Part shown: positions 1 to 59,581 of the stretch, one piece after another | How positions within the stretch are numbered: position 1 is the first letter of the stretch | How the letters are laid out: the number at the start of each line of letters is the position of its first letter | IMG/VR virus record: IMGVR_UViG_3300031578_000032 | Coordinates: 1 to 59,581 of that record | Reading direction: 5' to 3' (one strand) | DNA: 59,581 nucleotides | From: a virus | Position numbers and translations under genes: made by a program | Notes under the pieces: generated by a model | What the model saw: the letters and a program-made list of their open reading frames with translations, nothing else | Database searches by the model: none | What the model was told of the DNA's origin: nothing

Positions 1-467
1 TGGATATCTTTTCTATCCTCATTTGGTAAAGCTCCAACTCTTGCTATAGTAAGAGAGTTGTATTTAAGTAGTTCGACAAAGGGAATTAGGTTTATTAATC
101 TCATGTCTAAATCTGTATGTATTAAAATGTTATTATAAAGTATAGGTTCAATCCAAGCACATACTAAAGGGACATTCCAATAACCACATGTAAATTTTTC
201 AGTCTCTGGAAAATATTTTTCAATATAAGTTACATCATATTCTTTTAATTGATCAATTGTTTTCCTTTCAGGAACTCGCTTAGATGGACATACACAATAG
301 ATATCAATACCCTTGGGATAGTATTGTCTCCATGACTTTACACATTCAATAGCTTCTTCTTCAAGGGGTTCTCCACCATCTCTTGTATATTCCTTATTTT
401 CCCAATACTTTCCTGCACCTAAATTTGTCTTACTGTTTTCAATTACCAATATTAATGAAGTATTCAT
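1..467 (-). CDS. Glycosyltransferase-like protein (partial, 3' end outside window)
   Basis: The frame opens at an ATG at 467 and runs off the left edge, so the C-terminus is missing. The start overlaps the stop of the upstream radical SAM gene as ATGA. The visible 155 residues begin MNTSLILVIENSKTNLGAGK and contain IHTDLDMRL, an acidic DxD-like motif typical of nucleotide-sugar-dependent GT-A glycosyltransferases. It is the last visible gene of the radical SAM operon, next to an epimerase and another glycosyltransferase-like gene, which supports a sugar-related role. The family is inferred from the motif and context only; it could be another nucleotide-binding enzyme. Confidence 0.55.
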   Translation of the reverse strand, partial: MNTSLILVIENSKTNLGAGKYWENKEYTRDGGEPLEEEAIECVKSWRQYYPKGIDIYCVCPSKRVPERKTIDQLKEYDVTYIEKYFPETEKFTCGYWNVPLVCAWIEPILYNNILIHTDLDMRLINLIPFVELLKYNSLTIARVGALPNEDRKDI

Positions 468-1378
468 CTTCCCAACCTCTCTATTACTTTTTTATATTTA
501 TTCATCCATGGATGTTTTATTTGATCTACTGATACAAGAGTTAGATCATCACAGTCATTACATATGCCTCTATAAATTCCAACTGTTTGCTCTTTCATAT
601 ACTGAGCGAAAATACTATCTTCAGAATATATTTCTTCAAGGGATTGTTTGTATATATTTCCGATTATCAATTTCTTATGTGTGTCCCAACAATTGCATAA
701 AGTAACATCTCCGTTTATAAATATTCCATTATCCACAATAGCATGAGCACAAATCCCTTTTTTTATAATGTCAATTTCACATTGTTTGGGAATTTGACCT
801 GCCCAATTTCTATTGATTAATTCCTGATTCTCCATCTTAGCATTGTAGTTCTTAACTATAAACTCCATTCTCTTATACAATGAAGAATCTTTATCAACAT
901 CACATCTTAAATAATATCTTATTCTGGCTGGGTTTATGTCTTGCTCAACTATGTAGTCGTTGAGGGCATTCAGCTTTGACACAAACAGATTATACAGATC
1001 CCTTCCAGTGGTTTCTTTGTATTGTTCTATGCTGTATCCATATATACTTGGTTCAATAAACCCTTTCTTCATGTATGGGAGCAATTCTAATAATTTTTTG
1101 GATGAATTTAAAAAGTTAGTTACAAACCCATACCATTCAATTTCTGGGATACCTTCTAGAAATTTTAATTTGTCAATATGATTTATATCCAGGAGAAAAT
1201 CTCCTAAGTTTGGAGTTAGATCAAATCTTGTAAATCCAAAATCCACACACAATTTGACGACTTCTTTAAACTGTTTAATTGAGAATACTTCCAGGGGTGG
1301 GCGCTTAACCAGAAATGAGTTCAAACAGAATTTACAGTTGAGTTGACATCTCAATAATTGTGTTATATTTATTATCAT
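464..1378 (-). CDS. Radical SAM/SPASM-type protein (subfamily A, copy 1)
   Basis: This 304-residue protein has the radical SAM signature CQLNCKFC (CX3CX2C, Cys11/15/18), which would bind the [4Fe-4S] cluster that cleaves S-adenosylmethionine. The C-terminal third carries a SPASM-like auxiliary cluster region: CAHAIVDNG, GDVTLCNCWD, LIIGNIYKQSLEEI, then ICNDC. Layout and motifs match the next gene (1375-2301) closely, so the two form a pair distinct from the other five radical SAM genes of the operon. Both ends overlap neighbours as ATGA, indicating translational coupling. The substrate cannot be read from the sequence; SPASM enzymes of this size act on peptides, sugars or alcohols. Confidence 0.85.
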   Translation of the reverse strand: MIINITQLLRCQLNCKFCLNSFLVKRPPLEVFSIKQFKEVVKLCVDFGFTRFDLTPNLGDFLLDINHIDKLKFLEGIPEIEWYGFVTNFLNSSKKLLELLPYMKKGFIEPSIYGYSIEQYKETTGRDLYNLFVSKLNALNDYIVEQDINPARIRYYLRCDVDKDSSLYKRMEFIVKNYNAKMENQELINRNWAGQIPKQCEIDIIKKGICAHAIVDNGIFINGDVTLCNCWDTHKKLIIGNIYKQSLEEIYSEDSIFAQYMKEQTVGIYRGICNDCDDLTLVSVDQIKHPWMNKYKKVIERLGR

Positions 1379-2301
1379 ATCCAGTCTAAAACTCCATTAT
1401 TTAATTTATGTTTTTTGATCATCTCTGGCTCATCTAAATAATATTCATACTCTCTACATGCATTACACATTTCACTATAGACACCCATTGATTGCTTTTC
1501 AATTATATCTCGGTAGTTCGATTTATCTCCGTATATATCTTCCATGCTCTGATCTAAAATATTTCCTATCAACATCTTTCTGTTAATATCAACCATACCA
1601 CAAAGAGTAACATCAAAATTAGGAAGTATAGCTGTTTGAACTATTGCATGTAAGCATGTACCTTTTCTCTCTGGTTTCTTTGCTAGATATTTTACACCAG
1701 GAAGTTGCCCTGCCCAGTCGTAATTTAATTTGGCATTTCCATTGTCTATAATAATTTTTCCTTTATAAACAGCCTGTAGCCCTCTAATTATTTTAAATAG
1801 TTTAGTATCATATGGAACATTTTCAAACTTATCATATCTCATATAAAATGTAATTGTAGGTCCAAAGAATTTATTTTCTCTCAATTTATTATACAAAGCA
1901 TTTAACCTTTCTTCAAATTGAGGGAATTTTGTTGTTCCTGTCATATCTAAATAATTTTGATTATCATGCCCATAAATACTTATAAATATTTGAGTCTTTT
2001 TTGAATTAACAAAAGATTTCATATCAGTATCTAACATTGCTAATAGATTTGTAACTACATCATAATTCTCAACCTTTTTTTTATCTTCAAGTATATTTAT
2101 CATAATACCATGACGTGGAGTCAAATAGAATTCTCCCACTATTGGCGTAAGATCTACATTTGATAATCTAACTGTTGAGGTTAATTTATCAATTACAAAC
2201 TTAAACTCATCTGGTTCCATAATTTCAGTTAATCTTGCCCTGTTAAGACAAGGATAACACCTCAACTGACATATGTTATTGGTTACCAATTGGATATACA
2301 T
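1375..2301 (-). CDS. Radical SAM/SPASM-type protein (subfamily A, copy 2)
   Basis: The 308-residue product has CQLRCYPC (Cys11/15/18) at the N-terminus and a C-terminal block parallel to the neighbouring copy: CLHAIVQTA, DVTLCGMVD, KMLIGNILDQSMEDIYGD, then MCNACREYE. The substitution of Pro for the usual aromatic residue before the third Cys (YPC) is unusual. The start overlaps the 3' end of the epimerase gene by 19 bases and there is no clear separate ribosome binding site, so translation is probably coupled to the epimerase. The pair 464-1378/1375-2301 looks like an old tandem duplication. Confidence 0.85.
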   Translation of the reverse strand: MYIQLVTNNICQLRCYPCLNRARLTEIMEPDEFKFVIDKLTSTVRLSNVDLTPIVGEFYLTPRHGIMINILEDKKKVENYDVVTNLLAMLDTDMKSFVNSKKTQIFISIYGHDNQNYLDMTGTTKFPQFEERLNALYNKLRENKFFGPTITFYMRYDKFENVPYDTKLFKIIRGLQAVYKGKIIIDNGNAKLNYDWAGQLPGVKYLAKKPERKGTCLHAIVQTAILPNFDVTLCGMVDINRKMLIGNILDQSMEDIYGDKSNYRDIIEKQSMGVYSEMCNACREYEYYLDEPEMIKKHKLNNGVLDWI

Positions 2302-3194
2302 TTTTTCAAGATAGTCTCCATATCATTTTCTGGCACCCACCCTATATATTTCTGAATTTTATTTACTACTGGCGATCTGTGTCTTACATCTGAATGATTT
2401 TTTGTAAACCATTCACTGTATGGTTTCAATAATATATTAGAGTTGCTTCTTGTTAATTTTTTAACCATTGTAGCAAGTTCTAATATAGTTATACCATTGT
2501 GTGTGTTACCAACATTAAATATTTCTCCATAACATTTTTCATTTATTATTAATTGATACATAGCTACAACTGCTTCGGAAACATCACAAAAAGATCTGGA
2601 TTGTTCACCATCTCCATGCACAATAATATCTTTATAACCTAATGCTCTTTCAATAAAAGTTGGCACAACCATTCCATATGTAGATACCTGTCTGGGTCCA
2701 ATAATATTAAAAGGTCTAATTATTACTACTGCAGGAAGTTCATATGATAATGCTAAAAATTCACCAGCTAGTTTGGCACAAGAATACCCCCACCTTAAAG
2801 TAGATTTTGGGCATCCTATTTGTAGGTCTTGATCTTCTCTAAACATTTTTTCACTATTGCCATATACCTCACTGGTGCTTGCATATAATATTGGAGTCTC
2901 GTATTTTTTTGCTAATTCAAACACTTCCATTGTAGTTCTAAGGTTGTTAATCATCGCTAAATTTGGATTATTATTAATGTATTGATTACCAACCGAAGCA
3001 GCTAAATGGAATACACAATCACTCTTTTTAAAACCAACTTCAAGACTATTAACATATGTTACCGGAACCATTATGTTACTTTCTTTCCCAGTAGAAAAAT
3101 TATCATAAACATAAACTTTATGCTCTTTCTTTATTAACAATTCAACTAAATGTGAACCTATAAAACCTGCACCACCTATAACAAAAAATTTCAT
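2283..3194 (-). CDS. NAD-dependent nucleotide-sugar epimerase/dehydratase (extended SDR)
   Basis: The 303-residue protein is an extended short-chain dehydrogenase/reductase. It has the nucleotide-binding GGAGFIG (residues 7-13), DNFSTGKESN after the second strand, the HLAAS motif, the STS triad segment (106-108) and the catalytic YSCAK (Tyr137/Lys141). The family interconverts UDP- or dTDP-sugars such as UDP-glucose/galactose or makes 4-keto-6-deoxy intermediates, in the cytosol. Length is normal for UDP-glucose 4-epimerase relatives. It lies inside the radical SAM operon with overlaps on both sides, suggesting that the operon acts on sugars. The exact substrate is not resolvable here. Confidence 0.9.
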   Translation of the reverse strand: MKFFVIGGAGFIGSHLVELLIKKEHKVYVYDNFSTGKESNIMVPVTYVNSLEVGFKKSDCVFHLAASVGNQYINNNPNLAMINNLRTTMEVFELAKKYETPILYASTSEVYGNSEKMFREDQDLQIGCPKSTLRWGYSCAKLAGEFLALSYELPAVVIIRPFNIIGPRQVSTYGMVVPTFIERALGYKDIIVHGDGEQSRSFCDVSEAVVAMYQLIINEKCYGEIFNVGNTHNGITILELATMVKKLTRSNSNILLKPYSEWFTKNHSDVRHRSPVVNKIQKYIGWVPENDMETILKKCISNW

Positions 3195-4117
3195 TGTATT
3201 TCTCCCTTTTTATGCTTCAGAAAATATTGTATTGAATACTTGCCAAATTCTGTATCACCAGGGCATTCAACATTATTACAAAGATGAAACCTTGGATATT
3301 TTATTGCTTCATTCATATGAAGATTAGTTAATACTTCACTCTCTCCATCACACCATTTTACATCACCATTCTCATATATGTCAAACCCAGCAGCACATAC
3401 CATTCCTTTAAATGTACCAAACGTGTAACAGTCAGGAACAATATCTTGCTTAACTCCATCTATTAAGACATCTACATTCTTTTTATCAAACCATCCAAAT
3501 ACATTATGTTCATCATATTCATTCTCTTGTCTGAATTTCAAATATTTTTCTTTAAACTTTATTTGATCTATTGGATCTATTTTTAAAATGGGTAATAACT
3601 TTTTGTATTTATTATATATGCTCAATACATGATCCATATTGTTTTCTTGAATCATAATACTTGCACCAACTAATTGATTTCTATTTTGAAGAATTAAAGC
3701 TTTATCGACCCACTCAGGTATATTTCTTACCCAATCAATATGAAGAGTAACAGCAGCATTTGCATACTCTGGAACACTCTTAAAAAAAGATGTTGATTTA
3801 ACCAAGTTGGTTGTAAATCTTATATATATTCTATCCTTGTAAAGGATTTTTAGTTTTTTTATAAAGTATATAAAATAAGGGTGGATGGTAGGTTCTCCTC
3901 CATAGAAATGAAATAATATATACTTCCTATCTTGTTTGTTAATAAATTTAACTATTTTATTGAATAATCTATTGCTGACCATGTTTCCACTGACATTAAT
4001 ATCTTCTATACAATACCAACATCTTAAATTACAATCTCGTATAGTAAATAGATTTATATACAGTGTATCTTCAGCTATATCTTGGTTGTATAAAACAAAC
4101 TTATCTAAGCGTTGCAT
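3191..4117 (-). CDS. Radical SAM protein (subfamily B, copy 1)
   Basis: The 308-residue product has CNLRCWYC (Cys29/33/36), then HFYGGEPTIHPYF, the GGEP motif that contacts the SAM amino group. The C-terminus has a conserved pattern shared by five genes of this operon: MVCAAGFDIYENGDVKWC, a proline/tryptophan-poor linker, then LCNNVECPGDTEFGKYSIQYFLKH. That cysteine-rich tail probably binds an auxiliary Fe-S cluster. It overlaps the epimerase by 4 bases and the upstream paralogue by 13. Members of this group differ from one another across the middle region, so they are diverged paralogues rather than recent copies. Confidence 0.87.
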   Translation of the reverse strand: MQRLDKFVLYNQDIAEDTLYINLFTIRDCNLRCWYCIEDINVSGNMVSNRLFNKIVKFINKQDRKYILFHFYGGEPTIHPYFIYFIKKLKILYKDRIYIRFTTNLVKSTSFFKSVPEYANAAVTLHIDWVRNIPEWVDKALILQNRNQLVGASIMIQENNMDHVLSIYNKYKKLLPILKIDPIDQIKFKEKYLKFRQENEYDEHNVFGWFDKKNVDVLIDGVKQDIVPDCYTFGTFKGMVCAAGFDIYENGDVKWCDGESEVLTNLHMNEAIKYPRFHLCNNVECPGDTEFGKYSIQYFLKHKKGEIQ

Positions 4118-5079
4118 CTAAATAATACACTCCTATTTTTATATCTCTTTAACTCTTCTAATGTATATTCATCACCTTCTGGTTGAGGATCTTCTATGTT
4201 CTTTATATAATATTTTATTGAGCTTCTTATTACTTCCATATCACAATTAGAAGTATAATTATTACATATATGCCAACCTGGAATTTTTTTATCAGGGGTT
4301 TCAAATACGTTGGTAATTGGGTTATTTATAGTTGGCCAACAATTATACAAGTTTCCATATTCATCAATAATAATTCCTGAACTACACATATGATATTTTT
4401 GTACACTATCTTTATCATAAAATAATTCCTTCTCACTATCTTCAAACATATCCCAATTATCAAACTCCTCTTTATATTCAATATATTTTTTATCATTTAT
4501 GATCTGATCAATGGGGCATACTATGGTGGGTATATCATAATTCTTATGCATATAATGATATATAAGTCCCATGTTTTCCATTTGCATCATCAGAACAGCA
4601 TGATATAATTGCATATTATCATTTAAATATCTTGCTTTTTCAAACCATTCATCTGGATCTTTCACCCAATCACTATGAAAGGAAGCAGCATATATTAATT
4701 CTTTTGGGAGACTCTTAAAATACTCTAAGGGTTTTATTAAGTTTGTGGTTATTAGAATATCAACGTTTCTTTTACCTTCAAAGTATTTTTTAATTTTATA
4801 AACCATATCAGATAGATGTGGATTTAATGTTGGTTCGCCTCCAAAGAAATTAATACAAATATTCGGTTTCTTTGGATGATCTTGTATATCAATAAATTGA
4901 ATAACCTTATCTATATCTGATAAGTCCATATATCTTGATTTTTTAGAATCACCAGTAAGAACATCACAATACCAACATTTGATATTACAAAACTTTGTAA
5001 CTAATAGAGTTACAAACATAGTCCTACTGATGTCTATCAAATCTCTATTGCTCATTAATTTATCATCTTTGAATTTCAT
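4105..5079 (-). CDS. Radical SAM protein (subfamily B, copy 2)
   Basis: The chosen start is the ATG at 5079 (MKFKDDKLMS), preceded by AAAAGGAATAAAA; a longer frame to 5139 lacks a ribosome binding site and would overlap the upstream gene deeply. CNIKCWYC is at Cys31/35/38, followed by NFFGGEPTLNPHL, DPDEWFEKARYLND and the C-terminal cluster region (MCSSGIIIDEYGNLYNCW, then WHICNNYTSNCDMEVIRSSIKYY). The same order of motifs is seen in the flanking genes. Function: SAM radical chemistry on an unknown substrate, inferred from family membership. Confidence 0.87.
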   Translation of the reverse strand: MKFKDDKLMSNRDLIDISRTMFVTLLVTKFCNIKCWYCDVLTGDSKKSRYMDLSDIDKVIQFIDIQDHPKKPNICINFFGGEPTLNPHLSDMVYKIKKYFEGKRNVDILITTNLIKPLEYFKSLPKELIYAASFHSDWVKDPDEWFEKARYLNDNMQLYHAVLMMQMENMGLIYHYMHKNYDIPTIVCPIDQIINDKKYIEYKEEFDNWDMFEDSEKELFYDKDSVQKYHMCSSGIIIDEYGNLYNCWPTINNPITNVFETPDKKIPGWHICNNYTSNCDMEVIRSSIKYYIKNIEDPQPEGDEYTLEELKRYKNRSVLFRCNA

Positions 5080-6034
5080 TTTTATTCCTTTTAAAATAAT
5101 CAATTGAATATTTTGGATGGTGAATATCACATATATCACAATTATCGTATAAACATATATGCCAATCAGGAATTTTTTTCAATGCATCCTTAAAAATATT
5201 TAGAATAGGTGATGCCTCAGGATCATCAAATTTTCTCCAACAGTAATACACATCTCCATTCTCTGCAACCCTAAATTTACAATTGCACATCATCAGCTTG
5301 AAGTTATGAAATTGAAAGCCGTCTAAACTCCCCTTTGAACCATCCTTAAATAATATTTCACAATTAGTCGTGTCCTCTTGTTCATACTTATATTGACCCA
5401 GATAGTCTGCATTATATTTTTTAGCTACGTGTTTTGCCCAATCCGTTCCAACCAATTGTTCTTGCACCACAAGTTCATAAACTGAAAATTCATCTGATTT
5501 GTATTTGTCATAAATTTTAACAATTTCTTTTTCATTCTCTGGTGTTAATATGAACTTAATATCTCTTATCATTCCTTTCTTATTAAGATAATATACTTTC
5601 GAGAACCATTGAGCCGGATCTTTAATAGCATGATAATGATATGAGCATGAGAATTTTGTTTGCTTTGGCCAGTTGTATCTCCAATACTCAAATGGTTTCA
5701 TTAAATTTGTAAGAGTATGAATTTTTAACAACTTTTTTCCTTCGTCAAAGTATTCAGTGTCAAGTATTGTATGGAATTCTCTAAAGAGGTGATGTGCTGT
5801 TGGTTCGCCTCCAAAGAACTCAAATGTATAATGTTTATAATCCTGTAATTCTAAAAACTTTAATAATCTTCTAAAGTTACTCCCAGAAGCATAATAATAA
5901 CTATCCTTTCTTTTATTACAACCCCGACTACAATAATTACATCTTACATTACAATTTTCAGTTGGAATATAAATTACCTTACATACTTCATCCCAGTAAT
6001 TTGGATCTACTATACAAAATTTATCAAGTTTCAT
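5063..6034 (-). CDS. Radical SAM protein (subfamily B, copy 3)
   Basis: The 323-residue protein carries CNVRCNYC (Cys28/32/35) and an unusual extra Cys in the following SRGCN, then EFFGGEPTAHHLF. The C-terminal part reads MMCNCKFRVAENGDVYYCWRKF, then WHICLYDNCDICDIHHPKYSIDYFKRN, the clearest version of the operon-specific C-terminal cysteine pattern. It overlaps both neighbours by about 11-17 bases. The central DPAQWFSKVYYLNKKG segment matches the WFxKxxxLN element of its paralogues. Confidence 0.87.
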   Translation of the reverse strand: MKLDKFCIVDPNYWDEVCKVIYIPTENCNVRCNYCSRGCNKRKDSYYYASGSNFRRLLKFLELQDYKHYTFEFFGGEPTAHHLFREFHTILDTEYFDEGKKLLKIHTLTNLMKPFEYWRYNWPKQTKFSCSYHYHAIKDPAQWFSKVYYLNKKGMIRDIKFILTPENEKEIVKIYDKYKSDEFSVYELVVQEQLVGTDWAKHVAKKYNADYLGQYKYEQEDTTNCEILFKDGSKGSLDGFQFHNFKLMMCNCKFRVAENGDVYYCWRKFDDPEASPILNIFKDALKKIPDWHICLYDNCDICDIHHPKYSIDYFKRNKNEIQR

Positions 6035-7019
6035 TTACATTTCCTTTCTTAAAATGTTTCATGTAATAATTAACAGAACATTTTGGATATTCTAAATCAC
6101 ATATACACTTCTTCTGCTTACATAAAATCCATTCATCAAGCTTCTTTGGTTCATCTTCTCCCAACACCATAACTTTAGGAATGTCATGTAAACATCTAGT
6201 AATTTTTCCATTGGGATGTACTGATATTTCACAATGACACATCATAAAATAAAAACTTCTATATTTATCATAGTTCAAGTAATCATTTGTACCATCAGAT
6301 AACATAACTTTTATACTTTCACTATCTAATTCTTCATCCCCTCTACAATCAACATGAGTATTGAAGTATTCAAAAGTACCTGAATCTGTTAATTCTTTAA
6401 ATTCTTTATCATATGCAAATTCATTTATTGGATAGACAGTTACCAAATCTACAATGTTTTCATCACTATACTTTATCAAATATTTATCTTTATATTTATC
6501 ATAAACTTCTTTAATCTTATCAGCATTTTTTTCAGTTAGCATTAAAAATACTTTTGATAAACAACCTTTATCATATAAAAGTTCTACTTTAGAAAACCAT
6601 TCTTCATCATCTTTAACACCATGACTGTGATATGAACACGTAAAATCAAAAGACTCTTTAAGTGGTAAACTTTTAAAATATTCATATGGTTTTAATAAAT
6701 TTGTAACTACATGAATATAACTATTTTTTAACTTACCTGCTTCATCAAGAAAGTATGGAAAATCCCTATGAACAGTTGGTTCTCCTCCAATTAAAGTCAT
6801 TGAAATTCTAGGTCTTTCTTGGATTAAAAGGAGTTTAATAAGTTCAGAGAATTGATTTTTTGATAAAAAGTCATATCTTTTTCTCGGTTTATCAAATCCG
6901 CCAATACAATAGTAACAACTATTATTACACTTATTTGTTAGAGTTACATTAGCATGAGCTGTTTCAACAAATTCTTTATAACCATGTATTGCATAATACT
7001 CTAATTTATTTTTTTTCAT
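6024..7019 (-). CDS. Radical SAM protein (subfamily B, copy 4)
   Basis: The 331-residue product has CNNSCYYC (Cys31/35/38), TLIGGEPTVHRDF, DDEEWFSKVELLYDKG and a C-terminal MMCHCEISVHPNGKITRC / LCKQKKCICDLEYPKCSVNYYMKH block. It most resembles the copy at 5063-6034: both have the double-cysteine CxC before the ENGxV-like turn and a long insertion in the middle. The ATG at 7019 has an AGGATAACTC leader, so this gene has its own ribosome binding site although it overlaps the upstream gene. Confidence 0.87.
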   Translation of the reverse strand: MKKNKLEYYAIHGYKEFVETAHANVTLTNKCNNSCYYCIGGFDKPRKRYDFLSKNQFSELIKLLLIQERPRISMTLIGGEPTVHRDFPYFLDEAGKLKNSYIHVVTNLLKPYEYFKSLPLKESFDFTCSYHSHGVKDDEEWFSKVELLYDKGCLSKVFLMLTEKNADKIKEVYDKYKDKYLIKYSDENIVDLVTVYPINEFAYDKEFKELTDSGTFEYFNTHVDCRGDEELDSESIKVMLSDGTNDYLNYDKYRSFYFMMCHCEISVHPNGKITRCLHDIPKVMVLGEDEPKKLDEWILCKQKKCICDLEYPKCSVNYYMKHFKKGNVNET

Positions 7020-7821
7020 GAGTTATCCTATAATATTTTTTCATATCCATTCTTGGATATGCTTGATCACAAAAACAAATTTTAGATATACAAAATGTCC
7101 AGTCTTGAAGGTATTGCATCGGATCTGTATATATGTTAAAGATTTTATATTTTCTATCCATTTGTGCCCAACATCTCATAACATCACCATTTTCTCTAAT
7201 AATAAAACCTGGTTTACACATTTGATTTTTATAATTACCGTATATGTGTTCATAAATATTGTCCCAATCATATGTATTTTTCATTACATCATATGCTTCA
7301 GTTCCCAATATCTGATGGATGGGACATATCCAAAGTTGTCTCCTATTGAAATGTTTATAATATAAGTGTAATATTTGCTTGACATTATTTTCTTGAAGCA
7401 TGAAAAAGACCTCAGAATTTTTTAATGAATAAACCTTTTCAAACCACTTATCTATATCCGGAATCCAATCAGAATGAAACGAAGCATTAATTATAAAATT
7501 ATCGTACTTATTAAATTGTTCAAAATATTTCTTTGACCTTAATAAATTAGTGTGCATAAGCAAAGTAACGTTGTCAAATTCTTTATTTAATCTATCAGTA
7601 TATTCAATTAGTTTTGGATGTAACGTTGGTTCACCTCCATAGAATTGAAAGAAAAGATTCTCTTTTTTATGCAGATGTATAAACTCAATAACTTTATCAA
7701 AATTATGTTCGACTGTTTCTCTAACATCTTTTTCTTCATTCCAATAACAATACCAACACTTTATATTACATTTTTGAGTTAATACAAATGTTATTTCAAG
7801 AGTAGTATTATAATCAATCAT
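7006..7821 (-). CDS. Radical SAM protein (subfamily B, copy 5, shortest)
   Basis: This is the shortest of the group at 271 residues. It has CNIKCWYC (Cys18/22/25), FQFYGGEPTLHPKL, DIDKWFEKVYSLKNS and a C-terminal MCKPGFIIRENGDVMRCW / WTFCISKICFCDQAYPRMDMKKYY block. Its N-terminus starts almost directly at the first radical SAM strand, without the leader of about 10-20 residues present in its paralogues. It may be close to the minimal form of the family. The start overlaps the stop of the upstream gene as ATGA. Confidence 0.87.
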   Translation of the reverse strand: MIDYNTTLEITFVLTQKCNIKCWYCYWNEEKDVRETVEHNFDKVIEFIHLHKKENLFFQFYGGEPTLHPKLIEYTDRLNKEFDNVTLLMHTNLLRSKKYFEQFNKYDNFIINASFHSDWIPDIDKWFEKVYSLKNSEVFFMLQENNVKQILHLYYKHFNRRQLWICPIHQILGTEAYDVMKNTYDWDNIYEHIYGNYKNQMCKPGFIIRENGDVMRCWAQMDRKYKIFNIYTDPMQYLQDWTFCISKICFCDQAYPRMDMKKYYRITHEKK

Positions 7822-8651
7822 AGTATATCCATAATGGGGTCATCTGATTTAAAAAACCTATCTTTCAATCCTATTTTCTGTAGTTCATGATAACGATACC
7901 ATGAACCATCCTTTATTTTATATTGGTTATTGTATATTATGTTCTTGTTATAAAAATAAGCCTCCATTAATAATCTACATCTAGGTTCAAAATATAGCCC
8001 ATCATGAATATACATATAAGTATCCCATAGTTCAAAAAAGTTTTTTGGATGTTTAACTAAAACTGTTATTCTATTGGTTGGATCAATATTTTTATTACCA
8101 GAAACAATTATATTTTTATTAGTTAATGTTAATGCTCGAGTTAATTCTGTTGCACTTTTACCTGAACAATTAATATAACAATTACTTCTATCCTTTTTAA
8201 CTTCTTTGTAAAGGTCAAATGGAAACCTTAATTTATAATCAACATTTCCAACACCAAATGGCATTTCATTATAAACAGTATAGTTTGGTCTATCAATGTA
8301 GTCGTAAAATCTTTTTATGTAATTTTTATCATGATCGTAAATAATGTGATAGTGTGAGGCAAGTGTGTATGGAAGAACAGAAGTTGTACCATAGTCCATT
8401 ATAAGAATATTGTCAAAAGAGAGGTATATGAGTTTGTATTCTGTTTCTAAAACTATTATGTTATCTTTGTAATTAAAATCTATATTATATCTATCTCTAA
8501 TTATTTTAAATACATCTTCTAATGTAAGATGACGCTTTATAATAAGAATTAATTTTGTATCTTTATTTAATTTTTGTGTTTGCAAATAATATTCTATAAC
8601 ATCAATTAGTGCACCATTAATATGATAACATCTGAATATTATAGCATTCAT
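7818..8651 (-). CDS. Putative GT-B-like glycosyltransferase, first gene of the radical SAM operon
   Basis: The ATG at 8651 is preferred because AAAGG lies 8 bases upstream; a GTG at 8660 would place the start on top of that site. The 277-residue protein has no motif I recognise with certainty. The C-terminal stretch ITVLVKHPKNFFELWDTYMY, then FEPRCRLLMEAYFYNKNIIY resembles the donor-binding end of GT-B glycosyltransferases, where an E-x-R...EA pattern precedes a short strand. Its position ahead of the epimerase and radical SAM genes fits a sugar-transfer role, but this is inference. Confidence 0.45.
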   Translation of the reverse strand: MNAIIFRCYHINGALIDVIEYYLQTQKLNKDTKLILIIKRHLTLEDVFKIIRDRYNIDFNYKDNIIVLETEYKLIYLSFDNILIMDYGTTSVLPYTLASHYHIIYDHDKNYIKRFYDYIDRPNYTVYNEMPFGVGNVDYKLRFPFDLYKEVKKDRSNCYINCSGKSATELTRALTLTNKNIIVSGNKNIDPTNRITVLVKHPKNFFELWDTYMYIHDGLYFEPRCRLLMEAYFYNKNIIYNNQYKIKDGSWYRYHELQKIGLKDRFFKSDDPIMDIL

Positions 8652-8665
8652 ATATTTCACCTTTC

Positions 8666-8797
8666 TTATTCTATTTCTGGATATTTAGGGAGTTTATCTT
8701 TCTTTTCTTTATCCCAACATTTATCACATATTTTTTCGTAGTTACTTGTGATAAATATAATATATGTATCTTGACCACATCTATCACAAGTCATCAT
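8666..8797 (-). CDS. Small zinc-ribbon-like protein (43 aa)
   Basis: A short frame from ATG at 8797 (tandem ATGATG) to TAA at 8666 encodes MMTCDRCGQDTYIIFITSNY followed by EKICDKCWDKEKKDKLPKYP and a short end. Two CxxC knuckles (TCDRC, ICDKC) separated by about 20 residues are the layout of a zinc ribbon. TAAGGAAAC upstream can serve as the ribosome binding site. It fills the gap between the operon head and the coiled-coil protein gene. Function unknown. Confidence 0.6.
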   Translation of the reverse strand: MMTCDRCGQDTYIIFITSNYEKICDKCWDKEKKDKLPKYPEIE

Positions 8798-8811
8798 AAT
8801 AGACAGTTTCC

Positions 8812-9504
8812 TTATTTTATTATTGATATAATTTTTATATCATGTTTTTTATCTTCTAAAGATAATATTTCATCTATATTGATGGGTAATTCAAGTTTTG
8901 GTAAATCTTCTGGTATGTGAAGTTCTTCTTTATTATCATACCACTCGACTAATTTATCTTGATCTTGAAGTTCTTGAGCTATTCTTGTTTTCATTTTTAT
9001 TGGACATGAATGTAAGAACTCGAATGTACTGTTTCTTAATCTTCCAGAACTAATCCAATCAATAACTGCCATCTCTTTAATTTTAAATTCCCACATATCC
9101 ATATCTAATTGATGTCTTTTTTCATCTGTCAGGACACCAATCTTTCCTTTTAAGTAAGCAGCTTGTTGATAGAATCTCATAAATTCTCTTTTCGTATCTC
9201 TGATTGCTCTTTCAGATTCTTCCATTAACATAATTTTTTCTTTAAGGTCAACTTTGCATCTTTTTAATTCAAAATCACTTTCTTGACCTGTTTCTATTTT
9301 CCATTCTAGTTCTTCAATGTCAATTTGCAATCTTGCATTATTGGAAGTTAATTCTCTTAATCCTCTAAATCGTTTGTACAATTCTCTTAGTGATTGTTTA
9401 TATTGTCCGTATAAAGTACCGCCTGCTCTAGTCGTTACAAGATAATCATCTTGAAATTGTGGCATCCCTGTTTGGTGGTCATCCAATAATGTTCTTAAAT
9501 TCAT
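8812..9504 (-). CDS. Coiled-coil protein of unknown function, downstream of fibre gene
   Basis: The 230-residue product is highly charged. Residues about 45-125 are heptad-rich and predicted by eye to be a long coiled coil (RFRGLRELTSNNARLQIDIE onward, ending QQAAYLKGKIGVLTDEKR). The C-terminus is acidic with prolines. AAAGGA precedes the ATG at 9504. It follows the fibre gene 9642-11936 with only a homing-endonuclease remnant between, so a structural, assembly or chaperone role is possible. No family was recognised. Confidence 0.7.
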   Translation of the reverse strand: MNLRTLLDDHQTGMPQFQDDYLVTTRAGGTLYGQYKQSLRELYKRFRGLRELTSNNARLQIDIEELEWKIETGQESDFELKRCKVDLKEKIMLMEESERAIRDTKREFMRFYQQAAYLKGKIGVLTDEKRHQLDMDMWEFKIKEMAVIDWISSGRLRNSTFEFLHSCPIKMKTRIAQELQDQDKLVEWYDNKEELHIPEDLPKLELPINIDEILSLEDKKHDIKIISIIK

Positions 9505-9534
9505 TTTTCGTTTTCCTTTCTTTTTTATATTTTT

Positions 9535-9624
9535 TGATTTAAAAATTTTTGTGATTCTACACTACAAATTCCCATTCTTAAATTGATGTTTCGCTTCTTG
9601 ACCACACCCATATTCATACAACAT
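9535..9624 (-). pseudogene. Deletion remnant of an HNH homing endonuclease
   Basis: Read on the minus strand, this spacer begins MLYEYGCGQEAKHQFKNGN, matching the start of the intact endonuclease at 38759-39667 (CEYGCGREAKYQFKNGKW). It then jumps directly to DNA matching the last codons of that gene (SVESQKFLNQ), with about 33 of 35 bases alike. Everything between, including the HNH core, is gone. The octamer TTGTAGTG lies at the junction and occurs near both ends of the intact gene. The remnant sits where a free-standing homing endonuclease would have sat, between a fibre gene and its downstream neighbour. Confidence 0.85.
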
Positions 9625-9641
9625 TATTTTATAAATCTCCA

Positions 9642-11936
9642 TTAAGAGTAATTTTGCTCGGCTGTTTCTCCATACATAGCTGTTCCGTCACATAAAAATG
9701 TAATTATATCAGTTCCGCTAGTTGTTATTGTTGGAGGAGTTCCACCTGGCCATTTAAAATCGCTGCTATATGATAGTGTATATGAACTAGGGTTTATTAT
9801 TTTTATTGTATAAAAGGCTAATCCATTTGGCATATTAGAAACTCGAAGTTCAGTATTATCGGTCAGTGTTGCTGTTATTATCTGATGTTCTTCTATATCC
9901 CATGATATGACAGCTGAACCATCAATAATTCCTGATGAAATACTTGTAGAATCATAATACTGGGCTTTTTCCCATTGGTTAGATGTTAAAAGCAACGAAC
10001 TTACGTCTCCAGAAGTCCCACTACTACCCGAACTACCATCTGTACCAGAGGTTCCATCAACACCCGAAGTACCGTCAGTTCCGCTCGTTCCATTGGTACC
10101 TGATGTTCCAGAACTACCTGATGAACCACTACTTCCAGATTCCATCCATATTTGCCAATATAATGACCAGTTAACTCCAGTTCCAGGATCATTATCTATA
10201 GCTGGAACATGATCTTGAATACATAAGTAAATTACTCTATTATCTTCAACCACATCATTGATAACATAACCAGTAGAGTCTATTGACCATGATCCTTGAC
10301 TATAAAATCCATCTCCTGATGTACCAGAACTTCCAGAACTTCCACTTGACCCTGATGTTCCTGATGTTCCACTTTCTGCTAATAAATTCCAATAGGTTTC
10401 CCAAGAAGCTCCTACACCAGGTTCATTTGTAGAATCAGCATTATTAAACAGAATACACATATAAGAGGCATTATTATTTATTACTACATCATTAACATAA
10501 TAATCTTCAGTTGAATCCCAACTTCCTAGATAAGCAAAACCAGTTCCTGAACTACCTGCTGTACCACTAGTTCCATCTGTTCCTGATGTACCATCACTTC
10601 CACTAGTTCCTGATGAACCATCACTACCTGAGCTACCTGATGAACCAGAAGTTCCGTTAGTACCTGATGTACCTCCTGTTCCTGATGACCCAGAAGTTCC
10701 TGATGTTCCATTTGTACCTGACGATCCGCTGGATCCTGATGTTCCATTTGTTCCACCTGCAGCAAATAACTCCCAATAGGTAGTCCAACTAACTCCTACA
10801 CCAGGTTCGTTTGTAGTATCAGCGGTATTAAATAATGTACAAACATAATTGTTATTATTATTAATAACTACATTTTGAACATAATAATCTTCAGTTGAAT
10901 CCCAACTTCCTAAATATTCAAAACCGCTTCCTGATGTACCAGAAGATCCTGAACTTCCATCAGTACCTGCGATTCCTGTAAAAGTTCCAAAATCTGACCA
11001 CAGTCCTGTTGAACCATTGTAGATAATAATATGCCCGTCAAGAGTAGCAGAAGTATCAATATCAGCAGGAGCTCCCTTATCTGCTCTAATATCATTTATA
11101 ATTACAAATGTCCATGTTAATACACTTGTTCCATCAATAGCAGCTTCAATCTCGGTAACTTTTGCTTCATCAAAATCTCCATATTCATCAACTTGAAAAC
11201 TAGATCCACTAGATCCACTAGATCCTGATGTACCATGAGAACCTGACCATCCTGAAGAACCAGAACTTCCGCTTGAACCAGATGTTCCATTTGTTCCTTG
11301 AACACCATCTATTCCGCTTGTTCCATCAGTACCATCAACACCTGATGTTCCTGAACTACCTGATGTTCCGGTAGATGAAAACAATTCCCAATAAGTTTCC
11401 CAATCTACACCATCACCAGGTTTATTTGTACTACTAGATATATGATCTAAAATACATATATAATTATTTAAATTAGTTGCGTCAGCAACAACAACTTCAG
11501 TTGCTATATACGCAGAACTATCTTGCCAATATCCTTGATACACAAAACCAGCACCACTGCTACCTGAACTACCAGCTGTTCCACTACTACCTGATGTCCC
11601 GTGTGTTCCGCTAGTACCATCAGTACCAGATATTCCACTACTACCCGAACTACCATCTGTTCCACTAGTGCCTGAACTCCCGCTGCTACCTGATGTTCCA
11701 CTAGTTCCTGATGTTCCACTAACATCAACGAAAGCAGAACCATCCCATACTGTTACAGCAGTGAACTTACCAGTAGATGGTGTAGTTTCCCCTATTGGAC
11801 CGGGAGAATACATTAATAGTTGTTTTGTAAAGTTTTTAGTCTCATTCCCACTAACATCCACACCGACTCCCAGATCATTTGCATCTAATTGCCCTATGAA
11901 TGGATTGAGACCACTTATAGTTTTGTCTTCAGCCAT
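9642..11936 (-). CDS. Collagen-like tail fibre/virion protein with repeated sugar-binding-like modules
   Basis: The 764-residue protein alternates long glycine-every-third-residue tracts (GTSGSSGTSGTDG type), expected to form a trimeric collagen-like shaft, with four globular modules of about 55 residues. The modules share the pattern GF.YxGSWDSTEDYYVxxVV, a short loop and NYVCxL, then a TNEPGxGxxWxTYWELx end, resembling CBM5/12-like carbohydrate-binding repeats. Modules 2 and 3 are nearly identical. A different insert (about residues 245-325) contains DGHIIIYNGSTGLW. The N-terminus (KTISGLNPFIGQLDANDLGV) resembles virion-attachment ends of phage fibres; the C-terminal 100 residues are a separate beta-rich domain. 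Likely host-surface binding. Confidence 0.85.
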   Translation of the reverse strand: MAEDKTISGLNPFIGQLDANDLGVGVDVSGNETKNFTKQLLMYSPGPIGETTPSTGKFTAVTVWDGSAFVDVSGTSGTSGTSGSSGSSGTSGTDGSSGSSGISGTDGTSGTHGTSGSSGTAGSSGSSGAGFVYQGYWQDSSAYIATEVVVADATNLNNYICILDHISSSTNKPGDGVDWETYWELFSSTGTSGSSGTSGVDGTDGTSGIDGVQGTNGTSGSSGSSGSSGWSGSHGTSGSSGSSGSSFQVDEYGDFDEAKVTEIEAAIDGTSVLTWTFVIINDIRADKGAPADIDTSATLDGHIIIYNGSTGLWSDFGTFTGIAGTDGSSGSSGTSGSGFEYLGSWDSTEDYYVQNVVINNNNNYVCTLFNTADTTNEPGVGVSWTTYWELFAAGGTNGTSGSSGSSGTNGTSGTSGSSGTGGTSGTNGTSGSSGSSGSDGSSGTSGSDGTSGTDGTSGTAGSSGTGFAYLGSWDSTEDYYVNDVVINNNASYMCILFNNADSTNEPGVGASWETYWNLLAESGTSGTSGSSGSSGSSGTSGDGFYSQGSWSIDSTGYVINDVVEDNRVIYLCIQDHVPAIDNDPGTGVNWSLYWQIWMESGSSGSSGSSGTSGTNGTSGTDGTSGVDGTSGTDGSSGSSGTSGDVSSLLLTSNQWEKAQYYDSTSISSGIIDGSAVISWDIEEHQIITATLTDNTELRVSNMPNGLAFYTIKIINPSSYTLSYSSDFKWPGGTPPTITTSGTDIITFLCDGTAMYGETAEQNYS

Positions 11937-11950
11937 ATAATTTTATCCTA

Positions 11951-12247
11951 TTACTCAAATAATTTTTGTGTACCACTAAGGATTGAGTTTTCATATAAAT
12001 TAGTTAACTTGCTACCAAGTAACCTTTGTGAATTTTTGCCTGTATAAACTCTAAGAGCAGATTCCATAATTTTAACCTTTTCAATAAATTGATATATGGA
12101 ATTTATAATTTGTAGTTCCGCTTGTGACGGGTCATTTTTAGTTTCAAGGTAATCTAATAATACAGTCAATGATTCAAAGGTTATTTTAAATTCTTTTTCA
12201 TGCAACTCATTTAAAAGATTAACTACTAATTGGTTTGGTTTTGACAT
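11951..12247 (-). CDS. Small helical protein of unknown function, between fibre genes
   Basis: A 98-residue, mostly helical protein (MSKPNQLVVNLLNELHEKEF) with a ribosome binding site GGAGAG ahead of the ATG at 12247. It lies 14 bases upstream of the collagen-like fibre gene and 29 bases downstream of the beta-rich virion protein gene. I do not recognise the family. The position suggests a tail accessory or assembly protein. Confidence 0.7.
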   Translation of the reverse strand: MSKPNQLVVNLLNELHEKEFKITFESLTVLLDYLETKNDPSQAELQIINSIYQFIEKVKIMESALRVYTGKNSQRLLGSKLTNLYENSILSGTQKLFE

Positions 12248-12276
12248 ATCTTGCTCTCCATAAGTTTATAAATATT

Positions 12277-13476
12277 TTAACCAGTTACAATAACATTCAA
12301 TGTTACAGTATTTACAGGCATCCAAATTCTAATAGTATTTAATGCAGTTCTATCTATTAACATCGCATCTATCAATTCGCCCGTTGCATTGTCCCAACAT
12401 TGAACAGCAAAGGCATCAGATATAAGTGCTGGTGAAAGAACTGATATATCAACATCTTGATAATAGTCACTTCCTGATAGATTCCAAGCACTTAATTGAC
12501 TTTTAACATTACCAGACACTGAAGCAGATGGGAAAAATAAAATAGAAACAGTTCCAGTTCCAGTGGTTAAAGCAACACCGACCTGTTGATTAGTTTTTAC
12601 ATTTGTAGCTGTACCAGCTTCTGAACTTGAAAGATAAACAAAATCTCCAGCATTTACAGTTACAGCTGCCTGAACTCTAACAGTTAAGGCTCCTGCCCAC
12701 CTTCCCTTTGGATTTGTTCCTACCTCTGTTACTACTGCTTGAGCAAATGTAATTTCTGATGAAGCAATAGCTGTCACCCATGTTGTTCCATCATAATATA
12801 CTAATGAATTTAAAGCAGCTGAGGTAACCATATTAATTCTTGTACCCATTCTGTCTAGTCTTTCCCAAGAATTTAAGATTCCAAAGTAATACATATCATC
12901 ATCTCGTACATGAATAATTCTTCCCTGATCTCTAGTTGCAGAAAATGTTGGAAGAGTATGTTCAACCGACGCCCAAGTACTTGTATTTTGTCTATAAATT
13001 GTAGGAGTACCTGGATCATAATCATATAAAGTACCTATTGCCCACGGACCAGTTGTAGCTGAAACTGCTTTTAAGAAAACATGATTAGCTCCATATGCGC
13101 CTGGAAGTAGACTAGGTGGGATTATTTTTATACTTGCTTGAGGTGCTGGTCTTGATTTAACAAATTCATATTCCAAAACTATGTAATAATAACCAGGTTC
13201 TTTAATGATTGAGCCTCCAAAGTAATGGAGGGCATTATCAAAATCAACTTGATGTTGTGCTGTAATCTGGATCCATATATCATCCTTGAAACATGAACCT
13301 ACTGTTACATTAACATAATTATTTGGTGAAGTTGAATCTGCTATTACATCCATACCTCGTGGGGAAAATAAAAGATCTTCTCCCTGAGTTAGCATTCTTG
13401 TTAATCTGTTAACTATATCACTATTGTATGAAGCAAATGGGTCGACCGCCCGTGTTTGTGTTGGGTATTGAGACAT
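12277..13476 (-). CDS. Putative virion (tail/baseplate) structural protein
   Basis: The 399-residue product is rich in beta-strand, Gly, Thr and Val, with few charges in the second half (ITFAQAVVTEVGTNPKGRWA, then VRVQAAVTVNAGDFVYLSSS). The N-terminus (RAVDPFASYNSDIVNRLTRM) is helical. Repeated phrases such as YYDGTTWV and WASVEHTLP are typical of phage tail or fibre-attachment proteins that list their surface domains in tandem. It starts the transcription unit that continues into the fibre gene. Exact T4 counterpart not recognised. Confidence 0.7.
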   Translation of the reverse strand: MSQYPTQTRAVDPFASYNSDIVNRLTRMLTQGEDLLFSPRGMDVIADSTSPNNYVNVTVGSCFKDDIWIQITAQHQVDFDNALHYFGGSIIKEPGYYYIVLEYEFVKSRPAPQASIKIIPPSLLPGAYGANHVFLKAVSATTGPWAIGTLYDYDPGTPTIYRQNTSTWASVEHTLPTFSATRDQGRIIHVRDDDMYYFGILNSWERLDRMGTRINMVTSAALNSLVYYDGTTWVTAIASSEITFAQAVVTEVGTNPKGRWAGALTVRVQAAVTVNAGDFVYLSSSEAGTATNVKTNQQVGVALTTGTGTVSILFFPSASVSGNVKSQLSAWNLSGSDYYQDVDISVLSPALISDAFAVQCWDNATGELIDAMLIDRTALNTIRIWMPVNTVTLNVIVTG

Positions 13477-13535
13477 TTATTTTCTCCTTAAAAATAATAC
13501 TAACGGCAAATCTTTTACATTTATTTTTATCCTTA

Positions 13536-13553
13536 TTTCTATAGGGATAGAAA
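13536..13553. terminator. Short hairpin with A/T-run, possible terminator
   Basis: TTTCTAT and ATAGAAA pair around an AGGG loop (7-bp stem). On the minus strand a T-run precedes and on the plus strand an A-run follows. It lies in the 259-base gap 13477-13735, just downstream of a repeated AT element. It may end transcription from the nuclease gene, but the stem is weak. Confidence 0.35.
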
Positions 13554-13559
13554 AAAATA

Positions 13560-13604
13560 CTATATATATTAATTAATGAAAAGGTATATTTATATTTTAT
13601 TATT
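13560..13604. repeat. Dispersed intergenic element, copy 1
   Basis: The sequence CTATATATATTAATTAATGA, followed by an AT-rich tail, recurs at 56368-56412 with the same order of bases over about 45 positions and in shorter form at 32633-32659. All three are intergenic. The element may be a promoter, an origin-associated AT-rich site or a protein-binding site; nothing in the sequence decides between them. Confidence 0.5.
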
Positions 13605-13618
13605 TGAAGGGTAAGTAA

Positions 13619-13645
13619 GGGTGTTATATATATTTTATAACACCC
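13619..13645. terminator. Intergenic hairpin (10-bp stem), likely terminator
   Basis: GGGTGTTATA pairs perfectly with TATAACACCC around a 7-base loop. It lies downstream of the minus-strand gene 13736-14407 and upstream of the virion gene 13476. There is no strong T-run on the minus strand, so it may slow or process RNA rather than end it fully. Confidence 0.55.
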
Positions 13646-13692
13646 TCATAACATTTTTGGTAACTAGTGAAAATAACTTTAATAAGTATTTG

Positions 13693-13709
13693 ATTTATAT
13701 TTTGTTCTA
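13693..13709 (-). promoter_or_regulatory. Promoter-like motif (TAGAACAAAATATAAAT)
   Basis: On the minus strand this matches a motif found just upstream of five other minus-strand units. It is about 220 bases upstream of the virion gene starting at 13476 and directly after the stop of the nuclease gene. It is farther from its gene than other copies, so its role here is less certain. Confidence 0.4.
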
Positions 13710-13735
13710 TACTTACTACCGTATTAGTTTCTATT

Positions 13736-14407
13736 TTACAGTTGAATGCACCTTTCAATTTTTTTTAATGATGGTGCATTACCTTTAATTTTTATAACCT
13801 TCCATCCACCCGATTTTAATTTCTCTTCTCTTAAAGGATCAATAAAAACATCTTGATTATGCCAGAATGTATCAGGAAATTCAATATTGATTTTTAAAAC
13901 TGGATCAGCGAAGTCTGATATATAACGAAACTTCGTTAACCCCCCCAAGGTCTTTTCTTCAATGAAATAATTTTGTCTGATATTGTGGAAGTACATTGAT
14001 AAATGATTAAAAATTCTTTTTTTCATGCTAGCAACAGGATCTAAAGGAGAATTATCATTTTCATTAACGCCTAATTCTTTAATGATAATAACTTCTTTAT
14101 CGACAACTTCTTCATCACCTATGATACTTTCATCAGTTAAAGTATAGCTATCTTGTTCCACTGGTTCACTAGTTTTAAACATATCTTTATGACGACCATA
14201 TAAACTTTTTATAGCAAATTCTTCATTGGCTAAGGGTGCATCCGGGAATCTTAATTTGTATTCACCATGTGTTACGCTGTGTTTTTTAAGATGTCTTGGG
14301 GATATTATGGCGAATGATTTACCACAGATTTGACAATTAACCTTTCCTGTTTTTTCTTCATAATACGGGTATGGATATGGGTATTCATGTTCAGTGTTTA
14401 TAATCAT
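13736..14407 (-). CDS. MucR/Ros-type zinc-finger protein with Vsr-like nuclease C-terminus
   Basis: The 223-residue protein begins with a single zinc-finger-like module (residues about 21-57: CQICGKSFAIISPRHLKKH, then VTHGEYKLRFPDAP) of the Ros/MucR type often attached to phage nucleases. A variable acidic linker contains EQDSYTLTDE, also found at the C-terminus of the protein at 43624-43923. The last 60 residues, with NIEFPDTFWHNQDVFIDPLR and GGWKVIKIKG, resemble the Vsr/EDxHD endonuclease fold (acidic residue, then W-H-x-D, then R/K). It may be a free-standing homing-type nuclease. AAAAGGAG precedes the ATG at 14407. Catalysis is inferred. Confidence 0.6.
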   Translation of the reverse strand: MIINTEHEYPYPYPYYEEKTGKVNCQICGKSFAIISPRHLKKHSVTHGEYKLRFPDAPLANEEFAIKSLYGRHKDMFKTSEPVEQDSYTLTDESIIGDEEVVDKEVIIIKELGVNENDNSPLDPVASMKKRIFNHLSMYFHNIRQNYFIEEKTLGGLTKFRYISDFADPVLKINIEFPDTFWHNQDVFIDPLREEKLKSGGWKVIKIKGNAPSLKKIERCIQL

Positions 14408-14430
14408 AGAATTCTCCTTTTCAACCTATA

Positions 14431-14447
14431 ATTTTAATTTTGTTCTA
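14431..14447 (-). promoter_or_regulatory. Promoter-like motif (TAGAACAAAATTAAAAT)
   Basis: This copy lies about 25-40 bases upstream of the ATG at 14407, between divergent genes. It matches the motif upstream of the units starting at 37922, 45314, 49040 and 56316. The plus-strand unit starting at 14466 must use a promoter in the same 58-base gap or farther left. Confidence 0.55.
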
Positions 14448-14465
14448 AAAAAGGATTAAGATCTA

Positions 14466-14864
14466 ATGAAAATTCCAACTTTAAAAATCGACAAATCTTT
14501 ACCTCACCATTACCTCTTTAGTGTAGCAATTCATACTATGAAAAGTAAAAATGCAGGGCAGATGTTTTTAAAACACGGTCCAATTTATTATACCAATGAT
14601 GATGTTGTTAGAATGTCGAATGTCATTTCAAGATGTACAGATAAGGTATATGAACAAACACAAATGGAAGCAGCAGAAGCTGAAGGTTGTACTCAACTTA
14701 TATCTTCAATAGCAGGTATGAGATTATCAGCTAATGCAAACAGTTGTACTATACATCATTTTTCATCAGCTATAAAATTTGGTGACGATGATCTTGTGTT
14801 ATTAGTTAAGTTAGCAAATACAGATAAATCTTCTAAAAAAAAATTAATGGAGGCAAAAATATGA
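14466..14864 (+). CDS. Hypothetical protein, first gene of the plus-strand accessory unit
   Basis: The 132-residue product (MKIPTLKIDKSLPHHYLFSV) has no signal peptide, membrane segment or known motif that I can see. It looks like a compact alpha/beta cytosolic protein with a lysine-rich tail. AAAAAAGGATTAAGATCTA precedes the ATG. Its stop overlaps the start of the NADAR gene, so the two are probably translated together. Confidence 0.7.
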   Translation: MKIPTLKIDKSLPHHYLFSVAIHTMKSKNAGQMFLKHGPIYYTNDDVVRMSNVISRCTDKVYEQTQMEAAEAEGCTQLISSIAGMRLSANANSCTIHHFSSAIKFGDDDLVLLVKLANTDKSSKKKLMEAKI

Positions 14865-15319
14865 TTAATTCGTTTAAAAATCAACATAAATTTCTTTCAA
14901 ACTTTTATCAAGTTTCAATAAATTTTGAAGGAATTATATATCCAACAGTTGAACATGTATACCAAGCAGCAAAATCATTTGATACTATATATAGAGATAA
15001 GATATCAAGCATTCCGTGGTATAAACCTGGAACAGCTAAAATGTATGGGAACAAGGTTAAGATTCGACCAGATTGGGAAAAAGTTAAAGTAGATATTATG
15101 AAAAAGTTATTGTATAAAAAATTCATGTATCCAGATTTAAGTAACTTATTATTACAGACAGAGGATGATTATCTTGAAGAAGGTAATTTCTGGCATGACA
15201 ATTTCTGGGGAAATTGTAGATGTAAAAAATGCAAAGATATACCCGGTCAAAACATGTTAGGTAAATTATTAATGGATGTACGAGAAGAATTGAAGGAGGA
15301 TACAAATGGTAAAGATTGA
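14861..15319 (+). CDS. NADAR (YbiA-like) family N-glycosidase/de-ADP-ribosylase
   Basis: The 152-residue protein shows the NADAR fold signatures: LSNFYQVSINFEG near the start, TVEHVYQAAKSF in the middle and a WHDNFWG segment before the end. YbiA-like members act on ribose-linked compounds, and some NADAR proteins remove ADP-ribose from guanine in DNA, reversing DarT-type toxin attack. It has an insert CRCKKCKD near the C-terminus, a possible extra metal site. It overlaps the upstream gene by 4 and the MBL gene by 14 bases. With the neighbouring nicotinamidase it suggests NAD/ADP-ribose metabolism or counter-defence (inference). Confidence 0.85.
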   Translation: MINSFKNQHKFLSNFYQVSINFEGIIYPTVEHVYQAAKSFDTIYRDKISSIPWYKPGTAKMYGNKVKIRPDWEKVKVDIMKKLLYKKFMYPDLSNLLLQTEDDYLEEGNFWHDNFWGNCRCKKCKDIPGQNMLGKLLMDVREELKEDTNGKD

Positions 15320-16040
15320 AGTCCTCGGAGTGGGTAATTTGTTCACTCCACAAATAACAAACACCTCTTTTTTATTATCACCTGATATTGGTGGAGATGA
15401 AAAATTTCTTATTGATTGTGGTTATAACGTTTTTCAAAAATTAATTTCTGGTGGTTATGATATTGGAAACATAAAAACTGTAATCATTACTCATACTCAT
15501 CCAGATCATGTTGGTAGTTTGGGAGCATTAATTTATTACAGATGGTTTGTATTTAACAGACATACAACTATTATATGTGGAAATAAAGTTGGTAAATATC
15601 TAAAGGCATATTTAGAGTCAACAGTATTTTATGTTCTTAAACCAGGAGAGATTAGATTGGATAAATATATAGAATGCCCATATTCTCTTGTATCTAATGG
15701 TATACCCACTGGACTTATAACTATGTTTGAAGTTCAACATGGTGATATACCAGCATACGGAGTTTATTTACATAAAGATAAAATAGTTTTTACCGGCGAT
15801 ACAGATCTTTTAAACCCATTATCTACTATGATGTCTAGTGCTGAAATAATATTCCATGATTGTTTAATAGGCCATTTTGCAAGGGGTATTCATTCAAACA
15901 TGGGAGATATGGAAGTAACTTATCCTAAAATAATCAGGGAGAAGATTCAGTTGGTTCATTATGGAAAGAAACTTACACAGAAATTTCTTGATAATGATAT
16001 GACTATTTGTCATGAGGGATCTACTTATACTGTTAAATAA
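15306..16040 (+). CDS. Metallo-beta-lactamase-fold hydrolase (RNase Z/Apyc1-like)
   Basis: The 244-residue protein has the MBL signature HTHPDH (His63, His65, Asp67, His68), a further His at about 145 (VQHGD), the metal-bridging Asp165 in FTGDTD and a late VHYG. The start, EVLGVGNLFTPQITNTSFLL followed by FLIDCGYNV, is the RNase Z/phosphodiesterase type. Phage proteins of this class include Apyc1, which destroys cyclic mononucleotide signals of Pycsar immunity. Size and motifs allow that role but RNase Z-like RNA processing or another phosphodiesterase activity is equally compatible. GGAGGATACAA precedes the ATG. Confidence 0.85.
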   Translation: MVKIEVLGVGNLFTPQITNTSFLLSPDIGGDEKFLIDCGYNVFQKLISGGYDIGNIKTVIITHTHPDHVGSLGALIYYRWFVFNRHTTIICGNKVGKYLKAYLESTVFYVLKPGEIRLDKYIECPYSLVSNGIPTGLITMFEVQHGDIPAYGVYLHKDKIVFTGDTDLLNPLSTMMSSAEIIFHDCLIGHFARGIHSNMGDMEVTYPKIIREKIQLVHYGKKLTQKFLDNDMTICHEGSTYTVK

Positions 16041-16050
16041 AGGGGAATTT

Positions 16051-16440
16051 ATGAAGACAGGAGTTTATAGAGCATATTTTGATGGTTCTGCTTCCCCAAA
16101 CCCAGGTGAAATAACCATTGGAGGTTGTATCAAAAATGGAAATGAAAACATATTTAAATTTTCAAAAAACATGGGGCATGGAACTAACAGTGAAGCTGAA
16201 TATTTGGCTCTTATAGAAGTTTTAGGAAAAATTGTATCTCTAAAAATTGAGAAAGTTGAAGTGTTTGGAGATTCACAATTAATCGTACGTCAAATGAATG
16301 GAGTTTATAGAATTAAACAAGACAATATGAAGAATTTATCTAAACAAGCAAAAGATCTTTTGACTCATATTCCAGAGTGTGAACTATCATGGATTAAGAG
16401 ATCAAAAAATGCAGAAGCTGATTCGTTATCAAAGGGGTAA
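16051..16440 (+). CDS. Ribonuclease H (RNase HI type)
   Basis: The ATG at 16051 is chosen because AAAGGGG sits 7 bases upstream; an earlier in-frame codon at 16012 lies inside the MBL gene without a ribosome binding site. The 129-residue product starts YFDGSASPNPGE and shows the four acidic residues of the RNase HI active site: Asp11, Glu50 (EAEYLAL), Asp74 (GDSQLI) and Asp124 (AEADSLS). It cleaves RNA in RNA-DNA hybrids, for example primers at the fork. The length is short, without the basic protrusion of E. coli RNase HI, as in many phage and archaeal forms. Confidence 0.92.
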   Translation: MKTGVYRAYFDGSASPNPGEITIGGCIKNGNENIFKFSKNMGHGTNSEAEYLALIEVLGKIVSLKIEKVEVFGDSQLIVRQMNGVYRIKQDNMKNLSKQAKDLLTHIPECELSWIKRSKNAEADSLSKG

Positions 16441-16445
16441 TAATT

Positions 16446-16883
16446 ATGCACTACAGTAAAATTTTATCTAAAAAATATGCAATTGAAATTTGTAATTTTT
16501 TAAACAATGAAAAAATTAATGGAATAGAGTTTAATATTAATTTTAGAACTGTGGGAGATCATAAAGGTCTTTATGTTACGTTGTTTATTTTTAGAAGACA
16601 GTTTGAATTTAATATATACAATATACATCATGAAAAACACTGTTTTGGATGTGGTGCAGAATTAACGGAAGATAATTTTCTTGAAGAAATATATTTATTA
16701 ACAGGATTAGAAGTATGTAGAGTTTGTGATCATAACGGATATAATATTGATGCTGTTCATCCTATTTTTAGAAGGATTGTTAAAATTAATTGGTCCCATG
16801 ATGAAATACTTAAATTATATAATGAACTTCAACATGCTGGTTATGAAGACATAAAACTAACAATAGAAAAGGAGAAAAAATGA
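16446..16883 (+). CDS. Hypothetical zinc-binding protein
   Basis: The 145-residue protein carries a central pair of CxxC knuckles (HCFGCGAEL and EVCRVCDHNG) about 27 residues apart, likely binding one zinc. The flanks are alpha/beta without known motifs. It sits 5 bases after RNase H and overlaps the nicotinamidase gene by 4, so it belongs to the same transcript. Function unknown. Confidence 0.72.
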   Translation: MHYSKILSKKYAIEICNFLNNEKINGIEFNINFRTVGDHKGLYVTLFIFRRQFEFNIYNIHHEKHCFGCGAELTEDNFLEEIYLLTGLEVCRVCDHNGYNIDAVHPIFRRIVKINWSHDEILKLYNELQHAGYEDIKLTIEKEKK

Positions 16884-17689
16884 AAATTGAATTACTAGTA
16901 ATTGATCCACAGAATGACTTTTGTGACCCTAAAGGGTCGTTATTTGTTTCAGGTGCAGATGCGGATATGGCACGTCTAGCAGCCATGATTGTTCGTCTTA
17001 AAGACAAACTTGATGATATCCATGTTACATTGGATAGTCATCATTTTATTGATGTTGCCCACCCAATCTTTTGGGTAGATTCACAGTCCAATCATCCAGA
17101 TCCGTTTACAATTATCTCTGCCGATGAAGTTGAAAATGGAACATGGAGAACTACAAATCCACAATTCCAGAAACGGGCAAGTGAATATGTTAAGGCTCTT
17201 GAAGCTAACAAACGATATCCCTTATGTATCTGGCCTTATCATTGCTTGATTGGCAGTTGGGGGTATGGTGTTGTTCCAGAATTGTTTGATGCTTTTGTTG
17301 AATGGGAAAAGGATTTTGCATTGGTTGATTATGTAACCAAGGGTTCTAATTTCTGGACCGAACATTATTCAGCAGTTCAAGCAGATGTTCCTGACCCAGA
17401 AGATCCAAGCACTCAACTTAATACAGGGTTAATTAAAACTCTTCAAGATGCAGATATCATTCTTCTTTCTGGAGAGGCACGTTCACATTGTCTGTCGAAT
17501 ACAGTTCGAGATATTGCTGATAATTTTGGAGAAGAGAATGTTAAAAAGATGGTTCTTTTACAGGATGCCACATCTGATGTTCCGGATCCTCCTGGTACAA
17601 CCATGTTCACAGATATGGGAGAACAGTTTGTCAGTGATATGATGGCTAGAGGTATGCAAGTATCAACAACAACAGAGTTCATGAAGTAA
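16880..17689 (+). CDS. pncA: Nicotinamidase/isochorismatase-family hydrolase
   Basis: The 269-residue protein starts with VIDPQNDFCDPKGSL (Asp9 of the catalytic triad), has the metal-site region LDSHHFIDVAHP and WPYHCLIGSWG, a candidate Lys154 (YVTKGSNFW), and the nucleophile region LSGEARSHCL with Cys204. This is the cysteine-hydrolase fold of nicotinamidase, which turns nicotinamide into nicotinic acid for NAD salvage. It is longer than E. coli PncA, with an insert between metal site and Cys. Placement in one operon with NADAR suggests restoring NAD or handling nicotinamide made by NAD-consuming defences (inference). Confidence 0.85.
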   Translation: MKIELLVIDPQNDFCDPKGSLFVSGADADMARLAAMIVRLKDKLDDIHVTLDSHHFIDVAHPIFWVDSQSNHPDPFTIISADEVENGTWRTTNPQFQKRASEYVKALEANKRYPLCIWPYHCLIGSWGYGVVPELFDAFVEWEKDFALVDYVTKGSNFWTEHYSAVQADVPDPEDPSTQLNTGLIKTLQDADIILLSGEARSHCLSNTVRDIADNFGEENVKKMVLLQDATSDVPDPPGTTMFTDMGEQFVSDMMARGMQVSTTTEFMK

Positions 17690-17705
17690 AGGAGGATTAA
17701 ATAGT

Positions 17706-18464
17706 ATGCCAAAATTAATGCAAGATAATAATACGCAAGAAATGAAAATTGCTGGTCCAGGTAATTTTACATTTTCAGCAATCCGGATTGAAGATCTTGG
17801 AGCTACAGAATACACTCTGGTAACAATTGTTTGTGATGTTACTGGAAGCGTTAGAACCTTTGCAGATGAATTATTAAAGATGGTTAAAACTGTTGTCAAA
17901 GCATGTAAGAAAAATGCAAGAGCAGAAAATTTATTACTTAGATATGTTTTATTCAACAATGATATTATGGAAGTACATGGGTTTCTTCCAGTAACATCTA
18001 TTAATGAAGATGATTATGAACAACTTAGACCTGCTGGAACAACTGCATTATATGACGCAGTATTCAGTGGAATTGGTGCTACCCTTAAAATGGCAGAGAC
18101 TCTTTCAGCTCAAGACTTTGATGTAAATGGATGTGTTTATATTATCACGGATGGTGATGATAATGCATCTACTTCTTCTCCATCAATGATTAAAGATCAA
18201 AATAATAGAGCTTTAAACAAAGAAGAGATTGAATCTTTAAGGTCTGTTGTTATTGGTATTACTGATGAAAATGCTTTTGATAAAGCATATTTTGTTGGGA
18301 AACTTGAAAAACTTTGTATCGAAGCGGGTATAACCCAGTTTGTTAATGCTGGTGATGCAACGGCATCTACGTTAGCAAGACTGGGTCAACTTATTAGCCA
18401 GAGCATTAGCTCTGTCTCACAGACTTTAGGATCCGGGCAGGCAAGTCAGCCGCTTGTTTTCTAG
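17706..18464 (+). CDS. von Willebrand factor A domain protein (TerY-like), vWA1
   Basis: The 252-residue protein has all three parts of a metal-ion-dependent adhesion site: CDVTGSV (Asp44, Thr46, Ser48), AGTTALYDAV (Thr112/113) and ITDGDDNAS (Asp149). No signal peptide or membrane segment is present, so it acts in the cytosol. TerY proteins with this single-domain layout are encoded with a PP2C phosphatase and a protein kinase in the TerY-P triad; such a phosphatase and kinase follow at 20051 and 21264. Codon choice and the strong AAAGGAGG site suggest high expression. Two hairpins follow the stop. Confidence 0.88.
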   Translation: MPKLMQDNNTQEMKIAGPGNFTFSAIRIEDLGATEYTLVTIVCDVTGSVRTFADELLKMVKTVVKACKKNARAENLLLRYVLFNNDIMEVHGFLPVTSINEDDYEQLRPAGTTALYDAVFSGIGATLKMAETLSAQDFDVNGCVYIITDGDDNASTSSPSMIKDQNNRALNKEEIESLRSVVIGITDENAFDKAYFVGKLEKLCIEAGITQFVNAGDATASTLARLGQLISQSISSVSQTLGSGQASQPLVF

Positions 18465-18514
18465 AGGTTTCATGACTACCTCCTAGTTGGGGTGGCTGAC
18501 AAGGTCCACCCCAA
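18464..18514 (+). terminator. Two tandem hairpins after vWA1
   Basis: GAGGT/ACCTC (18464-18482) and a perfect 9-bp stem TTGGGGTGG/CCACCCCAA (18487-18514) follow the vWA1 stop. They are GC-rich against an AT-rich background but lack a T-run. They could be weak terminators or RNA-stabilising or processing sites. Confidence 0.55.
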
Positions 18515-18704
18515 CAAACAAAAGGAAAACAAAATAGAATATAAAATTATTTTTTGGGCACTCGCTATATTTATTGCTTTAAAAAGTATATCTGTAGGTA
18601 ATGAATTTAATTTATATTATTGGATTAAATATAAAAAGAAATACATTGATTGGTATTTTGGACGAGAAACTTTTAAACAGTTCTTAAGGAGAATTAAAAA
18701 ATGA
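18492..18704 (+). CDS. Small membrane protein with uncertain start
   Basis: The frame contains one hydrophobic segment (IIFWALAIFIALKSISV) followed by a basic tail (YIDWYFGRETFKQFLRRIKK), the layout of a single-span inner-membrane protein. The only canonical start is a GTG at 18492, but it lies inside a strong hairpin and lacks a ribosome binding site. AAAAGGA lies 7 bases before an in-frame ATA at 18534, which would give a protein of 56 residues beginning EYKII after the initiator. The stop overlaps the next gene by 4 bases. The coding nature is likely; the start is not settled. Confidence 0.55.
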   Translation: MADKVHPNKQKENKIEYKIIFWALAIFIALKSISVGNEFNLYYWIKYKKKYIDWYFGRETFKQFLRRIKK

Positions 18705-19810
18705 CAGAAAAGAAACATGTAGCACAAACTTTAATGAACGTTAATATACACCCCGTAACACTTGATATTATGGATCGAGGAATTGAACAACTATTCCCAG
18801 CAATTACAGAAGTTCAAGGATGGTGGGGATATGATCTCTTTAGTAGAAAACCAGGTCCAGCTTACTATGATGAAACTGGTAAACTTCAGTTAACCAACTT
18901 AGACCTGGTATGTTTTTTATGGGAATTATCCAAACGAGATTCTATCATTAATATTCCCGAATATAAAGCAAGACGATCTGGAAGGAGCAGAACAGATCAG
19001 ATACTTGTATCAAATAAGAATAGAAACGGAACAATTGTGGGTCTCCAATCCAACCAAAACTTCTTTAGTTTTTCAGTTAAGATTAAAGATATGAATGTTA
19101 TTGGCGAAAATTCGGTTGGAGATTTTAGAACATTTATGTTAACTGATCTTGATGGTTCATGGTATGAAGGGTGGAGATCAATCCAATTTATGCCAACTTT
19201 AAAAGAAAATAAATGGCTCTATGAAAATAAACTTTTTACAGGAAACACTATATATTTCAAAAACTTTATTGCACCAACCAGATGGACCAGTTTTTTCGGA
19301 CATCATTATTTTATTACTAAACTTATGATTGAGAGACTTGAAGAAGAAGCTTCTTTTTGCCGGGTAGCATATAAATTGATGATACAAAAAGGAATCAAAT
19401 TTCCAGAGGGAAGTGGCCCCCAGTCATATGAATACGATGAAAAAGCAAAGGGAGTAAAAAAAATATTTAATGCATTTGAAGTAAATCTTCAACACTCTCC
19501 TTTTACTGGAGAATATAAAGTACCAAAAGCAAATCAGAAAAATATGATGGAACTCTATAATAGACAAAAAAGATATGGTAAAATCCTTAGTAATCTTCGT
19601 TTTATGATAAGAGCAACTGAATTCTCTCATTATAGTAATCCTGAAAATTTTCCTGCATGGTTGAAAAATACCAAATGGGAACCTAATTATGTCGAAAAGG
19701 GAAAAAGAATAAAATGGCAACGGTTAGTTTTATTCCAACCTGGAGTAGGAGAAACTGCCTGGTCAATCCTCAAGCGAACATATGAAAAATCGACTGAGGT
19801 TGCCGCATGA
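18701..19810 (+). CDS. Hypothetical protein (369 aa) within the vWA/kinase region
   Basis: The product (MTEKKHVAQTLMNVNIHPVT) is soluble, rich in aromatic and basic residues, with no catalytic motif I recognise. Notable segments are EVQGWWGYDLFSRKPGPAYY and FFGHHYFITKLMIERLEEEA. It has a strong AAGGAG site and is followed by a hairpin. It lies between vWA1 and the PP2C gene, so it may be part of the same system, but no known TerY-P component matches it by eye. Confidence 0.75.
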   Translation: MTEKKHVAQTLMNVNIHPVTLDIMDRGIEQLFPAITEVQGWWGYDLFSRKPGPAYYDETGKLQLTNLDLVCFLWELSKRDSIINIPEYKARRSGRSRTDQILVSNKNRNGTIVGLQSNQNFFSFSVKIKDMNVIGENSVGDFRTFMLTDLDGSWYEGWRSIQFMPTLKENKWLYENKLFTGNTIYFKNFIAPTRWTSFFGHHYFITKLMIERLEEEASFCRVAYKLMIQKGIKFPEGSGPQSYEYDEKAKGVKKIFNAFEVNLQHSPFTGEYKVPKANQKNMMELYNRQKRYGKILSNLRFMIRATEFSHYSNPENFPAWLKNTKWEPNYVEKGKRIKWQRLVLFQPGVGETAWSILKRTYEKSTEVAA

Positions 19811-19814
19811 TATT

Positions 19815-19844
19815 ATGAGGAGTAGATTGTATTCTACCCCTCAT
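19815..19844 (+). terminator. Hairpin between cistrons
   Basis: ATGAGGAGTAGA pairs with TCTACCCCTCAT around TTGTAT, with one mismatch in a 12-bp stem. No T-run follows. It sits between the 369-residue protein gene and a small membrane protein gene with its own ribosome binding site. Confidence 0.5.
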
Positions 19845-19868
19845 AAAATAAAAGAAAGGAGATATCAT

Positions 19869-20039
19869 ATGATACCTCAATTTTTAAGTAAAAAATGGAA
19901 ACCTTATGAAGAACCAGCTGAACATATAATAAGAGATAGAGAGTCAAAAATCAAAGATGTAAAATTTAACGGGTCTTCTAAAGCTCTTATCTTTTTTATA
20001 CTCGGTGTTATGTTTACTTCATTATTATTTTATTTTTAA
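19869..20039 (+). CDS. Small tail-anchored membrane protein (56 aa)
   Basis: The ATG at 19869 follows GAAAGGAGATATC, a strong site; the upstream extension to 19782 overlaps another gene and the hairpin. The product starts MIPQFLSKKWKPYEEPAEHI and ends in one hydrophobic segment (ALIFFILGVMFTSLLFYF) right at the C-terminus, a tail-anchor arrangement with the N-terminus in the cytosol. It precedes the PP2C gene by 11 bases. Function unknown. Confidence 0.72.
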   Translation: MIPQFLSKKWKPYEEPAEHIIRDRESKIKDVKFNGSSKALIFFILGVMFTSLLFYF

Positions 20040-20050
20040 AGGAGTTAGAT

Positions 20051-20887
20051 ATGAAAATATACATTGATCATTTATTAAAAATAGGAAAGACTCATAAAGT
20101 ATGTGAGGATTATATTATTTCAGGTCATACCCCAGTCCCTTATATTATTTTATCGGATGGATGTTCTAGTTCTAAAGACACTGATGTTGGGGCTAGAATT
20201 CTATGTTATAGAGCTAAACAATATTTACAACGGAATGGATCTCTTGATTCTGTAAATGAATCTGAAATGGGCGATTATATTATTTGGTCTTCTAAATTAG
20301 CTATAGACCTTCTTGGATTAGATGTAACTGCTTTAGATGCGACTTTAACGATTGCCTATTACGTCAATGGAATATTAAAAATTATTATGTATGGCGATGG
20401 AAATATAGTTTATATTGATAACAATAAAGATAGTATATCAATTGAAATTAATTATACTAAAAATACTCCATATTATTTATCATATGAATTAGATCAAAAA
20501 AGAAAACAAATATATCAGGATAACAACATTAAAAAAACAATTGGGGGCTATTGTTATTATTCAGATATAAATAAAGTAAAAAGTGGAACAACCGGGATAA
20601 TAAAATGTGACAAACCATATATTTCTACTTATATAATTGAACCTAATACAGATCAAACTATTTTAATTTTCTCTGATGGGATTTCAACCTTTTTTAATAA
20701 AGAACAACAAGAATTCTTGCCTATAAAGGATCTTATACAAGATTTTTCATCTTTCAAAACTTTAAAAGGGGAGTTCTTACAAAGAAGGTTATTAAGTAAA
20801 AATGGTGCTATAACTAAGTTAGAACAACAAGGTTATGATCACTTTGATGATTTATCAGTTGGAGCTTTTGTTATTCGATGCAACTAA
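20051..20887 (+). CDS. PP2C-family serine/threonine phosphatase
   Basis: The 278-residue protein has the PP2C metal-binding acids in order: CEDYIISG (Glu19/Asp20), LSDGCSS (Asp36-Gly37), MYGDGNIVY (Asp116-Gly117), FSDGIS (Asp209-Gly210) and HFDDLSVGAF (Asp266/Asp267). These bind two metal ions for phosphate hydrolysis. The order and length match the compact bacterial form encoded with TerY-type vWA proteins and a kinase. It acts in the cytosol and probably reverses the action of the kinase at 21264 or controls the vWA protein. Its last codons overlap the next small gene. Confidence 0.87.
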   Translation: MKIYIDHLLKIGKTHKVCEDYIISGHTPVPYIILSDGCSSSKDTDVGARILCYRAKQYLQRNGSLDSVNESEMGDYIIWSSKLAIDLLGLDVTALDATLTIAYYVNGILKIIMYGDGNIVYIDNNKDSISIEINYTKNTPYYLSYELDQKRKQIYQDNNIKKTIGGYCYYSDINKVKSGTTGIIKCDKPYISTYIIEPNTDQTILIFSDGISTFFNKEQQEFLPIKDLIQDFSSFKTLKGEFLQRRLLSKNGAITKLEQQGYDHFDDLSVGAFVIRCN

Positions 20888-21072
20888 CCAGAAGGAAAGA
20901 CTTAAGAATAGCAATTCTCTTACATATTGCTAACACTATTAGTGGTGAATTAATGGATTGGAATGGTTTAGAAGGGTGGTTGAATTTTAAATTTATTAAC
21001 GAAAAAGAAAGAGATATAGCAGCTGATATGTTTATAGCAGAAATACATCGTTTGCACAAAAGAATTGATTAA
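20878..21072 (+). CDS. Small hypothetical protein between phosphatase and kinase genes
   Basis: A 64-residue helical product (MQLTRRKDLRIAILLHIANT) starts at an ATG overlapping the PP2C stop by 10 bases, so it may be translated by coupling; GGAG lies about 13 bases upstream. No motif recognised. It contains DWNGLEGWLNFKF and ends in basic residues. Gene content between the phosphatase and kinase genes suggests a role in the same system, but this is inference. Confidence 0.6.
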   Translation: MQLTRRKDLRIAILLHIANTISGELMDWNGLEGWLNFKFINEKERDIAADMFIAEIHRLHKRID

Positions 21073-21082
21073 GGAGAAAAAA

Positions 21083-21289
21083 ATGCCATACTATAAATGT
21101 AGCGGATGCCACCATGAGTGGGAAGATTCTCAAGAACGAAAATGTGATTGGTGTGATACAAAAAACCCAATAGTTCTTGAAGAAAAAACTCCGTTAGAGA
21201 AATTTGTAAAAATACTTTTAAAAGATCCAGTCGGATTCTTTAAAGGAATAGGGGATAATAAAGATGTATCACATACGAGGAAAAAATAA
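21083..21289 (+). CDS. Small zinc-ribbon protein upstream of the kinase gene
   Basis: The ATG at 21083 follows AAGGAGAAAAAA. The 68-residue protein starts MPYYKCSGCHHEWEDSQERK and continues with CDWCDTKNP, so two CxxC pairs form a zinc ribbon within the first 30 residues; the rest is helical and basic. Its 3' end overlaps the kinase start by 26 bases. Zinc ribbons are often fused to or encoded beside kinases of the TerY-P type, so it may be a split-off domain (inference). Confidence 0.72.
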   Translation: MPYYKCSGCHHEWEDSQERKCDWCDTKNPIVLEEKTPLEKFVKILLKDPVGFFKGIGDNKDVSHTRKK

Positions 21290-22952
21290 AAAAGTTAAAT
21301 TTACACAGAACAACTTTATAGCAAAAGGTGGTGAAGGAAGTGTTTATAGAATAGGTAATGTTGTATATAAAATTTATGAAGACTCCTCTAAAATGATTCC
21401 CGAAGCCAAAATTAAAGAACTTAATAATATCAGCGATAGTAACATCATCAAACCTATTGATATTATTTTAGACCCATCTAATAAAGTTGTTGGTTTTACA
21501 ATGAGATATGTAAAAGGTGAACCTTTATGTAAACTATTCACAACTGCTTTTAGAGACAGAAATAATATATCTGATGATATGACTCTTGAACTGGTTGAAA
21601 ACATTAAAGATTCTACCTATAATATTCATTCAAATAAGTGTTTGATTGTGGATGGAAATGAATTAAATTATATGGTTGATAAATCATTTGTTGTTCCATT
21701 TTTCATTGATGTTAATAGTTGGCAAACTCCAAGTTTTCCAGCTACAGCAATTATGTCATCAGTTAGAGACTGGAATGTAAATACATTTTCTGAAATAACA
21801 GATTGGTTCTCATTTGCTATAGTTACATTCCAGTTGTTTGTAGGAATTCATCCATATAAAGGAAAACATGATAAGTATAAAAAGAATGATTTTCAAAAAA
21901 GAGTTGTAGACTGTGTTTCTGTATTTAATAAGAATGTTGGGGTTCCACCTGCAGCAAGGAGTTTTGATTTAATTCCTAACCATTATAAAGATTGGTATTA
22001 TAATCTATTTGAAAAAGGTAAGAGAAATGAACCACCAACTAAACCTGGTGTACGAAGTCCAATTACTACCAGACATATTATTATTAACAGTACAGATAAT
22101 TTTGTAATCAAAGAAATTCATGAGTTTAATTCTGAAATTATTTATTATGATGTAGTATATGGAGTTGAAGTCATTAAAACAAAAAATACCTTATACATTA
22201 ATAATAAAAAATATACAGTAGCACCAAACGTTGAAGTTTTATTTACAACTCAAAATTTAAATCCAATATTTGTTAAAATTGAATCTGGTCAATTGAAGTA
22301 TTTTTCTCCGGACTCTATCAAAATAAATTACTCTAAATTAAACTGTTCAGATAAAATGATTTATAAAAATTCTTTGTTTATAAAAAATGAGGGAAAATTA
22401 ATTGAAATATCTCTCAAGGAAATGAATAAACAAATATTTCCAACAGTAAAACATACATGGGGAATACTTCCGTATGCTAGTGAAATGTTTAGTGGGTGTG
22501 TTTCTCAAAGTGTATTTGGAAGACAGTTCTTTGTTATTATAGAACCAAATTCATCAGGAAATTCTGAATCATATGTTATTAAAGTTGATGATTTAGATGG
22601 TTATCGAGTTATTGATGCTAAATATGAATCCAATGTTTTAATTGCCACAACTTATAAAGATAGTCAATATGATAGGTTTATTATTAAACTTGATCTAAAA
22701 AATAATAAGTACACTTATAGAAAAGAAGAAGGTATTGATTTTATACCTGCTAATTTTATAGTGCTTGACAATGGAATTGTTATAAATATAAATGATCAAG
22801 ATTCCGTTCAGATATTTTCTAATATATACGGAAAAGATGCAGTTAAGGAAATTAAAGATCCTGCAATAGATTCATCAATGAAATTGGTCAAAGATGGAAC
22901 ACAAGCAAAATTTTTCAAAGGTAATAAATTATTTACAATAAAAACAAAATGA
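21264..22952 (+). CDS. Serine/threonine protein kinase with C-terminal beta-rich domain
   Basis: The 562-residue protein has a kinase domain at about 14-270: glycine loop KGGEGSVYRI, Lys36 (VVYKIYE), Glu47 in helix C, a catalytic-loop equivalent VDGNELNYMVD (Asp130, Asn135), FFIDVNSWQ (Asp149) in place of DFG, and DWFSFAIVTFQLFVGIHPY. The HRD and DFG variants with DxxNExN and DxxSxQ are typical of the TerY-P/YegI kinase group. Residues about 275-562 are beta-strand-rich with repeating hydrophobic patterns, possibly a beta-propeller sensor. It should phosphorylate proteins in the cytosol; substrates unknown. With vWA1 and PP2C it completes a triad. Confidence 0.87.
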   Translation: MYHIRGKNKKVKFTQNNFIAKGGEGSVYRIGNVVYKIYEDSSKMIPEAKIKELNNISDSNIIKPIDIILDPSNKVVGFTMRYVKGEPLCKLFTTAFRDRNNISDDMTLELVENIKDSTYNIHSNKCLIVDGNELNYMVDKSFVVPFFIDVNSWQTPSFPATAIMSSVRDWNVNTFSEITDWFSFAIVTFQLFVGIHPYKGKHDKYKKNDFQKRVVDCVSVFNKNVGVPPAARSFDLIPNHYKDWYYNLFEKGKRNEPPTKPGVRSPITTRHIIINSTDNFVIKEIHEFNSEIIYYDVVYGVEVIKTKNTLYINNKKYTVAPNVEVLFTTQNLNPIFVKIESGQLKYFSPDSIKINYSKLNCSDKMIYKNSLFIKNEGKLIEISLKEMNKQIFPTVKHTWGILPYASEMFSGCVSQSVFGRQFFVIIEPNSSGNSESYVIKVDDLDGYRVIDAKYESNVLIATTYKDSQYDRFIIKLDLKNNKYTYRKEEGIDFIPANFIVLDNGIVININDQDSVQIFSNIYGKDAVKEIKDPAIDSSMKLVKDGTQAKFFKGNKLFTIKTK

Positions 22953-22968
22953 AGGAAGGAGAAGAAAT

Positions 22969-23499
22969 ATGCAAGCTGGATTGAAACACATTGATTTTGA
23001 TTCATTGGTTAACCCAATGGTTAAATTCATCAGAAGCAACCCTACTCGGAGGATGGTAAAGGATCCTGAAACAGGAAATATTGTCACCGACGACCGTGGG
23101 AAAATTGTCTATAAAAAGAAAGGTGGAAAGAAGGTCGGCGTTCTTGTTGCTGGAATTCATCCACAAAAAGACTATAAAATCATTGTCGGTTTTTCTATGT
23201 GTTGTAAGAAAGATAAGTTCAACTGGATTACAACAAGTGGAGGAAAAATGAGGGTAGACGGTTTTGGTAAAAGAGTTGCTACCAAACGTGCCATGAAATG
23301 GGAAGACTATGATAAAGTCTGGATTGGCAAACTTCCAGATGAGATAGAGAGAGACCCAACAGGATTGGTTATAATTCCTGACTCAATTTCTGTTGAACTT
23401 GGAGCATTCCTTGGTCGGTGTGCTGCTTATTATAAAGATAAAGAAGCACCTGTCTGGGTAGAATCCATGACTGTAGCAAGTCAAATTGAATCGTCATAA
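22969..23499 (+). CDS. Hypothetical protein after the kinase gene
   Basis: The 176-residue product (MQAGLKHIDFDSLVNPMVKF) is basic in the middle (KKKGGKKVGVLVAGIHPQKD) and has CCKKDKFNW. Codon usage is less AT-biased than in the kinase gene, like that of the two vWA genes and 34456, suggesting high expression. AAGGAAGGAGAAGAAAT precedes the ATG and a strong hairpin follows the stop. No family recognised; a nucleic-acid-binding role is possible from charge. Confidence 0.72.
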   Translation: MQAGLKHIDFDSLVNPMVKFIRSNPTRRMVKDPETGNIVTDDRGKIVYKKKGGKKVGVLVAGIHPQKDYKIIVGFSMCCKKDKFNWITTSGGKMRVDGFGKRVATKRAMKWEDYDKVWIGKLPDEIERDPTGLVIIPDSISVELGAFLGRCAAYYKDKEAPVWVESMTVASQIESS

Positions 23500-23524
23500 A
23501 ATTTTCGACCGTGGGAGGCGAAAA

Positions 23525-23551
23525 GGGCGGGTACAAAGATTGTGCCTGCCC
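23525..23551 (+). terminator. Strong 12-bp hairpin after 22969 gene
   Basis: GGGCGGGTACAA pairs with TTGTGCCTGCCC (two G-T pairs) around a 3-base loop. GC-rich within an AT-rich region, without a T-run. It probably blocks 3' exonucleases or pauses polymerase at the end of the 22969 message. Confidence 0.6.
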
Positions 23552-23574
23552 AACTTATGAAAGGGGATTGAAAA

Positions 23575-23766
23575 ATGAAGCAAAATTATAATTTTGTCTT
23601 AAAGAAATTTAAATTTAAAATTCCATTTATTAAACTAAAAATACCGTGTGGATATATTTTTTATAATACAGATAATATATTAAATAAAGGAACTTTAGTT
23701 GATTCTTTATTGGCAGAAGGATTTAAAGATAATCAACAATTTGAATTAATAGTAAAGGAGACATAA
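23575..23766 (+). CDS. Small basic hypothetical protein
   Basis: A 63-residue product starting MKQNYNFVLKKFKFKIPFIK, with a lysine-rich N-terminal half and no membrane segment. AAAGGGGATTGAAAA precedes the ATG. It begins a run of three small genes leading to the DNA ligase gene. No function recognised. Confidence 0.6.
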   Translation: MKQNYNFVLKKFKFKIPFIKLKIPCGYIFYNTDNILNKGTLVDSLLAEGFKDNQQFELIVKET

Positions 23767-23767
23767 A

Positions 23768-24004
23768 ATGATAAAATTTTGTGATAATATAGAAGCAGCA
23801 GATAGAGATGCAATATTAACACACGGAAAATGTTTTCTTAAAAAAATGGAAATATTAGAAGCGGATAAAATATCAAGGTATCTTTATGAAAATGATATTG
23901 ATATTAATATTCAAATTCATCAAGTTCTTGAATTGAAATACATTATATCTAAAATGAATGGAGATCTTGATCCTTCTGTTAATGGAGATTTTATGTTGGA
24001 TTAA
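23768..24004 (+). CDS. Small hypothetical protein
   Basis: A 78-residue helical, acidic protein (MIKFCDNIEAADRDAILTHG) begins one base after the preceding stop, using GTAAAGGAGACATAAA at the end of the upstream gene as ribosome binding site. No motif recognised. It is part of the small-gene run before DNA ligase. Confidence 0.62.
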   Translation: MIKFCDNIEAADRDAILTHGKCFLKKMEILEADKISRYLYENDIDINIQIHQVLELKYIISKMNGDLDPSVNGDFMLD

Positions 24005-24007
24005 ATT

Positions 24008-24217
24008 ATGGAAACAAAAACATTTTATGAAGTTAAAAAAAGAATATGTACTGGTTGTAACAACTATATAAATGATGATGATGATACGTGTAATATATGT
24101 ATAAGACCTATAAACGACAGAGGAGAGATATGCCCATGCTCATTATGTTTAATTAAATCAATGTGTAGTCAATCATGTGAAGAATTTAGAAATTATTGTA
24201 ATAAAGGAGAAGTATAA
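24008..24217 (+). CDS. Small cysteine-rich zinc-binding protein
   Basis: The 69-residue product has CTGCNNY, CNICIRP and a second block CPCSLCLIKSMCSQSCEEF: about ten cysteines, enough for two metal sites. The second block resembles that of the small protein at 25365-25535 (CKECICIAICSGKDF), suggesting the two are related and flank the ligase gene. Function unknown; a redox or nucleic-acid-binding role is possible. Confidence 0.68.
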   Translation: METKTFYEVKKRICTGCNNYINDDDDTCNICIRPINDRGEICPCSLCLIKSMCSQSCEEFRNYCNKGEV

Positions 24218-25372
24218 ATGTCAAATGTGAAAGTATTACCAATGCTCTTTGGAGTAAGTAGAGTAGGAAAAGTAAAACAATGGCAACCAAAAGTTGAAGA
24301 ACAGGAAAACGGAACAGCAATTATTATAATTGATTCAGGATATGTTGGGGGAAAGATTCGAGAAAGTCCTAAGGTGATTAAGAAAGGAAAGAATATTGGC
24401 AAATCAAATGAAACAACTCCATATACTCAAGCTCTATCAGAAATTGAATCTGCATGGACTGCCAAGCGATATGAAAATTATGAACCTGATCAAATGGATC
24501 CTAATAATTATATACCAAGATATATGCTTCCTCAATTAGCTAAAGGCCCTGGTGCTGGAAAGATTGTATATCCAGCATTTATTGAACCCAAATTAAATGG
24601 AGTTTGTAACTTAGCAGAACCTCCTATGGTTCCGCCTTATTATTCTCCATCACGAGATTTAATTCTTCATCATACAAAGGGTGGACACTTTTTTGAAACC
24701 CTTGCTCATCTTGATGAATGGGTACATAAATTTAATGCTCCAGCACCACTTCATGGAGAATTATACAAACATGGGTGGAGTCTTCAAAAAATTGGTGCAT
24801 ATACCAAGAAAATAAAACCAGATCAACATCTATTGGAATATTGGTTATATGATATTGCTTGGGTAAATGTTCCTTTCATAACGAGAATTGAATGGCTTGA
24901 AGAAAGAATTCATTTGATAACAAAGAACTTCCCAGAATGCCCCATCAAATTCACTCCAACAGAGATAGTTAATAATTACGCTGAAGCAAAAATTTATCAT
25001 GATAGATGTGTGGTAAATGGTTTTGAAGGAGCTATGTTAAAAAATAAACATGGTATGTATATGTTTCAGTACAGATCAAATGAAATTGAAAAAGTTAAAG
25101 ATTATAAAACAGAGGAATTTGAAATTGTTGGTGGAAAAGAAGGAAGTGGAACTGATGAAGGCTGTATCGTATATAGATGTATAACCGAAGGTGGTCTTGA
25201 GTTTGATGCTCGACCAAGAGGTACGGTAGAGGATCGTCAAGAGATGTTTATAAACCTTCCAAATGATATTGGTAAAATGTTAACCGTAAGATTTGCTGAA
25301 TTTTCTGACGACGGAGTTCCTCTTCAACCAGTTGGGATTCCTGAAGCAGAAGTAATAAGAGATTATGAATGA
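24218..25372 (+). CDS. ATP-dependent DNA ligase
   Basis: The 384-residue protein has an N-terminal region with KKGKNIGKSNETTPYTQALS, typical of ligases from large phages, then the nucleotidyltransferase core: motif I EPKLNGV (Lys125, to carry AMP), motif III HGELY, motif IV GFEGAMLKN, motif V EKVKDYK, then an OB-fold with the motif VI region. Motif I reads KLNG, whereas DNA ligases usually have KxDG. It seals nicks in phage DNA. AAAGGAGAAGTATAA precedes the ATG. It is immediately downstream of the cysteine-rich protein gene. Confidence 0.88.
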   Translation: MSNVKVLPMLFGVSRVGKVKQWQPKVEEQENGTAIIIIDSGYVGGKIRESPKVIKKGKNIGKSNETTPYTQALSEIESAWTAKRYENYEPDQMDPNNYIPRYMLPQLAKGPGAGKIVYPAFIEPKLNGVCNLAEPPMVPPYYSPSRDLILHHTKGGHFFETLAHLDEWVHKFNAPAPLHGELYKHGWSLQKIGAYTKKIKPDQHLLEYWLYDIAWVNVPFITRIEWLEERIHLITKNFPECPIKFTPTEIVNNYAEAKIYHDRCVVNGFEGAMLKNKHGMYMFQYRSNEIEKVKDYKTEEFEIVGGKEGSGTDEGCIVYRCITEGGLEFDARPRGTVEDRQEMFINLPNDIGKMLTVRFAEFSDDGVPLQPVGIPEAEVIRDYE

Positions 25373-25535
25373 TAAATTCCCTTGTAAAGAATGTATATGT
25401 ATAGCGATATGTAGTGGAAAAGATTTTAGTGTATTAATGGAGGATTGTATTTTAATTCATGACTATTATTATTTTTCAAGAGAAGAAAATTTTGAAATTC
25501 TTCGAGAAATGGTTGAATATCTTAACCCACCATGA
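25365..25535 (+). CDS. Small cysteine-rich protein (56 aa)
   Basis: A frame from ATG at 25365, overlapping the ligase stop by 8 bases, to TGA at 25533-25535 encodes MNDKFPCKECICIAICSGKD followed by a helical, acidic tail ending YLNPP. The CxxCxCxxxC block resembles that in the cysteine-rich protein at 24008-24217. Coding is supported by the overlap start, a residue pattern unlike random sequence and the relation to that gene. Confidence 0.62.
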   Translation: MNDKFPCKECICIAICSGKDFSVLMEDCILIHDYYYFSREENFEILREMVEYLNPP

Positions 25536-25561
25536 AAATAAAATTTAAAAGGAGTTTAATT

Positions 25562-25981
25562 ATGAGTACTATCACAACCCAAGGATCAATATTTGACGAA
25601 ATGCTGGGAAATATTCCTCCCAATAAAGGTAAAATCTTTCCGTTTAATGTAAGAGTTGGACTCATTAAATATCGCCCACCTCGTCATGACTTTTTTGAAT
25701 TTATACAATTTATGGGGAAACCCAATATTGGGGCAATTTTATATCATGAAAAATTTGACCCGGCAAGTTTTCTTACTTTTGTATTTCCTGAAGCACAAAT
25801 GAGTGTTCATGAAGAACGAATGTTTACATATAAATTAAGTAACCATCCTGAAGTTGATAAGATAGAACAAGTTGATATTATAACAAAATCTCCCATAATC
25901 ATTAGTAGTTTTAGGGCTGAAATGATTAGAATCATTACTTGGGAAGGTGATGAAAAATATGAAAATGTTGGAAAGGATTAA
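25562..25981 (+). CDS. Hypothetical protein
   Basis: The ATG at 25562 follows AAAAGGAGTTTAATT; an upstream in-frame ATG at 25532 has no such site. The 139-residue product (MSTITTQGSIFDEMLGNIPP) is a soluble alpha/beta protein with no recognised motif. It has PPRHDFFEFIQFMG and VDIITKSPIIISSFRAE. It is followed by a membrane-protein gene with its own ribosome binding site. Confidence 0.68.
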   Translation: MSTITTQGSIFDEMLGNIPPNKGKIFPFNVRVGLIKYRPPRHDFFEFIQFMGKPNIGAILYHEKFDPASFLTFVFPEAQMSVHEERMFTYKLSNHPEVDKIEQVDIITKSPIIISSFRAEMIRIITWEGDEKYENVGKD

Positions 25982-25998
25982 CAAGGAGGACAAACCTC

Positions 25999-26286
25999 AT
26001 GATATTTATTATCAAATTAATGTTACTGTTTTTTATCTTAGGTCTTTCGATGTTAGGAATAACTGGATTTGCTTTCTGTATTCATCTTGCTCAAAAACTA
26101 AATTCAACAATAAGAATTATAATATATACTGGATTCACTATAATATTTCTTGTTACTTTGGGTATGGATTTATCATTTAACGGAATTCCTATATTAGCAT
26201 TATATGGTATGGGTTTTATTCTTATTGGTTTCTGTAGTATACCAATCAGATATTTATGGAGAACTACTGATGAAAACCAAAGATAA
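25999..26286 (+). CDS. Integral membrane protein, paralogue 1
   Basis: The 95-residue protein has three hydrophobic segments (IKLMLLFFILGLSMLGITGF, IRIIIYTGFTIIFLVTLG, ILALYGMGFILIGFCSIP). It is related to the protein at 33093-33371: both have G-I/D-G, F-I-x-x-x-x-R/K, a T/S-I-x-x-I-x-Y-T/S-G block and a final G-V/I-P segment. AAGGAGGACAAACCTC precedes the ATG. Its last 17 bases overlap the next gene. Function unknown. Confidence 0.72.
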   Translation: MIFIIKLMLLFFILGLSMLGITGFAFCIHLAQKLNSTIRIIIYTGFTIIFLVTLGMDLSFNGIPILALYGMGFILIGFCSIPIRYLWRTTDENQR

Positions 26287-26443
26287 AAAAGTAGTATATA
26301 CAGTTTATGATATAATAAGAAATGAAATCAATATGGAACCTTTAATATGTCTTCATTGTAAACAAGTTGGTGAGGTTACATATTATCATGATATGGAAGA
26401 TGCCCATTGCGAACTTTGCGGTAAATGGCAACTCAATAAATAA
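26270..26443 (+). CDS. Small zinc-ribbon protein (57 aa)
   Basis: The chosen ATG at 26270 overlaps the membrane-protein gene. The product MKTKDKKVVYTVYDIIRNEI contains LICLHCKQVGE and AHCELCGKW, two CxxC knuckles separated by about 20 residues. The longer frame from 26204 is a shadow of the upstream gene. No specific function recognised. Confidence 0.65.
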   Translation: MKTKDKKVVYTVYDIIRNEINMEPLICLHCKQVGEVTYYHDMEDAHCELCGKWQLNK

Positions 26444-26455
26444 GGAGGAATATTA

Positions 26456-26689
26456 ATGGAAAGATATATATATTTTATAGATATTTTAGCATGGATATTT
26501 GCAATTTTATCTACATTATTTGTTGTTGGTAGGTTAATTGCTTATTCACTATATGATGACTTAGATAAATTACGAGATAAATTAAATGGAGTAGAAGCAA
26601 GGTTTCCAATAATCAATGGAAGTATTGTAGCAATTATATGTTGGGTTTGGATAATTGCCTCCTATTTAGTTGAAGGTAAATTATTATGA
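26456..26689 (+). CDS. Small membrane protein with two spans
   Basis: The 77-residue product has hydrophobic segments at about 6-28 (YFIDILAWIFAILSTLFVVG) and 53-70 (INGSIVAIICWVWIIASYLV), with a charged loop between. AAGGAGGAATATTA precedes the ATG. Its stop overlaps the start of the phosphoesterase gene by 4 bases. Function unknown. Confidence 0.7.
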   Translation: MERYIYFIDILAWIFAILSTLFVVGRLIAYSLYDDLDKLRDKLNGVEARFPIINGSIVAIICWVWIIASYLVEGKLL

Positions 26690-27345
26690 AAACAAACATT
26701 ATAGTAACCGGAGATGTTCATGGAGATTTTGGTGCCTTAAATGAGATAATTTCTAAAAAGAAAAAACATGGTTTGGAATTAGTTATCTGTTGTGGAGATT
26801 TTGGATTTTGGCCACAGGGACCTGGCCAAGTCATAAAAGGAATTAAAAATCAAGGAGTTAAAATTCTTTTCTGTGATGGAAACCATGAAAATCATCATGC
26901 ATTAAGAGATAGAAAATCTGATGAAATTGTTCCAAATGTTTTCTATATGCCCAGAGGTTCCACTTATAAATTAGATGATGGAAGAAATGTTTTGTTTATG
27001 GGTGGAGCAGATTCAATAGATAAACAATGGAGAACTCCTGGTTGGGATTGGTTTCCAGAAGAACATATCACACAAAAAGATATGGAAAATTTACCAGACA
27101 AAAAAGTTGATATATTTATTACTCATACTTGTCCAACCGAATTAGTTCCTGATATGATAAAATATGATTATAGAAAAAAAGATGATCCATCAAATCATTA
27201 TTTATCAGAATTATGGAAAAAATACAAACCAGACTTATGGTATTTTGGGCACTGGCACACTGATACAACTGGTGTATTAATGGGAACAAGGTGGTACGCT
27301 TTAAATATGTCAAGACACACTAACTTTTGGAAATGGTTAGACTAA
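26686..27345 (+). CDS. Calcineurin-like metallophosphoesterase
   Basis: The 219-residue protein has the full signature of the family: GDVHGDF near the N-terminus, CCGDFGFW, DGNHENHHAL, FITHTCP and YFGHWHTD, binding two metal ions. It is likely a cytosolic phosphatase or nucleotide/nucleic acid phosphodiesterase. The neighbouring ligases suggest end-processing of DNA or RNA, but phosphoprotein or cyclic nucleotide substrates are possible. The start is coupled to the preceding membrane protein gene by ATGA overlap. Confidence 0.9.
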   Translation: MKTNIIVTGDVHGDFGALNEIISKKKKHGLELVICCGDFGFWPQGPGQVIKGIKNQGVKILFCDGNHENHHALRDRKSDEIVPNVFYMPRGSTYKLDDGRNVLFMGGADSIDKQWRTPGWDWFPEEHITQKDMENLPDKKVDIFITHTCPTELVPDMIKYDYRKKDDPSNHYLSELWKKYKPDLWYFGHWHTDTTGVLMGTRWYALNMSRHTNFWKWLD

Positions 27346-27396
27346 AAAGGAGATAACAATAAATTAAAGAAATTATATAATTATTAGAGGTGCAAA

Positions 27397-27996
27397 ATGA
27401 AAAAGTTATTTCAAATAATGTTACTGATAAGTTTATTATCAACAAATGTTTATGCTTTGAATTTAAAGGAAGGAGTAAAGTTTGCAGGAGGAGCATTGAC
27501 TTCTTATATGATACATGAAGGAGGTCACTATTTTGCAGCTGAAGTAACCAATAATGATATGGAATGGGAATTTATGAAGGATGGACAACTTATCTCTTTT
27601 TACTCAAATCCAGAATCAGATCATGATGGACTTTACATTAATTCTGCTGGATTGGTTTCGCAAGCTATAATGTCAGAAATCATTATTGATAGTAAATTGA
27701 ATAATGATGACTTTTTTGTAAGAGGGATGATGTTCTGGAATGTCTTAAATCCTATTATGTATGCAGTTGATTATTGGTGGTTAAAAAGAACTAATGAAAT
27801 AAAAGATAATACATATTTTGGCGATTTAGCAGGTATCGAATATTATTCTGATAAAAAAACAGCTAACATTTTCGCCGGAACTATGGTATTATTAGCACTG
27901 TGGCATGGACATAGATTTTGTAGTGAAGAGACTACAAACTTTAATCTCATGCCAATAAAAGATGGAGTTGGATTAAATTTTACATATAGATTTTAA
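27397..27996 (+). CDS. Exported HExxH-type putative metalloprotease
   Basis: The 199-residue protein opens with a signal peptide (MKKLFQIMLLISLLSTNVYA) and has MIHEGGHYFAAEV, an HExxH zinc motif, at about residue 40. Further segments FFVRGMMFWNVLNPIMYAV and FAGTMVLLALWHGHRF may lie in or on the membrane. The C-terminus LNFTYRF ends in phenylalanine with alternating aromatic residues, like an outer-membrane insertion signal. The protease call rests on the single motif. The 3' 44 bases are repeated at 29657-29700. A superfluous AAAAGGAG lies about 50 bases before the start. Confidence 0.6.
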   Translation: MKKLFQIMLLISLLSTNVYALNLKEGVKFAGGALTSYMIHEGGHYFAAEVTNNDMEWEFMKDGQLISFYSNPESDHDGLYINSAGLVSQAIMSEIIIDSKLNNDDFFVRGMMFWNVLNPIMYAVDYWWLKRTNEIKDNTYFGDLAGIEYYSDKKTANIFAGTMVLLALWHGHRFCSEETTNFNLMPIKDGVGLNFTYRF

Positions 27997-28005
27997 AAAT
28001 GAAAG

Positions 28006-28047
28006 AAAAGAAGACCTAATTTTAATTAACTGAACTGAAAGTAGAAA
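28006..28047 (+). pseudogene. 5' remnant of an RNA-ligase-like gene
   Basis: Thirty-two of 42 bases match, without gaps, the ribosome-binding region and first codons of the RNA ligase gene (29932-29973). The in-frame reading is LTELKVERVKK followed by a stop, versus MAELKVEVCK in the intact gene. It lies directly after the metalloprotease stop. Together with 29657-29700 it marks a duplication around the vWA2 cassette. Confidence 0.65.
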
Positions 28048-28074
28048 GAGTTAAAAAATAATATCATATCAAAT

Positions 28075-28096
28075 GGAGGGATAATTATGTCCCTCC
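28075..28096 (+). terminator. Hairpin upstream of vWA2
   Basis: GGAGGGA pairs perfectly with TCCCTCC around an 8-base loop. It lies 30 bases before the vWA2 start and after the ligase remnant. No T-run follows; it may be the left border of the inserted cassette or an mRNA-processing site. Confidence 0.5.
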
Positions 28097-28126
28097 CAAC
28101 AACATAAAAATTTTGAAGGAGGAAAC

Positions 28127-29173
28127 ATGTTACAAACACACGTTGCGTTTTGTATTGATGAAAGTGGGTCGGTTACAGGAATTATCAAACCCCTCGTTGA
28201 AGCGTATAATCAAACAGTTATAGATATTCGGGGGTCAGTATTAGACGAAGGTCAAGAAGCGTCAATGACCGCCCTTGCATTTGGAGATAGAGTTCTCCGA
28301 CATAGGATTCTTTATTCTGGTCAACAAGTTCAGACCGTTAAACCTTTAAGTTATAAAGATTTCAATCCAAGTGGGATGACTCCATTATTTGATTCTGTAT
28401 ATCGTGCCATCAAAAAATTAGAAGAGCTGGATGATGGAAAAGAAGATACATCATTTGTTGTATCAGTTATTACAGATGGACAGGAAAATGATTCTCGTGA
28501 TCCAGGTGTTCCAGCAACGATCAGATTGATTGAGCAAAAGACAGTGACTAATCGGTGGACATTTACATTTCTGGTGCCCAACGGTAGTGAAGATGTATTT
28601 TCCAGACAATTTAATATCCCCAGAGGAAATGTTCAAGGTTGGGATACACAAACTGCTGCCGGAACCAAGGAGGCATTTATTGTAAGTTCCAATTCATATC
28701 GAGGATTCTTCAAACAAAAATCTGCTGTCGGTATTGGTAAAAAGATGTCCAGTAAATCATTTTATTCCGATACCTCTGATCTAACCGTAAGGGCAGCAAG
28801 ATCAGAACTATCCGAGATTACCAACCAGGTTGTATTTATAGTGCCTCGTATGGACTGTAAAATTCGTGATGCCATCATTAATCATGGAAGAGAATGGATC
28901 AAGGGTGCAGCATTCTATGCCCTAATTAAAACTGAGAAGAAAGTCCAGCCTTATAAAATGGTTGCTCTTCGAGTTAAAACTTCAGGTAAAGTTTACTCTG
29001 GTCAAGCAGCTCGTGATATGCTCGGTATTGGAAATGCAACAGGAACAGTTCGATTGGTTCCTGGAGATCATGGTAAGTTTGATGTGTTTATTCAATCAAC
29101 AAGCATCAATCGAAAGATTCCAGCTGGTACCGAAGTACTTTATTGGCCAAAAGTCGGAAGTCAAAAGAAATGA
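28127..29173 (+). CDS. von Willebrand factor A domain protein, vWA2
   Basis: The 348-residue protein has a complete MIDAS: CIDESGSV (Asp11, Ser13, Ser15), GMTPLFDSV (Thr85) and VITDGQEND (Asp117). After about residue 200 a separate domain follows (SSKSFYSDTSDLTVRAARSE to the end), with MDCKIRDAIINHGREWIKGA. It has no signal peptide. It is distinct in sequence from vWA1. GAAGGAGGAAAC precedes the ATG and codon use is less AT-biased, indicating strong expression. It heads a cassette of three genes flanked by partial duplications of the neighbouring metalloprotease and ligase genes. Confidence 0.87.
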   Translation: MLQTHVAFCIDESGSVTGIIKPLVEAYNQTVIDIRGSVLDEGQEASMTALAFGDRVLRHRILYSGQQVQTVKPLSYKDFNPSGMTPLFDSVYRAIKKLEELDDGKEDTSFVVSVITDGQENDSRDPGVPATIRLIEQKTVTNRWTFTFLVPNGSEDVFSRQFNIPRGNVQGWDTQTAAGTKEAFIVSSNSYRGFFKQKSAVGIGKKMSSKSFYSDTSDLTVRAARSELSEITNQVVFIVPRMDCKIRDAIINHGREWIKGAAFYALIKTEKKVQPYKMVALRVKTSGKVYSGQAARDMLGIGNATGTVRLVPGDHGKFDVFIQSTSINRKIPAGTEVLYWPKVGSQKK

Positions 29174-29394
29174 AAGTTGCCCAGTGTAATGGTTGTGGGT
29201 ATTGTTGTATGAGCTCTCCATGTGATGTGTCACGTAGATTATATAAAAGCGCTGATATATGCCCACAACTACAATGGCATGAAGATAAAGCTAAATACTT
29301 TTGTGGTTTAATGTTTCTACCAGGAAATATAGGATTTGAATATAGAAAAGAGTTACATGCCGGAGCTGGATGCTGTAGTAATTTGAATAGTTGA
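29170..29394 (+). CDS. Cysteine-cluster protein (YkgJ-like)
   Basis: The start at 29170 overlaps the vWA2 stop (ATGA). The 74-residue product begins MKVAQCNGCGYCCMSSPCDV and later has CPQLQWH, YFCGLMF and GAGCCSN. The CxxCxxCC plus distal cysteines resemble the YkgJ-type Fe-S/zinc-binding domain. Coupling to vWA2 suggests the pair acts together, but the role is unknown. Confidence 0.65.
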   Translation: MKVAQCNGCGYCCMSSPCDVSRRLYKSADICPQLQWHEDKAKYFCGLMFLPGNIGFEYRKELHAGAGCCSNLNS

Positions 29395-29651
29395 GAAAGG
29401 ACATCAAAGAACGAAGTAGAGGAGCTTTATCATACCAACACCAAGCTATTCCTATTGTATTTCAAGTTTTCTTAAGAGCTTATGGTAGTGAACCTTTTCT
29501 ATCTAGAGATTTAACAGAAATAATATTATGTCGATTTCAGGATGGGTTAAAAGCAATTGACTATTCAGATGACGAAATTAAGCATATTATGGGAAACGTT
29601 AGTCATTATATAAATAGTAACAAATCGTCAATGTTTGATGGTTTTATATAA
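29391..29651 (+). CDS. Hypothetical protein with TTG or uncertain start
   Basis: The frame encodes about 86 residues (LSYQHQAIPIVFQVFLRAYG, then FLSRDLTEIILCRFQDGLKA) with natural helical composition. The only reasonable start is a TTG at 29391, overlapping the previous stop as TTGA; an AAAGGA site downstream of it points to no canonical codon. It is the last gene of the vWA2 cassette. Function unknown. Confidence 0.5.
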   Translation: MRKDIKERSRGALSYQHQAIPIVFQVFLRAYGSEPFLSRDLTEIILCRFQDGLKAIDYSDDEIKHIMGNVSHYINSNKSSMFDGFI

Positions 29652-29656
29652 AGAAG

Positions 29657-29700
29657 ATACAAGGTGGAGTTGGATTAACCTTTACATATAGGTTTTAAAA
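29657..29700 (+). pseudogene. 3' remnant of the metalloprotease gene
   Basis: Thirty-nine of 44 bases match the end of the gene at 27397-27996 (27955-27998). The reading is GGVGLTFTYRF then stop, versus DGVGLNFTYRF in the intact gene. Only this tail is present. It forms the right-hand partner of the ligase remnant at 28006-28047. Confidence 0.75.
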
Positions 29701-29710
29701 GGAGGATAAA

Positions 29711-29928
29711 ATGCCAGCATTCTATAAAACTGTTTTGTTTCCTATCAAAGTGTCAGAAGGCGACTATTGTTGGGGAAAAGGGTGTTGCTATCCTCAGTTT
29801 GATAATGAGAGTGACATGCTACTTGTCAATACAATATAGATTACAAAGGAAAGGGGTTTGGACTAAAATATGACAAAATTGGTCATGTCCCCAAACCTGA
29901 CTTCTGTAAAAACCTATTAGAAAAATAA
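29711..29928 (+). pseudogene. Small protein gene interrupted by a frameshift
   Basis: An ATG at 29711 with GGAGGATAAA upstream opens a frame encoding MPAFYKTVLFPIKVSEGDYC, then WGKGCCYPQFDNESDMLLV, ending at TAG 29837-29839. In the -1 frame the reading continues IDYKGKGFGLKYDKIGHVPK, then PDFCKNLLEK, to TAA at 29926-29928. Adding one base near 29826 would join both into a protein of about 72 residues. It is either a recent single-base loss or an error in the sequence; a programmed shift is less likely as no slippery site is visible. Confidence 0.6.
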
Positions 29929-29951
29929 ATAAAAAGGAGAATTAATTGTAA

Positions 29952-31070
29952 TTGGCTGAATTAAAAGTTGAAGTTTGTAAAATTGATGATATTAGAGACC
30001 ATCCTAATGCAGACAAATTAGAACTTGCATACATTGGTGGAAAAAATGGATGGCAATCATGTGTAAGAATTGGGGAGTTTAAAGTGGGTCAAAAGGTGGT
30101 TTATATTCCAGTTGATTCTCTGCTCCCCATGGATGTCGAAAAAATCTTATTTGGGGAAGATTCTAAAATAACCCTAACAAAATCACGAGTTCGTTCTATT
30201 AAAATCAGAGGAGCTATCTCCCAAGGAATGATCGTATCATTAGAAGGTTTGGGTTTAAATCCTCATTTAAAAATAGGAACTGATATAGCAGAAAAATTAG
30301 GAATAGAAAAATATACACCCCCTGAAAAAGGACAACCTTCTCAAATGCAGGCAGTAAAACACCGTCATAAAAATCCCAACTTTAAAAAATATACTGAAAT
30401 TAATCATTTTAAATATTATTCAAATGCTCTAGATGATTTAGAAATAGTAGTAACTGAAAAAATACACGGAACAAATTTTAGGGCTGGATATGTTAAGTTT
30501 AATGCTTATAATCTATGGACTAAATTCCTTAGTTTTATTGGTAAGCTATTTAATAAATGGCAATATGAATTTGCATACGGAAGTCATAATATTCAACTAA
30601 CAAATAAAGGTAAGAAAAATAAAACCTTTTATGGAAAAAATGTCTATTATAAAATAGCTGAACAATATAACTTAAAAAATATACTTAAAGATAATGAAGT
30701 ACTTTATGCTGAAATATATGGGCATGGAATACAAAAAGGTTATACATATGGTTGTAAACAAGATGAACATAAAATGGCAGTTATAGATATAATGATTAAT
30801 GGCAAATATCTTAACCATGCAGATGCAGAATCATTTTGTATGGAAAGAGGATTGCCATATATGAAAGTTTTATATATTGGTAAATATAATTATGAAATTG
30901 TAAATAAATTAGCAAATTCTGAACATTCCTTTGTAGACCCAAAAACAAAACCCATAGAAGGAGTAGTTATAAAACCTGTTATAGAAACTAAAGGATATAT
31001 GGGAAGAATGATATTCAAATGGATTGGTGATAAATATTGGTTAAACAAAGGAAATAGTGATTGGAAATAA
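29952..31070 (+). CDS. RNA ligase (DraRnl/Rnl5-like)
   Basis: The 372-residue protein has an N-terminal OB-fold-like domain (KIDDIRDHPNADKLELAYIG onward) and then a nucleotidyltransferase core: motif I EKIHGTN (Lys170), motif III YAEIYGHG, motif IV EGVVIKP and motif V FKWIGDKYW. The N-terminal domain before the core is the layout of Deinococcus Rnl. It would seal RNA breaks, for example tRNAs cut by host anticodon nucleases. The start is TTG at 29952, with AAAAGGAG 12 bases upstream; no ATG is available. A 5' fragment of a related gene lies at 28006. Confidence 0.86.
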   Translation: MAELKVEVCKIDDIRDHPNADKLELAYIGGKNGWQSCVRIGEFKVGQKVVYIPVDSLLPMDVEKILFGEDSKITLTKSRVRSIKIRGAISQGMIVSLEGLGLNPHLKIGTDIAEKLGIEKYTPPEKGQPSQMQAVKHRHKNPNFKKYTEINHFKYYSNALDDLEIVVTEKIHGTNFRAGYVKFNAYNLWTKFLSFIGKLFNKWQYEFAYGSHNIQLTNKGKKNKTFYGKNVYYKIAEQYNLKNILKDNEVLYAEIYGHGIQKGYTYGCKQDEHKMAVIDIMINGKYLNHADAESFCMERGLPYMKVLYIGKYNYEIVNKLANSEHSFVDPKTKPIEGVVIKPVIETKGYMGRMIFKWIGDKYWLNKGNSDWK

Positions 31071-31082
31071 AAGGAGTATGAT

Positions 31083-31376
31083 ATGACAATTATAGAGCTT
31101 ATTGAAACAGACAAGGGCTTATATGAATGTGATGATTGTAAAAGCACATTCACCGCAGAAGAAATTAAATTAGTTGATCCTGCTGATAATTTTAAAATAC
31201 TAACTCCAGGATTTCATTTTATGTGTGTAGAGAAAGATGGTACTATATGTGGTAAAGCAGACCCTAAAAAAGAGGATGGAGATAAGTTATTATCTTGTCC
31301 TAAATGTGGTTATATTCATTTTACTGGTTTTAATAAAAAAAGTAAGGAGACCATATGTTTAAAGTTTATCCAATAA
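31083..31376 (+). CDS. Zinc-binding hypothetical protein
   Basis: The 97-residue product has YECDDCKSTF near the N-terminus and LSCPKCGYIHF near the C-terminus, with extra Cys in between (MCVEKDG, ICGKAD). The two knuckles could form one ribbon. AAAAGGAGTATGAT precedes the ATG. Its last 22 bases overlap the next gene. Function unknown. Confidence 0.7.
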   Translation: MTIIELIETDKGLYECDDCKSTFTAEEIKLVDPADNFKILTPGFHFMCVEKDGTICGKADPKKEDGDKLLSCPKCGYIHFTGFNKKSKETICLKFIQ

Positions 31377-31588
31377 AAGAAGATGGTGAAACTCAATATT
31401 TTAAATTAAAAGAGACAATACAAGGAATTAACTTAGTGGCCTGTGATAATAATGGTTGTGTTCCATTGGGAGGTTATATTTTAAGTCTTTCTGAAGATGG
31501 TATTCGCTTATTCAGTGAGGTAAATTATAACCTGGGTATTCAACTAGATTCTGAAAAGCATGTTCTTATACAAAAAGAGGAGAGTTAA
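31355..31588 (+). CDS. Small hypothetical protein
   Basis: The 77-residue product (MFKVYPIKEDGETQYFKLKE) is beta-rich without a known motif. AGTAAGGAGACCAT precedes the ATG inside the previous gene. It ends one base before the next start, so the three genes 31083-31960 are probably one transcript. Confidence 0.65.
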   Translation: MFKVYPIKEDGETQYFKLKETIQGINLVACDNNGCVPLGGYILSLSEDGIRLFSEVNYNLGIQLDSEKHVLIQKEES

Positions 31589-31960
31589 ATGAAAAAACAA
31601 ACGTACTTTGTGTTTGGTATTTTAATAGGTATTATTCTTATGATAACACTATTAATACAAACAGTAGAAGCAAAAGATTATAAATTTATACCAGCAGACA
31701 CTACTAATATAATGATTACTATTAATGAACTTAAAACTAATCCTAAATTAGAAATTGACATTTTTGGTTATGTTGAATCTTTTACTAAAGATAATGATAA
31801 TAAATTAATAGAGGAAGTATTAAAGATTCGAGAACGTTATTTGAAAGCCGAAATAGATGAAATTAGAATTACAATTGGTCTTGGTAATAAAGGCGGTTTG
31901 ATAGAAGAAAAATATAAGTTTGAAAAGGATGGAGTATATGTCAAACTTGGTTCAAAATAG
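31589..31960 (+). CDS. Exported or membrane-anchored hypothetical protein
   Basis: The 123-residue protein begins with a basic, hydrophobic leader (KKQTYFVFGILIGIILMITL) and a possible cleavage after VEAKD, then a soluble charged domain. It could be secreted or anchored by its N-terminus. GAGGAGAGTTAA precedes the ATG. Its end overlaps the next gene by 23 bases. Confidence 0.68.
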   Translation: MKKQTYFVFGILIGIILMITLLIQTVEAKDYKFIPADTTNIMITINELKTNPKLEIDIFGYVESFTKDNDNKLIEEVLKIRERYLKAEIDEIRITIGLGNKGGLIEEKYKFEKDGVYVKLGSK

Positions 31961-32333
31961 ACCTTTTCGGTTTATACAACTGTATGTAAATAATAAATTT
32001 GAAAAAGATCTTTCATATATTAAGACCGATTTAAAAAAAGATGAAAAATTTGCTACGGATGTATATCGTGCATTATGTAATATGAGATGGAGAATGAAAT
32101 GGACTTCCTTTAAATACTCATGTTCATGGAGATATGCTGGAGGGTTGGTTGCAGATTTAAGAGAGCAGGGTGAAGATTATATAGATTTTTATTGCTCTGG
32201 TGATGAAGGAATCGTTGCACCAAACGTGAAAGAAATATTCTACAATCTTGGGTGGATTCCAAGTCCGTGGACTAAAGATAGAGCAATTAACCTCAGAGCT
32301 ATTTATGCATGTATTAAAAAATTGGTTTGGTAA
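31938..32333 (+). CDS. Hypothetical protein
   Basis: The ATG at 31938 follows AAAAGGATGGAGTAT; an ATG 18 bases earlier lacks spacing for that site. The 131-residue product (MSNLVQNRPFRFIQLYVNNK) is basic and Trp-rich (MRWRMKWTSFKYSCSWRYAG) and ends in a conserved-looking LGWIPSPWTKDRAINLRAIY. No family recognised with certainty. Confidence 0.7.
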   Translation: MSNLVQNRPFRFIQLYVNNKFEKDLSYIKTDLKKDEKFATDVYRALCNMRWRMKWTSFKYSCSWRYAGGLVADLREQGEDYIDFYCSGDEGIVAPNVKEIFYNLGWIPSPWTKDRAINLRAIYACIKKLVW

Positions 32334-32357
32334 TAATAAAAAAAAGGAGAAATAGTT

Positions 32358-32561
32358 ATGTATACTACACTTAAACAAGAACACTATGAAGCTCTTCAAG
32401 AAACCATTCTAAGACAAATTGAAAAAATCAAGGAGCTTGAAAGATTGAAGGCAAATCTTCTTGATGAAAATCAATCTATGTCAAATGAATTAAAAAGGAT
32501 TGAGACTTGTGTTGTTACCAACCCTCAAGATCTGATTGATGAAGCTAACAAACAATTATGA
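32358..32561 (+). CDS. Small coiled-coil protein
   Basis: The 67-residue product is helical with clear heptads (EALQETILRQIEKIKELERL). AAAAAGGAGAAATAGTT precedes the ATG. It is the last gene before a terminator. Function unknown. Confidence 0.68.
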   Translation: MYTTLKQEHYEALQETILRQIEKIKELERLKANLLDENQSMSNELKRIETCVVTNPQDLIDEANKQL

Positions 32562-32570
32562 TATGAAAAT

Positions 32571-32612
32571 GGATGGGGCCTCAAAAGGGTTCCATCCCAT
32601 AATCTTTTTTTG
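32571..32612 (+). terminator. Rho-independent terminator
   Basis: GGATGGGGCC pairs with GGTTCCATCC (10 bp, two G-T pairs) around TCAAAAG, then CATAATCTTTTTTTG. It ends the transcript of the preceding accessory genes. Confidence 0.85.
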
Positions 32613-32632
32613 TTCTATTATATAATCATTTA

Positions 32633-32659
32633 CTATATATATTAATAACTAATATAGGG
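32633..32659 (+). repeat. Dispersed intergenic element, partial copy
   Basis: CTATATATATTAATAACTAA matches the first 14 bases of the elements at 13560 and 56368 and then diverges. It follows the terminator and precedes the structured region 32660-32800, so a promoter role for that region is possible. Confidence 0.4.
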
Positions 32660-32800
32660 TATTGGCGATTGCTCTTTTATGATGGAAAGCGTTTTAAGGA
32701 ACGCGCCGATTACTTACTCCACTCCACGTTGTCGCCATTAGCAATATAGAAAACCATGCGGGGTATCCGGTGGATTGCTCTTACGGGATATGGAGTTTGT
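32660..32800 (+). ncRNA. Candidate structured RNA or leader (unnamed)
   Basis: This 140-base part of a 219-base gap is more GC-rich than its surroundings. It can form a 7-bp helix TGGCGAT/GTCGCCA (32663-32669 with 32731-32737), an internal hairpin GCGTT-TTAAGG-AACGC (32689-32704), and a later hairpin CCAT.CGG/CCG.GTGG (32754-32774). GATTGCTCTT occurs twice (32667-32676, 32773-32782). The first domain is 76 bases long like a tRNA but has no T-arm. It precedes a small membrane-protein gene; it may be a small RNA or a regulatory leader. Confidence 0.4.
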
Positions 32801-32831
32801 ATTTCGGTATTTTATAGAAAAGGAGACTAAA

Positions 32832-33056
32832 ATGAATTTGGTTAATGAAATTTTGGTTACGTTTATTATTATATTTGGTGTGGGATCATATTATCTTATT
32901 CCTTGTTTTGTATGTGCTTACGCTGCACAAAAAAAAGGTCTATCCACAATAGGATATTTATTATTTGCAATAATCTTTACACCAGTAATAGGTTTCTTGG
33001 CAGTGATTGCTATACCAAGTAAGAAAACACAAAAGTTAACTATTAGGAGAAAGTAA
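32832..33056 (+). CDS. Small membrane protein
   Basis: The ATG at 32832 follows AAAAGGAGACTAAA; the frame upstream runs into the structured region. The 74-residue protein has two hydrophobic segments (VTFIIIFGVGSYYLIPCFVC and YLLFAIIFTPVIGFLAVIAI) and a basic tail. Layout resembles small phage inner-membrane proteins of unknown role. Confidence 0.7.
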   Translation: MNLVNEILVTFIIIFGVGSYYLIPCFVCAYAAQKKGLSTIGYLLFAIIFTPVIGFLAVIAIPSKKTQKLTIRRK

Positions 33057-33092
33057 GTTTCATTTTGGTAACTTTATAGAAAGGAGAATAAT

Positions 33093-33371
33093 ATGGAAAT
33101 TTTACTATTCAAGGTTATTATATTTTGTTTTGTTATGGCAATGATCCTAATTGGAATTGATGGATGTGTTTTATTTATCCAATATATCAATAGGTTTGAT
33201 TCAACAATATCAACTATAACATACTCAGGAATTATCTTGATAATTATAGTTAGCATTGCTGCTAATCTAAAATATATGGGAGTTCCATTTATAGTAATAT
33301 ATTGTGTGGTAATGGCAAGTGTTGGGTATAGCACTAAAGTATTATCTTGGTTAAAAATTATAGGAGGATAA
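33093..33371 (+). CDS. Integral membrane protein, paralogue 2
   Basis: The 92-residue protein has three hydrophobic segments and is related to the protein at 25999-26286 (shared FDSTIST.TYSGIIL-type block and a G-V-P before the last span). GAAAGGAGAATAAT precedes the ATG. The two copies lie about 7 kb apart, each next to small zinc or membrane proteins, suggesting a duplicated small-gene set. Confidence 0.72.
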   Translation: MEILLFKVIIFCFVMAMILIGIDGCVLFIQYINRFDSTISTITYSGIILIIIVSIAANLKYMGVPFIVIYCVVMASVGYSTKVLSWLKIIGG

Positions 33372-33373
33372 TT

Positions 33374-34339
33374 ATGTATGCACATAAAGTAACAAAACAA
33401 CTTGATAAGTATCTTCAACGAAATCGTATAGACGATGATATATACAGATCGGCTCTTGAAATATTATCTCCCGCAATAAAAAGAGCTCAAAAATTTCATC
33501 TTGGGGAACTTTCCACGTATAAAAATATTTTGAATAATATGAAAGGTGAACTATTCATGGGAGAAAATGGAATTAATGTTAAATGCCCATACCCTGAGAT
33601 GTGGATTGATTATAACATCAAAGAAGGAAATCCTCCAGTAGGAGATCAAGAACCAAGTAGTAAACGTGGGATTTATATTTGTGAAATATTTAAAGATACT
33701 CTCCTGTGTCATATTGTTTCATATGCAGACCAAGATAAAATTTGGTTGCCAGCTTTTGCTCAACATCTTTATTTAATTAATAATAAATTTGAAAACAGAC
33801 CTGATGTAATGGCCTTTTTAGATAATAAATGGTCTGGAGATGCAAAAAAAGAAATGTTAGAAACAATCAAAACTAATAATTATACTTTTATATCTATTTC
33901 ACATTTAATGAATCAAATGGCAAACGAAGGAGATAAAGGTCGAGATTCTGTGTTTGCACATTTAGATCAAGATAGAAATGAACTTGCTATAATAAACATG
34001 ACACTCAAACTATTATGTTGTAAAAATATTATAAGCGAAGATATACAACCCATAAAACTAGTCAAAAAAAAGAAACGTATTGTTTCAATGCCTGATAAAA
34101 GAAAGGCAACATTTAAAGTATTAAAACTTCTATTACCAAAAACTCGTAAGAAAAGAAAGGTAAATAAATCAACAAATGAGCATGTTCGTGTTCATTTCTG
34201 TCGAGGTCATTTCAAAACATACACTAAGGATGCTCCACTATTTGGAAAAATAATTGGAACATTCTGGTGGCAACCTAATGTTAGAGGGACTACATCTGAA
34301 GGTATATCCCTTAAAACATATGAACTAAAACCGGTATAA
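33374..34339 (+). CDS. Hypothetical protein with conserved phage C-terminal motif
   Basis: The ATG at 33374 follows TAGGAGGATAATT. The 321-residue product is soluble. Its middle is basic (KLVKKKKRIVSMPDKRKATF) and the end reads VRVHFCRGHFKTYTKDAPLF then GTFWWQPNVRG, a pattern I associate with phage proteins of unknown function. A complex hairpin follows the stop. A nucleic-acid-related role is possible. Confidence 0.7.
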   Translation: MYAHKVTKQLDKYLQRNRIDDDIYRSALEILSPAIKRAQKFHLGELSTYKNILNNMKGELFMGENGINVKCPYPEMWIDYNIKEGNPPVGDQEPSSKRGIYICEIFKDTLLCHIVSYADQDKIWLPAFAQHLYLINNKFENRPDVMAFLDNKWSGDAKKEMLETIKTNNYTFISISHLMNQMANEGDKGRDSVFAHLDQDRNELAIINMTLKLLCCKNIISEDIQPIKLVKKKKRIVSMPDKRKATFKVLKLLLPKTRKKRKVNKSTNEHVRVHFCRGHFKTYTKDAPLFGKIIGTFWWQPNVRGTTSEGISLKTYELKPV

Positions 34340-34348
34340 TAACAGTTT

Positions 34349-34429
34349 GAGTAGGGGTGTCTATCTGTAGAGATCCTGGGATGTAACATTCCATCCTCGT
34401 AGATCAGGTAGTTGTTGCCACCCCTGCTC
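34349..34429 (+). other. Nested RNA structure after 33374 gene
   Basis: Three nested stems: GAGTAGGGGTG/CACCCCTGCTC (34349-34359 with 34419-34429), CTATCTG/CAGGTAG (34361-34367 with 34405-34411) and GGATG/CATCC (34379-34383 with 34392-34396). The outer arms share GAGTAGGG/CCCTGCTC with the terminator at 35482. No T-run follows. It is not a tRNA: no T-loop consensus. Confidence 0.55.
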
Positions 34430-34455
34430 AATTCATTTAAAGGAGGAATATTAAA

Positions 34456-35472
34456 ATGGGTATAAATAAACAAAATGCAAATCTAGTATTAAATTACTTG
34501 ACAGAGGCCAATCTTAATTTTGAAAAAATTTTACCTTATGGGACAATTAAAAAGATGGCAACTTCATTATCTTTATCAACTTTAGCTGCCAAAACCGCAT
34601 TAAGAGATCTTCGAAAACAACATGGAATAAGTACAAGAGGTAAACCCAAAAGAAAGTTAATAAAAAAATATATCATTGAACAAAATTATGATCTGACAAA
34701 AAAACTACCTTTTGGAACTACTACAGCCATTGCAAATAAGTTGAACGTAAAGACTTATGATGTTACTAATGCGTTTGTTGCAATTCGCAAAGCTAGTCAT
34801 CTTGAAACGTTTTCAGGAAATCCAATAGTAGCAGACAAACAAAGTGGGTTTCCAAATATATTTACTGAGCACTGTATTGAAAACAACCTCACTCGAAAAA
34901 ATCCAAATTCTGAGTTGACTGCCTGCAACACAATTTCAAACTATCTCGTACGAAACATTCCCCACGGAGGAGACGGAATGATTATCGGGACACCAACTGC
35001 ATTTTGTGCATCTCTTAACACAAATAATAAGATGTTTTTTACCGATAACCTTAAAGTTGCACATGCTCTGGATATGACCACAGACACCCCACCTACTATA
35101 ATTATTGGTGCAGGGGTTGATCCAAAGAAGGCAGCAATAAAAGCACACCATTGGAAGATCAATAATACAACATTTCATTTCAAAGTCATAACAGATATTG
35201 TTGATCGTAATGCTCTAATTCATCATGTTACCAAGATGGCTGAGCAACATGATTTTTGTAAGGTCATAATCATGACTAGTGGTGTATGGTCTTGTTCATT
35301 AACTACACAAAGAAAATGGAAACTGGATTTGAATTTCAAAGCAGCTTCTGAATATCTTACTATGAAATATCCAAACCTTCATATTATTGCAATGACAACT
35401 GGGGATGGTGGAAGTTATCATTATCAAATCAAACATCTCAATAATGGTAAGGAAATCGTGGTTGCCCCATAG
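34456..35472 (+). CDS. Hypothetical protein with two helix-turn-helix-like repeats
   Basis: The 338-residue protein starts with two similar segments, LPYGTIKKMATSLSLSTLAA and LPFGTTTAIANKLNVKTYDV, each followed by a basic helix (LRDLRKQHGI; FVAIRKASHL). They look like tandem DNA-binding helix-turn-helix units. The C-terminal 200 residues are alpha/beta without a known motif. A strong AAAGGAGGAATATTAAA site, favourable codons and a perfect terminator indicate high expression. It may be a phage regulator or nucleoid-binding protein. Confidence 0.65.
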   Translation: MGINKQNANLVLNYLTEANLNFEKILPYGTIKKMATSLSLSTLAAKTALRDLRKQHGISTRGKPKRKLIKKYIIEQNYDLTKKLPFGTTTAIANKLNVKTYDVTNAFVAIRKASHLETFSGNPIVADKQSGFPNIFTEHCIENNLTRKNPNSELTACNTISNYLVRNIPHGGDGMIIGTPTAFCASLNTNNKMFFTDNLKVAHALDMTTDTPPTIIIGAGVDPKKAAIKAHHWKINNTTFHFKVITDIVDRNALIHHVTKMAEQHDFCKVIIMTSGVWSCSLTTQRKWKLDLNFKAASEYLTMKYPNLHIIAMTTGDGGSYHYQIKHLNNGKEIVVAP

Positions 35473-35481
35473 AATGTTAAT

Positions 35482-35523
35482 AAAAATGAGTAGGGAAGAA
35501 GATTATCCCTGCTCATTTTTTTA
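35482..35523 (+). terminator. Strong Rho-independent terminator
   Basis: AAAAATGAGTAGGG pairs with CCCTGCTCATTTTT (14 bp, one G-T pair) around an 11-base loop and runs into a T-tract. It ends the 34456 message. Confidence 0.92.
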
Positions 35524-35537
35524 TAAGGAGGAATAAA

Positions 35538-35777
35538 ATGCAAGCAGAAGATCTCAAAAAATTTTCAAGTGAATTTATTAAAAGTCTTGTTTCTAGCTAT
35601 GTTGAGTTCATATTAGAAAACTTTGACAGTTTTCTAGATTATAGCAATATTGTTAATGAAATGCCAAGAGAATCTCATGAATTCCAAAATCTTTCAAAAT
35701 ATCATTCACATGGTATGGAGAATAAAAAGTATGAAGAATTCTATCGAAAGGGTATAAAAGAGAAGGAGGAAAAATGA
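35538..35777 (+). CDS. Small helical hypothetical protein
   Basis: A 79-residue acidic, helical protein (MQAEDLKKFSSEFIKSLVSS). TAAGGAGGAATAAA precedes the ATG. Its stop overlaps the start of the next gene by 4 bases. No function recognised. Confidence 0.65.
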   Translation: MQAEDLKKFSSEFIKSLVSSYVEFILENFDSFLDYSNIVNEMPRESHEFQNLSKYHSHGMENKKYEEFYRKGIKEKEEK

Positions 35778-36396
35778 TAATATATAAAGACGCAATAACA
35801 AGCACAGCAAGGGGTGGACGTATATCTTTACAAATACCAGAACACGGCATTTTTGCTAGAAGAGAACTGTATGAAACTGAAGAAGTTCCTGATGAATGGC
35901 TTGTTAGGCTTCGTAGATATAAGTATCCTGCAATAGGTACAGAAGATGGGTATTTATTCTTAACAAGAACAGGATGGAATGCTAATAAAGATAAAATTGA
36001 AGAAGCTTTTAGTACCGCCAAATTTCAACGAGGAACTTGGCAAGAATTTTTACAACATGTTGAATATCATTTTAAGCGGGTTGAAAAAAGCACACTCCGA
36101 AGAATTAAATTTCTTGAATCAAAAGTTAATAAAATGAGAAATGTTATGCATGTTACTTTAAAGGATGAAAAAATATTAACAAAAACAGAACATATAAAAA
36201 AAATTGACAATTTATTTCATGGGTTATGGACAAAAGCAGTTGGTACAAAAGATTATGATAAAAAAGAATATCAAGACAAAAACTGCGAAAGAGACCAGAT
36301 GAACCTAAAGATATTCCTGAATGGATTTTAAGATTAAGTGAGGGGTATCATAGAATTTTTGGTTGTGGAAGCTTAAAGTTTGAACTTACAAAATAA
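35774..36396 (+). CDS. Hypothetical protein, apparently frameshifted near 36260
   Basis: The first frame encodes 185 residues to TAA at 36329-36331. From about 36266 the -1 frame remains open and encodes RPDEPKDIPEWILRLSEGYH, then RIFGCGSLKFELTK, to TAA at 36394-36396. The C-terminal part resembles the protein's own N-terminal EVPDEWLVRLRRYKY. A run of six A at 36260-36265 is a plausible slip or mutation point. Either the gene has lost or gained a base, or frameshifting gives a 205-residue product. GGAGGAAAA precedes the ATG. Confidence 0.6.
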
Positions 36397-36407
36397 TCAA
36401 TTTAAAC

Positions 36408-36452
36408 GAAAAATCCTCAACCATCCAACTAAGAATGATTGAGAATTTTTTT
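36408..36452. terminator. Bidirectional terminator between convergent units
   Basis: An extended stem AAAAATCCTCAACCAT / ATGATTGAGAATTTTT (one or two mismatches) has T-runs on both sides. It separates the plus-strand accessory genes from the minus-strand capsid gene, whose stop is at 36471. On the minus strand the stem pairs better. Confidence 0.82.
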
Positions 36453-36470
36453 GTTCTATTAAATTACTTC

Positions 36471-37922
36471 TTATGCACCGATTGTCAAAGCAGCTATGCC
36501 ACTGGATCTGACAAGCGCAGTTGCGTACCGACTTAAGATTGTCAGACTTGGTGTATAACCAAGTGGATACGGATGTAAAACCGCTGGAACATAAGGTGAG
36601 TAAAAGTAAACAGCCTTTAATTCTTCCATTGGTTTGAAGACCATTAACATAGTACCTTGTGGAACTACAGCACTAGTTAGCACTCTCCATTTTCCACCAG
36701 CAACTGTCGCTGATCTGTAACCTAAGTCACCGTCAACTGAAGAAGTTCCAACATAATTAAATGTTTGTAGATCTTCAAGAATAGCAACATCAAGTGGATT
36801 AGCTAAAATAGTGTTTCCAGCATCAATGTTAGTATCTGTATAAATTGTACCAGACAATTCATTCAGTGGAACGATGATATTTTCATGCCAATACTTAGTT
36901 CCCCAAGTATACGTATCAGGCGGGGTTCTATTAAATGTCTTAGTATGTGTAGCACCATTTAATCTTGTATTAGCTGTAATCAGAGCATTAATTATCTCTC
37001 TGTCAATATCCAGAGCAACTTGCTGACCCAAAATATTTACGATTTCTGCTTGAATTGAAACATCAAATAGAGCTCTCATATCTTGCTCCATATTGACTGA
37101 CCAATTAGCAGAGATTTGACGATCTCTAGCATATAGACGAATTTTGTCTACACTTAAAGTAACAGAAGGATTGATTCTATTTTCTTCCAGAGATGTAGTG
37201 ACTTGATACTTAACATAAACTGCAACACCAGTTGTGTTAGAAATTGCAAGAGTACCGTTTAAGTAATCAACCATACCTGAAACAACGTCTGAATTTGCAC
37301 CTATTGTTATACTTGAACTAAAATGTCCTTCAACAGCTGGAACGATTGAAACGCTTGTCCATGCTGTACCATCTGTAGAAACAGCTGTAATCTCAAAGTC
37401 TCTTTCTAAATGAGCTTGAGCTGATGTTAAACTAGCAACAGCAAGAACATCTAGAGCACTTTGTGGAACAGATGTAGTAGCTGTAACCGGAGTACCAATT
37501 CCAACACCTTGAGAAATATCAGGTGTAGTAACAGGCGCATTATACTGTATTGAGCTGTTTGATGGAGAAAATGTAGCTTTAATAAATGCTTTTACACTTT
37601 CTGGTTTATCCATTGGTGAAACTGTAATTGCTTCTTTAGCAACCAGTTTAGGATAGAACACTCTTAAAATAGGCAGTGTTAAACTTTCATAAGGATTAAT
37701 CTGAAACATTGAATTTTCTAAAAGATTAATTCTTGTGTTTTCTGCCAGTTGTGTAAATGTTTTACGATCTTTTTTATCCTCGATTGATTCCGCTAACCCA
37801 GTAACGTATGCATTAAAAGCTGCGTCGTCGATAAGTACTGCTTTCATATTGCCAGGTTTTGAAGGATCAATTCCGGATAACTTTTTAGTAGTCCGATAGA
37901 CTTCTGTTAGTAATTCTTTCAT
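36471..37922 (-). CDS. Major capsid protein (T4 gp23-like)
   Basis: The 483-residue protein has the gp23-type core: RLYARDRQISANWSVNMEQD, then DVSIQAEIVNILGQQVALDI and DREIINAL, and a C-terminal half with NPLDVAILEDLQTFNYVG and YSPYVPAVLHPYPLGYTPSL. The N-terminal 65 residues may be removed at maturation by the protease at 39670. It follows two small coiled-coil proteins and the protease, as gp22 and gp21 precede gp23 in T4. A promoter-like motif lies at 37970. It assembles the hexamers of the head. Confidence 0.92.
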   Translation of the reverse strand: MKELLTEVYRTTKKLSGIDPSKPGNMKAVLIDDAAFNAYVTGLAESIEDKKDRKTFTQLAENTRINLLENSMFQINPYESLTLPILRVFYPKLVAKEAITVSPMDKPESVKAFIKATFSPSNSSIQYNAPVTTPDISQGVGIGTPVTATTSVPQSALDVLAVASLTSAQAHLERDFEITAVSTDGTAWTSVSIVPAVEGHFSSSITIGANSDVVSGMVDYLNGTLAISNTTGVAVYVKYQVTTSLEENRINPSVTLSVDKIRLYARDRQISANWSVNMEQDMRALFDVSIQAEIVNILGQQVALDIDREIINALITANTRLNGATHTKTFNRTPPDTYTWGTKYWHENIIVPLNELSGTIYTDTNIDAGNTILANPLDVAILEDLQTFNYVGTSSVDGDLGYRSATVAGGKWRVLTSAVVPQGTMLMVFKPMEELKAVYFYSPYVPAVLHPYPLGYTPSLTILSRYATALVRSSGIAALTIGA

Positions 37923-37969
37923 TAATTTGTTACCTCCATAATTATGATTTATAATAAGAATTTACTCAT

Positions 37970-37986
37970 ATTTTAATTATGTTCTA
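37970..37986 (-). promoter_or_regulatory. Promoter-like motif (TAGAACATAATTAAAAT)
   Basis: This copy lies about 50-65 bases upstream of the major capsid start at 37922. It differs by one base from the consensus seen at other minus-strand units. A TATGGAGGTAACAAATTA ribosome binding site follows. Confidence 0.55.
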
Positions 37987-38032
37987 AACTTATATAAAGG
38001 TTAGTTTTATGCCTATCGGGAGGGGTGGGGTG

Positions 38033-38062
38033 GTTTGTTTCTCAAATTATTTAGAAACAAAC
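38033..38062 (-). terminator. Hairpin after the 38062 gene
   Basis: GTTTGTTTCT pairs perfectly with AGAAACAAAC around a 10-base loop and begins at the stop codon of the gene at 38062. On the minus strand it is followed by a C-rich run (complement of GGGAGGGGTGGGGTGG at 38018-38033), not a T-run. Confidence 0.6.
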
Positions 38063-38475
38063 TATCTGGAAAATCGTTTTCCTATAATCTTGAGGGTGTT
38101 TGCTAAGTGATAATCAAGTTTTTCTTCTGTAAGCGTATCAATAATTTTTAATAGAATTACCATCTCATGTTTTAAATTACCATCATGAATTAATCCAGAA
38201 GATACTAACTTATTAATTCTATCTAGTAATTTAGATTCTTTTTGTTTTTTCTTATAATCTTTGATACCTTGTTCAAGTTGTCTTTTCGATTCTAATACCT
38301 GAACTTGTTTACTTTCTAATACTTTTTCTAATTTATTAACCTGTTCCACTTTGGTACTAAAAATTTCATCAAATAAAGGGTAAATATTTCTTATAATATT
38401 ATCAGCTAAAACAACTTTTGATTGGTTAATATTTTCTTCATGAACATCAGGGATTTTAGTTTCAATTATATTCAT
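38062..38475 (-). CDS. Coiled-coil protein in scaffold (gp22) position
   Basis: The 137-residue protein is strongly helical and charged: residues about 40-95 (VEQVNKLEKVLESKQVQVLE, then KRQLEQGIKDYKKKQKESKL) form a coiled coil. It lies between the prohead protease and the major capsid gene, where T4 has its head scaffold gp22. Composition fits an internal core protein, but it is much shorter than gp22; together with 38472 it may form a split scaffold. Similarity is positional only. Confidence 0.6.
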   Translation of the reverse strand: MNIIETKIPDVHEENINQSKVVLADNIIRNIYPLFDEIFSTKVEQVNKLEKVLESKQVQVLESKRQLEQGIKDYKKKQKESKLLDRINKLVSSGLIHDGNLKHEMVILLKIIDTLTEEKLDYHLANTLKIIGKRFSR

Positions 38476-38762
38476 AGTTCACTCCCCAAACTTTCTAGTA
38501 TTTTTTCTCTTAATTTTACATTTGAATTATTTATTAATTCAAATTTTGTATCTAAATTTTTTTGAAGTTTTTCACCTTGTTTAACTAAATAATTTTTCTT
38601 TTCAATTTTTTTGTTTAAATTTTCAATAACATATTCCACAGATTCTAGTTTATCTTTTAATGGAAAATTAGGATCTGTTTTGCAAATAGCAAATATTCTT
38701 TCAAGAACTTGTGGCAACATTTCTTTTGATGTTTGCCTTCTTTCTATTTTTTCAATTCTCAT
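38472..38762 (-). CDS. Coiled-coil protein in scaffold region
   Basis: A 96-residue helical protein with a coiled coil at about 38-92 (LESVEYVIENLNKKIEKKNY). It starts overlapping the homing endonuclease gene (ATGA) and overlaps the next gene by 4 bases. In the ancestral order it would directly follow the protease gene, and the endonuclease inserted between them. Likely prohead core or assembly protein. Confidence 0.6.
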   Translation of the reverse strand: MRIEKIERRQTSKEMLPQVLERIFAICKTDPNFPLKDKLESVEYVIENLNKKIEKKNYLVKQGEKLQKNLDTKFELINNSNVKLREKILESLGSEL

Positions 38763-39667
38763 ATATTCTCCAATGACTGATTTAAAAATTTTTGTGATTC
38801 CACACTACAAGTTATTTTTGCTAAATTTCCAGTTGAACATTCACTACCAGCTGGATGACCATATTTGTAGTGGCATCTCTCGCAAACAGATATTGCATAA
38901 TCTGGATCTAGTGCAAAAAATGGTTCAAGCTTTTTAGGTCTTAAATGATGAACTATGGTCGCATGTTCTCCACAGTAGTGGCACAGTTCGTTATCTCTTT
39001 TTAAAACAAGTTGATTTAAAGTATCAAGTTCTGTTGAAGTGTAAGGTAATTTATTATCTTTAATTTCATATGGATCATTTTGTAGCCCATATAAAAAGCA
39101 TGTATCCTTACAGTGTTGAGAACAGTAAAAGTAACTTAAATCATGACCATAATTTTCTAAAGCGCTTATTCTAGCTTCTAATTGTCTACTAGTTGGAGTG
39201 AACCATCCATCTTTTTCTTTTGAGTTTTTACATTCATGGTTTTTACAATGGACCTGTATTTCTCTCTCTTCTAATGGTTTATATGGGTTGTATCTCATTT
39301 CTTCTATTTTAGAAAAGAAAAGATATTTTTCATTTATTATTTCTATACTTCTTCTACAGGAGTATGCTTCTATACCCTTATTCCAAGGCTCTCTTCCTTT
39401 TAATTTTTTTCTCAAAATTTCTTTAACTTTTTCACTTCTTGGACAATTTTTGTTATGTGGAATTCTACCAAGAGCTTTTAATCTTATTTTTTCTTTTGCT
39501 TCAGAAGTTTGTTTTCTTTTATACATAGGATTGTTTTTTCCAATTGTTTGTTGTTTAAGTCTTTCTCTGTTAGCGGGACAACTTTGCCATTTTTCACTAC
39601 AACACCATTTCCCATTCTTAAACTGATATTTTGCTTCTCTACCACAACCATATTCGCAAATTTTCAA
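38759..39667 (-). CDS. HNH homing endonuclease, free-standing
   Basis: TTG at 39667 is the preferred start (AAAGGTGG 8 bases upstream); a GTG at 39679 is possible. The product begins KICEYGCGREAKYQFKNGKW with zinc-finger-like cysteines, then a basic region of NUMOD3-like GKNNPMYKRK, KIRLKALGR and LRKKLKGREPWNKG, and ends with an HNH domain: LCHYCGEHATIVHHLRPKKL, then CERCHYKYGH. It lies between prohead protease and coiled-coil genes, the usual setting of a gene-targeting homing endonuclease. An internally deleted copy lies at 9535-9624. Confidence 0.87.
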   Translation of the reverse strand: MKICEYGCGREAKYQFKNGKWCCSEKWQSCPANRERLKQQTIGKNNPMYKRKQTSEAKEKIRLKALGRIPHNKNCPRSEKVKEILRKKLKGREPWNKGIEAYSCRRSIEIINEKYLFFSKIEEMRYNPYKPLEEREIQVHCKNHECKNSKEKDGWFTPTSRQLEARISALENYGHDLSYFYCSQHCKDTCFLYGLQNDPYEIKDNKLPYTSTELDTLNQLVLKRDNELCHYCGEHATIVHHLRPKKLEPFFALDPDYAISVCERCHYKYGHPAGSECSTGNLAKITCSVESQKFLNQSLENI

Positions 39668-39669
39668 AT

Positions 39670-40335
39670 TTAGACCCACCTTTCAAAAAAGTTTGCTACT
39701 TTAGTTTCAATCAATTTATCAAAATAATTTGGCATAAAACATTGTCCATCTACACATATTAGTCCATTGTCAGATTCAAATAACATAGCTTGCTCAAATT
39801 TCATTTCATTAAAATCAACAACAGCAGCTCTATGTGATGGCATTGACACAGCATCAAATGCTATAATAGTTAATGGAGATCTAACAACACTATGATCTTT
39901 TAATCTTTCTAATTCTGCTAATCCTCTCATTGAAAATCCAACGCCAGTCTTATCTCGTAATAATGAAAACAAAGTATTTCCTTTTTGGGTACTTAATGTT
40001 TCCATTTCTCCAATTAAAACATTTTGTTTAAATTCATATGCTCTTATAATGTGAGATGCATTATTTAATGAAACAGTTGTTTGTCTTATACCATCAATTT
40101 GATCATTCCCTGTTGGCAAAGGATGGTCAAGCTCTGAATAAAACGCTCTCCTGTTCATTCTCATATCACAATGTCCCATACCCTCACCTAACACTGAACT
40201 TGGATATAACCTACCATTTTGATTTATTTCATCAGTAGTTTGTATTGGGCATCTGAATATTGCTCGGGTTGGCGTTTGTTTAACAATCTCAGCTTCTGAA
40301 TAAATACCCTGCTCTATAATAAATTTTGAACTCAT
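39670..40335 (-). CDS. Prohead core protease (T4 gp21-like)
   Basis: The 221-residue protein shows the gp21/U9 serine protease pattern: QNGRLYPSSVL, SELDHP (catalytic His), GVGFSMRGLAEL (catalytic Ser) and FDAVSMPSHRAAVVDF. It cleaves scaffold and capsid proteins during head maturation. It lies between the acidic protein after the portal and the capsid gene, as in T4. The stop of this gene is directly next to the endonuclease start. Confidence 0.9.
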   Translation of the reverse strand: MSSKFIIEQGIYSEAEIVKQTPTRAIFRCPIQTTDEINQNGRLYPSSVLGEGMGHCDMRMNRRAFYSELDHPLPTGNDQIDGIRQTTVSLNNASHIIRAYEFKQNVLIGEMETLSTQKGNTLFSLLRDKTGVGFSMRGLAELERLKDHSVVRSPLTIIAFDAVSMPSHRAAVVDFNEMKFEQAMLFESDNGLICVDGQCFMPNYFDKLIETKVANFFERWV

Positions 40336-40338
40336 TAT

Positions 40339-41001
40339 TTAATCCTCGTTATCTTTGTTATTTTTAAAATAGTCTCTAACTTTTTTATATGAAACATCTA
40401 GAAATTTATAAAATATGATTATAATATCATCTAACTTTTCTTTATAAACATCGAAGTTAGCTGATAATGTTTTGAATAAATCAATTGCTTTTGAAATTAA
40501 ATTTCTTACTTCAATCATTTCCATGTCAGTAACATCTTGTAACATATTCTCTAGTGCTGATAATCTTGTGTATATCTTCTTGAGTTCATATACTCTTCCA
40601 ATTTGACCTGGAGTTAATGGTTCTTCTTTTTCTTCACCAGGCATACCACCCATTTCATCGCCCATACCAGCTTCGGCACCCATGTCACCCATATCTTCTT
40701 CACCACCAGCCATAGCTGGATCTTCCACAGCAGCTTCTTCACCACCTTCAATTTCTGGTGTAGTAAGGTCAGGTTCTGGGACTTCTGTTGGAATTTCTTC
40801 CTCCTCTTCCTCCTGTTCTTTTATTTCTTTAGTTTCTCCATATGGTCTATGAGTTATATATTCATCATCATCAACAAAAGGTACATCAACTGGGTCATCA
40901 TTCTTTTGGTTACTAAGAGTTGTATCTTGTGTTGTAGTTATTTCATATTTAAGAAACAACATATTTTGTAAACTTGTTATAATATCTCTTGGATTAGACA
41001 T
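40339..41001 (-). CDS. Acidic prohead protein in gp67/gp68 position
   Basis: The 220-residue protein has a highly acidic middle (EIKEQEEEEEEIPTEVPEPD and a Gly/Met/Glu tract up to about 135) and a helical C-terminal domain (RVYELKKIYTRLSALENMLQ onward). T4 encodes small prohead core proteins gp67 and gp68 between portal and protease. The position supports a core or portal-associated role. AGGAGATAAAA precedes the ATG. Confidence 0.65.
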   Translation of the reverse strand: MSNPRDIITSLQNMLFLKYEITTTQDTTLSNQKNDDPVDVPFVDDDEYITHRPYGETKEIKEQEEEEEEIPTEVPEPDLTTPEIEGGEEAAVEDPAMAGGEEDMGDMGAEAGMGDEMGGMPGEEKEEPLTPGQIGRVYELKKIYTRLSALENMLQDVTDMEMIEVRNLISKAIDLFKTLSANFDVYKEKLDDIIIIFYKFLDVSYKKVRDYFKNNKDNED

Positions 41002-41013
41002 TTTTATCTCCTA

Positions 41014-42924
41014 TTAAAATCCACCCATTGCTCCTCCGCCCATTCCACCCATTCCACCCATTCCACCCATTTCATCTTCTTTCTTAGATGGATCAAGAGT
41101 TTGGTCAATCTTAACATCAGTTTCATATTTAGAAACTTCATCCCAATCAATTTGTGGAAGATATTTCTTTCTAGAATACTCTTTTGGTATTCCTACTCTT
41201 TCAAGTCCATCAATCAATCCGGTAACTTCATTCATATATCTCGCTTCTCTTTCATATTGTAATGATTTTGGTGGTGGAAATGAAACTTGAACATTATCAA
41301 ATATTGTTAGAGCTTCTTCTGGACTCATTATATCAAATAATTTTTCAATCAGATCCTGTACCTGATGTGTTAGATATTTTTGATGTGATATGATTGTTCT
41401 TGCAAATAATATATTTTCTTCAGTCAATGTATTCTTAGCAGAAATGTTTTCTTCAATCCCAATAAATCCAGGTGGGACTCCAAGACCAGCTACAAGTTGA
41501 TCTCTCATAAATTTAAGTTCATCAACTTTGCTTCTAACATCAACATTTCCTTCATTAAATGTACTAATATCTACAAATGGTTTTCCATCTCGTTGTGGGA
41601 TATAAACATCTTCAAAAGTTGTAATCATACTTGGAATTGTATCAACTGTACCGAAACTATCCAGGGTAATTTTTCTTTTTCTAAATTCTTCTTTAAGTTT
41701 TTCAATTACCTTTTTAGCATCTCTTGGAAGACCAACTTCAACAGCAATCTTTCTTTTTTCAGTTGATCTTGATAATCGTTGTATTGCTAATGCAGTTTCA
41801 AGAGCAATTAAAACTTTTGCTGAAAATTGACCATTATCAAATATTGATTCTCCATATGGATAATATTTACTTGAAGGAATTCTAAAATGAACCATTTTAT
41901 CAGGAGACACATATCTAATTTCTATTGATTTATTATAATCAGATTGTGCTAGCATTTGACGAATAATATGTTTAAGTTCATCATTATTTTTAAATTCTTG
42001 CATTTGTGGAATTTTTGCTTCCAGACTTTTAAGAATTGAAAGTACAATATTATTAATAGCATCTTCTGCAATAGAGGTACCAGGAACTGCTGTTATTTGT
42101 GGAAAAATTAAATAACCAAAACAAACCGGAAATAATGAACTCTGTAATCTTAAAACATATTGTGGCTCATGATAAATTAATTTCAGATTCTTAAGCAATT
42201 TCATACTTTTAATATCTTTATTATCCTCTTTCTTTTCAGTAAGAGAAGAATAATTAATTGAGAAATTATATATCTCTTTATTAATAGTTTCATTAAAATT
42301 ATCAACATCACCAACCCTTTTTGAAGTTTCAACAGCATTAAGATATTCTTTTTCTGAAAGTAATGATTTACTTGTTAAAGCTGTAATAGCATCCCCAATT
42401 TCACAGAAAAAATCGCCAAATAATAATGTATTTTTTACAATTAAATTTAAATCTTTTTCTAACTTAATCTTTTTAATAACATTCTTAACTCTTCTTACTT
42501 GAGCTTCTTCTGATACATCCTCAGAATCAACAGATGAACCTGTGGATTTAATATCCAAAGAAATTTTTGTAATATCATCAGGAGATAAAATGTTATCAAC
42601 TATAACATTTAAGGCTCTATGACAATAATTAATATTAGAAATTATTGCTTGATAGGTTTTATATCTAAGTATTCTACCACCTTGCCCAAATGATGATGGT
42701 CCAGCTCCTCCTTGAGAAAAAAGACCACTAGATGAACTAATTTGAACATTAGCATTTTTAGATATTAAACTTTTAACGAGATCAATATATCCATTACGCC
42801 CACTATTACTTCTATATGTTGATATATCTTTTACAACTTGATCTAGTTTAGCATCAATTTTTTGAGTCCGTGTACCCATTACTGCTAATTTCAATTTAGT
42901 AAACGTATCTTTTATTTCTGGCAT
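41014..42924 (-). CDS. Portal protein (T4 gp20-like)
   Basis: The 636-residue protein has the gp20 features: NINYCHRALNVIVDNILSPD, FRIPSSKYYPYGESIFDNG, a helical stem AIQRLSRSTEKRKIAVEVGL, and GLGVPPGFIGIEENISAKNT with the tunnel-lining region. The C-terminus ends in a repeated MGG tract (residues about 618-636). Twelve copies should form the DNA entry vertex and start prohead assembly. AAAGGAGACAAC precedes the ATG. Length is larger than T4 gp20 (524), mainly in the N-terminal half. Confidence 0.9.
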   Translation of the reverse strand: MPEIKDTFTKLKLAVMGTRTQKIDAKLDQVVKDISTYRSNSGRNGYIDLVKSLISKNANVQISSSSGLFSQGGAGPSSFGQGGRILRYKTYQAIISNINYCHRALNVIVDNILSPDDITKISLDIKSTGSSVDSEDVSEEAQVRRVKNVIKKIKLEKDLNLIVKNTLLFGDFFCEIGDAITALTSKSLLSEKEYLNAVETSKRVGDVDNFNETINKEIYNFSINYSSLTEKKEDNKDIKSMKLLKNLKLIYHEPQYVLRLQSSLFPVCFGYLIFPQITAVPGTSIAEDAINNIVLSILKSLEAKIPQMQEFKNNDELKHIIRQMLAQSDYNKSIEIRYVSPDKMVHFRIPSSKYYPYGESIFDNGQFSAKVLIALETALAIQRLSRSTEKRKIAVEVGLPRDAKKVIEKLKEEFRKRKITLDSFGTVDTIPSMITTFEDVYIPQRDGKPFVDISTFNEGNVDVRSKVDELKFMRDQLVAGLGVPPGFIGIEENISAKNTLTEENILFARTIISHQKYLTHQVQDLIEKLFDIMSPEEALTIFDNVQVSFPPPKSLQYEREARYMNEVTGLIDGLERVGIPKEYSRKKYLPQIDWDEVSKYETDVKIDQTLDPSKKEDEMGGMGGMGGMGGGAMGGF

Positions 42925-42934
42925 GTTGTCTCCT

Positions 42935-43183
42935 TTATTGTCTTGCCTTACTTCTCACACGTGGACCATATTTTTGATGAACTTTTTCTTTAAATTGACG
43001 GTATTTTTCTTTAAAATATATCATTCTTTTATATAACGGATCATTATGTTTTCTAGCTTGAGCGCTTGCCATCTGCCCAGCGGATCTTTTTATTTTACTT
43101 TGTCTTGTTATGTCACTTGATGAAGTCGTTTTAATCTCATCTAATATATTATCAACTAAAATATCAACTTTACTTAACTCCAT
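42935..43183 (-). CDS. Small basic hypothetical protein upstream of portal
   Basis: The 82-residue product ends in a strongly basic region (RMIYFKEKYRQFKEKVHQKY). TTAGAGGATAAATAA precedes the ATG. It lies between a membrane-type protein and the portal gene. No function recognised; DNA or RNA binding is plausible from charge. Confidence 0.65.
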   Translation of the reverse strand: MELSKVDILVDNILDEIKTTSSSDITRQSKIKRSAGQMASAQARKHNDPLYKRMIYFKEKYRQFKEKVHQKYGPRVRSKARQ

Positions 43184-43612
43184 TTATTTATCCTCTAAAT
43201 TATCATCTGTCATTAAATTATCCATTGATTCTTTTCTTATTTCATCATTTTCATATCTCAAATTGAAATATTCTAAAAGATTAAATGTAAAAGATTCAAT
43301 GTTTCCATATAAAAATAAAAATTCTTTTTGAAGAGATGGTCCAATGAGTTTTTGAACTAATTGTACGTACTCTTTAGAAATGTTATCAATATCTTTTTCA
43401 TCAACTTTAATTGCATCTAAAGAATAAATTAAGATTCTATCTTTATATATTAAATCAAAAGCTCTCTCCATATTGTATTCAAGAGTAGCTCTATAATCAA
43501 TAAAATTTTTTGTAACATAGTTCCGTTTAATATCGTAATACATCCAGCAAATAACAAATAAAAATATTATAAAACAAAATGTCGTTCCTATTATTACACT
43601 AATCCCCCACAT
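43184..43612 (-). CDS. Membrane-anchored hypothetical protein
   Basis: The 142-residue protein has an N-terminal transmembrane segment (ISVIIGTTFCFIIFLFVICW) and a long cytosolic helical domain with charged residues. AAAGGAGAACATA precedes the ATG. It directly precedes the head genes; an early prohead membrane anchor is conceivable but not shown. Confidence 0.68.
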   Translation of the reverse strand: MWGISVIIGTTFCFIIFLFVICWMYYDIKRNYVTKNFIDYRATLEYNMERAFDLIYKDRILIYSLDAIKVDEKDIDNISKEYVQLVQKLIGPSLQKEFLFLYGNIESFTFNLLEYFNLRYENDEIRKESMDNLMTDDNLEDK

Positions 43613-43623
43613 TATGTTCTCCT

Positions 43624-43923
43624 TTAGTCTTCATCGGTTAATGTATACTCATCTTGTTCACCTGGTTCTTTTTTCTTGGAATGTATAACATCTCTGGATT
43701 TTGTTTTTATTGGTTTTTGTGTATCGACCATTTCTTTAATTACTATAGATATTATTTTACTTGGTCTGGTAATTACGGATGTGAATTTAGTTTGTAGGAT
43801 TGATATATTATTATTCTCAAGTATTGAAGATAATTTTTTAGAATATGTTTCTAATTCTTCTTCGTCATCATCATTAATTGAAATCAGTTTTGTACCCTCT
43901 TGATGTATTGTTATAGTCTTCAT
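43624..43923 (-). CDS. Small hypothetical protein ending in EQDEYTLTDED
   Basis: The 99-residue product has an N-terminal beta/alpha region and a basic to acidic tail. The last residues EQDEYTLTDED recur as EQDSYTLTDES inside the nuclease at 13736-14407. The shared peptide suggests a common interaction motif or an exchange between the genes. It overlaps the next gene by 4 bases. Function unknown. Confidence 0.65.
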   Translation of the reverse strand: MKTITIHQEGTKLISINDDDEEELETYSKKLSSILENNNISILQTKFTSVITRPSKIISIVIKEMVDTQKPIKTKSRDVIHSKKKEPGEQDEYTLTDED

Positions 43924-44249
43924 TCGAGTGCCAACCTTTCTAAATATGATAAATCTTCAGGTAATTCAATTTCTTCAATGATTGGTTCTTCATCATCTTG
44001 AGGTAATTCAATTTCTTCAATGATTGGTTCTTCATCATCTTGAGATATATCTTGTACTATTGGTTTTATATTTTTTACAACTATAGGCCCAAAAGAATAA
44101 TATTCATCTGTTATCCCTTTAGATCTTAGTTGAAGTTTAATGTTATTAAATTCATCATCTGTAAGTTTAATATCAACAGGAGTTCTAACAACTCTTCCAT
44201 GAGTAATTATAGTTTCTCCTTTAGCAGTTATTCTCAGTAGTTTTTTCAT
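43920..44249 (-). CDS. Hypothetical protein with tandem acidic 14-residue repeat
   Basis: The ATG at 44249 is preferred (AAAGGAATTTTT upstream); a start at 44264 would overlap that site. The 109-residue protein has a basic N-terminal part and then two identical copies of QDDEEPIIEEIELP, from a perfect 42-bp tandem repeat (43961-44002 and 44003-44044). The perfect identity shows a recent duplication. It may bind a partner through its acidic tail. Function unknown. Confidence 0.68.
   Translation of the reverse strand: MKKLLRITAKGETIITHGRVVRTPVDIKLTDDEFNNIKLQLRSKGITDEYYSFGPIVVKNIKPIVQDISQDDEEPIIEEIELPQDDEEPIIEEIELPEDLSYLERLALE
43961..44044 (-). repeat. Perfect 42-bp tandem duplication within 43920 gene
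   Basis: Two adjacent 42-base copies are identical base for base and keep the reading frame. Copy number may differ between related phages. Confidence 0.95.
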
Positions 44250-44264
44250 AAAAATTCCTTTCAT

Positions 44265-44299
44265 AATGTGAGTGGATAATTAAAATACCCACTCACATT
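44265..44299. terminator. 11-bp hairpin between 44307 and 44249 genes
   Basis: AATGTGAGTGG pairs with CCACTCACATT around a 13-base loop. There is no T-run on the minus strand. It may be a weak terminator after the acidic protein gene or an RNA end stabiliser. Confidence 0.6.
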
Positions 44300-44306
44300 T
44301 TAATAT

Positions 44307-45314
44307 TTAAACTTTTATTTCTTCTTCCTCACCTTCATCTTCGTCTTCGTCTTCAACTTCTTCTTGTTCTTTTACTTCTTCCTCACCTTCATCTTCATCT
44401 TCATCTTCAATTTGTTCTTTAAAGATTTGAAATGCTTCCTCTATATCTTCTTCATCTTCGCCCATACCCGGTTTACCCATTGCACCCTTAGCTTTTATGG
44501 GTCCACCACCAACTCCGGCGTCTTCTTTAATTTTTTCATCTACATCTAATTCTTCTTCCTCAGGTTCTTCAGCATCTTCCTGTTCTGAATAATTTTTAGG
44601 TTTTACAAATGAATCAGCAACATCTTTTCTGTTAGGAACTTTCCCGGCATCTGTGCCTGTACCCGCCTGTTCTGTCCCTGCTCCAGTGGTATCTTCCTCT
44701 GAATTTTTTGATTTCTTTTCTTTTGAGGCTTCCATGCCAGCAGCTACACCATCAAAATCTTTTTTGCCAGCCATGGTTTCACCTTCTTCTAAATCTTCTT
44801 CTTCTTCTTCATCTTCTTCTTCCATTTCAGCAATGAGTTTTTCAATAACAGCATTTTCGATATCTTCTGTTACTTCTTCCTCACCTTCTTCAGATTTATC
44901 ATCGACTTCTTCTTGTTCTTCTACTTCTTCCTCTTCATCATCTTCATCATCTTTGATTTCTTCTTGCTCTTTAGCGATATCTTTTTCTTTTTCAGTTTTT
45001 GAAGCTGCTACTGTGTTAGCTTTAGATGTGCCAGCTTGAGATGTACCAGCACCCTCAGCATCTTTCATTGCCTCACCTGCTGAACTACCTTCATCTTCAG
45101 TAGCCATTTCAATGTCACCATCTTGATTTTCATTGAAATAGTATCTCTCTAAAATGCTAGCAGCATCTTGATTTGTGGGTAATTCACCCCCACCATCCCA
45201 TTTTAAAATCCCATCAAGAAATGGTCCTTTAACTTCTGCATGTTTCGCTACATCAGTAAATTCTGAGATAGCTTCCTTTAGTAAATTCTTATACGAAACT
45301 CTTTTCGTAGCCAT
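44307..45314 (-). CDS. Very acidic low-complexity protein, first gene of head unit
   Basis: The 335-residue protein starts with a folded region (KRVSYKNLLKEAISEFTDVA, LDGILKWDGGGELPTN) and then is almost wholly Asp/Glu-rich with Gly-Thr-Ala spacers. Such composition occurs in prohead core proteins that are degraded before packaging and in DNA-mimic proteins. ATAGGAGGAAATTAAC precedes the ATG and a promoter-like motif lies at 45361. It is the first gene of the head unit; a core role is inferred. Confidence 0.65.
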   Translation of the reverse strand: MATKRVSYKNLLKEAISEFTDVAKHAEVKGPFLDGILKWDGGGELPTNQDAASILERYYFNENQDGDIEMATEDEGSSAGEAMKDAEGAGTSQAGTSKANTVAASKTEKEKDIAKEQEEIKDDEDDEEEEVEEQEEVDDKSEEGEEEVTEDIENAVIEKLIAEMEEEDEEEEEDLEEGETMAGKKDFDGVAAGMEASKEKKSKNSEEDTTGAGTEQAGTGTDAGKVPNRKDVADSFVKPKNYSEQEDAEEPEEEELDVDEKIKEDAGVGGGPIKAKGAMGKPGMGEDEEDIEEAFQIFKEQIEDEDEDEGEEEVKEQEEVEDEDEDEGEEEEIKV

Positions 45315-45360
45315 TGTTAATTTCCTCCTATGAAATTGTCTTTTTTACATGTAATATACA

Positions 45361-45376
45361 TTTTTATTTTGTTCTA
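45361..45376 (-). promoter_or_regulatory. Promoter-like motif (TAGAACAAAATAAAAA)
   Basis: This copy lies about 50-60 bases upstream of the ATG at 45314, in the 94-base gap after the helicase gene. It is consistent with a promoter for the whole head module. Confidence 0.6.
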
Positions 45377-45408
45377 ATTTTATTCACTTGAAAAAGTCAG
45401 TTCGTTTC

Positions 45409-46896
45409 TCAAATTTCACAGCCAGGAAAACTCATTGGAGCATTTTGTGTTGAATCTGCCTTCCTAACATTAACCAATAAATTAGCATTAAGAAACTTAA
45501 ATTTATCAAATGCTACTTGAAAATTAATTGACACTCCGCTCTTACCACTACGGTTTTTACCAACTTTTCCATAAACAATTGTGTCATCTGTTTGATCTTT
45601 TGCCATTAACATAACAAAATCTGCATGCTCTACTTTTTTAATTGATTCCGACATTTGATCTACATTTAATTGACTTGCTTCTTGTATTCTGTATGCAGCT
45701 CTTCCTAATTGTGAAGCTGTAACCACAGGGATATTATATTGTACTGCTAAAGTTTTCAATGATAAAGTAATATGCCCTAATTCTAATCTATACATATCAT
45801 ATCCTGTATCTGCTTTTAACAGATCTAAATAATCAACATACAACCCAGCAATAGCTTCTTTACCATAATCGTTTATTGCATCATCAACAACCCCCATTAA
45901 ATCAACTACACTAATACTCATTGCTGGAAAATATTTCATAATAATTGTTGAGCCACAGTTGGTAAATTTATTAACTATTTTTTTCTTAAATTCTTCAATA
46001 TTAAAATTTTCCCTTGTAAGTTCTCGTAACATTTGAGGTGTTGTTTTATTAAACATTGGTTGATAAGTTCTAATTAAAGCTTCTTCAATTGTATTTTCCA
46101 TGGTTACATAAACATAAACCTTGTTTATTTCATTTGGTTTTATTATTGGTTTATTAGGATCTATTAATGTTGCTGATTTATAAATTGTATTATTTAACAT
46201 TGTTGATTTACCAGCTCCAGATCCTCCACCAAAAACATATAATCTGGATGGTTCATACCCACCAAGCATTATATTATTATCAAAAATTGGAAATCCAGTT
46301 GGAGTTGTATTTTGTCTTTCATATTTTTTCTTAATCATTTCAACAACATGACTATAATCATCCTTGACTAAATCTAGCGATGCTGATGCTTCAATAGTAA
46401 CTGATCTATTACTTTCCATTAAATTTGAATATAGTTTCTTTATAGTTACTTCATAATCTTCAACCATATTATCAATAGAATCAAATGACCCCTCTTTAAT
46501 TGAATCCAGCACATCACTTAATTCATCATAATTTTGGAATAGAGCATTAATCTTTTTTCTTAATCTAATTTGATTAATAATATCTTGGAATGCATGATCT
46601 TTAATATTTTCATTAACCTTCAAGTCTATAAAACCAACATGCTGCCTGAACTTTTCTCCAATCATAATACTATCTATTGCATTCTCAACAATTTTATCCT
46701 TTAGAAACATTCCACATAATTGTTTTAATAACTCTAACTTATTCTGAACTTCTACCGGAACATCAAATGACTTTTGTCCCTCACTGAACTTCAATACATC
46801 CAAAATATCTCTGTATAATGCTTTTACCTTTCTAATTTTAGAATTTTTATTCAGAAGTAAGATAAAACATGAATTAAGAAATGAATCAGTAATCAT
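45409..46896 (-). CDS. Replicative DNA helicase (DnaB/gp41-like)
   Basis: The 495-residue protein has the RecA-fold core: Walker A GGGSGAGKST (about 223-232), YVTMENTIEEALIRTYQP, a Walker B region IAGLYVDYLDLL and the loop VTASQLGRAAYRI, then an arginine-finger region GKVGKNRSGKSG. The N-terminal 170 residues are helical, as in gp41. It unwinds DNA at the fork as a hexamer with a primase not seen here. GGGAGACCAT precedes the ATG, which overlaps the upstream gene by 11 bases. Confidence 0.9.
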   Translation of the reverse strand: MITDSFLNSCFILLLNKNSKIRKVKALYRDILDVLKFSEGQKSFDVPVEVQNKLELLKQLCGMFLKDKIVENAIDSIMIGEKFRQHVGFIDLKVNENIKDHAFQDIINQIRLRKKINALFQNYDELSDVLDSIKEGSFDSIDNMVEDYEVTIKKLYSNLMESNRSVTIEASASLDLVKDDYSHVVEMIKKKYERQNTTPTGFPIFDNNIMLGGYEPSRLYVFGGGSGAGKSTMLNNTIYKSATLIDPNKPIIKPNEINKVYVYVTMENTIEEALIRTYQPMFNKTTPQMLRELTRENFNIEEFKKKIVNKFTNCGSTIIMKYFPAMSISVVDLMGVVDDAINDYGKEAIAGLYVDYLDLLKADTGYDMYRLELGHITLSLKTLAVQYNIPVVTASQLGRAAYRIQEASQLNVDQMSESIKKVEHADFVMLMAKDQTDDTIVYGKVGKNRSGKSGVSINFQVAFDKFKFLNANLLVNVRKADSTQNAPMSFPGCEI

Positions 46897-47212
46897 ATGG
46901 TCTCCCTATATAATGTCTTTTCATAGAATCTGGATGTGAAAGAGATTCTAATATTTCTTTATCTATTTGTTTTGCTACTTCTCGTGTCATTTCTTCCATA
47001 AGTTTGCCCTGAAAATCTATCTCAAAACTATTAGATGTTTCACTCATACTTGTCTGACTAAACGATACTTTAAAAAACCTTGGTTTTATACTTCCCATGG
47101 CATTAGTCACCCAATCAAGTTTTCCTTTTCCCATACATTTTGGGCATAGATTTTTAATATATCCTATATCATTACATTTGTCGCATATTACTTCACCATC
47201 ATTTAGTATCAT
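46886..47212 (-). CDS. CxxC...GKxDW zinc protein, paralogue 1
   Basis: The 108-residue product begins GEVICDKCNDIGYIKNLCPK and CMGKGKLDWVTNAMG, half of a DnaJ-type zinc centre followed by a KLDWxxNA motif. The rest is helical (EEMTREVAKQIDKEILESLS). Three other genes nearby (47209, 49093, 49502) share the same N-terminal module with different C-termini. It overlaps both neighbours. Function unknown; similar modules occur in proteins of large phages. Confidence 0.72.
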   Translation of the reverse strand: MILNDGEVICDKCNDIGYIKNLCPKCMGKGKLDWVTNAMGSIKPRFFKVSFSQTSMSETSNSFEIDFQGKLMEEMTREVAKQIDKEILESLSHPDSMKRHYIGRPYDY

Positions 47213-47658
47213 TTGTCAGCCACCACATTCATAATTTTTTGTCTCCATGATATTTTTTCTTTATAAGGAATTGTTTTAATTTTAGGTAATTGACGTATAT
47301 TTACTTTAGACTTTTGTTTAAGAGACTTTCCACCAGGTATGCTTTTTGGTGAAGAGGGTGGGAGTGTATTGATAAAATAAAATGGGATGTAAAGTTTTGC
47401 ATGACCACTACTACCACCAACAATATGTGCTGATGATGAATTCAGTCCATTAGTTCCAGACATCCCAGCGCCAGTCGCATTAGTTATCCAATCAAGTTTT
47501 CCTTTACCTAAACAATGATAACATCGAGAAACTTTATTATCTTCACAATCATAAAAATATCCCCAACCATTACAGACCTCACATATACAATCACCATCTT
47601 TAAAATCTTCAAATTTCTTTATATCAGTTTTTCTGTAATAAACGGCCTCTTTGTTCAT
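47209..47658 (-). CDS. CxxC...GKxDW zinc protein, paralogue 2
   Basis: The 149-residue product contains GDCICEVCNGWGYFYD, SRCYHCLGKGKLDWITNATG, then a glycine-serine-rich region and a basic C-terminus. Same module as the genes at 46886, 49093 and 49502. It overlaps the upstream dpdA-like gene by 4 bases. The Gly/Ser stretch suggests a flexible linker to a second binding region. Confidence 0.72.
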   Translation of the reverse strand: MNKEAVYYRKTDIKKFEDFKDGDCICEVCNGWGYFYDCEDNKVSRCYHCLGKGKLDWITNATGAGMSGTNGLNSSSAHIVGGSSGHAKLYIPFYFINTLPPSSPKSIPGGKSLKQKSKVNIRQLPKIKTIPYKEKISWRQKIMNVVADK

Positions 47659-49040
47659 ATTTTTAATAACTCCGTTTCATGATTTAAATTAATAAATTCA
47701 TCCTTATCTAAAAACCTTTTAACTAAATCTTCACAATAATTTTCATCTAATTGTACTAACATATCCAATGATCTTGCAACCATAGCAGCTTTCTTTACAC
47801 CCTTTTTTGTCATTTTACCACTATTTAAATCTCTTGTTAATGTTGCACATTGGATTTCAAATTCGCCTTTTTCACCCGACTTATATAACGGATAAATTTC
47901 ATCTGCAAGTTTTCTAGATCGTTCTTGAATTTCTGCCCATTGCCATAACATATATAGCATTGAATATACTTTTACATCTTCATAAAATGTTCCAGTCTTT
48001 GGATCATAAACTTCACCAACTTTAATCTTTTTGAAATTCATTTTATCTGAAAATTCATCTAGAATTATTTGTAACTGTTCATAAACCCTAACATATTTAC
48101 TAAACATGTTATTTAGATTTGGAGTCCTCAAATCCATTTTTTGAAGATGACCATCTGGGTGGTCAACCCATAAATATCTTCCAATCATTAAAGACTTAAA
48201 TAAACCAGACGAGTCATAAGTGATGTTTAATTTTATATTATGTTTTTCTAATACAACTTTCCTAAATAATTCATAAAAAGTTACATCTCGAAAATTTGCT
48301 CCACCTAAAATATGAAAGTTCAAAAAATCTCTTCCATATCTTTTAGCTTCATTCAATAAAGGAATTATTGGTAGAACATATATAATACAAGGAATAACCA
48401 TATCTGAAGACATGTTTGCTACAATACCACCTGTACCATGATATTGAAATGAGTTAAACATATTATCTTCTCGAAGTATTTTTGTGTAAAGTTTCCATAA
48501 TTCTGGTGTTCTAAAATGATGTATATAAATTATTTTTTTTCTAATATCATCGGGAAGTTCTTTAGCCCGATTATATGATTCTAAGTTTAGTTCATACACA
48601 TCTTTAAATGTTTTAAATATTTCACAATTTGGACCAGGCGGAATATCTAAAATAAATGCTCGTTCTATAACTTGATGGTGATTTTCAATCCACTCATAAT
48701 ACATTTTACCAAGTAAATTAGATTCCTCTCTAGTTAATCTACCAACAGATATTTGAAATCCTCCTGAGTCTACTATCAAATCTGATGAATTGAAAAACCC
48801 CCAACTTCGACATTTGTTATATACATTTTCTTCATTTTTATTATAGTTTTTATATCTTTTTTTACCAGCAAAATTTTGACCATATGAATGAAGGAATCCA
48901 GAGCAGATTTCCCCAAGAAAATCAGAAATTTGATCCCTCGTAAAGTTGTCATAAAATCGATCTTTTTTACCTAACATATAATTATTTAATATAGAAGCAA
49001 GACTTTCAAATCCTGCCAAAATGTAACCAGATTTAACCAT
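47655..49040 (-). CDS. dpdA: DpdA-like tRNA-guanine transglycosylase family protein (DNA 7-deazaguanine insertion)
   Basis: The 461-residue protein has the TGT-fold signature DLIVDSGGFQISVG (first catalytic Asp), ERAFILDIPPGP, HILGGANFRDV in the GG region, and ITYDSSGLFKSL with a second Asp, the likely nucleophile. The zinc-binding CxCxxC...H of tRNA enzymes is not visible, as in many phage DpdA. DpdA swaps guanine in DNA for a 7-deazaguanine. QueE at 51666 would supply the precursor pathway. GAATGAGGTGAATAA precedes the ATG. The assignment as DpdA rather than a tRNA enzyme is by context. Confidence 0.78.
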   Translation of the reverse strand: MVKSGYILAGFESLASILNNYMLGKKDRFYDNFTRDQISDFLGEICSGFLHSYGQNFAGKKRYKNYNKNEENVYNKCRSWGFFNSSDLIVDSGGFQISVGRLTREESNLLGKMYYEWIENHHQVIERAFILDIPPGPNCEIFKTFKDVYELNLESYNRAKELPDDIRKKIIYIHHFRTPELWKLYTKILREDNMFNSFQYHGTGGIVANMSSDMVIPCIIYVLPIIPLLNEAKRYGRDFLNFHILGGANFRDVTFYELFRKVVLEKHNIKLNITYDSSGLFKSLMIGRYLWVDHPDGHLQKMDLRTPNLNNMFSKYVRVYEQLQIILDEFSDKMNFKKIKVGEVYDPKTGTFYEDVKVYSMLYMLWQWAEIQERSRKLADEIYPLYKSGEKGEFEIQCATLTRDLNSGKMTKKGVKKAAMVARSLDMLVQLDENYCEDLVKRFLDKDEFINLNHETELLKI

Positions 49041-49057
49041 TTATTCACCTCATTCAT

Positions 49058-49074
49058 ATTTTTAATTTTGTTCC
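49058..49074 (-). promoter_or_regulatory. Promoter-like motif (TGGAACAAAATTAAAAAT)
   Basis: About 20-35 bases upstream of the dpdA-like start at 49040. It differs from the consensus by G for A in the second base. It also lies in the 52-base gap after the 49093 gene. Confidence 0.5.
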
Positions 49075-49092
49075 AAATTCATTTATTATCAT

Positions 49093-49488
49093 CTATTTTA
49101 TAGTAAAATTTAAAGCAATAGTATAAGTGGTGTTAACCGGTTTAATATTAATATTAATATACTTATTTATACAACTTGATTTAACTTCATAATCAATAAT
49201 TACTTTATTTACCTGTAAAGATTCTAAATGTTCTTTCATTTTTTTATTAAAAATATATATATTATTAAAATCTTCACTACAAGCTATCTGTTTAATAGAT
49301 GAAATAAATTCTCTGACGTCTATACGTTCTAAAATTGACCTTTTTTTACTTTTTATTACAGCATTAGAAATCCAGTCAATCTTTCCAATACCATCACATT
49401 TTCCACATATATAAATATCATTTGTATCGTGGGTAGTTCCTTTACAAACAGGACATATCATTTCACCTTCTTCTAATTTAAGATTCAT
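49093..49488 (-). CDS. CxxC...GKxDW zinc protein, paralogue 3
   Basis: The 131-residue product begins LKLEEGEMICPVCKGTTHD and has YICGKCDGIGKIDWISNAV, then a helical and beta C-terminus. It has the same N-terminal module and GEMICPVCKG spacing as the adjacent 49502 gene, 13 bases away. GAGGAATAGTG precedes the ATG. Function unknown. Confidence 0.72.
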   Translation of the reverse strand: MNLKLEEGEMICPVCKGTTHDTNDIYICGKCDGIGKIDWISNAVIKSKKRSILERIDVREFISSIKQIACSEDFNNIYIFNKKMKEHLESLQVNKVIIDYEVKSSCINKYININIKPVNTTYTIALNFTIK

Positions 49489-49501
49489 TTTTCACTATTC
49501 C

Positions 49502-49738
49502 TCATCTAAAATCATGGGTTGTATTGAAAGTATTTCTTTTGCCATTAACTTTGGATATACTGTTTTTCATAACAAATACAGACCTTGGAGGAGCTTTTCC
49601 AACACATGCCTCAATCCAATCAAGTTTTCCAGCACCCCAACATTTCATACAAACAGTAACGGACTCACCAAAACTTTTAGATTTTCCATGACAATTATCA
49701 CAAATTATTTCACCTTCTTCTAATTTAATATCTTTCAT
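49502..49738 (-). CDS. CxxC...GKxDW zinc protein, paralogue 4
   Basis: The ATG at 49738 (AAGGAATTTTGAGA upstream) is preferred to a TTG six bases earlier. The 78-residue product starts MKDIKLEEGEIICDNCHGKS and has CMKCWGAGKLDWIEACVGKA. Shortest of four paralogues. Its start lies at the stop of the HslV-like gene. Confidence 0.72.
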   Translation of the reverse strand: MKDIKLEEGEIICDNCHGKSKSFGESVTVCMKCWGAGKLDWIEACVGKAPPRSVFVMKNSISKVNGKRNTFNTTHDFR

Positions 49739-49740
49739 TC

Positions 49741-50262
49741 TCAAAATTCCTTAATTACATATGGAGGTCCAGTTGCCATATCATATGTAGTTGATGCCTT
49801 TAAAGCTGCCATTATTCGTCTTTTAGAATTACTCCATGTTCTTGTTGTCCATAATGATCCAAGTGCATAAGGAGCACCAGAACCAATCGCTACAAAGTCT
49901 TTAAGCTCATTCATTTGAAAATCAGTTAAAATCTCAAATAATTTTCCATTAGGTGTAGCTATTAAAAAATTTGATGATTGTATAGAAGTTTGGTCTTCTG
50001 GATTTACAGCTAAACAGCCCTTAATTTCTAACTGTTCCCTTATCTTATCAGGAAATTCAAAAATATCTTTAGGGGGATTAAAATACTCTGATCTAATTAC
50101 TTGTCCTGTTCTGATGACTCCAACATGTCCAATAAGATAAGGATGATTATAAAACATTTTTTTATTTATTATACGTCTTCTTTCTCCCTCTGCAGTAGTA
50201 GCATAACTATCAGCTCCCATCCACACTTTTCCGTTATCAATAATCCCAACAATAGTAGACAT
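49741..50262 (-). CDS. HslV-like Ntn-hydrolase peptidase
   Basis: The 173-residue protein aligns with HslV: MSTIVGIIDNGKVWMGADSY equals the MTTIV start and Asp17 region, KKMF matches the Lys33 region, and FVAIGSGAPYALGSL equals the AIGSGGPYA segment. The residue following the initiator Met is Ser rather than the Thr nucleophile of HslV, so it may be a serine-type variant. No HslU ATPase is visible in the window, so it may use host HslU. AAAAGGAGAATAAT precedes the ATG. Likely proteolysis during takeover. Confidence 0.83.
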   Translation of the reverse strand: MSTIVGIIDNGKVWMGADSYATTAEGERRRIINKKMFYNHPYLIGHVGVIRTGQVIRSEYFNPPKDIFEFPDKIREQLEIKGCLAVNPEDQTSIQSSNFLIATPNGKLFEILTDFQMNELKDFVAIGSGAPYALGSLWTTRTWSNSKRRIMAALKASTTYDMATGPPYVIKEF

Positions 50263-50263
50263 A

Positions 50264-51082
50264 TTATTCTCCTTTTAATTTCATATCGTCTTTCATTCTT
50301 AAACATTTAGCAAGATCAAATGCGTAATCATAAATATGTAACCCTTTAGATGTAGCAATCATTTCTCCATTTTCAACTCCAATTTCTGCTGCTATATATT
50401 GTTTAAGCAATTCAATCCCCGCTAAATTTGCAGGTAAGCCCCCGTAAAGGTCCCAACTCCGAAAATATGGAAAAAAGTGTAATTTTCCATCTTGAATACG
50501 AGTATCTATATGTCGTAAACAAGGGGGATCTTGAAGTAACATATCAGTAGGTTGTGATACTTGTAAAACCATTTGATTATTTCTATACCCCTTATTTTTA
50601 TAAGTCCAGATTAAAAGTTCTATTTGACTCAAGAATTTATTAATCATTGTATCTTCTTTATCGCCTTTAATTATTATTGTATCATCATTCCATGCTTCAT
50701 CATCTTGAATTAAAATATCTTTAAATTTATCTAGTTTATACATTTCCCAATCTGGTCTAAAAGGCATTTTTGTCAGTCTTTGCCCATAAGTATATGATTC
50801 ACCAGGTTTTAAATCGCCTGTCATTAAATATGGAAGATAATCATCGAGATAATCATCAGACACTGGATTTGGAATACCATAATGTGCTTCAATTTGTGGT
50901 AATAATGGAAGTACATCAGGATGTTGAATTCTTATTGTAACCCAGTCAAATTCAAGTCTTTTTTGCCCAGCATAAGATCCTCGATCAATTTTAAATACTC
51001 TACCCTCCTCAAGCATTCTAAAAAGGGTTTGAAACCAGGCATCTCCTAAATTTGTTGCTTCAATAAATTGAGTATTTAACAT
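50264..51082 (-). CDS. Thymidylate-synthase-like enzyme
   Basis: The 272-residue protein has the TS-superfamily core: VSQPTDMLLQDPPCLRHIDT with the catalytic Cys in PPCLR, then FPYFRSWDLYGGLPANLAGI and MIATSKGLHIYDYAFDLAKC. The YFRSWDL variant of TS is of the archaeal/phage type. It could make dTMP or a hydroxymethylated pyrimidine. The nearby UDG domain of the polymerase and dpdA fit a system that controls DNA base composition. GGAAGGTGAATAAAA precedes the ATG. Confidence 0.84.
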   Translation of the reverse strand: MLNTQFIEATNLGDAWFQTLFRMLEEGRVFKIDRGSYAGQKRLEFDWVTIRIQHPDVLPLLPQIEAHYGIPNPVSDDYLDDYLPYLMTGDLKPGESYTYGQRLTKMPFRPDWEMYKLDKFKDILIQDDEAWNDDTIIIKGDKEDTMINKFLSQIELLIWTYKNKGYRNNQMVLQVSQPTDMLLQDPPCLRHIDTRIQDGKLHFFPYFRSWDLYGGLPANLAGIELLKQYIAAEIGVENGEMIATSKGLHIYDYAFDLAKCLRMKDDMKLKGE

Positions 51083-51084
51083 TT

Positions 51085-51378
51085 TTATTCACCTTCCTTT
51101 TTACTCATAATTCCATACACTTCATCATACTTTAAAACTTTACATAAATGACGATCGAGAATTATATCCATACCACCATGTTTATTAAACATAATTATAT
51201 CACCTACTTCAATATCTTTTACTAATCCACCAATAGATGTTACTTTTCCTAATCCTTGTGGTTTCAACTTACCTTGTGCTACTTCGGGTACAATAATTCC
51301 ACCTTCTGTTTTGTTATCCTCTTCTAATATTTTTACTATTATTTTATCATTGACTGCAATTGCATTTAATTCATTCAT
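51085..51378 (-). CDS. Co-chaperonin (GroES-like)
   Basis: The 97-residue protein has the GroES fold: IAVNDKIIVKILEEDNKTEG with GIIVPE, a GKVTSIGG turn, VGDIIMFNKHGGMDIILD and a final LKYDEVYGIM. It caps GroEL for folding of phage proteins, the job of T4 gp31 for the major capsid protein. GGAGGAAAAGAA precedes the ATG. It overlaps bS21 by 8 bases. Confidence 0.92.
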   Translation of the reverse strand: MNELNAIAVNDKIIVKILEEDNKTEGGIIVPEVAQGKLKPQGLGKVTSIGGLVKDIEVGDIIMFNKHGGMDIILDRHLCKVLKYDEVYGIMSKKEGE

Positions 51379-51655
51379 TTCTTTTCCTCCATTTTTTAGC
51401 TATCATCTTTTTATACTGTTCTTCTCTTTCGAGTTCTTTTTGTTCTTCCTTTTCAATATTACGAATACAATTTGCCTTCTTTCTCCGTTTTTTATCACCA
51501 GGTTTTTCATAAAACATTCTTTGATAAAGTTCCCTGGATAGTCCACTCTTAGAATACTTTTTTCTAAATCTTTTTATCAAGGATTCTATATCTTCACCTT
51601 TTCGGCTGGTTACTACAAACATGGTTTTCTTTTTAATTCGATTAATATTAATCAC
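51371..51655 (-). CDS. rpsU: Ribosomal protein bS21
   Basis: The GTG at 51655 with AAAGGGGGAATT is the likely start, giving 94 residues (VININRIKKKTMFVVTSRKG). The core GEDIESLIKRFRKKYSKSGL, SRELYQRMFYEKPGDKKRRK matches the bS21 RRFKR and FYEKP patterns. Host bS21 helps start translation by the small subunit. A phage copy can replace it to favour phage messages. It is sited between GroES and QueE. Confidence 0.9.
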   Translation of the reverse strand: MININRIKKKTMFVVTSRKGEDIESLIKRFRKKYSKSGLSRELYQRMFYEKPGDKKRRKKANCIRNIEKEEQKELEREEQYKKMIAKKWRKRNE

Positions 51656-51665
51656 AATTCCCCCT

Positions 51666-52328
51666 TTATATAAACCCGTATATGACATGATCTCTTGACG
51701 AAAAATTAAAATTATATTCTTCACAAGCATCAAATACAGCTCCAGAATTTTTTATTAAGTCTGCTCTTGTTACTCCCTCAATCATTAAATATACTCGTTG
51801 GTTTACATTAAGGACAGACAAAGCTTCTAAATAATCATTAACCAAAGCTCTGTCTTCATAAACAACTTTAAAATAAACATTCGGATATTTGATTAATTGT
51901 CCAGTTGAGATTATTTCATTCTCTAAATCTCTTTGTGTAAATATTTTTGGCGAATATGAATAATTTACATTTTTGTCTGCTTTAACTTGTGAAATAAGGG
52001 ACAGAAGATTATAGCCATTAGTTTCAACATTTGCTATTGGATAATCTAATTCATTTAACAAAAGTAAACATTCCTTAAAATGTTTAGCTATTGTTGGTTC
52101 TCCACCTGTTACTAAAATTCCACATTTATGTTCATCTATAACTTTTTGAATGGCTGATAAATCATAAATACCTTCTTGTGAAATTCTCATTTTAACATTT
52201 GTATCACAAAAACTACATTTCCTATTACAATACTTAAACCTTAAAATGACCATTAAACGACCTCTATCTACTCCCTCCCCCTGAAAACTCCTAAAAAATT
52301 CAATAAGTTTTACTTGTTTTCCTTCCAT
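51666..52328 (-). CDS. queE: 7-carboxy-7-deazaguanine synthase (QueE)
   Basis: The 220-residue radical SAM protein has FRSFQGEGVDRGR, the QueE-specific start, then CNRKCSFCDT (Cys34/38/41), GGEPTIAKHF and ETNGYN. Its cluster pattern is CX3CX2C as in most radical SAM enzymes. QueE makes CDG for 7-deazaguanine compounds. With the DpdA-like protein it indicates that this phage carries modified guanine in its DNA. AAAGGAGATTATTA precedes the ATG. Confidence 0.9.
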   Translation of the reverse strand: MEGKQVKLIEFFRSFQGEGVDRGRLMVILRFKYCNRKCSFCDTNVKMRISQEGIYDLSAIQKVIDEHKCGILVTGGEPTIAKHFKECLLLLNELDYPIANVETNGYNLLSLISQVKADKNVNYSYSPKIFTQRDLENEIISTGQLIKYPNVYFKVVYEDRALVNDYLEALSVLNVNQRVYLMIEGVTRADLIKNSGAVFDACEEYNFNFSSRDHVIYGFI

Positions 52329-52345
52329 TAATAATCTCCTTTCAT

Positions 52346-53083
52346 TTATTTTTTGTTCTTAATTTCATCCACTATATCTTTATCTTCTTCATCTTTATAA
52401 ATAACTCTTTTATGATAAATACTTTCAAGTTCTTTAGTTAATATTCTTTTAATTTGTTTAATAGCACCATGTAATATTTTGTCCAACTGGTCATCATCAT
52501 CCAGTCTCTCAATAGTTGATTGAATAATTCGTTTTATAAATACTCCATTTTCTTCATCATCTTTTCTTTGTATAATCATTGCTCGAGATGTTGCTTCTAC
52601 TGAATCCACAATCATCAAAACAATTGATTCCATTGAAGTTGGTTTTCTACCCTTGTAACGAAAAAGATCTTCCGGAGATTCTTCTTCTTTTTTATGAAAT
52701 TGTCTTAAAAGAGTATCACCATGATGTTCACTAATAATCTTTATAACTTCAATTGGAAAATCGTTTTGTAAAAGAATCAAAACCCCATCAGAGACATGTC
52801 TTGTAATTAAATGATAAGATACATTTGGTTCAATATCATCATGTATATTTGTTTTTGCAGGTTGATTTTCAGAAAAATTCAACGGATAATTCATCTTTCC
52901 AATATCATGGTATAAACCACAACATCTCATGAGATCTACATCAAGTTCTAATTCAATAGCAATCGACTCACAAATGTTAGCAACATTTTGTGAATGTTTA
53001 TAAGAACCTGGCGCTATTTCTCTATACTTTTCGAGTAAAGGAAAAGTAGGATCAATATATTTTTTATATTTGTCATTGCTCAT
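52346..53083 (-). CDS. PgpH-like HD-domain (cyclic-di-AMP) phosphodiesterase
   Basis: The 245-residue protein matches the cytosolic HD domain of PgpH: SYKHSQNVANICESIA (His30), CCGLYHDIGKMNYPLNFSEN, (His59-Asp60), RHVSDG, EHHGDTLLRQFH, a FRYKGRKP segment, VDSVEATSRAM, and a late HKRVIYKD end. It lacks the seven-span membrane part and is soluble. PgpH-type enzymes degrade c-di-AMP. A phage enzyme could alter host c-di-AMP or immune cyclic nucleotides (inference). It overlaps the polymerase stop. Confidence 0.84.
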   Translation of the reverse strand: MSNDKYKKYIDPTFPLLEKYREIAPGSYKHSQNVANICESIAIELELDVDLMRCCGLYHDIGKMNYPLNFSENQPAKTNIHDDIEPNVSYHLITRHVSDGVLILLQNDFPIEVIKIISEHHGDTLLRQFHKKEEESPEDLFRYKGRKPTSMESIVLMIVDSVEATSRAMIIQRKDDEENGVFIKRIIQSTIERLDDDDQLDKILHGAIKQIKRILTKELESIYHKRVIYKDEEDKDIVDEIKNKK

Positions 53084-56000
53084 TATATTGTTATAACCTC
53101 CATGTTTTGTTTAGAATCTATTAATGGTTTTAACATTAATTCATGACGATCTTCAAAGCAGAATTTTAAATTGCCTTTTACATCTGGAAAAAAGTATGTT
53201 GGAAGTCGAGCTTCTTCATCCGGTATAGCTATAACTTCAAGTTTTCCATGTTCAGCAACAAATTTGTCATATTTCTTAACTACATCTGGTGGTGCAGTCA
53301 TTGTATCAATTCCATTTACTCTATACATATATCCTTTAGTTCCTGTATTATGAATATCATACATGATATTGTTCCATGCCTGCATAGCTTTTACACCCTG
53401 TGGAACTAATTTATAATCTTTAATTTTCTTTCCCCATGATACTGGTCTGGCGATTGATTTATCTCCTTTTTTTATTAAATTAATAAATTCTGATTTCTCT
53501 GTATTAATAAACTTTAATAGTTGTGGTAAAGATACTTTTTCAGTTTTTAGAATTAAATCAATTAGCTGTGATAAAAATTCTTTTGATTTACTTGGGTAAT
53601 CTGATCTTTTAATTTCAACTCCCATATATTCAACTTTATTAATATCTTTTCCCTCTTTATTAATAACTCTAATTGCATATCGTTTTTTAGCTAAAAATAA
53701 ACCTCGTGAAATAACCAACTCATTTTTTAAATTTAACCCATTACAATCTAAAGGAACATTATGTCTTTTTACAATACTAGTCATAATATCATTATTAAGA
53801 AAACTTTGAATACTCTCACACCAAGTTTGAATTTGACTAACTGTTTTTTCACCAGAAAAGTTTTGAAAACAACAGAAAATTGAATCAGTATCTCCTGTAA
53901 TAATATACTCATGACTTCTGTTTAACATTTCTTTTTCATACATTTCTTTTTTAGATATTTCTAATGGTTTAACATAAGCTTTTCCTGTATCAAGATATCT
54001 CATATAAGCATCACCTTCAACAATAGATGCCTTTAAAGCTTCCTGTCCACTTAATGTTACTGCTGCTGCTAATGATAAATCAAAAAATCTAAATGATTTA
54101 TTAGCAACAACTCCATATAATGTATTAGCTAAAACCTTATATACTAACTGCCTAGTATAATAAAAAAATTCTGATGTTTTATCTTTTTCTTCAATTGAAT
54201 CAAACATTTTATCTTTGTAGCCTTTTCTAGTTGACATTAGTCCACCAACTACATCACTAAAAACAGAAACTTCTTTATCATGTGCCTTAAAGAAACAACC
54301 ATTAATTGTATAAACCAAATTCTGTTCCTTAATTTTCTTTAATAGTTGAACTGATGTTATTATAACTTCTTTTTTAGCATATGTTGGATCTATTATAACT
54401 TTGATTTTTTCTGGTAAATTTTCAGGATGATATGTCAAGTCATATCCCAATAATGGATCATCAAATTTCATAACAAAGTTATTTATTCCAATGTTATAAG
54501 TCATAATAATCTTTGGATATAGAGATTCAAAGTCAAAATCTGTAATGTCATTATAAATTCCAGGAATTGGATCAAATACAAAAGCTCCAGCATATTTCTT
54601 TTTCTTAATATACATATCTGCATTTTTAGATGCCCAACCCTTATTCTTAAGATGATTAACCATTAAAGAATCAATCTGTGAAAATGATGAAATACCCTCA
54701 AAACTTGTTTTACAAACAATCCTTAGTTCATTTATTAAATTAATATGTTGAAGTTTATCTTCTAGTTCTTTAATAATTTCTGTATCTCTAATATTATAAT
54801 CAATTGATAAGTTTAACATTTTCCAATACATTTCGTTCATTGGTAATGGTAATTGAATTTTTGTTTTTCCTAATTCATGTTGTGCTATAAATCCAAGTTT
54901 GTAGTTTTCCATTTTAGTAAATGTAAATGTTCTATACATAAACTCTTGATCTATAGCAATACACCCAGCTAGTTTACAAAAATATTTTGGACCATCAACA
55001 TAGAATTCATTAAACAGACTCAGGCTTCTTTGAACAATTTTTAATTTTGGTAAACGATTAAATATATAACTAAGATCAAAATTAATAGAATTCCACCCTG
55101 CGATATAATCAGGATCTTCATCTTTAAAATCTTTAATAAATTCTTTCATCATTGTATATTCGCTTTTAAAGATTTTTAACTCAAACCCTTTCTTTTCAGT
55201 AATCAGTTCTGTTTTATTATCTACAACATAGCTTATTTGTCTTTTATTATAAATACTTGAAATCTCATTAATTGGAAATGCAGCATCTATTGCATGTGGA
55301 AATCCCCTATATTTTCCCGTATCAATCTCAATGTCAAAAAATTTAATATTATTCTCTGTCTTTTTAGCTTCTCCTTTACTAAAATGATAATAGTCCATTG
55401 CATGTTTTATAGTAATTTTAACATCACCTTCATATGTTATATCAGGATCTAACACAGACTGATCTCTAAAAGCAACACACACTTGATCTAGTTCATCATA
55501 CGGAACAATTTTTCTTGTTTCTAAACCAGGAGGAGCTTGATAGCAAATATAATCATCATTTTCTGTATGATATATTTTCTTATTATTAGAATCTCTAAAA
55601 ATATATAAAACCTTTTTCTGTGTACTAAGATATTGAACATCAATTAATCTATAATTTTCTGTATAAAATTTTTCGGGTATTTTATATCTGTAAATACCTT
55701 TCTTATCCAGCTTTTGTACTTCACTACTTGTCTTAATGTTAATTTTTTCCCCTTCCATCATTTCTGAAATTTTTGCCATATCTTCTTCAAATTTTGGTAA
55801 CCATACTTTTTGATTTCTATTAACAAATGATGGATGAACTGTTAAAAAAATATTATAGTTTTTCCATTTAAAAATATTTCCGTGAATTTTAGTAATACCT
55901 GATTTAGCAATATCAAATGCTTTCATTGGACTTGTACCTAATAATACAACTAATTTGGGATTACAAACTTCTATTAAATTCATACAGTTAACTTTACATT

Positions 56001-56316
56001 TTTCAATTACATCATCAGTTGGATTGCCTGTAGTTCCATCTGGATTAATTGTTTGACATAAAACTACATTAGTAATTAAATATTTAAGTTTATTTAATTT
56101 GAATTGCTTAAAAAATTTACGAAAAGTTTGCCCACTACGCCCAATTAAAGGACATGGTGGGTTAGCTTCACACTCTACTTTTCCTGGATTTTCAGCTATA
56201 AAAATTACATCAACTTGACTTAGATCCTTTTCACAATTAGTTTCAAGAATACAGGAAGGGGAATCTAATAGTTCACATTCCAAACAATTTGCAAAAGATT
56301 TTTTTATTGAATTCAT
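53083..56316 (-). CDS. Uracil-DNA glycosylase domain fused to family B DNA polymerase
   Basis: The 1077-residue protein starts with a family-4-like UDG domain (about 1-200): Cys11/Cys14, IFIAENPG and PLIGRSGQTF, NVVLCQ and EKC (Fe-S cysteines), VLLGTSPM, TVHPSF. Then a PolB: exonuclease motifs FFDIEIDTG, NSINFDLSY, YNIRDTEI; motif A DFDFESLYP; motif B KVLANTLYG; motif C TGDTDSIF. The fused UDG could recognise uracil ahead of synthesis. It replicates the genome. AAAAAGGATTATAC precedes the ATG at 56316. A promoter-like motif is just upstream. Confidence 0.9.
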   Translation of the reverse strand: MNSIKKSFANCLECELLDSPSCILETNCEKDLSQVDVIFIAENPGKVECEANPPCPLIGRSGQTFRKFFKQFKLNKLKYLITNVVLCQTINPDGTTGNPTDDVIEKCKVNCMNLIEVCNPKLVVLLGTSPMKAFDIAKSGITKIHGNIFKWKNYNIFLTVHPSFVNRNQKVWLPKFEEDMAKISEMMEGEKINIKTSSEVQKLDKKGIYRYKIPEKFYTENYRLIDVQYLSTQKKVLYIFRDSNNKKIYHTENDDYICYQAPPGLETRKIVPYDELDQVCVAFRDQSVLDPDITYEGDVKITIKHAMDYYHFSKGEAKKTENNIKFFDIEIDTGKYRGFPHAIDAAFPINEISSIYNKRQISYVVDNKTELITEKKGFELKIFKSEYTMMKEFIKDFKDEDPDYIAGWNSINFDLSYIFNRLPKLKIVQRSLSLFNEFYVDGPKYFCKLAGCIAIDQEFMYRTFTFTKMENYKLGFIAQHELGKTKIQLPLPMNEMYWKMLNLSIDYNIRDTEIIKELEDKLQHINLINELRIVCKTSFEGISSFSQIDSLMVNHLKNKGWASKNADMYIKKKKYAGAFVFDPIPGIYNDITDFDFESLYPKIIMTYNIGINNFVMKFDDPLLGYDLTYHPENLPEKIKVIIDPTYAKKEVIITSVQLLKKIKEQNLVYTINGCFFKAHDKEVSVFSDVVGGLMSTRKGYKDKMFDSIEEKDKTSEFFYYTRQLVYKVLANTLYGVVANKSFRFFDLSLAAAVTLSGQEALKASIVEGDAYMRYLDTGKAYVKPLEISKKEMYEKEMLNRSHEYIITGDTDSIFCCFQNFSGEKTVSQIQTWCESIQSFLNNDIMTSIVKRHNVPLDCNGLNLKNELVISRGLFLAKKRYAIRVINKEGKDINKVEYMGVEIKRSDYPSKSKEFLSQLIDLILKTEKVSLPQLLKFINTEKSEFINLIKKGDKSIARPVSWGKKIKDYKLVPQGVKAMQAWNNIMYDIHNTGTKGYMYRVNGIDTMTAPPDVVKKYDKFVAEHGKLEVIAIPDEEARLPTYFFPDVKGNLKFCFEDRHELMLKPLIDSKQNMEVITI

Positions 56317-56330
56317 GTATAATCCTTTTT

Positions 56331-56350
56331 ATTTTTAATTATTTGTTCCC
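56331..56350 (-). promoter_or_regulatory. Promoter-like motif (GGGAACAAATAATTAAAAAT)
   Basis: A diverged copy of the minus-strand motif about 20 bases upstream of the polymerase start. It has an extra AAT. It is in the 197-base divergent gap 56317-56513, which also holds a dispersed AT element and a three-codon ORF. Confidence 0.45.
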
Positions 56351-56367
56351 ATTTTTAAAATTAATGT

Positions 56368-56412
56368 CTATATATATTAATAAATGAATAGTCATATTTA
56401 ATATTTTATAAT
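56368..56412. repeat. Dispersed intergenic element, copy 2
   Basis: CTATATATATTAATAAATGA and the following AT-rich tail match 13560-13604 closely. Here it lies between the divergent polymerase and DnaJ-type protein genes. It may be a promoter for the plus-strand gene or an AT-rich origin-type site. Confidence 0.5.
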
Positions 56413-56442
56413 ACCTTTAATTTAAAAGAAAGGAGGTCAATT

Positions 56443-56454
56443 ATGTCCAGATAA
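56443..56454 (+). other. Three-codon ORF (ATG TCC AGA TAA) with strong ribosome binding site
   Basis: AAAGGAGGTCAATT leads into ATG TCC AGA TAA, then a T-run and 60 bases to the next ribosome binding site for the gene at 56514. A strong site ahead of a tiny ORF is the arrangement of leader peptides that control downstream genes, or it may be the remains of a lost gene. Confidence 0.45.
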
Positions 56455-56513
56455 ATTTTTTTATTTTTCAATAACCTTATCTATTTTTTAACCATTTATT
56501 AAGGAGAATAATT

Positions 56514-57305
56514 ATGCAAACAAACATTACTTATCAAAAAGCAATAGACATCTTACAATTGAATAAACAAAACATTACAATTCCGCATACATTAATCAAT
56601 TTCAGGTCTATGATTGCAAATGATGAATTAACAGATTATTCGGAGTCCAGTTTAATAGAAGCCAAAAATATCATACTCCGTTCATGGATCGAAGAACAAC
56701 TTCAAAAACAAGGTCATTGGGAGTTAAAGTCTCCTTACAAAGATGAATGTAAAAGGTGTAATGGTACTGGCGAAATCTATAAATTAGAGAAAGAGAAAAA
56801 ACCATGTCATGCATGTAATGGTGATGGTTACTTATGGGTTAAATGTAGAAATTGCGAAGGTACAGGCAGATTTATAAGAGATGATAAAAAGGCCAAAGGT
56901 CTTATAATAAATGTTGAATGTAATTGTACCAAATTTGCCAACCATTATGGCGATAAATACAAAGGTAAAATTCGAGTTCGGTGCCGAGAATGTCTTGGAA
57001 AAGGAAATATTGAAAATTTGAAAAATTCCAAGGAATGGAAAAATAAGAATTTTAGATATACAGGAAAAATTTATACCACTACTAAATGCCCAAACTGTTA
57101 TGGTTTTGGTTTTCCTGTTACACCAAGAGGTCATTTGAATCCAGTTTTATCAAACCGCCTTGTACAAATCATCAATACTGAAGACACTGTTCATGTGGAT
57201 CCTCTTAGTTTGGATCCTTTGTATGTTATACATAGAATACCAATAAGAACTACTCATTCTGTGATAGATTCTTCGATGCTTAAAATTGCTAGAGAATCCA
57301 TTTAA
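56514..57305 (+). CDS. DnaJ-type zinc-centre protein
   Basis: The 263-residue protein carries four or more CxxCxGxG-type repeats: CKRCNGTGEI, CHACNGDGYL, CRNCEGTGRF, CRECLGKGN and CPNCYGFGFP, the zinc-binding centre of DnaJ without a J domain. N-terminal 80 residues are helical. C-terminal 50 residues are unknown. It may handle protein folding or act in assembly. It is the only plus-strand gene in this part. AAGGAGAATAATT precedes the ATG. Confidence 0.78.
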   Translation: MQTNITYQKAIDILQLNKQNITIPHTLINFRSMIANDELTDYSESSLIEAKNIILRSWIEEQLQKQGHWELKSPYKDECKRCNGTGEIYKLEKEKKPCHACNGDGYLWVKCRNCEGTGRFIRDDKKAKGLIINVECNCTKFANHYGDKYKGKIRVRCRECLGKGNIENLKNSKEWKNKNFRYTGKIYTTTKCPNCYGFGFPVTPRGHLNPVLSNRLVQIINTEDTVHVDPLSLDPLYVIHRIPIRTTHSVIDSSMLKIARESI

Positions 57306-57310
57306 TTTTT

Positions 57311-57850
57311 TTAGGAAAACTTTTCCTTTTCAATAATGGAGAAGTTTTCCTTTAAAAAGTCATTTAGTGAAATATTTTTCTTCTCTATTTTTTTTGTTCC
57401 TCGTTTAACTTTTTTCTTTTTTACTATCTCAATATTTAAAGTTTGATATATAGATTCTTTATCTTCAGATTTATCAATAATATTACATAATAATGAAATA
57501 TCATTATTTTTTAAAGTTGATAATTTTTCTCTTAATGTATTGAATAATTTTGTTTGATGATTATACCTAAAATATCCTATATCACTTTTCCTAACCCTAA
57601 AATCCAAAACACATTTTTTAATAAATTTAAATAACTCTTCTTTATCAAGATATCTAAGTCCCATATTATTAAAATGTTTGTTAAGATAATGATTCAACGG
57701 ACCATTTTTAACAAACATTGAAATTAAATAGGTTGGAGTGATGGGCGAGTTATACTTCAACAAATTTATTTTCTCTGTTGCTTTTGGTATTGGACTGGTT
57801 CTACTTCCATCAAATAACCAATTTGAAAAAACAGTATATGGGCTTATCAT
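57311..57850 (-). CDS. Hypothetical protein, possibly replication-associated
   Basis: The ATG at 57850 has AAAGGATCTATA; a GTG at 57865 would be at that site. The 179-residue protein is basic and helical (LKYNSPITPTYLISMFVKNG, DKEELFKFIKKCVLDFRVRK). The size and all-helical layout recall clamp-loader small subunits (T4 gp62), but no motif proves this. It lies near the polymerase. Assignment is not made. Confidence 0.65.
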   Translation of the reverse strand: MISPYTVFSNWLFDGSRTSPIPKATEKINLLKYNSPITPTYLISMFVKNGPLNHYLNKHFNNMGLRYLDKEELFKFIKKCVLDFRVRKSDIGYFRYNHQTKLFNTLREKLSTLKNNDISLLCNIIDKSEDKESIYQTLNIEIVKKKKVKRGTKKIEKKNISLNDFLKENFSIIEKEKFS

Positions 57851-57865
57851 TATAGATCCTTTCAC

Positions 57866-58615
57866 TTATTTATTTTGATCTAATAAATTATAAATATCTG
57901 TTTTTAACTCATTCGTTGATGGTATATAATCAACATAATTTATATATTTCCATTTATAATTTTTTAAATATCTTCTTCTTTTTTCATCATAAATTTTATC
58001 TTTATGCCAATAACTTCCATCATATTCTATAACTAGTCTTTTTTCTGGAATAGCAATATCTAAACTGTAATTAAAAAAAGGATAATTAAGAACAGCAGTA
58101 GAAAATATCTTTTGAACTTTATTAAACAGCTCAACTTGTGGTTTAGATGGATTCTTAATAAAAAAATTACAATATGCAGCTTGACCACTATTCATTTTTA
58201 TTGATTGTATTTTTCTTTGTTTTAATCCATTAGAACTATTCCACCATTTCTTACATGTCTTTGATATCTTTTCTCTTGTTGTTTTTTTATGTTCTTTTTT
58301 ATAAAAATGATGATTTTTTCCAGACTGACTTTTACTTGATTTTAATTTACTTTCCTCAGTATGGTGTTTATTTTTCCAATAACCTTCTGTTCCATAAACT
58401 GGATGATTTTTGCCTTTTGGAGTATTCAAAAATTGTTTTTGTTTAACTTCTGGATTCTTATATGCTTTAAGAACTCCTTCTTTTATTTTTTCTTTGTGAA
58501 CTTTACTATATGGTCCTTTGAGTCTTCCTTTGAAATAATGACCTTTTATATATTTATTTGATTTATTTGTTACTTTTATTCCACACCCACATTTACAAAA
58601 AGGTAGGTCCATCAT
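57866..58615 (-). CDS. NUMOD3-containing homing endonuclease with Vsr/DUF559-like nuclease domain
   Basis: The 249-residue protein begins FCKCGCGIKVTNKSNKYIKG, a small CxCxC element, then NUMOD3-like repeats (GKNHPVYGTEGYWKNKHHTE, GKNHHFYKKEHKKTTREKIS) that bind DNA, and ends with a nuclease domain LDIAIPEKRLVIEYDGSYWH followed by DEKRRRYLKNYKWKYI, the Vsr/DUF559 fold (D, E-x-D, H). The domain set matches I-Bth0305I-like homing endonucleases. It inserts between 57311 and 58618 genes. ATAAGGAGTTAATT precedes the ATG. Confidence 0.82.
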   Translation of the reverse strand: MMDLPFCKCGCGIKVTNKSNKYIKGHYFKGRLKGPYSKVHKEKIKEGVLKAYKNPEVKQKQFLNTPKGKNHPVYGTEGYWKNKHHTEESKLKSSKSQSGKNHHFYKKEHKKTTREKISKTCKKWWNSSNGLKQRKIQSIKMNSGQAAYCNFFIKNPSKPQVELFNKVQKIFSTAVLNYPFFNYSLDIAIPEKRLVIEYDGSYWHKDKIYDEKRRRYLKNYKWKYINYVDYIPSTNELKTDIYNLLDQNK

Positions 58616-58617
58616 AA

Positions 58618-59559
58618 TTAACTCCTTATAATATATTTTACTAAATCTGTAAAAAAATTATCAACAGACTTTTGACATTTTAATTTGGGAACTAAATAGG
58701 TTTCACTATTTAAAATTTTATCTAATTTTATTTCAAGATCTTCAAAATTATCATATAAATATTCATTGTCTAATAATTCAGGAAAACAAAGTCTATTTGG
58801 AGCTAATACTATAGTATTGTTATTTATAGCTTCTAATATAGTATAGTTAAAAGTATCTTCTTGAGATGATATTAATAAAACTTTAGATGAAGAAAGAAAT
58901 TTATAATAATCTTCCCAATTGTTAGTCTCTATTCTTTTAATTTCTCCAAATTTTTTATTTATCTTTTCTTCTATTTTATAATCAACTTTTTGTTTTGTTG
59001 GTCTTGCAACCGATATAATATCATATATTTTCTTTTCTTTAAATGTTTGATAAGGAGGATTGGGCAAATAAGTTACTTTTGTATTTGTCCAATTAAGTTT
59101 TTCAGCATGATAGTTACTTCCAACAAAGATAGTATCAAACAATGTTGAGTGAGCTGTTTCGACTGGAAATTTAGAATGCGTAACGTTTTCAAAATAATCA
59201 TATTTGTTTAAAGATGTTGCATGACAAAACGCAAACATGTGTTTTGGTCTTTTATGATATAAAGCACTGCAAAAAATACCAGGAAAACTAATATCTGATA
59301 AAAATAAAATATCATCATCTTTTAAATCTAATTTCATATATTCTTCTATTTGACTAGTTTCCCATCTTATAGACTGTTCAACTGGGGAAAATAGCTCAGA
59401 GCGTCCTCTAATAAAAGCAGTCTTTAAAAAATCACGACCACCTAATGTAGTAACACTCATAGGAACTATATCAGCAAATGCATCAAAAAATGAACGTTCC
59501 CACCATTGCTGATATCTCATTGGTGTTGGATATTGTGGTACAAAAATTATTCTTTTCAT
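58618..59559 (-). CDS. GT-B family glycosyltransferase
   Basis: The 313-residue protein has the donor-site end of GT4-type enzymes: SVARPTKQKVDYKI at the start of the second domain and SSQEDTFNYTILEAINNNTI, VLAPNRLCFPELL (E-x7-E region). The N-terminal half (FVPQYPTPMRYQQWWERSFF) has AFCHATSLNKYDYF. It transfers a sugar in the cytosol to an unknown acceptor, perhaps modified DNA or a phage protein. It lies at the right edge; the start has a weak AAAGGTGG site 16 bases upstream. Confidence 0.83.
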   Translation of the reverse strand: MKRIIFVPQYPTPMRYQQWWERSFFDAFADIVPMSVTTLGGRDFLKTAFIRGRSELFSPVEQSIRWETSQIEEYMKLDLKDDDILFLSDISFPGIFCSALYHKRPKHMFAFCHATSLNKYDYFENVTHSKFPVETAHSTLFDTIFVGSNYHAEKLNWTNTKVTYLPNPPYQTFKEKKIYDIISVARPTKQKVDYKIEEKINKKFGEIKRIETNNWEDYYKFLSSSKVLLISSQEDTFNYTILEAINNNTIVLAPNRLCFPELLDNEYLYDNFEDLEIKLDKILNSETYLVPKLKCQKSVDNFFTDLVKYIIRS

Positions 59560-59581
59560 GTCACTAATCTAAGCCACCTTT

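Follow-up and report, generated by a model that had tools for sequence, protein, structure and literature searches.

We propose that the genes at 3-8660 of a viral DNA record (IMG/VR IMGVR_UViG_3300031578_000032; all 59,581 nucleotides were analysed and are called the window here) belong to a phage module that is exchangeable among Campylobacter phages. The module would make an unusual amino or guanidino sugar, using serial radical chemistry for some of the steps, and link it to the virion. We advance this tentatively, at a little less than an even chance. It builds on gene families, conserved catalytic residues, recurrence, synteny and a usual vicinity to virion genes, all of which are observed. 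A cluster of this type in phages CP220 and CPt10 was left unexplained in 2010; it can now be defined as a module, recurring in about 12 phage lineages, whose constant partners point to amino and guanidino sugar chemistry.

This record covers part of the genome of a T4-like tailed phage, with genes for a major head protein, portal, DnaB-like helicase and DNA polymerase in the window. A QueE-like gene is also present, about 43 kb from the array. All genes of the run lie on the minus strand. It is headed by a glycosyltransferase of GT-B fold (GT4-like; P0009, 7818-8660) and reaches the contig start within a GT-A-type glycosyltransferase gene (P0010, 3-467), of which the N-terminal 155 residues remain, so that the cluster is cut. 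Between these, radical SAM (rSAM) genes account for seven of the eight consecutive genes at 464-7821, the eighth (P0003, 2283-3194) encoding a member of the NAD-dependent nucleotide-sugar epimerase/dehydratase/decarboxylase family (PF01370, 1e-39). Each of the nine junctions between adjacent genes is an overlap, of 4 to 19 bases. For P0005 the start given by the ORF tool (4105-5139) is too long, and an ATG at 5079 fits. These results bear out the sequence-only reading as regards the phage setting, the seven rSAM genes with an embedded epimerase, the overlapping starts and the glycosyltransferase-like genes at both ends. Beyond the run, also on the minus strand, lies a collagen-like tail fibre gene (9642-11936; phrog_5073 tail fiber, 5e-60) whose product is 31% Ser plus Thr, and which by its adjacency is a candidate glycan acceptor.

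The CX3CX2C motif was found in all seven rSAM proteins, which fall into two groups. Group A comprises the five at 3191-7821, which match PF04055 (Radical_SAM) with E values of 3e-6 to 7e-13 and all carry GGEPT: P0004 (3191-4117; 7e-10), P0005 (4105-5079; 2e-11), P0006 (5063-6034; 3e-6), P0007 (6024-7019; 7e-13) and P0008 (7006-7821; 8e-12). The P0006 match, at 29.6 bits, was above cut-off when the neighbouring genes were included in the frame. Group B consists of P0001 (464-1378), which adjoins the GT-A gene, and P0002 (1375-2301); both matched PF13186 above cut-off (1e-6 and 5e-6, respectively) and PF04055 weakly. Common ligands in group A are C-x12-14-C and a distal C-x4-6-C, often ending in CxC(D) and present as C-x4-C-x-C in P0007. 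The C-terminal pattern earlier claimed for these five thus holds for the shared cysteines, while the exact ENGDVxxCW occurs in two of the five only. The distal cysteines of group B are C210, C228, C273 and C276 in P0001 and C-x17-C-x44-C-x2-C in P0002. SPASM domains have a seven-cysteine motif and two auxiliary clusters (PMC6231123). We ruled out SPASM for the window proteins by their cysteine count (four or five conserved distal cysteines), and the 'SPASM subtype' proposed for the proteins starting at 464 and 1375, with four spaced distal cysteines, is replaced by Twitch. Judged from sequence, all seven fit the one-cluster Twitch type, with a single auxiliary cluster held by up to four cysteine ligands.

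Within each group the paralogues are only 24-34% identical, in agreement with the divergence claimed earlier, and all seven frames are open with motifs intact. All five group A proteins fall in a single clade of the phylogenetic tree (SH-aLRT 98) and represent a lineage-specific expansion of five. They group with rSAM proteins from modules elsewhere (L098_2674, CPt10_8664, L088_7841 and L091_2092), the first of which is encoded directly after the GT-B gene of locus L098. Group B groups with CP220_11929, L088_10725 and L090_10801, each adjoining a GT-A gene; P0001 is 29% identical to CP220 gp087, which likewise adjoins a glycosyltransferase gene of the same family. One rSAM protein of the seven was modelled. 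The AF2 model of P0008 (pLDDT 88) has a partial TIM barrel fold and resembles MoaA (Z 16.6), SkfB (16.4), BlsE (16.3) and BtrN (14.2). Peptide enzymes (SkfB, SuiB and anSME) and sugar or small-molecule enzymes (BlsE, DesII, BtrN and MoaA) score closely, so the fold does not decide the substrate class. With group B profiles, BtrN was the sole PDB match (2.5e-5 to 2.9e-5). BtrN, from butirosin biosynthesis (PDB 4m7s/4m7t), shares with P0001 and P0002 the Twitch domain and C-x44-C-x2-C (E 2.5e-5), although the match is strong in the auxiliary domain only and module relatives elsewhere are spaced differently.

The flanking and embedded genes also have counterparts in modules of other phages. P0009 gave no Pfam, PHROG or NCBIfam family match; its AF2 model (pLDDT 85, pTM 0.87) was assigned by structure comparison with VIA-align (PimA Z 16.9, BshA 15.8 and PglA 14.8). 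Homologues, weak in pairwise comparison (E values of 1e-3 to 8e-3 across the whole phage collection), lie upstream of the Campylobacter phage rSAM clusters and occur in modules of other phages; the closest relatives are in L104 and L106, where P9, rSAM and NodB genes are in view and none of the remaining partners. An hhalign comparison of A4 with A7 was discarded as circular, since P0009 is a member of each. P0010 carries a DLDM motif, belongs to a phage glycosyltransferase family (phrog_23758, 1e-23), and is 38% identical to the full-length module glycosyltransferase of L098 and 39.6% identical to CP220 gp088 over 96 residues. P0003 keeps STSEVYG and YxxxK. Its nearest relative among the phage ORFs fetched is a module epimerase, module epimerases of other phages being 36-42% identical over the full length (7e-75 to 9e-62), and its nearest solved structures are UDP-glucuronate decarboxylase, ArnA and GalE-like enzymes.

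Scans for the module were seeded with the two flanking genes, leaving the rSAM genes out of the seed. The glycosyltransferase-seeded search recovered the module or parts of it in 12 distinct phage lineages, 11 of which have at least four rSAM genes within 10 kb. An amidinotransferase, a short DegT protein and a P0009-type GT-B are each present in 10 of the 12, the epimerase in 9, and PIG-L and NodB in 8 each. The amidinotransferase matches AGAT (1e-32) and also SxtG, HsvA and StrB, and in 17 loci its residues D187, H233 and C345 are conserved. The short DegT protein (PF01041, 2e-21; about 205 residues) has an invariant Lys in an SFxxKK motif, and the deacetylases match PIG-L (2e-16) and polysaccharide deacetylase (2e-6). 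Pathways to 4-amino sugars use a dehydratase and DegT pair, and in L096 a Polysacc_synt_2-type dehydratase gene (1e-72) directly precedes the DegT gene. The modules are usually flanked by virion genes (tail fibre, head-tail and neck); L104 adjoins SbcC/SbcD genes instead of tail genes. Locus L103 has glycosyltransferase and sugar genes and no rSAM gene in its 37.5-kb record. A Tad6-like gene for a Thoeris inhibitor lies within one of the modules. The visible part of the window holds no amidinotransferase, aminotransferase or deacetylase gene; the contig ends inside the cluster. Viral scans with P0007 alone and with A2 returned no relatives. The A1 scan yielded a large set of rSAM arrays from viruses (most of L003-L082) that were at first equated with the module and then set aside as mostly an rSAM core with other partners: P9 together with glycosyltransferase, epimerase or deacetylase genes occurs in L018 and L023 alone, and some others share the amidinotransferase or a B12-type rSAM.

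A 2010 paper described the cluster of CP220 and CPt10 as an 'interchangeable module', without an assigned function and likely non-essential, and such a number of radical SAM proteins in a single phage was termed highly unusual at the time (PMC2853527). As in the window, CP220, CPt10 and F379 (Firehammervirus; PMC2853527) have a P9-type GT-B gene upstream of tandem rSAM genes, with the cluster near tail genes; in CP220 and F379 a group B rSAM gene adjoins a GT-A gene. The window shows three features of a CP220/CPt10-type module: tandem rSAM genes, the upstream P9-type GT-B, and a group B rSAM with a P0010-family GT-A. It differs in its five successive group A paralogues and epimerase, in protein identities of 22-40%, and in the lack of an amidinotransferase in its visible part. 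This homologous cluster, together with the 12 lineages, does not support the earlier statement that no phage pathway with this layout is known; our search of the literature for such a gene set in phages returned only the Campylobacter work and otherwise unrelated matches. CC_R7 has a reduced version of the module, and CJLB-14 has no rSAM gene at the module site and one about 5 kb off that is common to all these Campylobacter phages. Numerous rSAM genes in T4-like phages are also described in two other reports, on pelagimyophages whose host recognition cluster, in the tail-fibre region, includes rSAM cassettes (PMC7029224) and on a genome with 12 rSAM genes (PMC5332604); here the likeness is by rSAM content only.

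Could the rSAM proteins act on peptide instead, epimerizing or cross-linking residues of a virion protein that the glycosyltransferases also decorate? The structure matches of group A include SkfB, SuiB, anSME, CteB and EpeE, the C-x4-C-x-C tail resembles that described for SkfB (PMC6231123), and a repetitive tail fibre adjoins the array. We nevertheless consider this quite unlikely, given that the recurrent partners are sugar-type enzymes and that group B matches only BtrN. Moreover, CX3CX2C starts at residue 11-33 in all seven proteins, leaving an N-terminus below the size of an RRE, and no small precursor-like ORF next to the array recurs in unrelated modules; conservation is also lacking for a 43-residue zinc-ribbon-like ORF at 8666-8797. 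As the leading explanation, a RiPP cluster was rejected on the lack of a precursor and of an N-terminal RRE, in keeping with the earlier remark that no precursor was seen. As to a host capsule cluster acquired whole, two scans of bacterial and archaeal genomes in the genome_contigs collection, each limited to one or two short patterns, found no relatives of the GT-A or short DegT proteins and hence no source. Within these limited scans, neither linkage to a RiPP precursor nor a host capsule origin emerged to undercut the novelty claimed at the outset.

The module might instead make or alter a sugar of the host surface (LPS or capsule), for example against superinfection. This we regard as unlikely. 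Glycosyltransferases in the pelagimyophage recognition cluster, where rSAM cassettes also occur, are proposed to modify the host O-chain (PMC7029224), and the matches of P0009 include the lipid and LPS glycosyltransferases PimA and WaaG, but no flippase, polymerase or lipid-carrier transferase was identified among the annotated module families. The combination of amidinotransferase, DegT, PIG-L and BtrN-like rSAM recalls aminoglycoside biosynthesis, and with the QueE-like and Tad6-like genes it could point to a free small molecule (an aminoglycoside-like inhibitor, signal or counter-defence metabolite) or a hypermodified nucleobase. Such a product appears distinctly improbable: the modules usually lie among virion genes, no export or resistance gene was identified among the annotated families, and the QueE-like gene is distant from the array. 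It is very improbable indeed that the array is no more than an exchangeable cassette, decaying or neutral, that now does little. The rSAM-free site in CJLB-14, the reduced CC_R7 version and the probable dispensability noted in 2010 (PMC2853527) would agree with it, whereas the seven open frames with intact motifs despite such divergence, and the recurrence of the module across many lineages, speak against it.

The suggestion of the sequence-only reading that a sugar, or a component bearing one, is altered step by step fits best. The module partners are sugar enzymes, and two rSAM proteins match BtrN, whose substrate is an aminocyclitol; the vicinity of virion genes is consistent with it. The product and target in our proposal are inferred from this gene set. 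On this proposal the SDR enzyme at 2283-3194 would alter a nucleotide sugar or related carbohydrate. The Twitch rSAM proteins, by means of a 5'-deoxyadenosyl radical, may then each dehydrogenate, epimerize or otherwise alter one carbon of the carbohydrate intermediate, a second electron perhaps passing to the auxiliary cluster as proposed for BtrN. In full versions the short DegT aminotransferase and the AGAT/StrB-type amidinotransferase would add amino and guanidino groups, with amines unmasked by PIG-L and NodB-type deacetylases; the amidino and amino genes of the window phage may lie beyond the contig end. Finally, the GT-B and GT-A enzymes would attach the sugar to an acceptor, for which a virion protein such as the adjoining Ser/Thr-rich tail fibre is the likeliest candidate, and the fivefold expansion of group A could serve extra positions or substrates. 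Aminoglycoside-type pathways share the StrB/AGAT, DegT/StrS and PIG-L families with full modules of other phages, but the module DegT is short (about 205 residues), no inosose synthase was identified, and none of StrB/AGAT, DegT and PIG-L is in the visible window.

A broader and rather doubtful extension would give many phages a virus-specific, portable pathway, up to about 15-20 genes in size, for making an aminoglycoside-like guanidino or amino sugar by serial rSAM chemistry and placing it on tail fibres or other virion proteins; in the version of the window, one radical enzyme would have been multiplied to five copies so as to act at several positions. If true, phages would make sugar types so far known from antibiotic pathways and display a class of virion glycan without earlier description, which would matter for enzyme discovery and for how virions are shielded and bind receptors. 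Since Campylobacter phages with and without the cluster are in culture, the proposal is directly testable.

The 59,581-base record, classed as linear and probably a fragment, derives on sequence grounds from a T4-like tailed phage. Genes for the major head protein, portal, a DnaB-like helicase and DNA polymerase were identified, and among the best matches listed for the polymerase, those from named phages (Pelagibacter phages, for instance) reach at most about 28% identity. On the minus strand, seven radical SAM (rSAM) genes and one epimerase-family gene occupy positions 464-7821, flanked by a glycosyltransferase (GT) gene of GT-B fold (7818-8660) and by a GT-A-type gene (3-467) that is truncated by the contig start. 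Since all nine junctions of the run overlap, by 4 to 19 bases, we infer a single transcription unit.

All seven rSAM proteins carry CX3CX2C. Five of them (group A, 3191-7821) have in common GGEPT and distal cysteines spaced C-x12-14-C plus C-x4-6-C, frequently with a CxC ending. In a 39-row alignment of group A and relatives, every row has C202, C217 and C244, and at least 90% have C249, so these residues are predicted to ligate one auxiliary cluster, as in Twitch-type enzymes. The C-x4-C-x-C ending of group A is akin to that described for SkfB (PMC6231123), and an AF2 model of the group A protein encoded at 7006-7821 (pLDDT 88) matched MoaA, SuiB, SkfB, BlsE, anSME, DesII and BtrN with Z scores of 14-17. 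For group B (genes from 464 and 1375) BtrN was the sole PDB match (E 2.5e-5 to 2.9e-5), with identical C-x44-C-x2-C spacing in the alignment; according to PMC9012708, BtrN oxidizes 2-deoxy-scyllo-inosamine in butirosin biosynthesis. In a 108-row tree group B forms a pair (support 93) and group A a single clade (SH-aLRT 98), making the latter a lineage-specific expansion.

No family was matched by the GT-B protein in protein-family searches. Its AF2 model (pLDDT 85; best Foldseek E 1.3e-3) aligned over nearly its full length with the GT-B enzymes PimA (Z 16.9), BshA (15.8) and PglA (14.8). The GT-A protein carries DLDM, invariant in its family, and the epimerase is 36-42% identical to those of other phage modules.

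In tblastn searches of 50,697 phage records, both GTs and the group B protein at 464-1378 matched Campylobacter phages only. In CP220 and F379, homologues of the GT-A gene and of this one group B gene adjoin, and upstream of their rSAM cluster is the GT-B homologue. A 2010 paper had already reported the cluster of CP220 and CPt10, with its five rSAMs and putative amidinotransferase, as an interchangeable module (PMC2853527). Viral-contig scans seeded with rSAM-free alignments of the GT-A and GT-B families recovered loci L088-L106 plus the Campylobacter phages. After merging near-identical GTs, 12 GT-seeded lineages remained, CP220 included; in 11 of these, four or more rSAMs lie within 10 kb. 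Amidinotransferase, short DegT and the GT-B counterpart each occur in 10/12, epimerase in 9/12, and PIG-L and NodB in 8/12 each; in Campylobacter phages no DegT or PIG-L of the module families was found. When the records behind L088, L098 and L091 were searched whole, every rSAM match fell inside the module. At the module's site in Campylobacter phage CJLB-14, neither rSAM nor module GT-A gene was found and the flanking GT-B, f17 and f10 family genes are retained, making it a natural comparison strain.

The partner enzymes are those of sugar chemistry. The amidinotransferase aligned with AGAT, SxtG, HsvA and StrB at E values from 1e-32 to 4e-29; its residues D187, H233 and C345 are conserved across 17 loci. 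The DegT/StrS aminotransferases (L088-L103) are only ~205 residues long, compared with a 360-position Pfam profile, and retain the lysine of SFxxKK; in L096 a Polysacc_synt_2 dehydratase immediately precedes DegT. PIG-L and polysaccharide deacetylase families occur in modules, some of which include a cobalamin-type rSAM. Modules are flanked by tail-fibre, virion, neck and head-tail genes, except in L104, which adjoins SbcC/SbcD. Together, gene families, residues, synteny and recurrence suggest synthesis and transfer of an amino/guanidino sugar, in which several radical steps would take part; the sugar substrate, step order and acceptor are our inference. A candidate acceptor, by adjacency only, is the neighbouring tail fibre (9642-11936), in which Ser and Thr make up 31% of residues; mycobacteriophages offer a precedent for virion glycosylation, as cited in PMC12619734. 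Of the module, the window shows GT, rSAM and epimerase genes only. The remaining genes may lie off the contig or be absent, the latter being conceivable because smaller versions exist in L104 and Campylobacter phages.

No array-adjacent small ORF was common to unrelated modules and none of the seven rSAMs has space for an N-terminal RRE, both of which count against a RiPP pathway. Whole capture from a host is likewise disfavoured, since 84,980 species genomes, scanned twice with one or two short patterns each time, gave no relative of the GT-A or short DegT proteins. Phages with many rSAM genes are already known (PMC2853527, PMC3322345, PMC7029224, PMC5332604). In the literature searched, two features appear undescribed: that different lineages share a constant set of sugar-enzyme partners, and the fivefold rSAM expansion seen here; the cluster is therefore a variant of a known but unexplained kind.

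Most of L003-L082 (e.g. L071, L005, L065 and L077) are viral rSAM arrays of a second class, with up to nine rSAMs per 16-kb stretch beside class III aminotransferase, tryptophan halogenase, carbamoyltransferase and Asp/Asn hydroxylase genes; this looks like natural-product-type chemistry in phages. A Tad6-like Thoeris inhibitor (PF25188, 5e-26) lies inside the rSAM-sugar module of L089 (11587-12303).

At the opposite end of the window contig, 58618-59559 encodes a protein resembling group 1 glycosyltransferases (its PF00534 match, at 4e-4, falls short of the cut-off), for which no relative was found among the compared phage loci. The window also has NUMOD3 homing-endonuclease-like (57866-58615) and PP2C-type phosphatase (20051-20887) genes. 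Separate from the rSAM cluster, a QueE-like rSAM (51666-52328; phrog_2076, 2e-30) and a weakly matched queuine tRNA-ribosyltransferase-like gene (47655-49040; phrog_887, 1e-4) hint at possible 7-deazaguanine DNA modification.

Follow-up and report, generated by a model that had tools for sequence, protein, structure and literature searches.

Genes and domains at the locus

The stretch of DNA analysed here (the window) is a 59.6-kb fragment of large-phage DNA, and the contig is viral, encoding a gp23-type major capsid protein, a portal, a tail fibre, DnaB and a DNA polymerase. A sequence-only reading had placed a vWA protein, a PP2C phosphatase, a zinc-ribbon ORF and a kinase in one direction between positions 17706 and 22952, and every one of these ORFs was found there, on the plus strand, as are all features described below. 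The interval itself, however, begins one gene late, because a nicotinamidase-like gene at 16880-17689 is part of the same unit.

This additional gene encodes an isochorismatase-fold hydrolase of 269 aa with a catalytic triad (D9/K154/C204) and a set of metal ligands (D52/H54/H121). Its best match in a PDB profile search was the yeast nicotinamidase Pnc1 (1.7e-15); in that alignment the triad falls on Pnc1 D8/K122/C167, which we take to be the Asp-Lys-Cys catalytic triad of the yeast enzyme, and D52, H54 and H121 fall on D51, H53 and H94 of its D-x-H ... H metal site. These catalytic and metal residues are kept in 98-100% of homologues and are invariant in 63/63 bacterial copies. The curated nicotinamidase model NF008623 (NCBIfam) matches all 34 of 34 homologues, while the window copy scores 26 bits, far under the equivalog cut-off of 174 bits; such a score points to a distant subfamily, and the protein is therefore filed as nicotinamidase-type rather than as PncA proper. 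We regard the hydrolase as a predicted nicotinamidase and as a fourth core gene, one that the sequence-only reading had left out.

The vWA protein (17706-18464, 252 aa) had been described as MIDAS-complete, and D44-x-T46-x-S48, T113 and D149 are indeed all there and conserved. Its assignment within the window rests on phrog_7371 (6.5e-10); among 32 relatives, Pfam VWA was matched by 11 and a vWA-TerF-like profile by only one, and the likeness to a TerY-type vWA consists of the intact MIDAS and a distant profile match to YegL. Profile searches of the PDB gave zero matches for this protein and likewise for the PP2C protein. The vWA protein ends in a serine-rich tail (18396-18461), a candidate phosphorylation site, in which S231, S233, S235 and S238 are kept in 96-98% of 66 non-redundant viral copies and in 61, 65, 51 and 64, respectively, of 65 bacterial copies.

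The PP2C-type Ser/Thr phosphatase (20051-20887, 278 aa) matches PP2C_2 (PF13672) at 1.5e-9, above the Pfam cut-off, and carries all the metal acids ascribed to it, with D36, D209, D266 and D267 kept in 98-100% of 70 non-redundant homologues. Between and around these genes lie several accessory ORFs. Those of 70 aa (18492-18704, with a hydrophobic segment), 85 aa (19782-20039, with a hydrophobic segment at its C-terminal end) and 64 aa (20878-21072) were seen in the window only, among the loci compared. A 369-aa protein (18701-19810), without Pfam or PDB matches in profile searches, occurs in six viral loci, the window included, and its cluster comprises six viral and two MAG contigs. The zinc-ribbon microprotein exists as a 74-aa ORF (21065-21289), with a weak ribbon match (Zn_ribbon_15, 0.0043) and a distribution limited to close relatives: a homologue in locus L011 and a similar ORF at the same place in L086. 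It is clade-specific and separate from the kinase gene product. The suggestion that the 369-aa protein, the membrane ORFs and the zinc ribbon might be novel parts of the system did not hold; they are local accessories of the window's phage group, clade-specific among the compared loci, and we ruled them out as core components.

The last gene (21264-22952) encodes a 562-aa protein with the kinase motifs that had been reported, namely K36, D130-x-N-E-x-N135 and D149-V-N-S-x-Q-T. Residues 1-265 (21264-22058) form the kinase domain, which matches Pfam Pkinase at 1.9e-5. An AlphaFold2 model (pLDDT 92.8) shows a protein-kinase fold across residues 1-267, with VIA Z of 18.8 to STK17B and BRAF over 240-242 residues, and K36, D130, N135 and D149 (the VAIK Lys, catalytic Asp, Asn and metal Asp) are kept in 98-100% of copies. 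By modelled fold and residues together, this is a predicted Hanks-type protein kinase. Structure searches with the whole protein were dominated by the kinase domain, and the tail was therefore modelled separately. Its 286 residues (277-562; 22092-22952) gave a beta-propeller at pLDDT 96.7, with Foldseek matches to Nup133, DDB1 and WDR5 and VIA Z of 13.6-14.9 to WD40-type propellers and virginiamycin B lyase. The tail is thus beta-rich, as had been noticed, but specifically a propeller, neither zinc ribbon nor OB fold.

Conservation of the tetrad and its NAD-salvage neighbours

Relatives in IMG/VR were recovered by profile-based scans; single-sequence scans, with the vWA protein and with the DNA polymerase, returned nothing. 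The vWA-PP2C-kinase module is syntenically conserved among these relatives, and the proposed survey of other large phages found the trio, nearly always with the nicotinamidase. The 119 complete non-redundant tetrads (66 viral, 53 bacterial or MAG) are all encoded on a single strand, and 113 of them follow the order nicotinamidase-vWA-PP2C-kinase. When 84 viral loci were chosen by the kinase alone, PP2C was present in 82, vWA in 81 and nicotinamidase in 80; conversely, 72 of 80 loci chosen by the nicotinamidase alone contained the other three genes. Catalytic residues are near-invariant in all four proteins, and the closest pair shows purifying selection on all four genes (dN/dS 0.16-0.38). The hydrolase is the most conserved member, with 56% mean identity to the window copy versus 43, 37 and 30% for the other three.

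The operon is also part of ordinary bacterial chromosomes, two of the contigs measuring 1.36 and 1.56 Mb. Its carriers include CPR, Acidobacteriota, Armatimonadota, Myxococcota and rhizobia, with Bradyrhizobium embrapense SEMIA 6208 as one tetrad-bearing strain, and viral and bacterial copies are intermixed in the tree. In several bacterial loci the vWA gene abuts the kinase gene and PP2C is absent, so reversibility may not be universal. Some tetrad-bearing bacterial hosts also encode a canonical PncA, and the tetrad hydrolase is therefore not always the sole nicotinamidase there. Overall, sequence comparison strongly indicates that nicotinamidase, vWA, PP2C and kinase constitute a unit of four genes, conserved both in very large phages and in unrelated bacteria.

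The neighbours of the tetrad include NAPRTase, NAD synthase (NadE), a NadD-like transferase and an NrtR-type Nudix regulator. NAD-salvage genes reach 17.9 per 100 kb at no more than 2 kb from the tetrad, versus about 1-2 (1.2-1.8) once the distance is at least 6 kb; in 14 loci they lie within or overlap the tetrad span. A NAD gene within about 10 kb was found for 32/66 viral and 35/53 bacterial tetrads, and is thus absent there in many. Among 25 large tetrad-bearing viral records, NadE was present in 21 and the NAPRTase family (PF04095) in 20, some of these matches being weak and the family matches fitting either a nicotinate or a nicotinamide enzyme. Profile searches of the 59.6-kb window matched neither PF04095 nor NadE, so for this phage the remaining steps of the pathway are known from relatives only. 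The link is weaker in the window's own capsid clade, where tetrad-positive records carry NadE in 2/6 and NAPRTase in 3/6; in tetrad-negative records of at least 113 kb from that clade these numbers are 1/9 and 2/9, a difference in the expected direction drawn from too few and phylogenetically unbalanced records. NADAR, a protein thought to process ADP-ribose products, lies near the tetrad in 14 viral loci and directly upstream of it in the window.

A candidate switch on NAD+ supply

Nicotinamidase converts nicotinamide to nicotinate, which is the entry to the Preiss-Handler route (PncA -> PncB -> NadD -> NadE -> NAD+). At roughly 55%, we favour a reading in which the tetrad is a control module for NAD salvage, consisting of a nicotinamidase, a vWA adaptor, a PP2C phosphatase and a propeller-fused kinase, where phosphorylation would gate the supply of NAD+. 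The sequence features that suggest it are the four families, their intact catalytic residues, the shared strand and order and the association with NAD genes; from them we infer what is phosphorylated, that the vWA protein contacts the nicotinamidase, which way the control runs and what the phage gains. Under this model, the hydrolase would turn nicotinamide into nicotinate and so feed the Preiss-Handler route, while kinase and PP2C would together determine whether a partner in the complex is phosphorylated, with the propeller as a putative docking or sensing domain of the kinase. The vWA protein's conserved serine-rich tail would be the most likely target; depending on its phosphorylation, the protein might bind or release the nicotinamidase and thereby gate the flux to NAD+. 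For a phage, this could keep or restore host NAD+ during infection, for instance after NAD-degrading defences or in heavy replication.

Other explanations draw on parts of the same evidence. The tetrad could serve the phage as a weapon for restoring NAD+ once host NADases, such as those of Thoeris, have acted, in a NARP-like manner and with the kinase arm as an infection sensor. NAD+ reconstitution by phages is already established as a counter-defence (PMC12774641, PMC13232231), and both the co-occurrence of NAD genes in large tetrad phages and the nearby NADAR would fit; yet such a weapon would be senseless on the ordinary chromosomes that also carry the operon, and the mixing of viral and bacterial copies in the tree likewise speaks against it, leaving this an unlikely account. 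We give somewhat less credence still to the idea that the isochorismatase-fold protein hydrolyses another amide or serves as a scaffold, with the NAD link being secondary. Its low score on the curated model, the segments it has beyond those of Pnc1 (269 against 216 aa) and the canonical PncA of some hosts favour this idea, but every nicotinamidase catalytic and metal residue is kept in viral and bacterial copies, the top PDB relatives are nicotinamidases, and PncB, NadD, NadE and NrtR-type genes surround the hydrolase gene.

We consider it very improbable that the locus is a genuine TerY-P module for stress or defence, in which the phage would employ its copy of a host signalling triad for mimicry or to sense infection. 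The enzymes and their order are those of E. coli yegL-pphC-yegI, and profile similarity links the kinase to YegI (E 4e-15), the vWA protein to YegL (7e-8) and PP2C to PphC (3e-4). Against this stand the near-obligate nicotinamidase partner, the beta-propeller tail of the kinase and the TerD family, absent from all 26 records searched (the window plus 25 large viral records with a tetrad); the tail and the lack of TerD led us to reject filing the locus as TerY-P. A known defence system was rejected as well, PADLOC having given only weak matches to the kinase domain (mad6, PD-T4-6, MkoA).

Much of the conflict between phages and bacteria centres on NAD+, and the proposed phosphorylation control of its supply appears to be new: open-licence full texts yielded no published description of a nicotinamidase/vWA/PP2C/kinase operon, and the literature searched none of phosphorylation control of a bacterial nicotinamidase. 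The NAD-salvage control model could point to a widespread, undescribed principle, a Hanks-type kinase/PP2C/vWA switch on a nicotinamidase that has been repeatedly exchanged between very large phages and bacteria and by which phages hold NAD+ against host depletion; we advance this broader claim tentatively, at a little short of even odds. With its complete active sites, the tetrad makes such control testable with few recombinant proteins. If true, it would also provide a function for a vWA-PP2C-kinase triad, one of a class of mostly hypothetical signalling switches.

Comparison with known systems

Phage-encoded NAD+ supply is known from NARP1, NARP2 and the NAMPT-NMNAT modules of jumbo phages, which serve NAD+ salvage or reconstitution (PMC7824862, PMC12774641). 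These share with the tetrad the provision of NAD+ by the phage, but they use nicotinamide phosphoribosyltransferase and NMN adenylyltransferase, or Adps/Namat (PMC7824862, PMC12774641), whereas the tetrad has a deamidating nicotinamidase route and a kinase/phosphatase/vWA control arm. NrtR-controlled bacterial NAD operons likewise have PncB, NadE and NadD in the same neighbourhood as an NrtR-type Nudix regulator; the tetrad loci differ in embedding a protein-phosphorylation module, an arrangement of which no published example was found. In GAP1-N2 conflict systems a kinase gene adjoins genes for PP2C and a standalone vWA protein, but these systems are GTPase-centred, and nicotinamidase or isochorismatase goes unmentioned in their description (PMC7159879).

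The E. coli yegL-pphC-yegI cluster has the same vWA-PP2C-kinase order and detectable profile similarity in all three proteins, but it is without a nicotinamidase or NAD gene, and the similarity of the tetrad kinase to YegI is confined to the kinase domain (profile columns 17-254). Since the gene order is the same, 'TerY-P-like', as the sequence-only reading had called the locus, is fair as an analogy. The TerY-P kinase carries a C-terminal zinc ribbon or, reportedly in the variant of Gao et al., an OB fold. The TerY-P triad itself, in the account of Anantharaman et al. 2012 as relayed by PMC11090510, comprises a vWA protein, PP2C and an STK. What the two systems have in common is three enzyme superfamilies encoded together in one direction, and to this extent the proposed likeness stands. 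Membership is not supported: the kinase is fused here to a beta-propeller in place of either tail domain, a terD partner is missing, and the constant neighbours are a nicotinamidase and NAD-salvage genes. By analogy and from sequence, the tetrad thus appears to work like the TerY-P triad, yet as a distinct variant probably wired to NAD salvage.

Composition and conservation of the tetrad

The window is a viral contig of 59.6 kb that carries gp23-type capsid, portal, tail fibre, DnaB and DNA polymerase genes. A sequence-only reading had pointed to a triad of vWA, PP2C and kinase genes; its open reading frames were confirmed at the coordinates it gave, and the intact catalytic residues it described were borne out by residue inspection and conservation among homologues. 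The PP2C (20051-20887, +) exceeds the Pfam cut-off, and the vWA protein (17706-18464, +) and the kinase (21264-22952, +) are divergent, yet still recognisable. The triad is only part of a tetrad, however, which also includes a predicted nicotinamidase-type hydrolase (16880-17689, +). The genes from 16880 to 22952 share a strand, with overlaps or gaps of at most 27 bases, and therefore look like a single transcription unit.

Homologues of the module were first located via the kinase, and a hydrolase of the window's kind lies upstream of the vWA gene in three very large phage genomes from metagenomes (462, 485 and 595 kb), as it does in a related IMG/VR contig. A kinase profile scan of IMG/VR yielded 80 loci, with 84 viral loci overall; among these kinase-chosen loci, 82 contain PP2C, 81 a vWA gene and 80 the hydrolase. 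The synteny of the triad extends to relatives. When loci were chosen by the hydrolase instead, the other three genes were present in 72/80. All complete tetrads (four genes within 12 kb, near-copies dropped; n=119, 66 viral and 53 on bacterial or MAG contigs) have the four genes on the same strand, and 113 keep the order hydrolase-vWA-PP2C-kinase. A few loci have PP2C-kinase-hydrolase-vWA instead, and tetrad linkage therefore outlasts rearrangement. All four genes are under purifying selection (dN/dS 0.16-0.38, closest pair). In several bacterial loci (L110, L111, L113, L116, L120, L128, L152 and L159), a number of them from Myxococcota, vWA abuts the kinase and PP2C was not found, which suggests that hydrolase, vWA and kinase may form the minimal set, with PP2C dispensable.

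The window holds other genes of note. Directly upstream of the tetrad (14861-16040, +) are a NADAR-domain protein (7e-25) and, following it, a metallo-beta-lactamase-fold protein whose match to the anti-Pycsar Apyc1 model is below threshold; NADAR is close to the tetrad in 14 viral loci. A second vWA-like protein of 348 aa (28127-29173, +; phrog_26613 1.7e-55, phrog_7371 2e-17) is encoded 5 kb downstream of the kinase, and its homologue in another locus, L005, is directly upstream of the nicotinamidase. Adjoining ORFs at 29143-29394 and 29391-29651 (+) each match one half of what in L005 (3275-3808) is a single cysteine-rich protein of 177 aa, which hints that the gene is split or frameshifted in the window. 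An RNA ligase (29952-31070, +) carries a PHA02142 OB-fold domain (1.2e-18); ligases like it (cluster of 8) neighbour the tetrad in several other viral loci too. Nine tandem ORFs of similar size (271-344 aa; 464-8660, -) are possibly paralogues.

The hydrolase, NAD salvage and a possible mechanism

The hydrolase is the best conserved of the four proteins. The NCBIfam nicotinamidase model matches 34/34 hydrolases scanned, the window copy far under the curated cut-off, and nicotinamidases top a PDB profile search (yeast Pnc1, 1.7e-15). In that alignment D9, D52, H54, H121, K154 and C204 line up with the catalytic and metal-binding residues of Pnc1; they are 98-100% conserved in viral copies and invariant in 63/63 bacterial ones.

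Unbiased neighbour clustering identified, as the commonest other neighbours, an NrtR-type Nudix regulator (a profile that may catch plain Nudix proteins in phages), nicotinate phosphoribosyltransferase (NAPRTase), NAD synthase (NadE) and a NadD-like nucleotidyltransferase. The latter three encode the remaining steps of the Preiss-Handler pathway, and NrtR-type proteins are a known kind of NAD regulator. NAD-gene density is highest less than 2 kb from the tetrad, at 17.9 per 100 kb; it drops to 6.0 between 2 and 4 kb and is 1.2-1.8 from 6 kb outwards, and in 14 loci NAD genes lie within or overlap the tetrad span. A NAPRTase-family gene is present in 20 and NadE in 21 of 25 large records that carry the tetrad; neither was found in the window, a 59.6-kb fragment. 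Capsid relatives lacking the tetrad, a small control sample, agree with this trend. Our confidence in the tetrad's existence and its association with NAD genes is high: it is a real, conserved module in which a variant vWA-PP2C-kinase triad is tied to NAD salvage.

How the parts might work together is suggested by the serine-rich C-terminal tail of the vWA protein, where S231, S233, S235 and S238 are conserved in 96-98% of viral copies and in 61, 65, 51 and 64 of 65 bacterial copies, respectively. Given these serines and the kinase/PP2C pair, we propose the tail as a phosphorylation target. The tetrad would then combine one metabolic enzyme with a vWA adaptor and with a writer and an eraser of a reversible mark: the kinase would phosphorylate the tail, PP2C would dephosphorylate it, and the vWA protein would dock on the hydrolase in one phosphorylation state, gating nicotinamide deamidation and hence NAD+ supply. 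We infer the target, the docking and the direction of control; our confidence in phospho-control of the nicotinamidase is moderate, and in any specific benefit to the phage lower.

Distribution in phages and bacteria

The tetrad is not restricted to phages. A genome scan also found it in contigs of CPR bacteria, Acidobacteriota, Armatimonadota, Myxococcota, Rhodoferax, Bradyrhizobium and others, some of them 1.36 and 1.56 Mb long, and we know of no phage genome that large. Some non-viral tetrads are probably contamination, i.e. phage contigs binned into MAGs, for example L086 (DAOVGR010000034.1), from a Thermoplasmatales MAG (an archaeal bin in GTDB), which holds the nearest relative of the window kinase (84% identity) and shares accessory genes with the window. 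Viral and bacterial kinases intermingle in a FastTree phylogeny (n=162) with at least 10 label changes on well-supported branches, a number inflated by mis-binned contigs in a tree with many weak forks. Among the 50,697 INPHARED records, the hydrolase was confined to the three very large metagenomic genomes named above and a fragment of 6.5 kb. Full or partial tetrads also occur on six IMG/VR contigs of 43-215 kb (L068, L233, L235, L236, L241 and L243) with ids resembling isolate-genome ids (e.g., 2903405734, 2906610324, 2636415425), whose sources are possible cultivable carriers.

Comparison with known systems

In the open-licence literature searched we found no published account of the hydrolase-vWA-PP2C-kinase tetrad, which is apparently previously undescribed. 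The E. coli yegL-pphC-yegI genes have the same order as, and detectable similarity to, its triad, but come without an NAD gene. Known jumbo-phage NAD systems rely on nicotinamide phosphoribosyltransferase and NMN adenylyltransferase (PMC7824862) or NARP1 enzymes (PMC12774641, PMC13232231). Neither PP2C nor TerY is mentioned in a survey covering 224 jumbo phages.

TerY-P, to which the sequence-only reading had likened the triad, combines a TerY-like vWA and PP2C with a kinase bearing a zinc ribbon, or an OB fold in the defence variant (PMC11090510). The tetrad shares a vWA protein with an intact MIDAS and a PP2C, but differs in its kinase tail and in ter association: no TerD-family gene turned up in the window or in 25 large viral records that carry the tetrad. 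The AlphaFold2 model of the kinase has a canonical kinase fold, and its C-terminal domain, modelled by itself, is predicted to be a beta-propeller (pLDDT 96.7) like WD40-type domains and virginiamycin B lyase, a claim at the level of fold. The whole-kinase model matches LRRK2, which most likely reflects a common kinase-plus-propeller architecture and does not indicate kinship. On the tail and the absence of TerD, filing under TerY-P was set aside: by analogy the tetrad would function in a TerY-P-like manner, yet it should not carry the TerY-P label.

Follow-up and report, generated by a model that had tools for sequence, protein, structure and literature searches.

The junction between a putative metalloprotease gene (MP) and an RNA ligase gene was found twice, in direct orientation, in the 59,581-base IMG/VR virus record that was analyzed in full (the window), with the gene vWA2 and a Cys-cluster gene (Cys) between the two copies. 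Along the + strand, the gene order is MPE (a calcineurin-like phosphoesterase gene), MP, ligase stub, hairpin, vWA2, Cys, MP stub, a small gene (sm), and ligase. In junction copy 1, MP is whole and the ligase is a stub; in copy 2, the ligase is whole and MP is a stub, and both stubs are located at the edge facing the opposite copy. The junctions are thus direct tandem copies, and the remainder of each copy is gone. The footprint is real and small, and it belongs to a known kind of event. Two MP-ligase junctions flanking vWA2 had been proposed in the original prediction and were borne out, so a duplication or an unequal recombination occurred. The origin that we favor, with slightly more confidence than doubt, is a partial tandem duplication by short-homology unequal recombination, followed by different losses in each copy.

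The 3′ end of MP (27940-27998, + strand) is matched by the MP 3′ stub at 29642-29700 (+ strand). This direct repeat is 59 nt in full, with 80% identity (E 1.6e-10, BLASTN screen of 21 intergenic segments against the window), and it extends the repeat that had been claimed after the vWA2 region, the core of which (27955-27998 and 29657-29700) was confirmed at 39/44. On the window's + strand, the runner-up site for this 44-mer scored 27. In a ranking of 83 gene ends, that of MP came first with 39, followed by a low-complexity acidic gene (34) and the HNH scar described below (32).

The RNA-ligase 5′ stub and its upstream region (27990-28046, + strand) match the region around the intact ligase start (29916-29972, + strand) in an ungapped alignment with 43/57 identical positions (score 29 over 57 columns, +1/−1), and the start codon and frame of the stub are lost. 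The ligase-start stub predicted after MP was therefore longer than claimed; its core (28006-28047 against 29932-29973) was verified at 32/42, with runners-up scoring 25 (+ strand) and 26 (− strand). Because the match contains no exact run of 7 bases, it was not listed by the intergenic BLASTN screen. When the spacer 27999-28126 was compared with 83 gene starts, the ligase start scored 24 and none of the remaining 82 exceeded 18; the ligase-start window scored 29 at the stub and at most 20 elsewhere (3,698 tiles, both strands). In a cruder control, the best ungapped match anywhere for each of the 83 gene starts, the margin was smaller (32 for the ligase start, 29 for the next). Within the first seven codons of the stub, E3, L4, K5, V6, and E7 are kept (four amino acids by our count), the start codon is changed, and two changes are silent; beyond them the sequences are divergent. 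No similarity was seen between the segment 28048-28126 and MP, the end of the ligase, or the region upstream of isochorismatase.

The repeats at the MP-ligase junctions are short. Judged by the sequence comparisons, the ligase stub is weaker than the MP tail base for base, and its position decides. It is highly improbable that the two junctions reflect a chance resemblance or an assembly in which two strain variants were fused. A chimera is conceivable in that the window is an IMG/VR virus record, but the longest exact string common to both junctions is 14 bases, and usual assembly words are longer. As for chance, the scores exclude it for the MP tail repeat and make it very unlikely for the ligase stub.

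The intact MP gene (27397-27996, + strand) encodes a hydrophobic N-terminal stretch, an HEGGH motif, and the tail GVGLNFTYRF. Its earlier name, metalloprotease, is weakly supported: the HExxH motif is present and is retained in the closest relative (HESGH), but the three weaker relatives aligned have HVGGH, HIAGH, and HTAGH in its place, and no peptidase family exceeded its Pfam cut-off. The structure model was poor (pLDDT 53), and its quality ruled out a fold search. The closest relative, in G024 (46% identity, TYRKRF tail), has other genes as neighbors and retains the MP tail as PAKAGGFIITYRKRF, so the repeat is truly the end of an MP gene. No relative was found when MP alone was searched in viral contigs and phages or when its alignment was searched in genome contigs; the alignment search in viral contigs returned G024 again and nothing further. 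The intact RNA ligase gene (29952-31070, + strand) matched Pfam PF09414 (E 1.2e-18) and phrog_968 RNA ligase (E 1.5e-53). It was filed simply as an RNA ligase because its score against the DRB0094-like TIGR02306 (149.1 bits) was under the curated cut-off of 151.15, and the broader families, Pfam RNA_ligase and PHA02142 OB-fold, were above theirs.

MPE (26686-27345, + strand) matched Pfam PF00149 above the cut-off (E 2.2e-15). vWA2 (28127-29173, + strand) belongs to phrog_26613, of unknown function (PHROG E 1.7e-55), and matched the Pfam VWA model beneath the cut-off (E 0.031). It is a widespread phage gene, with at least 488 relatives confirmed among the 599 candidate stretches listed; in Caulobacter phage Cr30, the relative lies between the helicase-loader and single-stranded DNA-binding protein genes, with small genes between. 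At 79 vWA2 loci examined, MP was not found, a ligase was found once (L103), and a weak distant Cys match twice, and linkage of vWA2 and ligase as a general rule was rejected. An argument for import from foreign composition was likewise dropped, because vWA2 (39.4% G+C) matches the resident isochorismatase gene (39.1%). Anti-phage defense models gave no match for vWA2, MP, or Cys.

Cys (29170-29651, + strand) is frameshifted at 29391-29394. It is an intact single ORF in G001, G008, G009, and G010 (161-177 codons in G001, G008, and G010). Between the stubs, vWA2, a Cys-cluster gene, and another ORF had been described; the first two stand, and the third is part of the same frameshifted Cys gene. 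When ORFs of at least 60 codons from 19 stretches of relatives' genomes were compared with the window at an E limit of 1e-4, a comparison with sm below its reach, this was the sole such frameshift site. The gene ends here in ..FDGFI and the stop, compared with ..FMG and the stop in G001, G008, and G010, and the altered end coincides with the start of the MP tail stub, as expected of a deletion joint. The order of MP stub and then ligase was as predicted, but a frameshifted gene absent from that account lies between them, the small gene sm (29711-29928, + strand; about 71 codons, frameshift near 29838). Its homologue in G003 has 71 codons and is located between w18701 and PP2C. Joined across the frameshift, sm scored 74 against this homologue (maximum of 1,000 shuffles, 50); the first half alone was clear (59 against 43), and the second half alone was marginal (38, reached by 2 of the 1,000 shuffles). 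A 7-bp hairpin (28075-28096, z −2.2) separates the ligase stub from vWA2. No second hairpin was found at the opposite end of this block, and the hairpin, being single, was rejected as a shuffling signal.

For comparison, 25 relatives were collected by capsid-protein scans (63-85% capsid identity; the distant capsid matches L020-L023 and L060 were excluded). All of their records are classed as possible fragments, and the related-locus searches needed exact short peptide patterns, so that absences in relatives are soft. Full-length vWA2 was present in two relatives, G001 (70% identity) and G020 (about 30%), and is thus variably present. The RNA ligase was found in three, all distant (G017, G020, and G022), and MP in five, of which G024 was good and G009, G011, G013, and G014 were weak; MP and ligase were not found in the same record in any of the 25. 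No relative lacking vWA2 was found to carry both stubs, but as the same relatives also lack an MP-ligase pair, this outcome speaks neither for nor against the cassette. MPE relatives were detected in 6 of the 25 records, four of them adjoining the isochorismatase/vWA1 module. The Cys search covered 10 of the 25 relatives, and Cys of G017 was read from a fetched stretch. At the nucleotide level, 26600-31100 had no match in phage records. With the junction DNA, the top match in the 25 relatives (G001:52119-52171, E 1e-6) was antisense within a response-regulator-like gene and was set aside as an A+T-rich chance match; the remaining ones were weaker.

The module order was read in 11 of the 25 relatives (G001, G003, G006, G007, G009, G010, G015, G017, G019, G020, and G026), with the stretches of G006, G020, and G026 being without the isochorismatase/vWA1 module. 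The order is MPE, RNase H, Cys, vWA2, isochorismatase, vWA1, w18701, PP2C, and kinase in G001; MPE, RNase H, isochorismatase, vWA1, w18701, sm, PP2C, and kinase in G003; MPE, HNH, Cys, RNase H, isochorismatase, and vWA1 in G010; distant RNA ligase, Cys, isochorismatase, and vWA1 in G017; and MPE, isochorismatase, and vWA1 in G007. In the window, the module consists of RNase H, isochorismatase, vWA1, w18701, PP2C, and kinase, and MPE, Cys, vWA2, and sm are absent from it; they lie 4-7 kb past the kinase, with MP and ligase interspersed among them. G009, where Cys and MPE are far from the module, speaks against a fixed picture. MPE, Cys, and vWA2 occur together without MP or ligase in G001, as do MPE and Cys in G010. 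Since MPE, Cys, and vWA2 are linked to the module in relatives, the so-called cassette genes are the ones at home in this group and MP and ligase seem to have come later, which reverses the polarity first assumed; this opposite polarity is not proven by the gene orders.

The original prediction had taken the MP-ligase junction as ancestral and vWA2-Cys as a mobile accessory cassette, the insertion of which duplicated the junction. This part was not upheld, and we regard such an insertion as improbable. The wide distribution of vWA2 and its patchy occurrence in the group agree with a cassette. The missing MP-ligase pair in all 25 relatives and the joint presence of MPE, Cys, and vWA2 without it in G001 do not. 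Furthermore, vWA2 and Cys were linked elsewhere only in G001, in reversed order, apart from the weak distant matches at 2 of the 79 loci. No recognizable integrase, transposase, or endonuclease was found in 28047-29657 (a transposase match to vWA2 was sub-threshold, E 0.057); neither a mobility gene nor repeated ends of the cassette's own were present, and the repeats belong to the flanking genes.

In the partial tandem duplication that we favor, a block with MP, sm, and ligase would have been duplicated in tandem by unequal recombination over short similar sequences. Copy 1 would have retained MP and the first codons of the ligase, copy 2 the ligase and the last codons of MP, and vWA2 and Cys would be what remains between the surviving pieces. 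With complementary loss after duplication, vWA2 need not have been inserted. One starting order agreeing with G001, where Cys precedes vWA2, would be Cys - MP - sm - ligase - vWA2; copy 1 would then have lost Cys, sm, and the greater part of the ligase, and copy 2 vWA2 together with the greater part of MP. We infer the sequence of events, the starting order, and the within-genome origin of the copies. Loss after a duplication predicts stubs at the edges that face the opposite copy, and this is where they lie. MP and sm have similar stop regions in alignment, so a short-repeat deletion could have removed sm from copy 1, where it is missing. Two frameshifted genes in the block, Cys and sm, also speak for a duplication, as does the neighborhood of MPE, Cys, and vWA2 in relatives without MP and ligase. 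Against it, the starting order and an intact second copy were seen in none of the 25 relatives, and the outer edges (27330-27400 and 31060-31090) showed no further stubs and no second Cys or vWA2 remnant.

The junction copies differ by 11% in the MP tail core and by 24% in the ligase start core, a divergence for which a within-genome duplication needs time and which an exchange between related phages gives at once. In such an exchange, which we consider somewhat unlikely, unequal recombination in a shared host cell would have involved one parent with MPE-MP-ligase without sm and another with vWA2-Cys-MP-sm-ligase. A single crossover at non-matching places would have joined the ligase start of the first to vWA2 of the second, and the redundant MP would later have been deleted to its tail. 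The presence of sm in copy 2 only is directly accounted for. The codon changes in the MP stub core leave the tail residues V, L, F, Y, and F intact, as in a once functional allele, although the codons are few and this point is weak. Non-homologous exchange is also commonly proposed for T4-related phages (PMC2993671). However, a second parent with MP and ligase is needed, and neither parental order was found in the 25 relatives.

A larger duplication, in which the neighborhood from phosphoesterase to kinase was once present twice and the window loci at 14.9-23 kb and 26.7-30 kb are complementary halves, appears unlikely. In relatives, the isochorismatase/vWA1 module contains or adjoins MPE, Cys, vWA2, and sm, each of them in a subset of relatives and none in every one. 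The second block, ordered MPE, then vWA2 and Cys, then sm, is compatible with the relatives, with vWA2 and Cys swapped relative to G001; the position of sm in this comparison is that of one relative, G003. The genes separating these four in relatives (isochorismatase, vWA1, and w18701) stayed in the window module. A single-piece move cannot explain four relocated genes with the separating genes left behind, and duplication with loss can. Further remnants were not found in the BLASTN screen of the 21 intergenic segments. If such a duplication did take place, the phage would represent a module-scale reordering caught before its scars vanished.

A second footprint, the HNH scar at 9505-9641 (137 bases), matches both ends of the HNH endonuclease gene at 38759-39679 with 83-84% identity (E 9.7e-13 and 2.3e-10, BLASTN of intergenic segments against the window). 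The 8-mer CACTACAA occurs in the HNH gene at 38803 and 39595 only, near its ends, and once in the scar, at 9560. On its letters, the scar fits the loss of the sequence between two 8-base repeats from a further copy of the gene, with homology in the 2-10 bp range and one repeat left at the joint. It can serve as a model for the deletion step, with a mechanism readable to the base.

The window may thus preserve, for a large tailed phage, an intermediate of gene reordering that is normally erased, with both halves of the duplicated junction still readable. Stubs on both sides of a gene do not prove its insertion, as the newcomers can be the flanking genes. To specialists the case is neat but no surprise, since duplications and deletions across short repeats are already familiar from T4. 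Of lasting value are the reversal of polarity and the HNH scar, which can be read exactly.

Tandem duplication with random loss is known from organelle genomes, where complementary losses from tandem copies change the gene order and leave gene ends. Complementary loss with remnants from two copies and remaining gene ends are likewise found here, but in a tailed phage and with a starting order that is only inferred. Promoter-early-stem-loop gene shuffling has been named for T4-like phages (PMC4503421). The hairpin between the ligase stub and vWA2 resembles it, whereas only one hairpin is present and promoter-like sites are no commoner than in shuffles. In T4 in the laboratory, amplifications were bounded by 6-10 bp microhomology and accompanied by compensating deletions, and amplifications and deletions over 2-10 bp repeats arose within a few selection rounds, leaving one repeat per joint (PMC9391042). 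Those were fresh copies under selection, in contrast to the old decayed footprint of this phage, where the joints of the MP-ligase block are not resolved to exact repeats; the HNH scar, however, has the same form as the short-homology events of T4.

The Cys-rich gene at 29170-29651 was conserved in relatives (phage records found through the capsid gene) with the pattern CxxCGxCC .. C .. CPQL .. AGxGC, and it matched no family above the cut-off in Pfam, PHROGs, or NCBIfam. The tail of the putative metalloprotease (27397-27996), GVGLNFTYRF, resembles the C-terminal signal of outer-membrane proteins; weaker relatives of this protein had neither the tail nor the E of HExxH. In one relative (G022, locus L076), the RNA ligase ORF was 753 codons long (8670-10931), and by eye its middle, following the KIHG motif, looks like a putative intein.

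Approximately eight genes with starts of the CxxxCxxC type formed a run on the minus strand (464-8660) and were partially similar to each other (window repeats D5, D6, D8, and D13). Judged by eye from the sequence, they may be radical-SAM-like. The region 9505-9641 was a scar of an HNH endonuclease gene: compared with the gene at 38759-39679, both gene ends were retained and the middle was gone, and CACTACAA, present twice in the gene, remained once. An A+T-rich box (CTATATATATTAAT..) was common to three intergenic regions (13560-13603, 56368-56412, and 32618-32663), the first two being 87% identical in the box, and is perhaps a promoter or origin element.

The vWA1, PP2C-like phosphatase, and kinase-like genes were consecutive (17706-22952), and their order was kept in relatives; this row may be reminiscent of the TerY-P triad.
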